Of a stretch of 32,107 nucleotides of DNA, positions 1 through 32,107 are shown piece by piece. Made by a program: the position numbers and the translations under genes. The notes beneath the pieces are model-generated. The model saw only the letters and a list, made by a program, of their open reading frames with translations, ran no database searches and was not told where the DNA came from. Within the stretch, counting starts at the first letter, position 1. Each line of letters starts with the position of its first letter. This DNA is from Candidatus Avanaerovorax faecigallinarum (lineage in GTDB: Bacteria > Bacillota > Clostridia > Peptostreptococcales > Anaerovoracaceae), in the NCBI GenBank assembly GCA_019113145.1, contig DXHZ01000081.1:1-32107 (forward strand). Reading direction: 5' to 3'.

Positions 1-649
1 CTGTCCTTATCATCATGTGACGCATGAGACCCTTCTCCCATTTCGGGTCGTAGGCCGTAATGTTATCCGATATCATAAACTCCTTTACGGCACGGGCAGC
101 GGCAGCCACCGTCGGCGCCTGAAGCATGCAGTCGCCGCAGTCCACCACATCATGGCTTTTTCTCCTGTGGAAGCCTATTACGGGCTCTCCCGCGTTTTTC
201 TGTATGCCGCCTTTCAGCGTTATGAGACCTCCCGCTGTAATCTCCATGACGGCCTTGTTCCTGTATCTGAACGGATCCTCCATGGTCACCGTGTCGCCCA
301 CGATTCCGTCCGCCTGAGCTCCGCCTATTCTCTCAAGCCTGTCCGAAAGGTGCTTTTTCCTTATTTCGGCCTGAGCCTCGTATGCCAGGGTACCGAAAGG
401 GCACCCTCCGCATTCTCCCGCTGCCGGGCAGAACGGCTCCCTGCGGTCCTTCGACGGCTCGTCCACGGATATGAGCTCTCCTTCGGCAAAATTCTTTTTT
501 ACTTTCACAAGCCTTGCCGTCACTACGTCTCCCGTCACCGCTCCCGGAACAAAAACAGCAAAGCCGGCATCCTTTCCGATTCCGGCTCCGCTGTCTGCCA
601 TGTCAACTATCTTAACTTTTACCGTTTCACCTTTTTTTCTCTTTTCCAT
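1..649 (-). CDS. rlmD: 23S rRNA (uracil-5-)-methyltransferase, RlmD/RumA family (C-terminus outside window)
   Basis: SAM-dependent RNA m5U methyltransferase of the TrmA/RumA family, acting on a uridine of 23S rRNA. The first 216 codons are visible; the catalytic methyltransferase domain runs off the window. Residues 1-60 look like a TRAM RNA-binding domain (GETVKVKIVDMADSGAGIG). Cys74, Cys80 and Cys83 have the C-x5-C-x2-C spacing of the [4Fe-4S] site of RlmD, and a later Cys (VVDCGDC) can be the fourth ligand. The ATG at 649 follows a GGTGA motif and lies 16 nt after the transketolase C stop, so this is the last visible gene of the mgtE operon. The family is clear. The exact target base (RlmC, RlmD or RlmCD type) cannot be decided without the C-terminus. 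Confidence 0.88.
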   Translation of the reverse strand, partial: MEKRKKGETVKVKIVDMADSGAGIGKDAGFAVFVPGAVTGDVVTARLVKVKKNFAEGELISVDEPSKDRREPFCPAAGECGGCPFGTLAYEAQAEIRKKHLSDRLERIGGAQADGIVGDTVTMEDPFRYRNKAVMEITAGGLITLKGGIQKNAGEPVIGFHRRKSHDVVDCGDCMLQAPTVAAAARAVKEFMISDNITAYDPKWEKGLMRHMMIRT

Positions 650-665
650 TGGTTCACCGACAGGC

Positions 666-1595
666 TCAGTATACCTCCCTAACGGCCTTCACTATGTCGG
701 CCGCCGTCATACCGTACTTCTCCTTAAGCTCCTCAGGCTTTCCCGACTCGCCGTAGGTGTCGTGCTGGCCCACCATCTCGATTCTCACAGGGCAGTATTT
801 TGACGTCACCTCTGCTACCGCAGAGCCCAGTCCGCCTATGACGGAGTGCTCCTCGGCGGTTACGATTCTGCCCGTGGTCTTCGCCGCGTTTATGACGGCC
901 TCCTCGTCCAGAGGCTTTATGGTGTGCATATCTATTACGCCTACGTCGATGCCTTCCTCTGCAAGCTGAGATGCGGCCATCATGGCCTCGGAAGCCATTA
1001 TGCCTGTCGCGATGACCGTAACGTCCCTTCCTTCCCGGAGGACGTTGGCCTTTCCTATGGTTACGGAATCCTCCTCGTTATAGAAAACGGGAACGGCTGC
1101 TCTTCCGAGCCTTACGTATGCCGGGCCCTTAAATCCTATAACCTGCTCCAAAAGCTTTTCGGCGCTTACGGCGTCGCACGGGTTCACCACGGTCATGCCC
1201 GGTATGGTCCTCATAAGGGCGATATCCTCGAAAGTCTGATGGCTGGCGCCGTCCTCGCCTACGGTGATTCCCGCATGGGTCGCGCAGACTTTGACGTTGG
1301 CGCCCGTATATCCTATGGAATTCCTTATTATCTCAAAAGCTCTTCCCGACGCGAACATTGCAAAAGTGGAAGCGCATACGGTCTTTCCAGAAAGAGCCAG
1401 CCCCGCAGCCGTGCCGTAAAGGTTCTGCTCGGCGATTCCCATGTTGAAAAATCTCTCCGGATATGCCTTTGCAAATTCTGCGGTCATGGTGGACTTTGAA
1501 AGGTCGGCGTCCATTACGATAAGGTCCTTATCGGTCTCTCCCAACTTTACAAGAGTCTTTCCGTAAGCTGCTCTCGTTGCGATTTTGTCTGCCAT
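666..1595 (-). CDS. tkt: Transketolase, C-terminal subunit
   Basis: Second half of a split transketolase (309 aa) of the non-oxidative pentose phosphate pathway. It carries the pyrimidine-binding and C-terminal domains and forms the active ThDP enzyme with the product of the gene just upstream. Visible family features are IVMDADLSKS, RFFNMGIAEQNLYGTAAGLA (the Glu that activates ThDP) and GEDGASHQTFEDIALMRTIPGM. I place the start at ATG 1595, not at GTG 1601: GGAGGTG lies 8 nt before the ATG but only 2 nt before the GTG. That ATG overlaps the TAA of the N-terminal subunit, giving translational coupling and presumably 1:1 synthesis. Splitting is common in Clostridia and archaea. Confidence 0.95.
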   Translation of the reverse strand: MADKIATRAAYGKTLVKLGETDKDLIVMDADLSKSTMTAEFAKAYPERFFNMGIAEQNLYGTAAGLALSGKTVCASTFAMFASGRAFEIIRNSIGYTGANVKVCATHAGITVGEDGASHQTFEDIALMRTIPGMTVVNPCDAVSAEKLLEQVIGFKGPAYVRLGRAAVPVFYNEEDSVTIGKANVLREGRDVTVIATGIMASEAMMAASQLAEEGIDVGVIDMHTIKPLDEEAVINAAKTTGRIVTAEEHSVIGGLGSAVAEVTSKYCPVRIEMVGQHDTYGESGKPEELKEKYGMTAADIVKAVREVY

Positions 1596-2413
1596 TACCA
1601 CTCACCTCCAAGTTCCTCTACTGCCTGTTTTGCCTGCTCCTCGTTCGGGGCCTTGCCGTGCCAGCCCGCTTCGTCCTCCATGAAGGAAACGCCTTTTCCC
1701 TTATGGGTTTTCGCTATGATTGCGGTAGGCTTTCCCTTACACTCTCTTGCCTCGTCAAAGGCTTTAAATATCTCCTCAAAATCGTGTCCGTCTATTACGA
1801 TGACGTTCCACCCGAAGGCCCTGAACTTCTCGTCCACAGGGGCAACGGTCATGACCTTTTCGTTGGGGCCGTCTATCTGAAGTCCGTTGTAATCGAGAAT
1901 CGCCACCAGATTGTCGAGCTTATAGTGGGCCGCCGACATTGCGGCCTCCCAGACGAGGCCCTCCTGAATCTCGCCGTCACCTAAAAGGGTGTAGATTCTG
2001 CCCGGATTTCCATCTATCTTATTCGCAAGAGCCATTCCTACGGACACTGAAATCCCCTGACCGAGAGAGCCTGTGGACATCTCAATTCCGGCAACCTTGT
2101 GCATGTTCGGGTGTCCCTGAAACGGACTGCCCAGCTTTCTCAGGCTCATCATATCTTCTACCGGATAATATCCCCTCTCTGCGAGAGCCGCATACTGCAC
2201 CGGGCCTGCGTGACCCTTTGACAGTATGAACTTATCCCTGTCCGGCTTGTCCGGGTTCTTCGGGTCGATGTTCATCTCTTTAAAATAGAGCGCCGTAACA
2301 ATGTCGGCGGCGGAAAGACTTCCGCCCGGGTGTCCCGACCCTGCGTGGTATATGGCCCTTATAACGTCAATTCTGACCTTTGCGGCCACATCGGTAAAAT
2401 ACTTCGTGTCCAT
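1595..2413 (-). CDS. tkt: Transketolase, N-terminal subunit
   Basis: ThDP- and metal-binding half (272 aa) of the split transketolase. Seen in the sequence: the His-rich substrate region IYHAGSGHPGGSLSAADIVTALYF, KGHAGPVQYAALAERGYY, the ThDP fold motif GDGEIQEGLVWEAAMSAAHYKLDNLVAILDYN (GDG...N form), and IAKTHKGKGVSFMED. ATG 2413 is preceded by AAGGAG at good spacing. The stop overlaps the start of the C-terminal subunit gene, and nnrD lies 20 nt upstream in the same operon. Both halves look intact. Confidence 0.96.
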   Translation of the reverse strand: MDTKYFTDVAAKVRIDVIRAIYHAGSGHPGGSLSAADIVTALYFKEMNIDPKNPDKPDRDKFILSKGHAGPVQYAALAERGYYPVEDMMSLRKLGSPFQGHPNMHKVAGIEMSTGSLGQGISVSVGMALANKIDGNPGRIYTLLGDGEIQEGLVWEAAMSAAHYKLDNLVAILDYNGLQIDGPNEKVMTVAPVDEKFRAFGWNVIVIDGHDFEEIFKAFDEARECKGKPTAIIAKTHKGKGVSFMEDEAGWHGKAPNEEQAKQAVEELGGEW

Positions 2414-2433
2414 AGCGTGTTCTCCTTATATAA

Positions 2434-3294
2434 TCATTTGCACCTGCTGACCTGAATTACCGCATCAGGCAGCTTCTCTATAATATCCAAAACCGTAAGG
2501 GAATATTCCCCTTTTTCCTCCGCGGCCAGATCTCCCGCAAGACCGTGAAGGTAGACCCCGGCTCTTGCCGCCGTAAGAGGGTCATGTCCCTGTCCCATCA
2601 GGGAAACTATTATCCCGGTCAGCGCGTCTCCCGACCCTGCCGTTGCCATCCCCGGATTTCCCGTCGGATTTATCCATATTTCATTTTCATATGCCACAAA
2701 GGTCTCATGGCCCTTAAGCACGGTCACGGCCCCATACCTCTCAAACAGAGCCTGACAGATTTCCTCTTTTCTCATACCTTTAAGGCTGTCTTTTCCCAGC
2801 AGCCTTGCGGCCTCGCCCATATGGGGAGTTATCACCGTCTTCTTAAGATTTTCCTTTCTCCTGCGGAACGCGTCCGCCACCTTTTTATTCTCCGAAACCA
2901 TGTTCAGTCCGTCGGCGTCCAGAAGCAGCGGCCTTTCGCATCCTGCGAGAATTTCCGAAAGGACGTCCCCCGCTTCGCTGCTTTTGCCCTTTCCGGAGCC
3001 TGCCGCCGCCGCGTCAAAACCCGCAAGCCTTCCCAGGGCGTCCCGGGCGCTGAGGCACACCGCTTCCGGGCACAAAATCTGCAGCACCGGCACGTTTCCC
3101 TCCGGCGTCAGTATCATCACAAGGCCGCTTCCCGTTTTCAGGGCAGACTTTGCGGAGAAAGCGCACGCCCCCGCCATGCCAAATGATCCGGCGGCGATGA
3201 GAACCCTGCCGTAATCGCCTTTGTGCGAATCGGCCAGCCTCGGAAGAAAGAGCCTTCCGGCAAATTCACCTTCAGTATATCCTTTGATCTCCAT
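2434..3294 (-). CDS. nnrD: ADP-dependent NAD(P)H-hydrate dehydratase
   Basis: Repairs the damaged cofactor NAD(P)HX (S form) to NAD(P)H using ADP; ribokinase-like fold (YjeF C-terminal family). Visible motifs are LLDADGLN, VITPHMGEAARLLG, TVLKGHETFVA and the nucleotide/catalytic segment NPTGNPGMATAGSGDALTGII with the GSGD Asp. There is no NnrE epimerase (YjeF_N) domain, so this is a stand-alone dehydratase of about 286 aa; the epimerase may be elsewhere. The usual glycine-rich GPGLG segment appears as AAAGSGKGK, a divergence. ATG 3294 sits 5 nt behind AGGAAGG, so I prefer it to the in-frame GTG at 3300. It starts 10 nt after mgtE ends. Confidence 0.9.
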   Translation of the reverse strand: MEIKGYTEGEFAGRLFLPRLADSHKGDYGRVLIAAGSFGMAGACAFSAKSALKTGSGLVMILTPEGNVPVLQILCPEAVCLSARDALGRLAGFDAAAAGSGKGKSSEAGDVLSEILAGCERPLLLDADGLNMVSENKKVADAFRRRKENLKKTVITPHMGEAARLLGKDSLKGMRKEEICQALFERYGAVTVLKGHETFVAYENEIWINPTGNPGMATAGSGDALTGIIVSLMGQGHDPLTAARAGVYLHGLAGDLAAEEKGEYSLTVLDIIEKLPDAVIQVSRCK

Positions 3295-3304
3295 AAGCAC
3301 CTTC

Positions 3305-4702
3305 CTATAAATGCAGAAACAGCATGGCCATGAGGAAATATATGGTCAGGGCGACAATGTCCGAAACGGACGAAATGGCCGGGTTTGCGATGAGAGCCGG
3401 GTCCAGCTTCATCTTTTTCACGAGAAGCGGAATCATACTTCCGATAATCTTCGCGAACATAACTATAAACAGCATGGCCGTGCAGACCGTAAGGGCCACC
3501 ATCACGCCGTTTCCGTCTATCCAGCAGACCCTTACGAAGTTTATGGCACTGAGTATCACCCCTATGACGAAGCCGACCCTTACTTCCTTCCAAAGAACCG
3601 CAATGGCGTCGGAAGTGTCCACCTCGTCCGTCGCAAGTCCGCGGATTATAAGGGTTGCCGCCTGAGAGCCGGTGTTTCCGCCCGTACCCATGAGCATCGG
3701 CATATATGCCACAAGGCATATTACCTGAGACAGGGTGGCCTCGAACCGGGTTATAATCATTCCCGTAAAGACGTATGCCACCATCAGTATTATGAGCCAC
3801 GGCAGACGGTTCAAAACGTGCTGCTTCACGGATATGTCAAGATAGTCCTTGTCGGAGTTCTCCCAGTCGATGACTCCGTTCATTCTCTCTATATCCTCTG
3901 TGGCCTCTTCTTCCATTACGTCCAGAATATCGTCGACGGTGATGATTCCCACCAGCCTGTCCTCGTTGTCGACGACAGGAATTGCCAGGAAGCCGTAACG
4001 CTTAAAGTCCTCGGCTACCTCCTCCTGGTCCTCGTACACGTTCTCATATACGAAGTCGGTTCTCATTATGTCCTTTACCCTGACGTTGTCGTCGGTTATG
4101 ACGAGAGTCGCAAGAGATACTATTCCTATGAGTTTTCTTCCCGTATCCTTTACGTAGCAGGTATAGACGGTCTCTGCGTCCATGCCCTCCTTCTTTATGT
4201 GCTCAAGAGCCCTCGCCACGGTCCAGTCCTTCTGAAGGCTTATGTAATCCGGCGTCATCAGGCTTCCCGCGCAGGTGTCCGGGTAGTTCAAAAACGTGTT
4301 GATGAGCTTTCTCTCGCTCTTAGGCGTCTTTTCCAGAATCTTGTCCACCACGTTGGCGGGCAGCTCCTCCAGCACGTCTATCTTATCGTCGAAGTCCATC
4401 TCGGTGACGATATAATCTATTTCCTTATCGGTTATCTCGTTGATAATATCTACCTGATCGTCTGACGGCAGCTCGGAGAACACCTCTACCGACACGTCCT
4501 TTGGAAGGAGCCTGAACAGGATAACGGTCTTCTGCAGTCCCGCTTCCTCCGTGACTTCCTCCAGGAGCTCGGCAATATCGACTTCGTTAAACCGAAGGAG
4601 CTCGTCTCTGGCTTTAAAGTACTTCTTTTCTTCCAGATACGCCAGAATCTTCTCCAGAGACTCTTCGTAAAGCACGTCCTGATCTATAAGTCTGTTTTCC
4701 AT
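3305..4702 (-). CDS. mgtE: Magnesium transporter MgtE
   Basis: Mg2+ channel/transporter of the cytoplasmic membrane, 465 aa, full length for the family. Order of domains: an N-terminal helical MgtE_N domain rich in acidic residues (about 20-125), two CBS domains (about 135-255) including IGIVSLATLV and LVGIITVDDILDVMEEEATEDI, then five membrane segments from about residue 300. The family signature PMLMGTGGNTGSQAATLIIRGL lies between TM segments. In known MgtE the cytosolic domains sense Mg2+ and close the pore. It is the first gene of the operon, with a promoter about 50 nt upstream and a 5' UTR too short for an M-box riboswitch. Confidence 0.97.
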   Translation of the reverse strand: MENRLIDQDVLYEESLEKILAYLEEKKYFKARDELLRFNEVDIAELLEEVTEEAGLQKTVILFRLLPKDVSVEVFSELPSDDQVDIINEITDKEIDYIVTEMDFDDKIDVLEELPANVVDKILEKTPKSERKLINTFLNYPDTCAGSLMTPDYISLQKDWTVARALEHIKKEGMDAETVYTCYVKDTGRKLIGIVSLATLVITDDNVRVKDIMRTDFVYENVYEDQEEVAEDFKRYGFLAIPVVDNEDRLVGIITVDDILDVMEEEATEDIERMNGVIDWENSDKDYLDISVKQHVLNRLPWLIILMVAYVFTGMIITRFEATLSQVICLVAYMPMLMGTGGNTGSQAATLIIRGLATDEVDTSDAIAVLWKEVRVGFVIGVILSAINFVRVCWIDGNGVMVALTVCTAMLFIVMFAKIIGSMIPLLVKKMKLDPALIANPAISSVSDIVALTIYFLMAMLFLHL

Positions 4703-4754
4703 ATTCTGCTCCCCCTTTCCAAGTCGCTCTCCTCTGCTATGCCTTAACTATTAA

Positions 4755-4783
4755 ATTATACTGAAAAAACCTCTCCTTTTCAA
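4755..4783 (-). promoter_or_regulatory. Promoter of the mgtE operon
   Basis: On the minus strand TTGAAA (4778-4783), 17 nt, then TATAAT (4755-4760): a near-consensus sigma-A promoter. It leaves a leader of about 45 nt with GGGGGAG as ribosome-binding site before mgtE. No sigma-independent element is seen between it and the ATG. Confidence 0.8.
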
Positions 4784-5119
4784 GCCGCAAAGCTGTGTGC
4801 CTGTGGCTTTGGCAACTCACGGCTTTGTCAGGGCCGCGGAAATCCGTCAAAAGGCGCGGCACGTGAGTCTCGGCCGCGAGCCTCGCTTTTCCAGTTCGCG
4901 GCCCATGGATTTTACTGCAAAATCGCCAAAATTCCGTCAAGCGGCCGAGATTTTCGCTTCTCTGTCAGGTTTTCAAAGCCGATTTCTCGGCCACTTTTCT
5001 GATTGTTGTCCGCAGTGGCACAGATTTCATCGGCCGCAATGGCTGTTTTCAGCTTCGGCGGCCCACACGGCAATTCCCGATAAGGTCAATGTCGTTTCGT
5101 TTAGCAATGACGCGCAATA
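4784..5119. repeat. Non-coding region with CGGCC-core dyads (possible diverged member of the intergenic element family)
   Basis: No credible gene. The stretch contains many CGGCC-cored motifs in both orientations: GGCCGCGG near 4831, CTCGGCCGCGAG (4869-4880), CGCGGCCC near 4898, GCGGCCGAGA (4941-4950), the hairpin GCCGATTTCTCGGC (4978-4991), TCGGCCGC near 5030 and CGGCGGCCC near 5056. The order and rough spacing (first dyad, two inner half motifs, then a second hairpin about 109 nt after the first) resemble the elements at 11567, 15752 and 24033, with CGGCC in place of GTCGAA. A short TTGTTGTCCGC at about 5005 could stand for the anchor. It lies between the nlpC-type terminator and the mgtE promoter. 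Family membership is inferred and weak. Confidence 0.4.
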
Positions 5120-5165
5120 GAAAAAAGCGCCCCGGCGAGCCGCATCCAGCGGCCGTCAAAGCGCT
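5120..5165 (-). terminator. Intrinsic terminator of the NlpC/P60 gene
   Basis: On the minus strand a long GC-rich hairpin (arms 5149-5165 and 5127-5143, loop about 5 nt, some G-U pairs) is followed by TTTTTT. It sits about 25 nt after the stop at 5191. Confidence 0.85.
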
Positions 5166-5190
5166 CCTGATTTCTTATTTAATATTCCGG

Positions 5191-6402
5191 TTACGCGATT
5201 CTTCTAACGCCTACAACAGGTCCCACATAACCTACATTTGTAATGGTGATTCCAACCCTCGGATTTACGGCGTGAACTTCTCTGCCTCCGCCGATGTAGA
5301 TTGAAACGTGTCCCGGATAAACCAGAATATCTCCCGGCTGAGCCTGTGAGTAGGATATTCCATATCCGGCTGCGGTAGGAATTCTCGGAATGCTTATTCC
5401 GCAAGCCTTATATACCGCATATACGAATCCTGAACAGTCTGCTCCGTTCGTAAGGCTGGTGCCACCGTACACATAAGGGTTTCCAACGAACTGACATGCG
5501 AAGCTTGCGATAGCTGCTCCGTTCGGATTGGACGGTGCAGATGCATAACTCTTAGCAGGTTCCGAAGATGCGGATGATGAACCGCCAGTCGTCGCTGCCG
5601 CAGCTCGAGTCTGAGTCTGCGCTGCAGCTGCCGGTCTTTCCTTAGTTCCTTCAAGAACTACCTTGTCCACAGGTTCCTTCGTTACCTCACTGGAAAGTTC
5701 AGTGGTCGAGGTAACCTTTCCGTTAACGGTTACAACCTGTTCTGTCACAATCTCAGAGCCTTTTTCTCCCTCGGTTTCAACTTTCGTTTCATCCTCGTAA
5801 AGCTCGTCAGACTCCTTGGTTACAGTTTCAAAAGGTACTTCTCTCTCAGATGTTACCTTCTGCTCAACAGTCACATTCACCAAAGGCTTATTCTCTGAAA
5901 GCTTGAGAGTATCTCCCGGATAAAGGCCCTCCAGATCCACTCCCTCGTTCATTTCCTGAATCTCGCTTACTGTGAACCCGCTGTCGGAAGCTATGTCCCA
6001 CACCGTATCACCGGATTCCACTGTATATGTAACAGTTTCCTCATTTCCGGTAATGATGCTGTCTATTGCTCCCACAAGGTTTATCGTCAGCGTCGGAGCC
6101 TCATCCGATTTCTTCACTGACATAACCTCAGTAGTCATAACAGGATCACATTTTATAGAAAGCACTTCTGCGCCCTCGGTTACGTAATGATTTTTCACGC
6201 CGTCTATAATGGCATTAGCCTCTTCCTGTGTGCCGGTTACAGCAACAGTCTCGTCTCCGATCTTCACTGCGTAATAATCTGTAGTCGCTGCGTAAGCAGT
6301 AACGGTAGCCGCTCCCAGCGTGGTGGTTATTACACCGATAATCAGAACAGCCAGTACGATGACGGCGTATTTCTTAGATTTAACTTCGTCTAAAAAACTC
6401 AT
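5191..6402 (-). CDS. Secreted or membrane-anchored cell-wall hydrolase: LysM, G5 and NlpC/P60 domains
   Basis: Predicted peptidoglycan endopeptidase, 403 aa. A hydrophobic segment at 10-30 serves as signal peptide or anchor. LysM spans about 125-169 (YTVESGDTVWDIASDSGFTV...LYPGDTLKL). A G5 domain covers about 173-255, rich in repeated VT/EE residues. An Ala/Ser/Thr linker (257-290) precedes the NlpC/P60 domain (293-403). The catalytic Cys is Cys323 in GADCSGFVYAV, the His is His365 in PGHVSIYIGGG, and His377 or Asn380 can be the third residue. ATG 6402 follows AAAGGATG. It is monocistronic, with its own promoter at 6466-6494 and terminator at 5120-5165. NlpC/P60 enzymes of this layout cut D-Glu-containing stem peptides; the exact bond is not shown here. 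Confidence 0.93.
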   Translation of the reverse strand: MSFLDEVKSKKYAVIVLAVLIIGVITTTLGAATVTAYAATTDYYAVKIGDETVAVTGTQEEANAIIDGVKNHYVTEGAEVLSIKCDPVMTTEVMSVKKSDEAPTLTINLVGAIDSIITGNEETVTYTVESGDTVWDIASDSGFTVSEIQEMNEGVDLEGLYPGDTLKLSENKPLVNVTVEQKVTSEREVPFETVTKESDELYEDETKVETEGEKGSEIVTEQVVTVNGKVTSTTELSSEVTKEPVDKVVLEGTKERPAAAAQTQTRAAAATTGGSSSASSEPAKSYASAPSNPNGAAIASFACQFVGNPYVYGGTSLTNGADCSGFVYAVYKACGISIPRIPTAAGYGISYSQAQPGDILVYPGHVSIYIGGGREVHAVNPRVGITITNVGYVGPVVGVRRIA

Positions 6403-6465
6403 CTTTCATCCTTTCCGCGTGTCGGGAATTCCTTTTGAAAAATCCCCGCCGCACTGACAAAAGTG

Positions 6466-6494
6466 ATACTACACTATATACACGCCGTAGTCAA
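6466..6494 (-). promoter_or_regulatory. Promoter of the NlpC/P60 gene
   Basis: Minus strand TTGACT (6489-6494), 17 nt, TAGTAT (6466-6471), about 63 nt upstream of the ATG. The same hexamer pair with the same spacing occurs on the plus strand at 15288-15316. Confidence 0.75.
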
Positions 6495-6509
6495 CACATT
6501 TCTTAATAT

Positions 6510-6526
6510 TTCACATAGTTTTCACA
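6510..6526 (-). promoter_or_regulatory. Direct-repeat box TGTGAA-N5-TGTGAA (OmpR-family response-regulator type)
   Basis: On the minus strand TGTGAA, 5 nt, TGTGAA, ending 15 nt upstream of the -35. Read on the plus strand it is TTCACA-N5-TTCACA, which fits the PhoP-box half site TT(A/C/T)ACA with 11-bp periodicity. It also resembles the WalR box TGTWAH-N5-TGTWAH with G at the W position. Since WalR controls wall hydrolases in Bacillus and Staphylococcus, WalR is attractive, but this is inference from a short motif. Confidence 0.5.
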
Positions 6527-6561
6527 AAGAAAAGACGCTAAAATCGTTTAAATTTCAGCGT
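6526..6561 (-). terminator. Intrinsic terminator of the rdgB-brkB-lipid kinase operon
   Basis: Minus strand stem ACGCTGAAAT / ATTTTAGCGT (one G-U pair, 7-nt loop, 6535-6561) followed by CTTTTCTTT (6526-6534). It lies about 80 nt after the lipid-kinase stop. Confidence 0.7.
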
Positions 6562-6570
6562 TTATAAATT

Positions 6571-6614
6571 CTTAAGATTTCTTAAGATTTCTTAAGAAAT
6601 CATTGTATGCAATG
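6571..6614. repeat. Three tandem 10-bp CTTAAG repeats plus an adjoining dyad
   Basis: CTTAAGATTT, CTTAAGATTT, CTTAAGAAAT lie head to tail (6571-6600), each holding the palindrome CTTAAG, so the phase is one helical turn. They are followed at once by CATTG-TATG-CAATG (6601-6614), another dyad. The block lies in the 3' untranslated part of the lipid-kinase gene, before its terminator. Function unknown; it could be a protein-binding array or an mRNA 3'-end structure. Confidence 0.7.
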
Positions 6615-6638
6615 TATAAAAATTAGAAAAAGCTAATA

Positions 6639-7520
6639 TTACAGGAGGATCTTTGCAGCATTATGCACATTTTCTATGTGAATCTCGGATGAACCCGCCT
6701 GATATTCTCCGTCCAGCGTCCACGGCATTTCCGGATCTGCCTCTACGCGAAGCTCTGATGCGCTGAAAAACTCCAGATGCGGAGACTTGAAGTCTCTCGT
6801 GGTTACAGCGAGCATAATCTGGTTGAGCTCTATGAGATTTGCAGGAGCCTTGACCAGCAGTACCTCGAACTTGCCGTCACCCATATCCACCTCGTCTTCA
6901 GGCAGTGTCAGAATTCCTCCTATGGAAGTGGAATTGCTCACTGCTCCGAACAGATACTTTCCGCTGTATTCTTTTTCCGTCGTCCTGAACGTCAGTTTTT
7001 CCGCTCTGATTGACGGAATGTCCTTAATTCCTTCCAATATATATGCCAGATGTCCCAGTGCGTTCTTTATGCTCTGAGGAGCCTCATATGACGCCCTTGT
7101 AAATGCGCCAAAGGATGCAACGTAGGAAAAGTATCTCCCGTTAAAGGATCCTATATCTATAATTCTCGGTTTTTCTTCCGTTATGTTCTCCGCCGCCTTC
7201 ACCATATCCGAAGGTATGCCGAGACTTGCGCCGAAATCGTTGGTGGAGCCTGCAGGTATGTATCCTATAGGAACGTCTTTTCCGGAAAGGAGGACGCCTT
7301 CTACCACTTCGTTAAATGTGCCGTCTCCGCCTATGGCGACGAGAATGTCGAAGTTGCCGGCTTCACGTTTTGCGATCTCCGTACCGTCGCCTCTTGCGGC
7401 GGTAGTTTCCACGGCAACCCTGTATCCTTTGCGGCAGAAAACGTCTATTATGTCCGCAAGGTTCCTGCTCCCCTCCTTCTTTCCCGCCTTCGGGTTGATT
7501 ATGATAAGAATTTTCTTCAT
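6639..7520 (-). CDS. Lipid kinase of the diacylglycerol kinase family (DagK/YegS/BmrU-like)
   Basis: Phosphorylates a lipid alcohol such as diacylglycerol with ATP at the inner face of the membrane; 293 aa, the usual length. Diagnostic segments are IIINPKAGKK near the N-terminus, the GGDGTFNE motif at 64-71 (ATP-binding and catalytic loop of the DAGK domain), PAGSTNDFGASLGIP, and a C-terminal beta-rich domain with MPWTLDGE. ATG 7520 follows AGAGGTAAAGGA. It is the third gene of rdgB > brkB > kinase, 53 nt after the brkB stop. The lipid substrate cannot be told from sequence; DAG recycling and sphingosine-like substrates are both known for the family. Confidence 0.9.
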   Translation of the reverse strand: MKKILIIINPKAGKKEGSRNLADIIDVFCRKGYRVAVETTAARGDGTEIAKREAGNFDILVAIGGDGTFNEVVEGVLLSGKDVPIGYIPAGSTNDFGASLGIPSDMVKAAENITEEKPRIIDIGSFNGRYFSYVASFGAFTRASYEAPQSIKNALGHLAYILEGIKDIPSIRAEKLTFRTTEKEYSGKYLFGAVSNSTSIGGILTLPEDEVDMGDGKFEVLLVKAPANLIELNQIMLAVTTRDFKSPHLEFFSASELRVEADPEMPWTLDGEYQAGSSEIHIENVHNAAKILL

Positions 7521-7573
7521 TCCTTTACCTCTTTCTCAACAAAATATTAACATCCCATTGCCGGGCGCAGGCT

Positions 7574-8389
7574 TTACGCCGTTTCGCGCCACAGCTTATT
7601 GAACACTACGCCCAGGCTCAGAGCCCAGGAGATCAGATAGAACCAGAACATGAGAGCGACTATGCTGGCAAGGGACCCGTAAATAAGGTCGTAATTTACC
7701 GCGTGGCTTACGTACGCCGAATACACCATAGTCATTATGAACATTCCCAGGGCGCCGAATATGCTGCCGGGAAGAATCTGCCGGTACTTCAGCCTTTCCC
7801 TCGGAAGTATGTAGTAGTTCAGCGACACCATGAAAAGATACAGAATCATGGCGGCCGGCCATCTGAACAGGGTCCAGAGAATATCCACCCAGCTTCCCTT
7901 AAGTATCGGAATAATTCCGAGGAGAGTGTCGAAGATAACCTTGCCGTAGACGATAAACACCACCGCAAGAGCGATGGAGCATATGGTTATGACCATGGTT
8001 AACATGGCCCTGAGCCTGTCGCGCCAGAATTTGCCCAGATCCTGACCCTCGGAATAGGTGTAGTTCGTCAGTCTCATGAGACAGAATTCAATTCTGGAGG
8101 CAGACCACACAGCCATGATTATGAACACTATATTGGTAGCGGTAGCGGACCTGTATTCAAGAAACGACTTTATGGTATCCGCCATGCTTTCAGCCACGTA
8201 TTTATCTATCCAGCTTTCCAGCGCCCTGAGAGGAATATCGAGTATTCCGAGGAGCTGGGTAAGCACGATAAAAATAGGCACTATGGACAACATGAAATAG
8301 AAGGCCATCTGGGCCGCTACGCCTCTGTAATAAGGATCTCTGTACTCCTTTATAGCAAGGAGCACTATCCGCATCATCCTTTTTCCCAT
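7574..8389 (-). CDS. YihY/BrkB family inner-membrane protein
   Basis: Polytopic membrane protein, 271 aa, with about six hydrophobic segments. Family hallmarks are the N-terminal DPYYRGVAAQMAFYFMLSIVPIFIVL, ALESWIDKYV, the central W-R-rich loop (GKFWRDRLRAMLTM) and GSIFGALGMFIMTMVYSAYV...YGSLASIVALMFWFYL. It is sometimes annotated as RNase BN, which is wrong for this family; no biochemical role is established. The start is 5 nt from the rdgB stop. An in-frame ATG at codon 5 is an alternative start. Confidence 0.9.
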   Translation of the reverse strand: MGKRMMRIVLLAIKEYRDPYYRGVAAQMAFYFMLSIVPIFIVLTQLLGILDIPLRALESWIDKYVAESMADTIKSFLEYRSATATNIVFIIMAVWSASRIEFCLMRLTNYTYSEGQDLGKFWRDRLRAMLTMVITICSIALAVVFIVYGKVIFDTLLGIIPILKGSWVDILWTLFRWPAAMILYLFMVSLNYYILPRERLKYRQILPGSIFGALGMFIMTMVYSAYVSHAVNYDLIYGSLASIVALMFWFYLISWALSLGVVFNKLWRETA

Positions 8390-8394
8390 AACCC

Positions 8395-9012
8395 TCAGCC
8401 TTCTTCTGAAATTCTCTTTTCTCTCTCCTCAAGGAGCTTTTCCAGCTTCTCGAGGGCCTTTGCCCTGTGGCTTATCCTGTTCTTTTCCTCCGCGCTCATC
8501 TGAGCAAAAGTCTCCTGATATCCTTCGGGCACGAACAGAGGGTCATAACCGAAGCCGTTATCCCCCACCGGGAAGTCGATTATATGTCCGCTGCACTCTC
8601 CCCTTGCCACCAGTGTCTCGCCGTCGGGGTAAACCATGGTTATGACAGAGACGAATCTCGCCTTTCTGTCGCTGTACGGCACCCCCTCAAGCATGGTGAG
8701 AAGCTTGATGTTGTTCTTCTCGTCATCGCAGTTTTCGCCGGCATATCTCGCAGAAAAAATCCCCGGCTCTCCTCCCAGGTATTCCACCTCGAGCCCCGAG
8801 TCATCGGCGATGGTGACCTGTCCGGACATCTTCATGATGGCGTCCGCCTTTTTAAAGGAGTTCTCCTCGAAGGTCCTGCCGTCCTCTTCGATTTCCCTTT
8901 TGTCAAGTCCCGCATCGTCTCTGGAGATAACCTTCATGCCGAACTTTTTCGTTATGGCCTCTATCTCGGAAATCTTATGCTGATTTCTGGATGCGGCTAT
9001 AATGGTACACAT
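8395..9012 (-). CDS. rdgB: XTP/dITP diphosphatase (non-canonical purine NTP pyrophosphatase)
   Basis: House-cleaning enzyme (RdgB/HAM1 family) that hydrolyses dITP, ITP and XTP to the monophosphates and keeps deaminated purines out of DNA. Motifs are ASRNQHKISEIEAI near the N-terminus, DDSGLEVEYLGGEPGIFSARYAGE and GFGYDPLFVPEGYQETFAQMSAEEKNRISHRAKAL. I choose ATG 9012 (205 aa), which follows GAAAGGAATT at good spacing and puts CTIIAASRNQHK at the N-terminus as in the family; the frame stays open upstream to 9060 without a better start. First gene of the operon, divergent from the dehydrogenase at 9131. Confidence 0.95.
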   Translation of the reverse strand: MCTIIAASRNQHKISEIEAITKKFGMKVISRDDAGLDKREIEEDGRTFEENSFKKADAIMKMSGQVTIADDSGLEVEYLGGEPGIFSARYAGENCDDEKNNIKLLTMLEGVPYSDRKARFVSVITMVYPDGETLVARGECSGHIIDFPVGDNGFGYDPLFVPEGYQETFAQMSAEEKNRISHRAKALEKLEKLLEEREKRISEEG

Positions 9013-9075
9013 AGATAATTCCTTTCGTTCTTCCTTTTGATATATCTTATATCTTACCACAAAATCTGCACCTTA

Positions 9076-9084
9076 TGGTATAAT
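9076..9084 (+). promoter_or_regulatory. Extended -10 promoter of the 2-hydroxyacid dehydrogenase gene
   Basis: TGGTATAAT: consensus TATAAT (9079-9084) with the TGn extension and no good -35, about 47 nt before the ATG. The same TGnTATAAT form recurs on the minus strand at 14645, 15228 and 31561. Confidence 0.7.
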
Positions 9085-9130
9085 TATTTACCTGAGCTGA
9101 AGATGCAGCCTTTGAGAAAGGATTGATGAT

Positions 9131-10054
9131 ATGTTCAAAGCAGCAATTTTAGACGGAATATCCATAGTCCAGAGCGACCTGTCCTGGGAGCCTGTCGGAA
9201 GGCTTTGCGACTTTACCGTATACGACAGGACTTCTCCCCATGAGCTGGAGGAAAGAATTAAAGATTTGGACGGCTTTTTTACCAGCAAGTGCAAAATCAC
9301 CGAAGAGCTTATGAAAAAGTCTCCAAAGCTTAAATTCATAGGAGTTACAGCTACGGGCTTTGACAACGTTGATGTAAAGGCCGCCGAAAGCCTTGGCATC
9401 GCCGTATGCCATGTTCCCGCATATTCTACAGACGCCGTGGCTCAGCACGTCTTTGCGCTCATACTTGAAATAGAAAACCGCACCGGCTACTACGGCGCTC
9501 AGGTTGCTTCAGGGAGATGGCAGAACTGCAGAGACTTCACCTTCTTTGACCTTCCCACCCACACTTTGTCGGGAATGTCTCTGGGCATCGTAGGCTACGG
9601 CAGCATCGGAAAGCAGGTGGCAAAGATTGCGGAAGCCTTCGGTATGACGGTGAACGTTTACAGCCGTAACAGAGACGCCGCTCTGAAATCCGATATTCTG
9701 ACCCTCCACTGTCCTCTCACGGCGGAAAACGAGGGCTTTGTGAACGCGGATTTCATATCGGATATGAAAGACGGCGCCGTTCTCATAAACACCGCCAGAG
9801 GAAAGCTGGTAAACGAAGAGGACCTTGCGGCGGCGCTGAAATCAGGAAAGCTTTCCTTTGCCGCGCTGGACGTGCTTTCAGTCGAGCCTCCGGAACGGGA
9901 TAACCCTCTCATAAGTCTGGACAACTGCATTATAACCCCTCACATCGCCTGGATGCCACGGGAATGCAGAGAAAGAGTCGTGGGCATTTGCGCCGCCAAC
10001 TTAAAAAGCTTCCTCGACGGAGGAAGCCTTAACAGGGTCGATAAAATCAGATAA
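9131..10054 (+). CDS. D-2-hydroxyacid dehydrogenase (hydroxypyruvate/glycerate reductase-like)
   Basis: NAD(P)-dependent reductase of 2-oxoacids, 307 aa. The Rossmann motif GYGSIG is at 155-160. Catalytic residues are Arg223 (NTARGKLVNEEDL), Glu252 (SVEPPE) and His271 (TPHIAW). After the second Rossmann strand the sequence reads VNVYSRN, without the Asp that binds the NAD ribose and with a Ser-Arg pair; this suggests NADPH preference (inference). Between that point and KSDILTLHCPLT only about six residues remain, where relatives have about twenty, so part of the cofactor domain is shortened. ATG 9131 follows AAAGGATTG. It is the only substantial plus-strand gene here, and its end overlaps the antiporter gene by 8 bp tail to tail. 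Confidence 0.88.
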   Translation: MFKAAILDGISIVQSDLSWEPVGRLCDFTVYDRTSPHELEERIKDLDGFFTSKCKITEELMKKSPKLKFIGVTATGFDNVDVKAAESLGIAVCHVPAYSTDAVAQHVFALILEIENRTGYYGAQVASGRWQNCRDFTFFDLPTHTLSGMSLGIVGYGSIGKQVAKIAEAFGMTVNVYSRNRDAALKSDILTLHCPLTAENEGFVNADFISDMKDGAVLINTARGKLVNEEDLAAALKSGKLSFAALDVLSVEPPERDNPLISLDNCIITPHIAWMPRECRERVVGICAANLKSFLDGGSLNRVDKIR

Positions 10055-11030
10055 AGAAGAATCCCGCATAGCAGAGTATTATCAGAATCGGGCAGACGAT
10101 GTTCATTCGTCTGTCCTTTTCTCTTTCTATCATCATGAGCAGGAAGAACGCCGTCGAAAGGAGACCTGCAAGGGTCATTATTTCAATCTTAGGCTCGGAA
10201 ACTATGTAGATATTCCTCAGATATACAGCGTCGGTTATGGCAAGAATCAGGAAGTTGAACATGCTGCTTCCTATAATCCCGCCGACGGCTATATCAAAAT
10301 TCTTCACTCTGAACAATGTTACCACGGATGTGACCTCCGGAATGGATGTCGCGATTCCGAGAAAAACGGCTCCCGCAAATCCGTTGGAAAGTCCCCATGC
10401 TACGGTGAGATTGCCCGCCGCGTATGTCACTGCGCCACTCGCTATTACCAGAAATCCAGACGTGACGATAAGCCTTCCAAGAGCCTGTCTGTTGGAAAGC
10501 CCTTTGTCCACCGACGCCACATATTTCAAAGCCGATTCGTCGGCGGTTATATCGTCGGCCATGGCTGCATATTTTGCTCCGGCGATGTAAAGGAGTGCTA
10601 TAAGCACCGAAACTACGCCAAAGTGGGCTATGGACAGTCTGTTTCCTGCTATAAAGCCGATTCCCGCAAGAGCATACATAATTATAACTATAATGGCTAT
10701 TCTTGAGTAGACTCTGGAAAGTCTGGCCTTTCTGAATTTCTTCCCGTATACGAGAATCATCAGGGACATGACGGAAAGATTGAAGATGTTGCTTCCCAGC
10801 ACGTTCCCCACAGGGAAGTCCTGCATATGAAAAATCGTAACCGAGGACAGACTGGTAAAAAACTCCGGCAGTGACGTAATCGCCGCCAGAACCACCGCTC
10901 CTATAAATGCCCCCGGAAGTTTGCTGTTCCTGTCCAGCATATTCGCATATCTGGAAGCGTTCACCGCCAGAATCACGACCACCACGGCCGCTACGGCATA
11001 TATAATGTAGTCCAAAACAAAATCCCCCAT
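10047..11030 (-). CDS. Cation/Ca2+ antiporter, CaCA superfamily (YrbG/NCX type)
   Basis: Membrane antiporter exchanging Ca2+ (or a related cation) for Na+ or H+; 327 aa with about ten hydrophobic segments. Both inverted alpha repeats are present with their acidic residue: AAITSLPEFFTS at 49-60 and GIATSIPEVTSV at 225-236, followed by IIGSSMFNFLILAI. An internal cytosolic loop (about 155-185) is charged. ATG 11030 follows CTAAGGA. A TTGACA promoter lies between it and the DUF2325 gene. The gene ends convergently inside the dehydrogenase 3' end, leaving no room for a separate terminator. Confidence 0.88.
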   Translation of the reverse strand: MGDFVLDYIIYAVAAVVVVILAVNASRYANMLDRNSKLPGAFIGAVVLAAITSLPEFFTSLSSVTIFHMQDFPVGNVLGSNIFNLSVMSLMILVYGKKFRKARLSRVYSRIAIIVIIMYALAGIGFIAGNRLSIAHFGVVSVLIALLYIAGAKYAAMADDITADESALKYVASVDKGLSNRQALGRLIVTSGFLVIASGAVTYAAGNLTVAWGLSNGFAGAVFLGIATSIPEVTSVVTLFRVKNFDIAVGGIIGSSMFNFLILAITDAVYLRNIYIVSEPKIEIMTLAGLLSTAFFLLMMIEREKDRRMNIVCPILIILCYAGFFFI

Positions 11031-11052
11031 ATTCCTTAGTATATCTACTTAA

Positions 11053-11082
11053 AATTTATCATATGAGGGCCGTCGATGTCAA
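11053..11082 (-). promoter_or_regulatory. Promoter of the CaCA antiporter gene
   Basis: Minus strand TTGACA (11077-11082), 18 nt, TAAATT (11053-11058) preceded by TGA (extended -10). It begins only 5 nt after the stop of the DUF2325 gene. Confidence 0.65.
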
Positions 11083-11086
11083 ACAA

Positions 11087-11383
11087 TTAAGCTTTTTTGA
11101 GCGCGCCGGTCTTTTCCCTAAGCAGCTCTTCAAGGGCCGTTCCGCTGCTGCTGTGGCACGCGACCATCGGAAATCCTCCCTTTCTGCACTCCGTCCTTGC
11201 CGCATTCATCATCTTATGAGATACAGTCTTCGTGAAGCAGATGAGCATATCCGGACTTCCGATTTTTCTCTTCAGCGCCCCGCTCTCCTTGGTAAAAACC
11301 TTGGCCGTGCAGCCGTAGCCTCTGCATATCTCCTCGTACTGCCTCTCCATTCTCTCATTTCCCCCGATTATGACTATGCTCAT
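11087..11383 (-). CDS. DUF2325 domain protein
   Basis: Small soluble protein of 98 aa matching the DUF2325 family: start MSIVIIGGNERMERQYEEICRG, middle PDMLICFTKTVSHKMMNAARTE, end ACHSSSGTALEELLRE. The conserved GGNE..., KTVSH and H-S-S-S-G segments are typical; the family has no established biochemistry. ATG 11383 follows GGGAAAGGAGT. The leader is about 95 nt from a promoter covered by a GGTTAG...CTAACC dyad, with a second copy downstream, so expression is probably repressed by a specific regulator. The half-site resembles the DtxR/IdeR iron-repressor half-site, which would fit a metal-linked role, but that is inference. Confidence 0.8.
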   Translation of the reverse strand: MSIVIIGGNERMERQYEEICRGYGCTAKVFTKESGALKRKIGSPDMLICFTKTVSHKMMNAARTECRKGGFPMVACHSSSGTALEELLREKTGALKKA

Positions 11384-11446
11384 GGAATACTCCTTTCCCT
11401 GTACTCTTGCCGCTTTCCTCGCGGCAGACTTTATCAGACTCTATCT

Positions 11447-11508
11447 GGTTAGTCATATCTAACTTCATGTTGTGAATACAGGTTAGCATAGACTAACCAC
11501 TTTGTCAA
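11447..11508 (-). promoter_or_regulatory. Promoter with two GGTTAG-N6-CTAAC(C) operators for the DUF2325 gene
   Basis: Minus strand TTGACA (11503-11508), 17 nt, TAACCT (11480-11485). The perfect dyad GGTTAG-N6-CTAACC (11481-11498) fills the spacer and touches the -10. A second dyad GGTTAG-N5-CTAAC (11447-11463) lies about 34 bp downstream, inside the transcribed leader. The weak -10 and the overlap with the dyad suggest repression. The half-site equals that of the DtxR/IdeR box (GGTTAG-S-CTAACC), but there the arms are separated by one base instead of five or six. Confidence 0.7.
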
Positions 11509-11566
11509 CCCCTCTTTGACTATTCCGGCTGTCGACAGGACTGCCCGTTTAAAGAAAAGCTTTTTC

Positions 11567-11725
11567 GTTTTGACAAAGACTTCAATTTTCGCCCCGCAGG
11601 TCAAGGCGTTTTTTTACAAAACCCACCTGAAAAACTTAAAAGGTCAAGAAATTCCCCCACACATAGGAGAAATGCCTTGACCTCTTTGTAAAATCTCTTC
11701 GATATGTCAAATTTCGCCTTGACCT
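11567..11725. repeat. Intergenic folded element, copy B (GGTCAAGG core)
   Basis: Anchor GTTTTGACAAAGAC (11567-11580), 17 nt, AGGTCAAGGCG (11598-11608), AGGTCAAG (11641-11648), GCCTTGACCT (11674-11683), and a closing dyad (11705-11725) with arms GTCAA and TTGAC. The outer arms AGGTCAAGGCG / CGCCTTGACCT match over 11 bp and the inner arms AGGTCAAG / CTTGACCT over 8 bp, so the same sequence forms nested inverted repeats. Read in reverse it superimposes on the elements at 15752 and 24033. It lies between the mrp stop and the DUF2325 promoter; no gene is visible. I do not recognise the family. Confidence 0.75.
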
Positions 11726-11750
11726 TTTCCGCAGCAGAGTAGCCTTTTGT

Positions 11751-11814
11751 CAAAGCATGCGTCCGGCTCACTTCAAAGCACGCACCCTGCCCACGCCAAA
11801 GCTCACGCCAAAGC
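11751..11814. repeat. Degenerate tandem repeat with CAAAGC every 23, 23 and 12 nt
   Basis: CAAAGC starts at 11751, 11774, 11797 and 11809. The two 23-nt units share about two thirds of their bases, and the last half-unit repeats CACGCCAAAGC. It directly follows the mrp stop on the transcribed side, and no ordinary terminator with a U-tract is seen there. An open frame runs through it on the minus strand, but without family resemblance or start signal. Confidence 0.6.
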
Positions 11815-11830
11815 GCATTGCAGACCGGGA

Positions 11831-12649
11831 CTACAGGCTCTCGGCAAGCTCCTTGATCTGCGGACATTCGTAGTTTTCCACGGTGCCGTTGTCGCAGGCC
11901 CGGGCCAACTCCGCATCCATAGGAAGCTTTGCGATTTCGGCTATTCCGTACTGAGCCGCGATATCCTCGATGTGGCTTTCGCCGAAAATCCTGTGCTCGG
12001 CTCCACAGTCAGGACACTTGAAATAGCTCATGTTCTCGACGATGCCCACGATAGGAATGTTCATCATGTCCGCCATCTTTGCGGCTTTCTCCACTATCAT
12101 CTCCACCAGCTCCTGCGGAGACGTAACGATTACGATTCCGTCAACAGGCAGGGACTGATATACGGTAAGGGCAACATCTCCCGTTCCCGGCGGCATGTCC
12201 ACAAACATAACGTCTATATCGCCCCATACGACGTCGGACCAGAACTGCTCCACAACGCCGCCCAGGATAGGACCTCTCCAGACCACAGGATCCGTCTCGT
12301 TTTCAAGAAGCAGATTTATGGACATCACCTTAATGCCCCCTGCAGTCTTTACAGGCATAATCATAGTCTCGTTTCCTACCGCTCTTTCGGCAAGACCGAA
12401 CGCCTTCGGAATGGACGGTCCGGTAATGTCGGCGTCGAGAATGGCCACATTTTTCCCTGCGGCGGCGGCAGCCGATGCCAGAAGGGAGGTTACGGACGAT
12501 TTTCCTACTCCGCCTTTGCCGCTTACCACGCCGATTACCTTCTTAACGCTGGACATACCGTTCATAGGCGCTTTTTTGATACCGGTGTTTTCTTCGCTGC
12601 AGTTTCCGATTGATGCGCAGGAGCTGCAGTCGTGATTGCAATCTGTCAT
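11831..12649 (-). CDS. mrp: Mrp/NBP35 (ApbC) family Fe-S cluster carrier ATPase
   Basis: P-loop ATPase that binds and transfers [4Fe-4S] clusters to apo-proteins in the cytosol; 272 aa. The N-terminus carries Cys4, Cys8, Cys11 and Cys17 (NBP35-like). The deviant Walker A is GKGGVGKS at 44-51. Next come LDADITGPSIPKAFGL, VDMPPGTGDVALTVYQSLPVDG, and the C-terminal CPDC pair (FKCPDCGAEHRIFG) that binds the bridging cluster. ATG 12649 follows GAAAGGAG. It lies 33 nt downstream of the AEC transporter gene and is probably cotranscribed with it. Confidence 0.94.
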   Translation of the reverse strand: MTDCNHDCSSCASIGNCSEENTGIKKAPMNGMSSVKKVIGVVSGKGGVGKSSVTSLLASAAAAAGKNVAILDADITGPSIPKAFGLAERAVGNETMIMPVKTAGGIKVMSINLLLENETDPVVWRGPILGGVVEQFWSDVVWGDIDVMFVDMPPGTGDVALTVYQSLPVDGIVIVTSPQELVEMIVEKAAKMADMMNIPIVGIVENMSYFKCPDCGAEHRIFGESHIEDIAAQYGIAEIAKLPMDAELARACDNGTVENYECPQIKELAESL

Positions 12650-12682
12650 TTTATCTGACTCCTTTCAAGATAATTATACTTA

Positions 12683-13624
12683 TTAAAACATCCCCAGAGA
12701 TTTGAAGATGAATATCCACAGAAAAAGGGTGATTCCGGCAAAGAGCGACGAAAATATCACGCAGTTTCCCGCAAGCTCCGAGTCGCTGTCCATGGCTTCC
12801 GCCATGGTAAAGGACGATACCGCCGCCGGCGCCGCAAATACCGCGATGAGGGTGACGAACTCCACGCCCCGGAATCCCGCAAAAGCCGCAAGGGGCAGAA
12901 ACACCGCCGGAACGACTACAAGCTTGCCCACAACCGAAATAACCAGATTCCTTTTGCACCTTCTGATGCTGGAAAAGCTGAAGGACGCTCCCAAAATGAT
13001 CAGCGCCACAGGAGTCGTCACCTGGGACATCTCGTCTATTATGGACTCTATGAGCTCCGGAACGTGAATCCCTGCAAGGGACACGATTATTCCCGCAACC
13101 GCTCCTATTATTATGGGGTTCTTTATAATCTGTACCACTATGTGGCCCGCCGAAACCCGTCCGCCCCTGAAAATTTCCAGGGTTATGACCGCAAGGACGT
13201 TGAACAGAGGAACTATGACGGCTACCATTATGGCCGTGGCCGCAATATTTCCGTGACCGCATATGTTAGTCGCCACAGGAATTCCCATGAGCACAAAATT
13301 GCTCCTGAATATAGCCTGTATCATGGCTCCCCGGGAATGGGGATTTTTCTCTATCCTCGTCACCACCAAAACGGCCGCGGCGAAAATCACCAGCACCGAT
13401 ACCACGCCGAATCCTATAAGCCTCGGGTTCGCCGCCTCCCTTATATCCGTCCCGTAGAGGTTCTGAAACATCAGAGTCGGGAAGAACACCAGGAATATGA
13501 GCCTGTTGAAGTGTTTGTTTTCTGTTTCGTTTACAATTCCGGCCTTCCTCACCGCCATGCCGATTCCGATTAGAACGAACACCGGCACCACGGCCTCCAG
13601 GGCCACTATAAGATTACTCAGCAT
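12683..13624 (-). CDS. AEC family transporter (auxin efflux carrier-like permease)
   Basis: Secondary transporter of 313 aa with about ten membrane segments in two five-helix halves (PIN/BART fold). Family traits are the start ALEAVVPVFVLIGIGMAVRKAGIV, FLVFFPTLMFQNL, IIKNPIIIGAVAGIIVSLAGI in the middle, and FVTLIAVFAAPAAVSSFTMAEAM with the conserved A-A-P-A/S-F region. Substrates in bacteria include malate, malonate and amino acids; nothing here decides. The ATG at 13624 overlaps the end of the cyclo-ligase gene by 11 nt, so translation is coupled. Confidence 0.9.
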   Translation of the reverse strand: MLSNLIVALEAVVPVFVLIGIGMAVRKAGIVNETENKHFNRLIFLVFFPTLMFQNLYGTDIREAANPRLIGFGVVSVLVIFAAAVLVVTRIEKNPHSRGAMIQAIFRSNFVLMGIPVATNICGHGNIAATAIMVAVIVPLFNVLAVITLEIFRGGRVSAGHIVVQIIKNPIIIGAVAGIIVSLAGIHVPELIESIIDEMSQVTTPVALIILGASFSFSSIRRCKRNLVISVVGKLVVVPAVFLPLAAFAGFRGVEFVTLIAVFAAPAAVSSFTMAEAMDSDSELAGNCVIFSSLFAGITLFLWIFIFKSLGMF

Positions 13625-14159
13625 CCGTTATCACCATATCAGCCTTTACATCGTAAGATTCCGTCGGAATGTCCTCCGTGACGAGCGGGGAAAAACACAA
13701 CGCCACCGCCGGGCACTTCGTCTTTTCAAGGTATCTGTCGTAAAATCCCGCTCCGTGGCCCAGCCTTCTTCCGTCAAAGGCTGCCGCCGCGCATGGTATT
13801 ACCGCAAAGTCGATATCCTCCGGCAAAATCACCTCGCCGCCTTTAGGCTCCGGGATTCCGTATTTTCCGGGAGCAAGATCTCTGTCAAAGTCCGCAACCT
13901 CCGCAGCCTCCATAACTCCCGGCCCCGTGCACCTGGGCGCGAAAACTCTCTTTCCCGCGTCGAGCGCCGCCCTTATTATCTTCTCCGTATCCGGCTCTCC
14001 GGCTACGGAAACATAGATGAACAGACTGCCGCACTCTTTGAACCGGCGAAGGCTTAAGACTTTGCGCGATATGACTTCCGACGCTTCTTTCATATATTCC
14101 GGGCTCAGGCTTTCTCTGACTGCCGCCGCCCGCTTTCTCGCTTCAGCCTTTGTCGTCAT
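13614..14159 (-). CDS. 5-formyltetrahydrofolate cyclo-ligase (MTHFS)
   Basis: Converts 5-formyl-THF plus ATP to 5,10-methenyl-THF, salvaging a dead-end folate. 181 aa, normal length. Segments seen are MTTKAEARKRAAAVRESLSP, the substrate region around GKRVFAPRC and GKYGIPEP, and the ATP loop GHGAGFYDRYLEK with ALCFSPLVTEDIPTESYDVKADMVITD. ATG 14159 lies at the stop of the Fe-S gene, and its own 3' end overlaps the AEC gene. The three genes form one translation unit; why a folate enzyme sits with a ferredoxin-like protein is not evident. Confidence 0.94.
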   Translation of the reverse strand: MTTKAEARKRAAAVRESLSPEYMKEASEVISRKVLSLRRFKECGSLFIYVSVAGEPDTEKIIRAALDAGKRVFAPRCTGPGVMEAAEVADFDRDLAPGKYGIPEPKGGEVILPEDIDFAVIPCAAAAFDGRRLGHGAGFYDRYLEKTKCPAVALCFSPLVTEDIPTESYDVKADMVITDAE

Positions 14160-14160
14160 A

Positions 14161-14604
14161 TTATTCCACGTCCCAGAAAATACAGTCTTTGCACTCCGGG
14201 CGTCTCGGATTCTCCCTGTCGCAGAATAACGGGTAAAGCCTCAGATCATGGCTCAGCTTATCGCCCATCAGGGATTTCAGTCCGGCTATCTGACAAAGAG
14301 TGCCTGTAAAGTCTGTAGTCACGCCGTTTTTGATGCTTCGTTTCGTGGCCCGGTAAACCTTCGGCATATCTCTCTCGTAGTACTCGTTGTCGTATTCGTA
14401 AAAGTCGTCGAACTGTGGCAGGGTCACCGGGTTATACAAAGGACAGTAGAGCAGGCAGTTGTTGCACTTGTTGCATCCGTTCTCGTCTATGACCGGGTAC
14501 TTTCTTCCGTCCTCTCCCGTTACCATTTTAATGGCGCTGTACTTGCATCCGACGATGCAGGCCGAGCAGCCGTTGCAGTTCTTCGCTCTGTCGGTAATCT
14601 GCAA
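14161..14604 (-). CDS. Compact Fe-S protein resembling the N-terminus of F420 hydrogenase/dehydrogenase beta subunits
   Basis: 147 aa with two ferredoxin-type [4Fe-4S] motifs: Cys10, 13, 16, 20 and Cys44, 47, 50, 54. The EDGRKYPVIDENGCNKCNNC style is that of FrhB-like proteins (G-x-YP-x-ID-x-x-x-C). After VYRATKR at 84-90 it has FTGTLCQIAGLKSLMG at 99-114, matching the FTGTPCQIAGLKS segment of the same family with Leu for Pro, and then CKDC (138-141). In FrhB proteins these parts are separated by a longer flavin-binding stretch and followed by a large C-terminal part; both are missing. The start is TTG 14604 after GGGAGATGA; no in-frame ATG fits. Coupled to the cyclo-ligase gene. Redox role inferred. 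Confidence 0.75.
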   Translation of the reverse strand: MQITDRAKNCNGCSACIVGCKYSAIKMVTGEDGRKYPVIDENGCNKCNNCLLYCPLYNPVTLPQFDDFYEYDNEYYERDMPKVYRATKRSIKNGVTTDFTGTLCQIAGLKSLMGDKLSHDLRLYPLFCDRENPRRPECKDCIFWDVE

Positions 14605-14644
14605 TTAAATCATCTCCCGTGCTGTTAATTTTAAGACCTCATCT

Positions 14645-14676
14645 ATTATACCAAACTCCGCCTGTAAAAAACAGGC
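14645..14676 (-). promoter_or_regulatory. Extended -10 promoter of the Fe-S gene with an overlapping inverted repeat
   Basis: Minus strand TGGTATAAT (TATAAT at 14645-14650), with the -35 region and spacer holding the inverted repeat GCCTGT-AAAAA-ACAGGC (14660-14676). One arm of this repeat is also the distal arm of the terminator of the upstream GNAT gene, so the terminator runs directly into this promoter. Confidence 0.6.
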
Positions 14677-14696
14677 CTTATTATATGAAGACCTGT
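14665..14696 (-). terminator. Intrinsic terminator of the GNAT gene
   Basis: Minus strand ACAGGTCTT (14688-14696), loop of 8 nt, AAGGCCTGT (14671-14679), then TTTTT (14666-14670): a 9-bp stem with one G-U pair, about 40 nt after the GNAT stop. The 5' neighbour of the T-run can instead pair as CCTGT/ACAGG. Confidence 0.75.
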
Positions 14697-14737
14697 CTCA
14701 GCGCTATATTGATACCCCTTTTAAACTGTTGCAATCC

Positions 14738-15181
14738 TTACAGTATTTCCCTTTCGTAAATAACGCACATATCTCCCGCAAGGTTTGCCATGGCGTCAAT
14801 CTCTCTGAACCCGCACTTCTCGTAAAGCCCCTTGGTCTCCGACGGTATGTATACCTCCCTGAATCCGCGGCTTCGCGCATAGGAAACCGCCGTCTCTACC
14901 ATCTGAAAGCTTATTTTGTCTCCTCTGGCCTCTTCCGTTACAAAGACGCTGCTTATCCAGGGGGTGTACCTGTTTTCGGAAAAATAGTCCTCCTTTAAGA
15001 GCGTACAGTATCCCAGGATTCTCCCGCCTTCTACGGCTGCAAAGAAGGCTTCCCCGTCGCCGAACCTGTTTTCCCGAAGAAGCTGCGCCACGTGTTTTCC
15101 GGCTGCCCACGAGCACTCTTCCGCAAAGTCTGCAGCCTTTGTCCACAGATGCTCACCACAGGAAATACGTTTTACTTCCAT
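14738..15181 (-). CDS. GNAT family N-acetyltransferase
   Basis: Acetyl-CoA dependent acyltransferase, 147 aa, single GNAT domain. Strand-turn features are ILGYCTLLKEDYF (beta 3 region), ISSVFVTEEARGDKISFQMVETAVSYARSRGFREVYIPSET (motifs A and B), and GLYEKCGFREID near the end. The acetyl-CoA loop reads ARGDKIS, lacking the second glycine of the usual RGxGxG/A pattern, so cofactor binding may be atypical. ATG 15181 follows AAGGAGG. It stands alone, with an extended -10 promoter upstream and a terminator downstream. Substrate unknown. Confidence 0.85.
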   Translation of the reverse strand: MEVKRISCGEHLWTKAADFAEECSWAAGKHVAQLLRENRFGDGEAFFAAVEGGRILGYCTLLKEDYFSENRYTPWISSVFVTEEARGDKISFQMVETAVSYARSRGFREVYIPSETKGLYEKCGFREIDAMANLAGDMCVIYEREIL

Positions 15182-15227
15182 TTTCCCTCCTTGTAACCCT
15201 GTCGTCTTTATGAATTTCCGATAAGCT

Positions 15228-15236
15228 ATTATATCA
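15228..15236 (-). promoter_or_regulatory. Extended -10 promoter of the GNAT gene
   Basis: Minus strand TGATATAAT (TATAAT at 15228-15233), about 45 nt before the GNAT ATG; no clear -35. Confidence 0.65.
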
Positions 15237-15287
15237 CGGGAATTAATGTCAGAAATATAAAAACTATAAAAAATGTAAAAAAAGGTG

Positions 15288-15324
15288 TTGACTTCTGACT
15301 CCTTTTGTATTAGTATAAATACAA
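15288..15324 (+). promoter_or_regulatory. Promoter of the plus-strand small transcript, with an operator-like dyad on the -10
   Basis: TTGACT (15288-15293), 17 nt, TAGTAT (15311-15316). The dyad TTGTATT-N6-AATACAA (15305-15324) has perfect 7-bp arms and is centred on the -10, a typical repressor position. The hexamers equal those of the NlpC/P60 promoter. Confidence 0.7.
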
Positions 15325-15663
15325 CGAAAGAAACAAGTTTTCATATATGGGAATGGAATCTTGAGGAAAGGAGTGAGTCGCAATGAAGAAGACGTTTTTA
15401 GGACCAGGAGACAAGATTGCGGCAGCACTTCGAATCAGAAATCTGTTTTAGAGACGAGCAGAATCCAGCAGTAGACACTGCAGAGCAGAGGAAAATATCC
15501 TGCATAAGTTAAACGCCGAAATCTCAGCAGATTCATCTGATAGATGTGTTGTCTCATAAGTTATCACATGAGAAGGAGACCATTTATATAGATTCGGTAG
15601 TAACTGAAGGTAAAAATAAATAATGGAAACCTAAAAGGGGGCTTAAGTGAAAGCCCTCTTTCT
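15323..15663 (+). ncRNA. Unassigned plus-strand transcript (about 340 nt) with a small ORF and its own terminator
   Basis: Bounded by the promoter at 15288-15316 and the terminator at 15636-15665, with no downstream plus-strand gene, so it is not an obvious leader. It holds a 22-codon ORF (15383-15451), then about 180 nt without a convincing gene. Local hairpins are GCAGT-AGAC-ACTGC (15468-15481), CAGAT-TC-ATCTG and TCTCAT...ATGAGA in the second half. A second possible mini-ORF begins at the ATG within GATAGATGTG near 15542 but has no ribosome-binding site. It does not match 6S RNA, tmRNA, SRP RNA, RNase P RNA or a T-box as far as I can see. Confidence 0.5.
15383..15451 (+). CDS. Small ORF, 22 aa, in the plus-strand transcript
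   Basis: ATG at 15383 is preceded by AAAGGAG with 9-nt spacing, in a purine-rich leader (GAGGAAAGGAGTGAG), so initiation should be efficient. The peptide starts MKKTFLGPGDKIAAALRIRN and ends soon after. It is basic, with no long hydrophobic segment and no Cys, so it does not look like a type I toxin or a lantibiotic. It could be a leader peptide that senses translation, a small regulatory peptide, or a sponge-type RNA's incidental ORF. I do not recognise it. Confidence 0.5.
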   Translation: MKKTFLGPGDKIAAALRIRNLF

Positions 15664-15665
15664 TG
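15636..15665 (+). terminator. Intrinsic terminator of the small plus-strand transcript
   Basis: GGGGGCTT (15637-15644), loop AAGTGA, AAGCCCTC (15651-15658, one G-U pair), then TTTCTTGTT. Confidence 0.75.
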
Positions 15666-15751
15666 TTGTGCTGCGTCACGGCAGGCTATGCATGCAGTAT
15701 ATAGCAGAATTTAAGCAGGCCTTCGACAACGAGACGGGTTTTCCGGGAAAA

Positions 15752-15918
15752 TGTCGAAGGTTTTTCGACATTTTTAGTTGTATGCGACTGATTTGCCGAA
15801 GATATCACCGGAAGATGCAGGTTTTGACCGATAAACTTTCGACAAAATCTGCAGACACGGACTGCAAAGCCGAAAAAGCTTCGGCAGAAACGCCTGAAAC
15901 AGACGTCTTTGTCGAAGC
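15752..15918. repeat. Intergenic folded element, copy C (GTCGAAG/GCCGAAG core)
   Basis: Dyad TGTCGAAGGTTTTTCGACA (15752-15770), half motif GCCGAAG (15795-15801), half motif CTTTCGAC (15836-15843), dyad GCCGAAAAAGCTTCGGC (15869-15885) and anchor GTCTTTGTCGAAGC (15905-15918). Start-to-start distances from the first dyad are 43, 84, 117 and 153 nt, against 43, 87, 118 and 155 in the copy at 24033. A further GCCTTCGACAAC lies just outside at 15719-15730. It sits between the small-RNA terminator and the 3' end of hisIE. No gene is visible. Confidence 0.75.
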
Positions 15919-15946
15919 GCGATAAAGTGCGGCAGAGCGCGATAAA
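15916..15946. repeat. Direct repeat AGCGCGATAAA, 20-nt period
   Basis: AGCGCGATAAA occurs exactly at 15916-15926 and 15936-15946, next to the anchor of the folded element and downstream of hisIE (minus strand). No ordinary U-tract terminator for the his operon is visible between hisIE and this point. Confidence 0.6.
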
Positions 15947-16000
15947 ATAAGATAGTTCAAAGCGAAGTTAAGCAGCTTAAACCACCGCCAACGACGCTCC

Positions 16001-16648
16001 CTATACCATCTTCTCCTGCTTGACCTTGTGGTCAATCACGTGGCGGCTTGCAAGCTCCGCCCTGATGTCATCAAGTGTAATCCCCATCTCTATCATGAGA
16101 ACCATCACGTGGTAGACAAGGTCAGAAATCTCGTATATGGTTTCGGCCTTGTCGCCGGCTTTGGCTGCAATTATGACCTCGGTGGACTCCTCGCCCACCT
16201 TCTTTAAAATCTTGTCGATTCCCTTTTCAAAGAGATACGTGGTGTAGGAGCCTTCCTTCTTCTCCGTCTTTCTGCCCTCAATGAGCTCCATAAGGCTTTC
16301 CATGGTGAACCCGGCATTTTCCGGATTCAGGTAAACCAGATCGTTGAAGCAGGAGTCGGTGCCCAGGTGACACGCCGGGCCGTCCTTTGTCACGTTCACC
16401 ACCAGAGCGTCCCGATCGCAGTCGGCCGTTATGCTGTAAATGTGCTGGTAGTTTCCCGAAGTCTCACCTTTCAGCCAGAGCTCCTGTCTTGAGCGGCTCC
16501 AGAAGCATGTCAGTCCCTTCTTCATTGAAATCTCAAGGCTTTCCCTGTTCATATAGGCGACGGTCAGCACCTTGCCGCTGGAAAAGTCCGTCACCACCGC
16601 AGGGATAAGTCCCTTCTCGTCAAATTTAAGTTCATCTATCTTAACCAT
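16001..16648 (-). CDS. hisIE: Bifunctional phosphoribosyl-AMP cyclohydrolase / phosphoribosyl-ATP pyrophosphatase
   Basis: Catalyses steps 2 and 3 of histidine synthesis (PR-ATP to PR-AMP to ProFAR). HisI domain at about 1-110: [37 protein letters not shown], and [13 protein letters not shown] with the metal-binding Cys residues. HisE domain at about 120-215: [40 protein letters not shown] prefer ATG 16648 (215 aa): AGGAG stands about 9 nt upstream, while the ATG at 16657 abuts it. Last gene of the his operon, 26 nt after hisF. Confidence 0.96.
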
Positions 16649-16674
16649 TTCAGTCATCTCCTGTTCCGCCCTGT

Positions 16675-17430
16675 TTATCTCACGTTTATTCCGGCTTCCG
16701 CCAGAGCTTTCTTCAGATCCGGGATTGCAACTTCGCCGAAGTGAAATATGGAAGCCGCAAGGCCTGCGTCTACTTCCGGTATCTCCTTAAATAGGGTTAT
16801 GAAGTCTTCGATACATCCCGCGCCGCCCGAAGCTATTACGGGAACCGGGGAAATATCGCACACGGCTTTCAGCATTTCAAGGTCGAAGCCCTTCTTTACG
16901 CCGTCGGTGTCTATGCTGTTTAAGACGATCTCTCCTGCGCCTAAGGAGATTCCCTTTTTTATCCATTCTATGGCGTCCATTCCGGTGTTTTCCCTTCCGC
17001 CTTTGGCGTAAACGCAGAAACGGCCGTCTTCCCGTTTTGCGTCCACGGAAAGAACGACGCACTGGTCGCCGTACTTCTTTGCCGCCTCGCTTATGAGGCC
17101 CGGGTTTCTTATGGCTCCCGAGTTGACGCTGACTTTGTCAGCGCCGCACTTTAAAACTCTGTCAAAATCGTCAATGGTGTTTATTCCTCCGCCTACGGTA
17201 AGGGGTATGAATATGGTTCTCGCAACCTCAGTCAGAATGTCCGTAAACAGAGCACGTCCTTCTGCCGAAGCGGTTATATCGTAGAAAACCAGCTCGTCCG
17301 CGCCGTTTTCCGAGTAGTACCTTCCCAGCTCCACCGGTGAGGATACATCGGAAAGCCCCTGGAAATTGACCCCTTTGACCACCCGTCCGTCCTTTACGTC
17401 AAGGCATGGGATTATTCTTTTAGTTATCAA
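16675..17430 (-). CDS. hisF: Imidazole glycerol phosphate synthase, cyclase subunit
   Basis: Beta/alpha barrel that takes ammonia from HisH and PRFAR to give IGP and AICAR; 251 aa. Motifs are [18 protein letters not shown] (first catalytic Asp), [23 protein letters not shown], and VLSVDAKR...[13 protein letters not shown] with the second catalytic region, [13 protein letters not shown]. The start codon is TTG 17430 after GGGAGG with 6-nt spacing; its TTGA overlaps the hisA TGA stop. In this operon hisH and hisF are separated by hisA. Confidence 0.97.
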
Positions 17431-18176
17431 AGTCTGCCTCCCTTCTCAGGCTCGTCCTGACGGCCCGCAAGGCTGATAGCCTCTTCAAGGTCTACGGACC
17501 CGGTATACAGAGCCTTTCCCAAAATCGCCCCGTAGAGATTCATCTCCGACAAAGCCTTCACGTCGGAAAGAGAAGAAACGCCGCCGGAGGCGATAATATC
17601 GAGACCGAACCTTTCGTTCAGCTTCCCGTAAAGCTTCAGATTGGTACCCTTCATGGCTCCGTCCCTGCTTATGTCTGTGCATATGACCGTTTTAACGCCG
17701 TCCGCCTCCATGCGGGCGCAGAAATCCTCGCAGGTCACGTCGCTGACCTCTGTCCAGCCTTTTATGGCCACAAGGCCGTCTTTTATGTCCACGCTTACGG
17801 CGATGTGCTCCGCTCCGAATTTTTCTACCGCCCTGCGGACAAAGCCATCTTCAGTAATGGCGGCAGTTCCCAGAATGAGCCTGTCCACGCCGATTTCAAG
17901 GTATTTTTCTATGGTTTCAAGGCTTCTTATTCCTCCGCCCAGCTGGGTGAAAAGCCCCGTCTCCGACGCTATCTTCCTTACGGTCTCAAGGTTGGGAGTG
18001 AGGCCGGATTTTGCGCCTTCAAGATCCACCATGTGGAGAAAGCGGGCGCCTTTTTTCTCGAACTCCGCCGCAAACTCCGCAGGATTATCGCTGTAGACGG
18101 TCATCTCGTTATAATCGCCTTTAAAAAGCCTTACGGCCTTTCCTTCAAATATATCTATGGCAGGAAATACGTTCAT
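17427..18176 (-). CDS. hisA: ProFAR isomerase (1-(5-phosphoribosyl)-5-[(5-phosphoribosylamino)methylideneamino]imidazole-4-carboxamide isomerase)
   Basis: Amadori isomerase of histidine synthesis with a half-barrel repeat fold; 249 aa. FPAIDIFEGKAVRLFKGDY carries the first catalytic Asp. Others are FLHMVDLEGAKSG, LGGGIRSLETIEKYLE, VSVDIKDGLVAIKGWTEVS and ICTDISRDGAMKGTNL with the second catalytic Asp. ATG 18176 is behind AGGAGGCGGG; the frame stays open further upstream but without family match. The start overlaps the hisH stop and the stop overlaps the hisF start. Confidence 0.97.
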   Translation of the reverse strand: MNVFPAIDIFEGKAVRLFKGDYNEMTVYSDNPAEFAAEFEKKGARFLHMVDLEGAKSGLTPNLETVRKIASETGLFTQLGGGIRSLETIEKYLEIGVDRLILGTAAITEDGFVRRAVEKFGAEHIAVSVDIKDGLVAIKGWTEVSDVTCEDFCARMEADGVKTVICTDISRDGAMKGTNLKLYGKLNERFGLDIIASGGVSSLSDVKALSEMNLYGAILGKALYTGSVDLEEAISLAGRQDEPEKGGRL

Positions 18177-18814
18177 ATGCCCGCCTCCTCTCCCGGCTTC
18201 AGCTCGCAGAAGGCTTTGAGCATGGAAAGTCCCACTTTGCCGCTCTTTTCGGGATGAAACTGACATCCGTACACATTGCCCTTTGCCGTAGCGGCCGTAA
18301 GACGGACTCCGTATTCCGTATCCGCAATCACGTACGGTCCGCACTCCGACGCGTAATATGAGTGAACGAAGTACACGCAGTCTCCCTCGTCTATGTATTT
18401 AAACAGCTGGCTCTTAGGCCTGTCCTCCGGAAAGATGAGCCTGTTCCAGCCTATGTGGGGAACCTTGTACCCTTCCGGTATTACCGGTTTCATGGACACG
18501 ACTTTGCCCGGAATCAGTCCCAAGCATCTGTGGTTTCCGTACTCCTCTCCCTCGTCAAAGAGAAGCTGCATGCCGAGGCATATTCCCAGGAGAGGCTTCC
18601 CCTTCGCCGCCTCCTCCTTGACCACTTTGTCGAGGCCGCCGGCGTGAAGCTTTTCCGCGGCGTCACCGAGCGCTCCCACTCCCGGCAGAATTATTCTGTC
18701 CGCTTTTCTTATCTCCTCCGGATCTCCCGTTACCAGAGCTTCTGCTCCGATGGCTCCAAGAGAGCTTTTCAGGGAAAAGAGATTCCCCACTCCATAGTCT
18801 ACTATTGCAAGCAT
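18173..18814 (-). CDS. hisH: Imidazole glycerol phosphate synthase, glutamine amidotransferase subunit
   Basis: Class I glutaminase that feeds ammonia to HisF; 213 aa. The nucleophile Cys is in GKPLLGICLGMQLLFDEG, and the His-x-Glu pair in YGCQFHPEKSGKVG. The oxyanion region LPGVGALGDA is intact. ATG 18814 directly follows the hisB TAG, with AAAGGAG inside the end of hisB as ribosome-binding site, so it depends on hisB translation. Confidence 0.97.
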   Translation of the reverse strand: MLAIVDYGVGNLFSLKSSLGAIGAEALVTGDPEEIRKADRIILPGVGALGDAAEKLHAGGLDKVVKEEAAKGKPLLGICLGMQLLFDEGEEYGNHRCLGLIPGKVVSMKPVIPEGYKVPHIGWNRLIFPEDRPKSQLFKYIDEGDCVYFVHSYYASECGPYVIADTEYGVRLTAATAKGNVYGCQFHPEKSGKVGLSMLKAFCELKPGEEAGI

Positions 18815-19402
18815 CTAAAGGACTCCTTTCGTGGAAGGAACCGCGCCGCCGAGGGATTCGTCCACCGCCGCAGCCTCCCGCATAACTCTTCCGAAGGCTT
18901 TGAACGCGCCCTCAATTATGTGGTGGGAATTGGTTCCCGAAAGCTTTCTGACGTGAAGGGTGACCTGCGCGTTTCTGACAAAGGCCGCAAAGAACTCCTC
19001 TGCAAGCTCTGTATCGAAGGTTCCTATCTTCTCTGTCGGAACGCTTACATCGTATGACAGGAAGCTTCTGCCCGAAATGTCTGCGGCCGCCAGGATAAGA
19101 GCCTCGTCCATAGGAAGAATTATATTTCCGTACCTGTTTATCCCTCCCATGTCGCCGAGGGCTTCACGAAACGCCGTACCCAGGACTATTCCCACGTCCT
19201 CCACGCTGTGATGATCGTCCACGTAGGTATCGCCTTCGCAGTAGACGTTGAGGTCGAACCTGCCGTGGCGGGCAAAGAGTGTAAGCATGTGGTCAAGAAA
19301 GCCCACTCCCGTACTTATTTCAGATTCGCCCCGTCCGTCTATATTAAGGGATACACGCACCGAGGTTTCTCCGGTGGTTCTCTCTATTTCACTCTTTCTC
19401 AT
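18815..19402 (-). CDS. hisB: Imidazoleglycerol-phosphate dehydratase
   Basis: Mn-dependent dehydration of IGP to imidazole-acetol phosphate; 195 aa, monofunctional (no histidinol-phosphatase domain). Metal-binding motifs are GVGFLDHMLTLFARHGRFDL, DDHHSVEDVGIVLGTAF, ... HVRKLSGTNSHHIIEGAFKAFGRVMREA. The start overlaps the hisC stop (ATGA). Since no histidinol-phosphate phosphatase is in this operon, that step must be encoded elsewhere. Confidence 0.97.
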   Translation of the reverse strand: MRKSEIERTTGETSVRVSLNIDGRGESEISTGVGFLDHMLTLFARHGRFDLNVYCEGDTYVDDHHSVEDVGIVLGTAFREALGDMGGINRYGNIILPMDEALILAAADISGRSFLSYDVSVPTEKIGTFDTELAEEFFAAFVRNAQVTLHVRKLSGTNSHHIIEGAFKAFGRVMREAAAVDESLGGAVPSTKGVL

Positions 19403-20469
19403 TTCAACGCTCCTTTCAGCATTTCATCAACGCAGCAGAGGAAGATGTCCATCTCCTCGTCCGTTCCGATGGTGACTCTGTTGTAATCCTTTATTCTCTC
19501 TTTGTCGAAGTGCCTTACGAGAACTCCACGCTCTCTCAGGCCTCTGTAAAGGTCCTCTCCCGAAATCCTGTCCGACTTTACGAATATGAAGTTGGCCATG
19601 GACGGAACTACCGTAAAGCCCCGCTTTATGAGCTCCGCCGCCGTCTTTTCCCTGGTGGCCTGTATCGCCCGGCACCTGTCCCTGTAGTACTCCTCCGATT
19701 TCATGGCTGCGATGCCCGCAAGCTGGGTCAGGGTGTTTATGTTGTACGGGTTGGTTGAAAACTTCAGGGTCTCAAGATCGGCTATAAGGGACTTATCCCC
19801 CAGGGCGTATCCCAGACGGGCTCCCGCCATGGACCTTGACTTGCTGTAAGTCCGGCAGACGAGAAGATTGTCATATTCTCCCGTGAGGCATACGGCCGAC
19901 TCTGCTCCGAAATCCACGTAGGCTTCGTCGATCAGAACCACGTTATCCCTGTTATTTTCAAGGATTTTCCGTATATCGTCCAATTGCAATATTCGTCCCG
20001 TCGGCGCGTTAGGGTTGGCTATGATCACCATTCCGTCCGCTCCGAAGTAATCCGCCGGATCTATGGAGAAGTCGTCCTTTACTGGAATCTCCACGGCTTC
20101 AAGGCCGTGCAGCGCCGCAAATACCGGATAGAATCCGTATGTCAGATCCGGAAAATACACCTTTCCCCCGGGCTTTGAAAAGGCCATGAAGGCGAAGTTC
20201 AGTATGTCGTCGGAGCCGTTTGCCACGTACACGTTTTCCCTCCTGAGGCCTTCGGCTTTTCCTATGGCGTCCTTAAGGGCCGCCGATTCCGGATCCGGGT
20301 ACAGCCTGAGCTTTTTTACGTTCTCCGGGCTCATGCACGCCAGTACCTCCGGCGAAGGAGGATAAGGAGACTCGTTGGTATTTAGCTTTACGTATTTCAT
20401 ATCCCGGGGCTGCTCCCCCGGAACGTACGGATCGAGGCTTTTAAATTTCTCGCTGAAAAATCTGCTCAT
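19399..20469 (-). CDS. hisC: Histidinol-phosphate aminotransferase
   Basis: PLP enzyme (fold type I, class II aminotransferase) converting imidazole-acetol phosphate and glutamate to histidinol phosphate; 356 aa. The PLP lysine is in YSKSRSMAGARLGYALG. Other marks are KLNTNESPYPPSPEV at the N-terminus, ANGSDDILNFAFMAF, IIANPNAPTGRIL, LIDEAYVDFG, and the C-terminal GVLVRHFD...VTIGTDEEMD. ATG 20469 lies one base after the hisD stop, with GGAG in the hisD end. Confidence 0.97.
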   Translation of the reverse strand: MSRFFSEKFKSLDPYVPGEQPRDMKYVKLNTNESPYPPSPEVLACMSPENVKKLRLYPDPESAALKDAIGKAEGLRRENVYVANGSDDILNFAFMAFSKPGGKVYFPDLTYGFYPVFAALHGLEAVEIPVKDDFSIDPADYFGADGMVIIANPNAPTGRILQLDDIRKILENNRDNVVLIDEAYVDFGAESAVCLTGEYDNLLVCRTYSKSRSMAGARLGYALGDKSLIADLETLKFSTNPYNINTLTQLAGIAAMKSEEYYRDRCRAIQATREKTAAELIKRGFTVVPSMANFIFVKSDRISGEDLYRGLRERGVLVRHFDKERIKDYNRVTIGTDEEMDIFLCCVDEMLKGALK

Positions 20470-20470
20470 C

Positions 20471-21757
20471 TTACTTTTCTCCGGCTTTCACTCCTGTGCG
20501 AACCAGCGCGCTCCTTGCGTGGGCCTCCAGCCCTTCCGCTCTCGCAAAGGCTGCAATGTCCGCCGCGCACTCTCTGAACGCATCTTCCGTGTAATATGTG
20601 TACTGATACTTTTTGACAAAATCGTCTACGGAAAGAGGGCTTGAGAATCTGGCCGTTCCTCCCGTCGGCAGTGTGTGGTTAGGGCCTCCGAAGTAGTCTC
20701 CCAGAGCCTCAGGGCAGTTCTTGCCCAGGAATACGGATCCCGCGTGGCGAACCCTTCCCAGCATGTCAAAAGGCGCATCTGTGCATATTTCAAGGTGCTC
20801 CGGCGCTATTTCGTTTACCACGTCCACCGCGTCCTCAAGGTTTTCCGTAACTATTATCTTTCCGTTGCTTTCTATGGACGCCCCCGCAATTTCCTTTCGC
20901 GGCAGGGTCTCAAGCTGTCTTTCTATTTCCGAAGCCACCGCCTCCGCCAGCTCTTCGCTGTCCGTCACGAGAACCGCGCTGGCGTTTTTGTCGTGCTCGG
21001 CCTGGCTCAGCATGTCCGCCGCCATGAACTCCGGGTTGCACGTTCCGTCCGCCAAAACGAGAATTTCGCTGGGACCGGCTATCATATCTATGGCAACTCT
21101 GCCGAACACCTGCTTTTTCGCCTCTGCAACAAAAGCGTTTCCCGGGCCTACTATCTTATCGACCCGCGGAACGGTTTCCGTTCCGTAAGCAAGAGCCGCC
21201 ACGGCCTGCGCACCGCCGACCTTGAACACCCTGTCAACTCCCGCTATCCTTGCTGCGGCCAGAATAACAGGGTTCAGCTTTCCGCCCTTTGACGGGGTGG
21301 TTATAACCATCTCCTTCACCCCGGCAATCTTTGCCGGAATGGCGTTCATCAGCACCGATGACGGATAGCTGGCCGTTCCTCCCGGAACGTAAAGGCCCGC
21401 CCTGTCAAGGGGCACCACCTTCTGTCCCATTACTATTCCATCTTTATCATTTATGATGAAGCTGTTTCTCACCTGCTTTTCGTGAAAGGCTCTGATGTTG
21501 GCGGCGGATTTTTTCATCACCTCTATGAGTGCGGGATCCACTTCATCCATGGCCTCCTGCCATTCCTCTTCCGAAACCTCAAGGCTCTCAAGGTCCGCTT
21601 CGTCAAACTTACTGCAGTACCTCAAAAGGGCCTCGTCGCCGTTTTCCCTGACGTCCCCTATTATTCCGGCAACCACGTCCTCCACCGAATCCGCGGCAGT
21701 TCCACGGTCAAATATCTCCGACGCCGGTACCTTTCCGTACTTTAATATTTTAATCAT
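20471..21757 (-). CDS. hisD: Histidinol dehydrogenase
   Basis: Zn-dependent, NAD-linked four-electron oxidation of histidinol to histidine (last two steps); 428 aa. Recognisable segments are GLYVPGGTASYPSSVLMNAIPAKIAGV, VGGAQAVAALAYGTETVPRVDKIVGPGNAFVAEAK, IDMIAGPSEILVLADG, AEHDKNASAVLVT (catalytic Glu/His region follows), NEIAPEHLEI and GGPNHTLPTGGTARFSSPLSVDDF. ATG 21757 follows AGAGGTAGAAA, 6 nt after hisG. Confidence 0.98.
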   Translation of the reverse strand: MIKILKYGKVPASEIFDRGTAADSVEDVVAGIIGDVRENGDEALLRYCSKFDEADLESLEVSEEEWQEAMDEVDPALIEVMKKSAANIRAFHEKQVRNSFIINDKDGIVMGQKVVPLDRAGLYVPGGTASYPSSVLMNAIPAKIAGVKEMVITTPSKGGKLNPVILAAARIAGVDRVFKVGGAQAVAALAYGTETVPRVDKIVGPGNAFVAEAKKQVFGRVAIDMIAGPSEILVLADGTCNPEFMAADMLSQAEHDKNASAVLVTDSEELAEAVASEIERQLETLPRKEIAGASIESNGKIIVTENLEDAVDVVNEIAPEHLEICTDAPFDMLGRVRHAGSVFLGKNCPEALGDYFGGPNHTLPTGGTARFSSPLSVDDFVKKYQYTYYTEDAFRECAADIAAFARAEGLEAHARSALVRTGVKAGEK

Positions 21758-21763
21758 TGGTTT

Positions 21764-22411
21764 CTACCTCTGTTTCTGCATATCCTGAACCACGTCTCTC
21801 AAAGCTCTGCTTATCTTCTCTATGCTGCGGTTTTTGAACTTGAAGCTGACTTTGTTTGAAATGAGGCGGGCGCTTATATCCACTATGGTGTCCAGGACCA
21901 CCAGGTCGTTTTCCTTAAGGGTGGTTCCCGTCTCCACGATGTCCACTATGACGTCCGAAAGTCCCAGGATAGGGGCAATCTCGATGGAGCCGGAAAGCTT
22001 TATGATATCTATATCCCGGCTCTGCCTGCCGTAATAGTCCGCCGCTATGTTTGAGAACTTGGTGGCGACTTTGAGAGTCTTTCCCGGATTGTCCCTGAAG
22101 TCCCTCTTTCCTGCCACGCACATTCTGCACTTTCCCGTCTCAAGGTCCAAGAGCTCGTAGACGTCGGGCTCGTACTCCAGCAGGATATCCCGGCCCGCAA
22201 CACCTATGTCCGCAGCTCCTCTCTCCACGTAGATGGCAACGTCCGAAGGCTTTACCCAGAAGTACCTTACTCCCGCTCCCTCGGATTCAAATATGAGCTT
22301 CCTGCTGTCCTCCTTTATGGACGGACACGGAAAACCTGCCGCCTCAAACATATCGTATACTTTTTCTCCAAGCCTGCCCTTTGGGAGGGCAACGTTTATA
22401 ATATCATTCAT
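21764..22411 (-). CDS. hisG: ATP phosphoribosyltransferase, short catalytic form
   Basis: First committed step of histidine synthesis (ATP + PRPP to PR-ATP), the feedback-regulated enzyme. 215 aa, the short HisG that lacks the C-terminal regulatory domain and needs HisZ. Segments are VALPKGRLGEKVYDMFEAAGFP, VERGAADIGVAGRDIL, and DVIVDIVETGTTLKENDLVVLDTI (PRPP-binding region). The start overlaps the hisZ stop (ATGA), consistent with equal synthesis of the hetero-octamer partners. Confidence 0.97.
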   Translation of the reverse strand: MNDIINVALPKGRLGEKVYDMFEAAGFPCPSIKEDSRKLIFESEGAGVRYFWVKPSDVAIYVERGAADIGVAGRDILLEYEPDVYELLDLETGKCRMCVAGKRDFRDNPGKTLKVATKFSNIAADYYGRQSRDIDIIKLSGSIEIAPILGLSDVIVDIVETGTTLKENDLVVLDTIVDISARLISNKVSFKFKNRSIEKISRALRDVVQDMQKQR

Positions 22412-23550
22412 TTTAACACACCTCCCGGCAGATATTCCATGAGTTTTCTGTATTTCAGCCTTTCCGGAGGATTTTTCTGCGCCTGCACCGAATATCCCTC
22501 TTCTATCAAAGCGTTTACCCTGTCCGCCAGGTCTTCCGGGTCAAAGTTTTCACTTTCCGCAGCTTTTCCGTAAAGGAGCAGAACGTCTACGTCGTACTCC
22601 TCCTGATCCTCCGCGCAGCCGTTTATGAGATCCATATTTATGGCAAAGCCTATGGCACCGGACTTTTCACTTCTTCGCTTGCCCATTTTGTCGAGAAGCT
22701 CATCGTATCTTCCTCCCGACAGAACTCCTGACGGTATGCCTTCTATGTAACCCCTGAACATCACTCCGTTGTAGTAGCTCATGTCGTTTACCAGGGAGAA
22801 ATCCAGGTGTACGCCGTCGGCTCCCTGGGCCTGCAGAATTCTGCATATGGTCTCAAGCTCATCAAGGGCCTCATCCATCGTATCGTTTAATGACGATCCG
22901 CGAAGCGCCTCTATTACGCTTTCCGGCGAACCGTATGTGGATGCAAGAGCTATGGCCGTCTCTCTCAGCTTGTCCCCCGTTCCGATGCTGTCAAAGAGCG
23001 TTCTTATGCCGTGGACGTTTTTCTTTCTGAGAAGGGAAAGGAACATTTCCTCGTGCTTCGGCCTCAGCTCAAGCTCCTGCAAAAATCCCCTTATAAGGCC
23101 CATGTGAGAAACGTCCAGAATGTATCTGCTTTCTCCCAGAGCCTCAAGGCTTGCCGCCGCAAGCATCAGCACCTCCGCCGTCTGGTACACGTCCAGATCG
23201 CCGATACATTCCAGGCCCGTCTGCATTATCTCTTTATACGTTCTGGTGTTTCTCGACGTTCTGTATATGTTCTCGCTGTAGTAGACCTTTTTCACTTCCC
23301 CGGGTACATCGATATAGTTCTTCACTATGGAAAGGGTCACGTCCGGCTTCAAAGCCAGCAGCCTTCCGTTGGTGTCCGTAAATGTTATAATCTTGTCCCC
23401 CGCCAGAAAATCCTTATTCTCCGCATAAAGGTCGTATTCCTCGAACTTGTTCATCTTATAGTGAACGTATCCGAAATGCTCGTAGATGTGTCTGAGGCTC
23501 AGCTGTCTCATATCTTCTTTCGTAAGTGTCTGATCAAATCTGAATTTCAT
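22408..23550 (-). CDS. hisZ: ATP phosphoribosyltransferase regulatory subunit
   Basis: Histidyl-tRNA synthetase paralogue that binds histidine and controls the short HisG; 380 aa. Class II synthetase-like core: FVHYKMNKFEEYDLYAENKDFL region, KIITFTDTNGRLLALKPDVTLSIVKNY (motif 2-like), IYRTSRNTRTYKEIMQTGLECIGD, and PSGVLSGGRYDELLDKMGKR (motif 3-like). The anticodon-binding domain of true HisRS is reduced. First gene of the operon, ATG 23550, with a 350-nt untranslated leader upstream. Confidence 0.95.
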   Translation of the reverse strand: MKFRFDQTLTKEDMRQLSLRHIYEHFGYVHYKMNKFEEYDLYAENKDFLAGDKIITFTDTNGRLLALKPDVTLSIVKNYIDVPGEVKKVYYSENIYRTSRNTRTYKEIMQTGLECIGDLDVYQTAEVLMLAAASLEALGESRYILDVSHMGLIRGFLQELELRPKHEEMFLSLLRKKNVHGIRTLFDSIGTGDKLRETAIALASTYGSPESVIEALRGSSLNDTMDEALDELETICRILQAQGADGVHLDFSLVNDMSYYNGVMFRGYIEGIPSGVLSGGRYDELLDKMGKRRSEKSGAIGFAINMDLINGCAEDQEEYDVDVLLLYGKAAESENFDPEDLADRVNALIEEGYSVQAQKNPPERLKYRKLMEYLPGGVLK

Positions 23551-23583
23551 TTAGTCCGCCTTCGTTTCAGTTTACTTTTTCGC

Positions 23584-23638
23584 CTGCTTTGCAGTCTATA
23601 TTTCAGCTGCTTTCATCTGCTTACTTTATATCTGCTTT
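23584..23638 (-). repeat. Four AAGCAG motifs between the his leader terminator and hisZ
   Basis: On the minus strand AAGCAG occurs four times; its plus-strand complement CTGCTT starts at 23584, 23607, 23617 and 23632. They lie in the untranslated RNA just before hisZ, downstream of the leader terminator, and share the AAGC core of the ladder at the start of the same RNA. Confidence 0.6.
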
Positions 23639-23692
23639 ATTACTCTACCACGTTAAAGCGATAAAGTAAAGGCCTATCCCTCAAAAAAACAA

Positions 23693-23778
23693 CAAAAAAA
23701 TAATACCGGATGTTTCTTTTTTTCGGCCTCGCTCTCTATCAACCACAATCGCTAAACCTTCAAAACATCCGGTATTAT
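23693..23778 (-). terminator. Long-loop intrinsic terminator in the his leader (attenuator candidate)
   Basis: On the minus strand a 16-bp perfect stem (arms 23763-23778 and 23700-23715, core ACCGGATGTTT / AAACATCCGGT) closes a loop of 47 nt and is followed by TTTTTTTG. It lies about 125 nt after the predicted transcription start and 140 nt before hisZ. A stop inside the leader implies conditional read-through. No T-box sequence (AGGGTGGNACCGCG) and no His-rich leader peptide is present. Confidence 0.75.
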
Positions 23779-23867
23779 CTCTTCTGATTTAACTCTGTCA
23801 CTTCTGGTGGACTCACCTCTTTCTTGGGTTACGACTCTCACATCGCAACTTCATCTTCAGCGAACCT

Positions 23868-23901
23868 GCTTCGTCGCTTACGCTTCTTTGCTTCCTCGCT
23901 T
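23868..23901 (-). promoter_or_regulatory. AAGC ladder at the start of the his leader RNA
   Basis: Five AAGC motifs on the minus strand, with plus-strand GCTT starting at 23868, 23876, 23882, 23890 and 23898 (spacing 8, 6, 8, 8). The first is within a few nt of the predicted +1. The two segments AAGCGAGGAAGC and AAGCGACGAAGC are direct repeats. Regular short motifs in single-stranded RNA resemble TRAP or HutP target arrays, but with another motif and period; protein binding is inference. Confidence 0.6.
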
Positions 23902-23910
23902 CTTGAGTAT

Positions 23911-23938
23911 ATTATAACCCATCATAATAGTTTGTCAA
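23911..23938 (-). promoter_or_regulatory. Promoter of the his operon
   Basis: Minus strand TTGACA (23933-23938), 16 nt, TATAAT (23911-23916): both hexamers are consensus. It is strong on paper, fitting control after initiation in the leader. Confidence 0.88.
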
Positions 23939-24032
23939 TACTATTTTTTGAAAAATTTCAGTTATTTTTGCAAGGTGGCGCTGCTCGGCTTTGTATGGGG
24001 CGTGCTCGACTTTTAAGGCGAAATTTGAAAAT

Positions 24033-24201
24033 AAGTCGAACGGTTTTTCGACATCAAAGCCTGAAAACGGCTTCAAGGTCGAACATATTTGCTATTTTCA
24101 ACAGGTTTATGTCTAAAAAGTTCGACCTAAGGCCCCAAATCTCCATTTTTTGTCGAAAAACCGTTCGACCTCATTACGAAAAAACGTGGTCTTTGTCGAA
24201 C
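24033..24201. repeat. Intergenic folded element, copy D (GTCGAAC core) with a 19-bp inverted repeat
   Basis: First dyad at 24033-24053 (GTCGAA-N6-TTCGAC), AGGTCGAAC (24076-24084), GTTCGACCT (24120-24128), second dyad at 24151-24171 containing TGTCGAAAAACCGTTCGAC, and anchor GGTCTTTGTCGAAC (24188-24201). The first dyad is the exact reverse complement of the second over 19 bp, each dyad can also fold on itself, and the inner pair matches over 9 bp. Flanking AAGGCGAAATTTGA (24015-24028) occurs again inside the element at 11567-11725. It lies between the fbp terminator and the his promoter, with no gene. Confidence 0.85.
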
Positions 24202-24235
24202 TATTCCTTAAAACCAATGAAAAATCGCATTCACA

Positions 24236-24277
24236 CAAAACGCGCTGCCCCTGAAACCAATCTCAGGGCGCAGCGCG
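24236..24277 (-). terminator. Intrinsic terminator of fbp
   Basis: Minus strand CGCGCTGCGCCCTGA (24263-24277), 8-nt loop, TCAGGGGCAGCGCG (24241-24254), then TTTTGTG; one bulged base. It is 7 nt after the fbp stop. Confidence 0.9.
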
Positions 24278-24283
24278 CTTTCG

Positions 24284-26239
24284 TTATTCTCTTTCTTTTT
24301 CTTTTATCTTGCCCTTGCGGTAGGCATCGACCAGTTCCTTGACTCTCTCCGCCTGCTCCGTCAGCTCCGCTCCCTTGTCGGTGTCTATTATAAGAAGTCT
24401 TTCAGGCAGGGTTTCCACGGTGGTGACTACCGGGCTTGAGAATTCCTGAGTGCCGTCTGGTTTCAGAGGCTTGTACGGCTTGTGGGCAGCCAGAGCCATG
24501 AACCGGGAATTGAAAATGAATGTATATCCCGCAATACCGGTCTGCTTCTGGTAGGCCTTTGAGATTCCGCCGTCTATTACGTAGAGGAGGCCGCCGCCTT
24601 TGATAGGGCTTTCGCCGTCCTTTATCTTAACGGGAACGTGACCGTTTAATATCTTTCCTCTGTTCGGATCCAGACCGAACTCTCTGAGTATCTTCTCGCA
24701 CGGACCTCTTTCCTTGATCAGCTTGTAGTAAGGTCTTACCGGCTCCTTGTGGGCGGCTTTGTCGGCGATGAAAAGCCGTTCGAAGGTGGTCATCTTCTCC
24801 TTTCCGAAGAGAGGAGAATCCTTTGCGAGCCACAGGTACCACATTATGTCGCCGCTTTTACCGTAGCGAAGAACCTCTTCAGGGGAGAAATATGACCTCC
24901 TCACCTGGGCGTCCAGGTGATCCATAAGTTCCTTACCCCTGAACTTCCCTCCGTTTATCTCCACCTCGATGAATTCCCCGTTTTCGTCCATCGGAATGCA
25001 GCCGTGATACAGGAGATTGCCGTTGACCTTCGTGTATAAAGCGCCGTGGCTGAAAAGAAACTTTATGTGCCTCTGAAGTTTTTCAGAATTCAGGATCGAT
25101 GCCTGAAGTGAATTCATTACCTCAAGCTCGTCCGCCGTAAACTCGTAAGGGTTTTCAGGGTCCACCGTCGGAAGATTGGTGTCCATAAGGTCGTACTTCA
25201 CGCCGTCGATAACTATGGTCTTATCCTCGAAGTTTATCTTGTCAAGCAGCAGCCTGTTGTCAAGGTGATATTCCGGATGCGCCAGGATTATCTGCCCTTC
25301 GGCTTTGAACTGGCATACGGCTATAGCCTTATGCATCTTGGCGGCAAGGCTTTCGTCCACGGGATCAAATTTATTCTTATCGAGAATATGTGGGGCAAAC
25401 TTGGTGCACGGGTCGTCGGCGTAGGTGTTTGCCGCAAAGGTTGCAAGACGCCTCAGGTTCACTCCGTACCCCACTTCCAGCATGTCGAAGTTGTTATAGC
25501 TTATATTCATCCTGACGATGTTGGCTATGCACGCCAGATTACCCGCGGCAGCTCCCATCCATACTACGTCGTGGTTTCCCCACTGGAAGTCCACGTCGTG
25601 AAAATCCATAAGGTAGTCCATTATAGAGTCGGGATGAGCTCCTCTGTCGAATATGTCGCCTATGATGTGAAGCTGATCCACCGCCAGTCTGCTTGTAGCC
25701 TCAGCCATTTCACATATGAAGGTCTCGGCCATGCCGTTATAGACGATGGTGTTTATGATTTCGCTGTAATAGTGAGCGCGGTTCTCCTCGTCATCGGCGT
25801 GAAGCAGCTCGTCCATAGCGTAGTCAAGGTACTTCGGAAGTCTTCTTCTTACTTTTGATCTGGTGTACTTGGTGGAAACGGATTTGCATATCGTAACTAA
25901 GCGATATAACACGTTTACGCACCATTTGTCAAAGTCTGTCTCGCTTTTCTTTCTTCGCTTTATCTCAGCCTCAGGATTATAAATAAGTGCAGCGAGGTCG
26001 TCTCTGTCCTCTTCACTCAAAATCCCGCCGTAATGCTCGTCAATCTTACTCTTTATGGTTCCGGAAGCACTCTTTATCATGTGGATAAAAGCCTCGTGCT
26101 CTCCGTGAAGATCGCTCAGGAAATATTCCGTGCCCTTTGGCAGGGCGAGAATGGCCTGAAGGTTTATATATTCTGCGGCTGCCGCCCTTATGTTTGGATA
26201 GTCCTTGGACAGGAGCTCCAGATATTTCAGATCTGCCAT
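24284..26239 (-). CDS. fbp: Fructose-1,6-bisphosphatase, class III
   Basis: Gluconeogenic phosphatase, 651 aa, the class III type of Firmicutes (metallophosphoesterase fold, Mn2+ dependent). Metal-site segments are YFLSDLHGEHEAFIHMIK (D-x-H), LHIIGDIFDRGAHPDSIMDYLMD (GD-x-x-DRG), FQWGNHDVVWMGAAAGN (GNHD), then ILAHPEYHLDNRLL, FLFSHGALYTKVNG and GKILNGHVPVKIKDGESPIKGGGLLYVIDGG. ATG 26239 follows GAGGAGTAGAAA. It starts 3 nt after murA, so the two are cotranscribed; the pairing links gluconeogenesis with UDP-GlcNAc use only loosely. Confidence 0.97.
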   Translation of the reverse strand: MADLKYLELLSKDYPNIRAAAAEYINLQAILALPKGTEYFLSDLHGEHEAFIHMIKSASGTIKSKIDEHYGGILSEEDRDDLAALIYNPEAEIKRRKKSETDFDKWCVNVLYRLVTICKSVSTKYTRSKVRRRLPKYLDYAMDELLHADDEENRAHYYSEIINTIVYNGMAETFICEMAEATSRLAVDQLHIIGDIFDRGAHPDSIMDYLMDFHDVDFQWGNHDVVWMGAAAGNLACIANIVRMNISYNNFDMLEVGYGVNLRRLATFAANTYADDPCTKFAPHILDKNKFDPVDESLAAKMHKAIAVCQFKAEGQIILAHPEYHLDNRLLLDKINFEDKTIVIDGVKYDLMDTNLPTVDPENPYEFTADELEVMNSLQASILNSEKLQRHIKFLFSHGALYTKVNGNLLYHGCIPMDENGEFIEVEINGGKFRGKELMDHLDAQVRRSYFSPEEVLRYGKSGDIMWYLWLAKDSPLFGKEKMTTFERLFIADKAAHKEPVRPYYKLIKERGPCEKILREFGLDPNRGKILNGHVPVKIKDGESPIKGGGLLYVIDGGISKAYQKQTGIAGYTFIFNSRFMALAAHKPYKPLKPDGTQEFSSPVVTTVETLPERLLIIDTDKGAELTEQAERVKELVDAYRKGKIKEKERE

Positions 26240-26242
26240 TTT

Positions 26243-27511
26243 CTACTCCTCAACGCGCATTATGTTAGCGCCGATTGCTCTGAACTTTTCAGTGAACTTT
26301 TCGTATCCGCGTTCTATATGATATATCTCGGAAATCTCGGTAGTGCCGCTGGCAACAAGTCCCGCAAGAACCAGAGCCGCTCCGGCTCTTAAATCCGTGG
26401 CGATTACCTGGGCTCCCTCAAGGTTCTTGCAGCCCTGCACTACTGCCTTGTTGCCTTCCGTCATGATATTGGCGCCCATTCTGTTAAGCTCCGCAACATG
26501 CATAAGCCTGTTCTCAAATACGGTCTCTATAACCGTACTGGAGCCTTCAACAGTTGTAAGAAAGCTCATGAACGGAGACTGTATATCGGTAGGAAATCCG
26601 GGATAAGGAAGCGTTTTCAGATCGACTGCCGTCAGCTTTCTGTCTCCTGATGCATCCACATAAAGTCCCTCGTCCGTAAGTTCTACAGTTACACCGCTTT
26701 CGCGAAGCTTTGCTGTAATAGGCTTTACGTGGTCAGGCACCATGTTTTTCAGAAGAAGGGTTCCTCTGGTTATGGCCCCTGCCAGCATGTACGTTCCCGC
26801 TTCAATCCTGTCCGGAATAACCGTATGACTGGCGCCGTGGACTCTCTCTACGCCTTCTATTTTAATGGTGTCAGTTCCCGCGCCCTTGATCCTTGCTCCC
26901 ATTTTGTTCAGGAAGTTGGCAAGGTCAACTATTTCCGGCTCCTCAGCAGCGTTTTCAATGTATGTAGTGCCGTTTGCAAGAACCGCCGCAGCCATGATGT
27001 TTTCCGTGGCTCCTACACTCGGGAAATCCAGATAGATGCTTTCTCCCTTAAGTCCGCCCTCCGGTGATATGGCTTCTATGAAATTGTCCTTTACTATTAT
27101 CTCCGCTCCCAGGGCTTCGAATCCCTTGAGATGAAGGTCTATGGGTCTTGCGCCTATGGTACATCCGCCCGGCATGTAAACCTTGGCCCTTCCGCACCTT
27201 CCCAGAAGTGACCCCATAATCAGAAACGATGCTCTCATTCTGGACACGAGATCATAGTCTGCCTCGCACTTTTCTATTTTTTTCATATTTACGGCAAGGA
27301 CGCCGTCATTTTCAGCTTTTATTTCTCCCCCGAGAGACTTCAGGATGTCTTTCATCACATCAACGTCTCTCAGCTGCGGTACATCGCTTATCCGGCATTC
27401 CTCGTCTGACAGTATGGTAGCCGCCATAAGTGGCAGCACTGCATTCTTTGCTCCGCTTATTACGACCTCGCCGTTCAGCGGCCCGCTCTTCTGAACTAAA
27501 AACTTTGCCAT
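26243..27511 (-). CDS. murA: UDP-N-acetylglucosamine 1-carboxyvinyltransferase
   Basis: First committed step of peptidoglycan synthesis: transfers enolpyruvate from PEP to UDP-GlcNAc. With ATG 27511 (behind GGAGGGGAAA) it is 422 aa and begins [27 protein letters not shown], as in the family. Active-site Cys117 lies in [18 protein letters not shown], so it is the fosfomycin-sensitive Cys type, not the Asp type. Others are [18 protein letters not shown] and [22 protein letters not shown]. The abrB terminator stands upstream; a separate promoter in the 38 nt between is not clear, so read-through from abrB is possible. Confidence 0.96.
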
Positions 27512-27545
27512 TTTCCCCTCCGCCATTCTGCGTTTTTTATCTACG

Positions 27546-27582
27546 AACAAAAAAGCCTGTCACATCAAGTTTCAGGCTTTTT
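27546..27582. terminator. Bidirectional-looking terminator between abrB and murA
   Basis: AAAAAGCCTG (27550-27559) and CAGGCTTTTT (27573-27582) form a 10-bp stem with T-runs on both sides. It lies 4 nt after the abrB stop, so it acts at least on abrB transcripts. Confidence 0.85.
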
Positions 27583-27586
27583 ATGA

Positions 27587-27829
27587 TTAAAGGTTTTTCA
27601 TTTCATCGATACAGTTTCTGCATACCGGCTTTCCGTGAACCAGAGTCACGCCGTCAGCCTCACCGCAAAAAATGCAGGCAGGCTCGTATTTCTTAAGCAT
27701 TATAAACTGTCCGTCAACGAACACTTCCAGTGAGTCGTCAGTGTTTATTCCGAGATTTCTTCTTAGTTCAATAGGGATTACTACTCTTCCGAGAGAGTCT
27801 ACCGGCCGTACGATTCCTGTCGCTTTCAT
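27587..27829 (-). CDS. AbrB family transition-state regulator with C-terminal zinc-finger-like Cys motif
   Basis: Swapped-hairpin DNA-binding protein, 80 aa. Residues 1-48 match AbrB/SpoVT: GIVRPVDSLGRVVIPIELRRNLGINTDDSLEVFVDG. The tail has two CxxC pairs, Cys52/55 and Cys70/73, likely a zinc ribbon; B. subtilis AbrB lacks a full set of this kind. ATG 27829 follows AAGGAGG. It is in the conserved neighbourhood of tmk, holB, ricT and the yabB-like methyltransferase, as in Bacillus, which supports AbrB identity. Confidence 0.92.
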   Translation of the reverse strand: MKATGIVRPVDSLGRVVIPIELRRNLGINTDDSLEVFVDGQFIMLKKYEPACIFCGEADGVTLVHGKPVCRNCIDEMKNL

Positions 27830-27869
27830 AATGGGTCCTCCTTTTTAAATACCGTTCATATCTTTCAGA

Positions 27870-27883
27870 GCAGCTTCAGCTGC
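27870..27883. promoter_or_regulatory. Palindrome upstream of abrB
   Basis: GCAGCTTCAGCTGC: 6-bp arms and a 2-nt centre, between the upstream stop and the abrB ribosome-binding site. No T-run follows, so an operator (perhaps autoregulatory) is likelier than a terminator. Confidence 0.4.
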
Positions 27884-27890
27884 CTGCAAT

Positions 27891-28229
27891 CTATTTTTCT
27901 TTCTTCTTATCGTCCTTTTTTCTGGCAAAAGACATAGCCATTCCCACTGTTTTAGCTATGTTGGAAAGAGCTGCAATGATGTTCTCTTCACCCTTCACCG
28001 CCTTGGCAAAGCTGCCCAGCGCCTCTATTACGTCATCGGCAAGCCCGTCGGCGGCCTTAGCCTTCTCGGCTACTATGCCCGACACAACAGCTGTGTCTTC
28101 CAGCACACGATTGGTGCTTTTAACCGTTGCGATAAGATTCTTCACCAGTACTATCAGATAAATCACCAGCACAAGCGCTGCAGCGAGCACCAGATAAATA
28201 AGCAGAGTCTTAATATCTATGGTTATCAT
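27891..28229 (-). CDS. Small membrane-anchored protein, DUF948-like
   Basis: 112 aa. One N-terminal membrane helix (about 8-30, LLIYLVLAAALVLVIYLIVLVKNL), then a heptad-like helical region (about 33-95: VKSTNRVLEDTAVVSGIVAEKAKAADGLADDVIEAL) and a very basic/acidic tail (ARKKDDKKKEK). This layout matches DUF948-type proteins with a cytoplasmic amphipathic helix. ATG 28229 follows AAAGGAGGAGC. It has its own promoter at 28268-28296. It takes the position held in Bacillus by yazA and rsmI between yabB and abrB. Function unknown. Confidence 0.75.
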   Translation of the reverse strand: MITIDIKTLLIYLVLAAALVLVIYLIVLVKNLIATVKSTNRVLEDTAVVSGIVAEKAKAADGLADDVIEALGSFAKAVKGEENIIAALSNIAKTVGMAMSFARKKDDKKKEK

Positions 28230-28250
28230 CTTGCTCCTCCTTTATGGCTA

Positions 28251-28296
28251 AATCCATTCCATGGATTATTATAACCGTATTCCCAAATAATAACAA
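28251..28296 (-). promoter_or_regulatory. Promoter of the DUF948-like gene with a dyad at the start site
   Basis: Minus strand TTGTTA (28291-28296), 17 nt, TATAAT (28268-28273). The inverted repeat AATCCAT-TCC-ATGGATT (28251-28267) lies immediately downstream of the -10, across the expected +1, an operator position. Confidence 0.7.
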
Positions 28297-28317
28297 CTAT
28301 TTTTTACCTTGTTCGTT

Positions 28318-29049
28318 CTACGTATCGTAGCAGCGCAGCATTTCTTCTGTAAAACTTCCGTCCGTATTTCTCACTGCAAAGGGCGACAGTACTTTAAGGT
28401 CTCTGCCTCCGTTTTTCACGCATTTAACCAGGAGCAGATTTGGCTTTTCCCCCGGTTTTCCTGAAATAAATGTCATTTCTCTGGGCTCAAGTCTGTTTTC
28501 CCTGCACCCCTGGCAGATGTCAACGATACGGCCCGGTCTGTGAATCATATAGAATTCTCCTTTATCCTTCAGCATAAAGGATGCCGCTTTCAGGAAATCA
28601 TCTAAAGTCCCCAGAATCTCGTGGCGCGCTATAGCCTTTGCGCTGTTTCCGCTTTCGATACCTTCTCCTTCTGCTGTATACGGCGGATTGGAGGTTACTA
28701 TATCAAATTCTGCGCCGTACTCAAGGCTGACGTCTCTTACATTTCCGAGGACAAATGAAATCCTGTCATCCAGGCCGTTCTCCCTGCGGTTTTTTTCTGC
28801 AAGGTCAAAGGAGTGTTTCTGAACCTCTATACCCATTATTCTGCCCGCCCCGGTTTTCTGAGACAGAATGAGGGGTACAATTCCTGTTCCCGTTCCAAGG
28901 TCTGCTATTGCGCAGTCCCTCCTATGGGCCATGGTGCTGCCTGCGGCTTCATGAGCGAGAATCACAGCATCCGTTCCGTAACAGAATTCATCGGGGTCCT
29001 GGCATATTACGATGTCATTAAAACCTGTCCTGTCATACCTGAGAGCCAT
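28318..29049 (-). CDS. tRNA1(Val) adenine-N6 methyltransferase-like (TrmN6/YfiC, YabB) protein
   Basis: SAM-dependent N6-adenine methyltransferase, 243 aa. SAM motif I is IADLGTGTGIVPLILS at 48-63, and the catalytic NPPY is at 121-124 (VTSNPPYTAEGEG). The N-terminal FCYGTDAVILAHEA is typical of TrmN6. The end (MTFISGKPGEKPNLLLVKCVKNGG) also fits. ATG 29049 is 2 nt after the ricT stop. Gene order ricT-yabB as in Bacillus; target tRNA inferred from the family only. Confidence 0.9.
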   Translation of the reverse strand: MALRYDRTGFNDIVICQDPDEFCYGTDAVILAHEAAGSTMAHRRDCAIADLGTGTGIVPLILSQKTGAGRIMGIEVQKHSFDLAEKNRRENGLDDRISFVLGNVRDVSLEYGAEFDIVTSNPPYTAEGEGIESGNSAKAIARHEILGTLDDFLKAASFMLKDKGEFYMIHRPGRIVDICQGCRENRLEPREMTFISGKPGEKPNLLLVKCVKNGGRDLKVLSPFAVRNTDGSFTEEMLRCYDT

Positions 29050-29051
29050 GA

Positions 29052-29978
29052 TTACTCCCTGATGAGCTCTTTGAGCTCGTCAATGTATTCGTCATCAACT
29101 TCCTCAAGTATATCTCTGTTTTGAGATTTCTTTCTTTTCGGGTTGAGCCTTTTTATATCGGCCTTCCCGTATGTGTAAACGTCGGCGGTAAGCTTCTCGT
29201 TTCCGTCCTCGTCTTTCTCCCCTGTGAAAAGTCTTACTTTAACTTTGCTTCCAAGTATATCTGTATCCACCACTTTCCCGAGACCGTCCGCCGTTTTAAC
29301 TTTCTCACCGTTATCAGGCAGACCCTTCTTCAGTTCCATGTAAATCTCATTTTCGTACTTCAGGCAGCACATGAGCCTTCCGCATATGCCGGAAATTTTC
29401 GTAGGATTCAGGGAAAGATCCTGCACCTTCGCCATTTTGATAGATACCGGCTGAAAGTCCGAAAGCCACGATGCGCAGCAGAGGCTTCTCCCGCAGCTTC
29501 CTATTCCCCCCAGCATCTTCGCCTCATCTCTGACGCCTATCTGCCGGAGTTCTATCCTCATTCTGAATACGCCGGCAAGGTCTTTTACCAGTTCGCGGAA
29601 GTCAACCCGTCCGTCGGCGGTGAAGTAGAATATAATCTTGTTGTTGTCAAAGGTGTACTCCACATCGGTAAGCTTCATTTCCAGATTATGCTTTTCTATC
29701 TTCTCCTGGCATAACTGCATTGCTCCTGCTTTTCTGCTTTCGTTTTCCTCGTGACGTTTCTCATCGGCCTCGGTAGCTATTCTTACTATCTTCTTCAGCG
29801 GGCAGACGATACTCTCTTCTCTGACCTCTGTAATATCCATGGTAACCGTACCGTATTCCAGACCTCTTGCCGTCTCAACGATGACATTGTCTCCGGACTT
29901 TACATTCATTACATCCTCAGGACTGAAATAGTACACTTTGCCTGCGCTCTTAAATTTAACACCGGCTACTTTTATCAT
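29052..29978 (-). CDS. ricT: PSP1/RicT (YaaT) regulatory iron-sulfur protein
   Basis: Partner of RicA and RicF in the Bacillus complex that binds [4Fe-4S] clusters and helps RNase Y-dependent mRNA maturation and sporulation signalling. 308 aa. PSP1 domain: GTVTMDITEVREESIVCPLKKIVRIATEAD. Cys-rich core: GSCGRSLCCASWLSDF ... SGICGRLMCCLKYE, the conserved ligands of the family. A basic tail follows. ATG 29978 is 5 nt after GGAGG; the in-frame TTG at 29990 overlaps that site and is unlikely. Between holB and the yabB-like gene, as in Bacillus. Confidence 0.93.
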   Translation of the reverse strand: MIKVAGVKFKSAGKVYYFSPEDVMNVKSGDNVIVETARGLEYGTVTMDITEVREESIVCPLKKIVRIATEADEKRHEENESRKAGAMQLCQEKIEKHNLEMKLTDVEYTFDNNKIIFYFTADGRVDFRELVKDLAGVFRMRIELRQIGVRDEAKMLGGIGSCGRSLCCASWLSDFQPVSIKMAKVQDLSLNPTKISGICGRLMCCLKYENEIYMELKKGLPDNGEKVKTADGLGKVVDTDILGSKVKVRLFTGEKDEDGNEKLTADVYTYGKADIKRLNPKRKKSQNRDILEEVDDEYIDELKELIRE

Positions 29979-30009
29979 AAATTCCTCCAAACGGTTTAAT
30001 ATATGCGCC

Positions 30010-30780
30010 CTACATCCCGGCTTTTATAAGCAGATTCCTGAGGGCATATTTATAATTTACATTGAAATTGATATCTCTTCTCGCTTCTTCTGCGTAACTT
30101 ACGATTTCTTTTATATGGTCTCTGCTCCACATGGATTTCTCCTGTCCTGTAAAATACCTCATAAGGAGAATCTCAGCCGCATCGAGAAAGGCAAGAGCGG
30201 ATTTCCTGTCTTTGATTCTTTTATCAAGGGCGTCTCTGATCGTGGCAAAATATGCACCCCGTTCAGTTTCTTCCAGCAGAAACGCCGCAAACTCCACATA
30301 TGGATTATCCGCATCGAATTCCGGCGCCGTTCTGACCGTCACACACCTTGACCTTATGGTAGGAAGCAGATTATCACTGTTCTCCGACAGCAGAAATATG
30401 ACCGTTCCCGGGTTGGGCTCCTCGAGCGTCTTCAAAAGTCTGTTCTGGGCTCTTACAGTCATAGTATCCGCATCCTCGATTATAGCTACGCTATAGTCCC
30501 CTGCAGTCGGCTTATGCCTCAGGTTTTCCTGAAGCTCAGCTACCGTCGCATCCTTCAGGCTGTTTTCATCCGCGCATATATGATAAACGTCCTCGTGGTT
30601 TTCGTGAGCAATCTTCTGACAAATACTGCATCTGCCGCATCCTTTTCCCGGCTCTTCTCTGCAGAGAATCGCCATGGCAGCGGATTTCGCATATTCATAT
30701 TTGCCGGATATGGCGTCCCCTTCTATTATATACGCGTGAAACAGTCTGCCGTGCTCAATGGCGTCCAAAAGCTTATCCAT
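30010..30780 (-). CDS. holB: DNA polymerase III delta' subunit-like clamp-loader ATPase
   Basis: Clamp-loader component, 256 aa, AAA+ fold. Marks are FHAYIIEGDAISGKYEYAKSAA (P-loop position, but degenerate, lacking the G-x-x-G-x-GK spacing, as expected of a non-hydrolysing delta'), the zinc-binding CREEPGKGCGRCSICQ, VAIIEDADTMTVRAQNRLLKTLEEPNPGTVIFLL and the SRC sensor in TIRSRC. I take ATG 30780, which overlaps the tmk stop by 8 nt, after GGGAGAGAAACA; the open frame to 30822 lies in tmk. The protein is shorter than the usual 310-330 aa, with a reduced C-terminal domain. Confidence 0.9.
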   Translation of the reverse strand: MDKLLDAIEHGRLFHAYIIEGDAISGKYEYAKSAAMAILCREEPGKGCGRCSICQKIAHENHEDVYHICADENSLKDATVAELQENLRHKPTAGDYSVAIIEDADTMTVRAQNRLLKTLEEPNPGTVIFLLSENSDNLLPTIRSRCVTVRTAPEFDADNPYVEFAAFLLEETERGAYFATIRDALDKRIKDRKSALAFLDAAEILLMRYFTGQEKSMWSRDHIKEIVSYAEEARRDINFNVNYKYALRNLLIKAGM

Positions 30781-31411
30781 TGTTTCTCTCCCGAATCTGA
30801 AAAATCTCATCGAGACTGGCATAAATTGCTTCTTTTACTTCTTCTACCGTACCGGAGGCATCGATTCTTATAAACCTTTCCGGTTCTTCAGAAAGAAGCT
30901 TCACATATCCGTCGTATACTCTGCGGTGAAAAGTCAGCTTTTCCTGCTCAAGTCTGTCAAAAGCGTCGCTTCTGATCCTGCCTCGTCCTACTTCCGGGTC
31001 CAGATCCAGGAAAAAGGTATAATCAGGCATGCAGTCCCCAACCGCAAAACCGTTGATAACCGACACGCAGTCGCCCAGTTCTCTTCCATGTCCCTGATAT
31101 GCAATGCTTGAATCCACAAATCTGTCGCATACCACGTGTTTTCCCTCCTTCAGGGCAGGAATGATCAATTCTCTTACGTGCTGGGCTCTGGAAGCCGCAT
31201 ACAGCATAGCCTCCGTTAAGGGACACATCTCGCTGTTTTCATTATCCAGGATGACATTCCTTATTTTTTCACCTATAGATGTGCCTCCCGGCTCTCTCGT
31301 AAAAACAGCATCCAGGTTTCTGTCTCTGAAATATTCCCTTATATATGAAAGCTGGGTCGACTTGCCGGAGCCGTCGGAACCCTCTATAGAAATAAAAAGG
31401 CCTCTGTTCAT
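30773..31411 (-). CDS. tmk: Thymidylate kinase
   Basis: Phosphorylates dTMP to dTDP; 212 aa. P-loop GSDGSGKSTQ at 11-20, TREPGGTSIGEKIRNVIL (TMP-binding Arg and the DR-type loop), MLYAASRAQHVRELIIPAL, VVCDRFVDSSIAYQGHGRELG (DR motif), FFLDLDPEVGRGRI. ATG 31411 follows GAGGTGG with 9-nt spacing; the in-frame GTG at 31423 overlaps that site. It begins 13 nt after the small ORF at 31425-31532 and overlaps holB. Confidence 0.96.
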   Translation of the reverse strand: MNRGLFISIEGSDGSGKSTQLSYIREYFRDRNLDAVFTREPGGTSIGEKIRNVILDNENSEMCPLTEAMLYAASRAQHVRELIIPALKEGKHVVCDRFVDSSIAYQGHGRELGDCVSVINGFAVGDCMPDYTFFLDLDPEVGRGRIRSDAFDRLEQEKLTFHRRVYDGYVKLLSEEPERFIRIDASGTVEEVKEAIYASLDEIFQIRERNNG

Positions 31412-31424
31412 AATCAAGTCCACC

Positions 31425-31532
31425 TCAGCGTTTCCTTCTTACATCCCTCATTAGCTTTCCAAAGAGATACATGGCCATGTATATAAACGGGCAGCATATG
31501 AGGACAGCAAAAATAACTTTAAGAAGAAACAT
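31425..31532 (-). CDS. Small ORF, 35 aa, predicted single-pass membrane peptide upstream of tmk
   Basis: ATG 31532 is preceded by AAGGAGGT with 6-nt spacing, a full-strength site, and is the first start codon after the extended -10 promoter at 31561. The peptide begins MFLLKVIFAVLICCPFIYMA, one hydrophobic stretch of about 24 residues, and ends in a basic tail (RDVRRKR), so N-out/C-in topology is expected. The stop lies 13 nt before tmk. It is either a real small membrane protein or a leader that times tmk translation. No family recognised. Confidence 0.65.
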   Translation of the reverse strand: MFLLKVIFAVLICCPFIYMAMYLFGKLMRDVRRKR

Positions 31533-31560
31533 GCGGAACCTCCTTCATAATAACATTAGA

Positions 31561-31569
31561 ATTATACCA
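31561..31569 (-). promoter_or_regulatory. Extended -10 promoter of the small ORF-tmk-holB-ricT operon
   Basis: Minus strand TGGTATAAT (TATAAT at 31561-31566), directly downstream of the rRNA terminator and about 28 nt before the small ORF start. Confidence 0.7.
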
Positions 31570-31591
31570 TAATTTCAGGTCCTGCACCACA

Positions 31592-31623
31592 TAAAAAAAA
31601 GAACGCTTCGCGATGAAGCGTTC
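31592..31623 (-). terminator. Terminator of the rRNA operon
   Basis: Minus strand AACGCTTC (31615-31622), loop ATCGC, GAAGCGTT (31602-31609), then CTTTTTTTT: an intrinsic terminator 10 nt after 5S rRNA. Confidence 0.92.
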
Positions 31624-31632
31624 ATATCGAAA

Positions 31633-31746
31633 CCGGCAACGTCCTGCTTTCCCGGGCAGTCTCCCGCCAGGTATCATCGGCGCTGGGGAGCTTAACTTCT
31701 GTGTTCGGGATGGGTACAGGTGTGTCCTCCCCGCCATTGTCACCGG
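31633..31746 (-). rRNA. rrf: 5S ribosomal RNA
   Basis: About 114 nt on the minus strand, 5' end CCGGTGACAATGGCGGGGAG, internal conserved CCCATCCCGAACACAGAAGT, 3' end GGACGTTGCCGG pairing with the 5' end (helix I). Ends are placed by that pairing and may shift by a few nt. It follows 23S in the usual order. Confidence 0.95.
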
Positions 31747-31805
31747 ATTTCTTCTTCCTCTTTACACATTCAACTTGAATGACACAAACACATCCCCTTG
31801 AAACC

Positions 31806-32107
31806 CTGGTCAGGATTTCGGCCTATTAGTATCGGTCAGCTTAATATGTTACCATACTTACACCTCCGACCTATCAACGTGGTAGTCTCCCACGAGCCTT
31901 ACCTTGCGGAGGAGATCTTGTCTTGTGGGGGGCTTCGCACTTAGATGCTTTCAGCGCTTATCCCGTCCATACGTAGCTACTCGGCCATGCACTTGGCAGT
32001 ACAACCGATGCACCAGAGGTATGTCCGTCCCGGTCCTCTCGTACTAAGGACAGCTCCACTCAAATCTCCAACGCCCACAGCGGATAGGGACCGAACTGTC
32101 TCACGAC
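31806..32107 (-). rRNA. rrl: 23S ribosomal RNA, 3' end of the coordinate range cut (partial)
   Basis: About the last 300 nt of 23S rRNA on the minus strand; the 5' part is outside the window. Conserved landmarks are the sarcin-ricin loop (minus strand AGTACGAGAGGACCGG, plus-strand complement near 32033-32048) and the end sequence ACTAATAGGCCGAAATCC. The 59-nt spacer to 5S contains a small dyad CATTCAA/TTGAATG (near 31767-31782) but no tRNA. Confidence 0.96.

Follow-up and report, generated by a model that had tools for sequence, protein, structure and literature searches.

Arrays of eight half-sites associated with paralogous predicted PD-(D/E)XK nuclease genes in a clostridial genome

The window considered here (the whole 32,107-nt stretch of DNA that was analysed) carries members of a family of roughly 200-bp elements built from eight half-sites, and several of the half-site words used by this family also occur next to a gene of their own, one of a set of paralogs predicted to encode PD-(D/E)XK nucleases. 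We consider it likely that the nuclease binds the half-sites on duplex DNA and would cut there, copying or moving the elements; binding, cutting and mobility are all things that we infer from the arrangements described below.

A preliminary description of this DNA had placed three copies in the window on one common plan, and a geometry scan that leaves the word free recovers all three, with no equal score in block-shuffled sequence (Table 1). The places given were correct, but each element is longer than described, its left terminal half-site having been missed. The unit itself also differs: instead of two dyads, one inner pair and an anchor, each element is a mirror-symmetric array of about 196 or 206 bp, containing eight 6-bp half-sites of alternating orientation with modal centre spacings of 31/12/31/33 or 43/31/12/31. 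Each arm comprises four sites, namely a dyad (GTCGAA-N6-TTCGAC) and two outer half-sites 31 bp off, and the dyad-to-dyad distances in the three copies measure 106, 116 and 117 rather than 117, 117 and 118; c1 falls in a class about 10 bp shorter than that of c2 and c3. The core word, too, is less than fully uniform inside an element, as GTCGAA, GCCGAA and ATCGAA are mixed among the eight sites in many long-class copies. Distances between like-oriented sites are 43, 64 or 74, and 107 or 117 bp, each deviating by no more than roughly one-fifth of a turn from a whole number of helical turns.

Table 1. Elements in the window, with half-sites given as ranges for c1 and as start positions for c2 and c3.
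Element	Extent	Strand	Class	Word	L1	L2	L3	L4	R4	R3	R2	R1	Counterpart in G002
c1	11566..11760	-	short	GTCAAG/GTCAAA	11749-11754	11718-11723	11706-11711	11676-11681	11643-11648	11612-11617 (imperfect)	11600-11605	11569-11574	ortholog, G002:C9:19508
c2	15716..15919	+	long	GTCGAA and GCCGAA	15722	15753	15764	15795	15838	15869	15880	15911	ortholog, G002:C9:15912
c3	23998..24203	+	long	GTCGAA	24005 (imperfect, CTCGAC)	24035	24047	24078	24121	24152	24164	24195	GGCAAA-word element in its place
Fourth element	about 4866..5066 (ends approximate)	+		GGCC[CG]A, layout as c1-c3, inner dyad halves weak									

The fourth element in the table (C98:4867-5037, 81% identity) is a dispersed representative of the same type as the elements beside the C36 nuclease gene in this genome, and at least six different words occur in the genome, all in one layout. 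Across 835 kb of sequence from the genus, the free-word geometry scan (loops allowed up to 260 bp) makes 115 calls, 105 of them elements also found by the R1 model, compared with none in block shuffles (letters shuffled within blocks of 150 to 300 bases) and none in 230 kb from 14 other genomes of the family. Inner distances range from 33 to 139 bp, and four calls with inner distances of 83, 104, 248 and 257 are probably mis-pairings; 12 unpaired arms are seen as well, versus 2 in shuffles.

That the copies form a family is supported by the R1 model, which finds 41 places in this genome and 42, 55 and 16 in three relatives of the genus (partial copies included). The further copies anticipated in relatives therefore exist, but they are confined to one genus: 37 other genomes of the family and order gave no place with the R1 model. 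An exact 18-mer search of genome contigs yielded 89 stretches; the R1 model, applied to 80 of these and to three viral loci, identified elements in five (L098, L108, L117, L127 and L157), four of which are contigs of G001 or G002. The fifth, L098, probably corresponds to contig C36 of G003, as the two share a match with the same length (92 bp) and score (51.3 bits). At the DNA level, c2 has no match in plasmid and phage collections.

Elements of the family adjoin genes for the predicted nuclease, of which each genome has 8-12 paralogous matches. At nine loci, in five clades of the nuclease tree (46 genes minus 4 fragments), elements lie on both sides of the gene, and the word is always the same on the two sides. 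Using genes from element-rich contigs as controls, and after dropping three duplicate loci from 49 gene matches, an element lies within 520 bp of 16 of the 39 nuclease genes of the genus versus 15 of 188 controls (p 1.5e-6), and elements lie on both sides of 6 of 39 versus 0 of 188 (p 2e-5), orthologs not being independent in either comparison. Not every nuclease paralog has flanking elements. For five words (GTCAAG, RYCGAA, GGCC[CG]A, GGCAAA and CCAATA), the gene-flanking word is also that of dispersed elements. Orthologous nucleases keep their word: GTCAAG in 3 of 3 genomes, GGCC in 4 of 4, CCTTAA/CCATAA in 3 of 3, and RYCGAA in 3 of 3 with one gene broken. In this genome (G000), the nuclease genes for GTCAAG, GGCC and RYCGAA are on contigs C53, C36 and C18, respectively. 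The words of sister nuclease clades are related to each other (GTCAAG and RYCGAA, 0.99; GGCC and GGGCC, 0.80). Short-class copies number 27, 21 and 24 in the genomes with a GTCAAG-type nuclease; G003, which gave no close match, has 4. The arrangement with elements on both sides also occurs in another genus (G018).

The C-terminal part of the protein has a restriction-endonuclease-like predicted fold with the acidic motif VRSKSE..PDF..EHxG, which places it in the PD-(D/E)XK superfamily, whereas the N-terminal half gives only uninformative matches of coiled-coil type. At E 0.01, Pfam assigns no family to 47 of 48 homologs, and the remaining one matches TPD only (0.0026); with no Pfam model, the nuclease is invisible to routine annotation. 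Searches of the PDB gave no match below E 0.46 by sequence and none below E 0.05 with Foldseek. In nine of ten pairs dN/dS is 0.04-0.17, the tenth being not computable. The C-terminal domain resembles the PADLOC candidate defence families PDC-S68 (E 4e-25) and PDC-S69 (E 6e-5), a likeness that, together with the many paralogs per genome, would suit a defence or addiction system in which the nuclease has DNA as its target, with the elements acting to sequester, restrain or mark it. Neighbouring genes were inspected by eye at three loci. We regard such a system as quite unlikely, since, taken alone, it gives no account of one word being found both in gene-flanking pairs and in dispersed copies.

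Selection on the elements had been proposed in the preliminary description, and it can be seen to act on them in place. Among 37 ortholog pairs, 28 of 1750 half-site positions are changed (1.6%), as against 553 of 5731 spacer positions (9.65%; p 2e-36), a ratio that may be too strong because both R1 discovery and the choice of best-match half-sites favour intact half-sites; the count excludes nine ortholog pairs whose identity is below 72% and a further pair in which one copy is 58 bp long. Indels per substitution are six-fold rarer in elements (25 events per 507 substitutions) than in their 50-bp flanks (131 per 412; p 9e-21), with one truncated pair and flanks diverged over 30% also set aside. 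Copies that were already in place when the species diverged, and are still there, are under selection at that locus. A sequence left free at fixed spacing points to protein on duplex DNA, and the likeliest reason for this selection would be that the cognate protein is still bound there, between convergent genes.

The same preliminary description had ascribed the selection to a folded RNA or DNA structure. A structured RNA, with elements transcribed into conserved hairpins whose paired bases change together, we find most improbable. RNAalifold does predict 21 pairs, 12 with two-sided change, and in 23 non-redundant long-class copies (53 rows minus 30 redundant; three codings) the middle pair L4-R4 covaries strongly (z 5.8 to 12.1), as does the outer pair L1-R1 (4.4 to 6.1). 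However, the two dyads are little coupled (L2-R2 and L3-R3, z -0.6 to 2.2), and L1-R4, which run in the same direction and are unable to pair, are coupled as strongly (5.5 to 9.7), so that common descent, or one protein word common to the sites, accounts for the coupling equally well. Against an RNA there are also the spacers, fixed in length and free in sequence, the mirror symmetry, which leaves the element without a clear strand, and the recurrence of the same word at nuclease loci; a window scan against Rfam at the gathering threshold returned rRNA only and nothing at the elements. The element features probably reflect protein half-sites on duplex DNA, RNA hairpins being improbable.

As for genomic context, convergent gene pairs hold 50 of 93 elements (116 minus 14 at edges and 9 overlapping genes), compared with 51 of 369 among all pairs and 17 of 64 among gaps at least 200 bp long. 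The median distance from an element to a gene 3' end is 59 bp. This preference, the helical phasing and the conservation in place could also be expected of arrays to which a host factor binds, whether of nucleoid, gyrase-like or termination type, with the nuclease genes merely sharing the neighbourhood. Such an explanation is unlikely, however, in that one factor would not account for at least six words in one layout in this genome, nor for a word that matches the nuclease paralog on both sides of its gene.

MITEs are small non-coding inverted-repeat elements present in many copies, and the elements here are likewise small, non-coding, inverted-repeat and multicopy. They could accordingly be ordinary MITEs, their terminal repeats stemming from a DDE transposon that is lost or has escaped detection in its autonomous form, with the nuclease as a cargo or accessory gene; the long inverted symmetry, the several subfamilies, the differing presence between species and the spread of inner distances would all be in keeping. 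Unlike MITEs, they show no direct-repeat signal of target-site duplication when 85 non-redundant copies are compared at their termini, although the copies are old, and no transposase with matching ends was seen within loops of up to 260 bp or at those of the unpaired arms that were traced; their half-sites are conserved after insertion, and a flanked gene has a complete element on each side rather than a single end. We hold this origin to be very unlikely. Among 11 candidate rows for clean empty sites, five were inspected and none was a simple insertion.

In the nuclease-based mechanism that we favour, at least one protein dimer would sit on each four-site arm, with like-oriented sites exposed on roughly one face of the helix; the two arms would then be brought together, and cleavage by the nuclease would follow. 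Gene-flanking elements would be the parental pair and solo elements their non-autonomous offspring, as with REPs and RAYT genes. There may be an even chance that these elements form a new class, selfish or domesticated, with up to about eleven parallel pairs of nuclease and word in a genome. Every PD-(D/E)XK paralog would then have a duplex array of eight half-sites that it alone recognises, that it propagates in trans and that evolves together with it, the word being re-invented many times while the nucleoprotein geometry stays fixed. If so, a restriction-type nuclease would here underlie a system resembling REP/RAYT, and the nuclease with its matching repeats would be a bacterial repeat system of a kind not described before. 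Finding this population structure again with an enzyme unrelated to the first would mean that such a lifestyle arises repeatedly, and paralogs with different words in one layout would provide a natural specificity series that could show how the word changes without a change of complex.

In bacteria, the standard example of a single-copy enzyme accompanied by a population of dispersed repeats is REP/RAYT. PMC2817692 and PMC3116915 describe dispersed intergenic inverted elements in which each type of gene has its matching repeat alongside; a genome can have several such pairs, and gene and repeat trees are compared. Our elements resemble these, and here too a gene carries its matching repeat on either side, but it is a PD-(D/E)XK gene and not one for a RAYT (TnpA-REP), which is a Y1 HUH protein; in addition, our elements have eight duplex half-sites at fixed spacing over about 200 bp, whereas a REP is a short hairpin. 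No GT(A/G)G-like REP head is conserved in the arm consensus, and Y1_Tnp (PF01797) has no match in this genome (G000) or G001, two in G002 and three in G003, the same search giving matches in 5 of 14 control genomes, including E. coli. Rpn proteins have the PD-(D/E)XK fold, and we know of no dispersed element family associated with them. These nucleases (YhgA-like, PF04754) have several paralogs, as do ours, and are linked to recombination or phage defence in PMC5350276 and PMC10327210; unlike them, nearly all homologs here lack a Pfam family. Among the reports covered by literature searches (mostly beginnings of abstracts, with portions of PMC3116915, PMC2817692 and PMC8049555), none describes a PD-(D/E)XK gene paired with such repeats. 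The elements also share regular spacing, alternating orientation and intergenic position with the BIMEs of E. coli, and differ from these in their fixed eight-site layout, changing word and linked nuclease paralogs. BIMEs, which figure in the abstract of PMC2817692, consist of short words lying between genes, regularly spaced in alternating orientation.

The three window copies were read on both strands and then traced through the whole genome, and a profile model of the roughly 200-bp element (R1) was built from a MAFFT alignment of 11 copies. R1 matches a given place on either strand, the two hits being shifted by 4 bp, and the element is therefore mirror-symmetric. Among 116 copies extracted from four genomes of the genus (this genome, G000, and its relatives G001, G002 and G003), 58 measure 193-199 bp (short class), 54 measure 204-209 bp (long class) and four are truncated. 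Nearly all full copies carry eight half-sites of 6 bp, oriented left, right, left, right and followed by the mirror image, at modal centre spacings of 31, 12, 31, 33, 31, 12 and 31 in the short class and 31, 12, 31, 43, 31, 12 and 31 in the long class; exceptions are mostly one base off the modal value. The half-site sequence, or word, is GTCAAG/GTCAAA in the short class and GTCGAA, ATCGAA or GCCGAA in the long class, with long-class words mixed inside a single element in many copies.

The preliminary description had proposed an intergenic family selected as a folded RNA or DNA structure. The family itself is supported by further copies in relatives: at E up to 0.001, with partial copies counted, R1 finds 41 places in G000, 55 in G001, 42 in G002 and 16 in G003. 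This range takes in the three relatives within the genus, and 37 further genomes from the family and order gave no match (E up to 0.01, with stricter multi-genome filters); a DNA-level search with window copy c2 likewise found no element in plasmid and phage records.

Matching of flanks gave 47 orthologous element pairs. In the 37 used for substitutions, 28 of 1750 half-site bases differ, as against 553 of 5731 spacer bases; in the 36 used for indels, 25 indel events accompany 507 substitutions inside the elements, as compared with 131 for 412 in the 50 bp on either side. With few indels and many substitutions, the spacers are therefore free in letters and hardly free in length. Like-oriented half-sites are separated by 43 bp, by 64 or 74 bp, and by 107 or 117 bp, which at 10.5 bp per turn corresponds to 4.1 turns, to 6.1 or 7.05, and to 10.2 or 11.1; the two classes differ in length by about one helical turn. 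An RNA would have no need of such spacing. The base states of half-sites are strongly coupled in the middle pair and weakly in the long-stem pairs, and two half-sites that are unable to pair are coupled as strongly as those that can. Together with spacers fixed in length rather than letters, this argues against selection on a folded RNA.

A scan for the same layout with any word, applied to 835 kb of genus sequence, returned 115 calls, comprising 105 R1 elements and 10 further ones, with none in shuffled sequence or in 230 kb from 14 other genomes. It added the words GGCC[CG]A, GGCAAA, CCTTAA and CCAATA, with the inner half-site pair 32-33, 41-44, 125, 135 or 139 bp apart; four calls with other inner distances are probable mis-pairings. 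BLAST with one GGCC copy gave 14, 4, 14 and 10 matches in G000, G001, G002 and G003. At the locus of window copy c3, G002 has a GGCAAA element instead, and at two further loci the long-class versions differ between species (mostly 55-64% alike, 71% in one comparison).

Coordinates of elements and neighbouring features in the window and in other loci (L-numbers) of the genus
Location	Strand	Feature	Remark
Window 11566-11760	-	Copy c1	
Window 15716-15919	+	Copy c2	
Window 23998-24203	+	Copy c3	
Window about 4866-5066		GGCC element	Layout scan and BLAST
Window 31631-32107	-	5S rRNA and end of 23S rRNA	Contig edge
L098 7577-7668		Deletion derivative, 92 bp	Outer sites and part of inner sites kept
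L230 2490-2547		Deletion derivative, 58 bp	Outer sites and part of inner sites kept
L201 460-995		Tandem pair in G000, ATCGAA type and GTCGAA/GCCGAA type	Same locus in G003: second only
L205 1717-2365		Adjoining CCAATA and GGCAAA elements	GTCAAG element beside, 2455-2651
L199 11612-11830		GGGCCA words, alternating	About 26 bp apart
L333, 3' of nuclease gene at 3056-3811		GGGCCA copies	Up to fifteen
L011 (G000, contig C31), beside 6396-6407		GTCACC/GGTGAC cluster, both orientations; possibly another word class	Adjoins small GTCAAG derivative
L214 2518-2886; L248 2351-2651		Decayed GGGCC-type nuclease remnant (61-71% identity)	Abuts or overlaps GTCAAG element; orthologous loci, two species

The candidate partner is a 263-aa gene on contig C53 with a GTCAAG element on either side; homologs lie beside the long-class element of contig C18 and, in G001, between two long-class elements. 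Genome searches gave 11, 12, 11 and 8 matches in G000, G001, G002 and G003, some of them fragmentary or interrupted by stops; each other genome has 0-5 (10 of 36 genera with a match). Pfam and NCBIfam hold no family above chance for this protein; about 113 C-terminal residues resemble the candidate defence proteins PDC-S68 and, weakly, PDC-S69. Among 5.8 billion proteins there are 55 relatives at E 1e-5, one of them from Ihubacter (Anaerovoracaceae), and VRSKSE, YE, DF, H.G and Y are invariant in 48 aligned relatives. The predicted structure (pLDDT 92) combines a C-terminal PD-(D/E)XK fold with an N-terminal coiled coil of two helices that bears a three-stranded tip. With dN/dS of 0.04-0.17 in the nine gene pairs, out of ten, for which it could be calculated, the gene is under strong purifying selection.

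A scan of the 1500 bp flanking either end of 49 gene hits, or 46 once duplicates are removed, at a score of at least 38 of 48 yielded nine two-sided loci, each with one word common to both sides: GTCAAG at two, RYCGAA at one, GGCC at four, GGATAA at one and TCCTAT at one, the last in another genus. These represent five clades, since the GTCAAG loci, and likewise the GGCC loci, are orthologs among themselves. One-sided arrays at other nuclease genes carry CCTTAA/CCATAA, CCAATA/CCCAAA, GGCAAA, AACCAA and, by eye, CTACCAAAT. When the score was tightened, an element lay no more than 520 bp from 16 of the 39 nuclease genes of the genus, as against 15 of 188 control genes drawn from element-rich contigs; six of the 39 and none of the 188 had elements on both sides. 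One of seven nuclease genes from other genera passes this score; five of the seven have some 6-letter word repeated six or more times to one side of the gene, compared with 11 of the 188 controls. In the protein tree, with words assigned by us, kindred words fall in sister clades: GTCAAG with RYCGAA (support 0.99) and GGCC with GGGCC (0.80).

We propose that the element is a duplex landing pad of two arms, each a dyad (12-bp centre spacing) with two outer half-sites 31 bp away, and each itself symmetric. A multimer of the cognate nuclease would likely bind one arm, the two arms would likely pair, and cutting may disperse elements in trans. Dispersal in trans is suggested by the gene-flanking pair alongside solo copies and by the scarcity of the short class in G003, which has four copies and no close GTCAAG-type nuclease match (21-27 copies in the other three genomes). 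The relation of gene presence to copy number does not hold well for the long class, with 32 and 12 copies where the gene is present, 16 where it is broken in the assembly and 10 without it. Movement is the weakest step, because element ends give no signal of target-site duplication (85 non-redundant, old copies) and none of five candidate loci examined is a clean empty site.

The nuclease-element system would work like the REP/RAYT system (PMC3116915). It is not a member, as the Y1 domain is absent in G000 and G001, and its elements are not REPs. In the literature searched, we found no report of such a system.

After setting aside 14 elements at contig or stretch edges and nine overlapping a called frame, 93 of the 116 could be classified by placement: 50 lie in convergent gaps, 37 in tandem and six in divergent ones, as compared with 51, 272 and 46 for all gene pairs on long loci and 17, 36 and 11 for gaps of 200 bp or more, with small errors likely in the gene calls because these are simple longest frames. 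The median element lies 59 bp from a gene 3' end.
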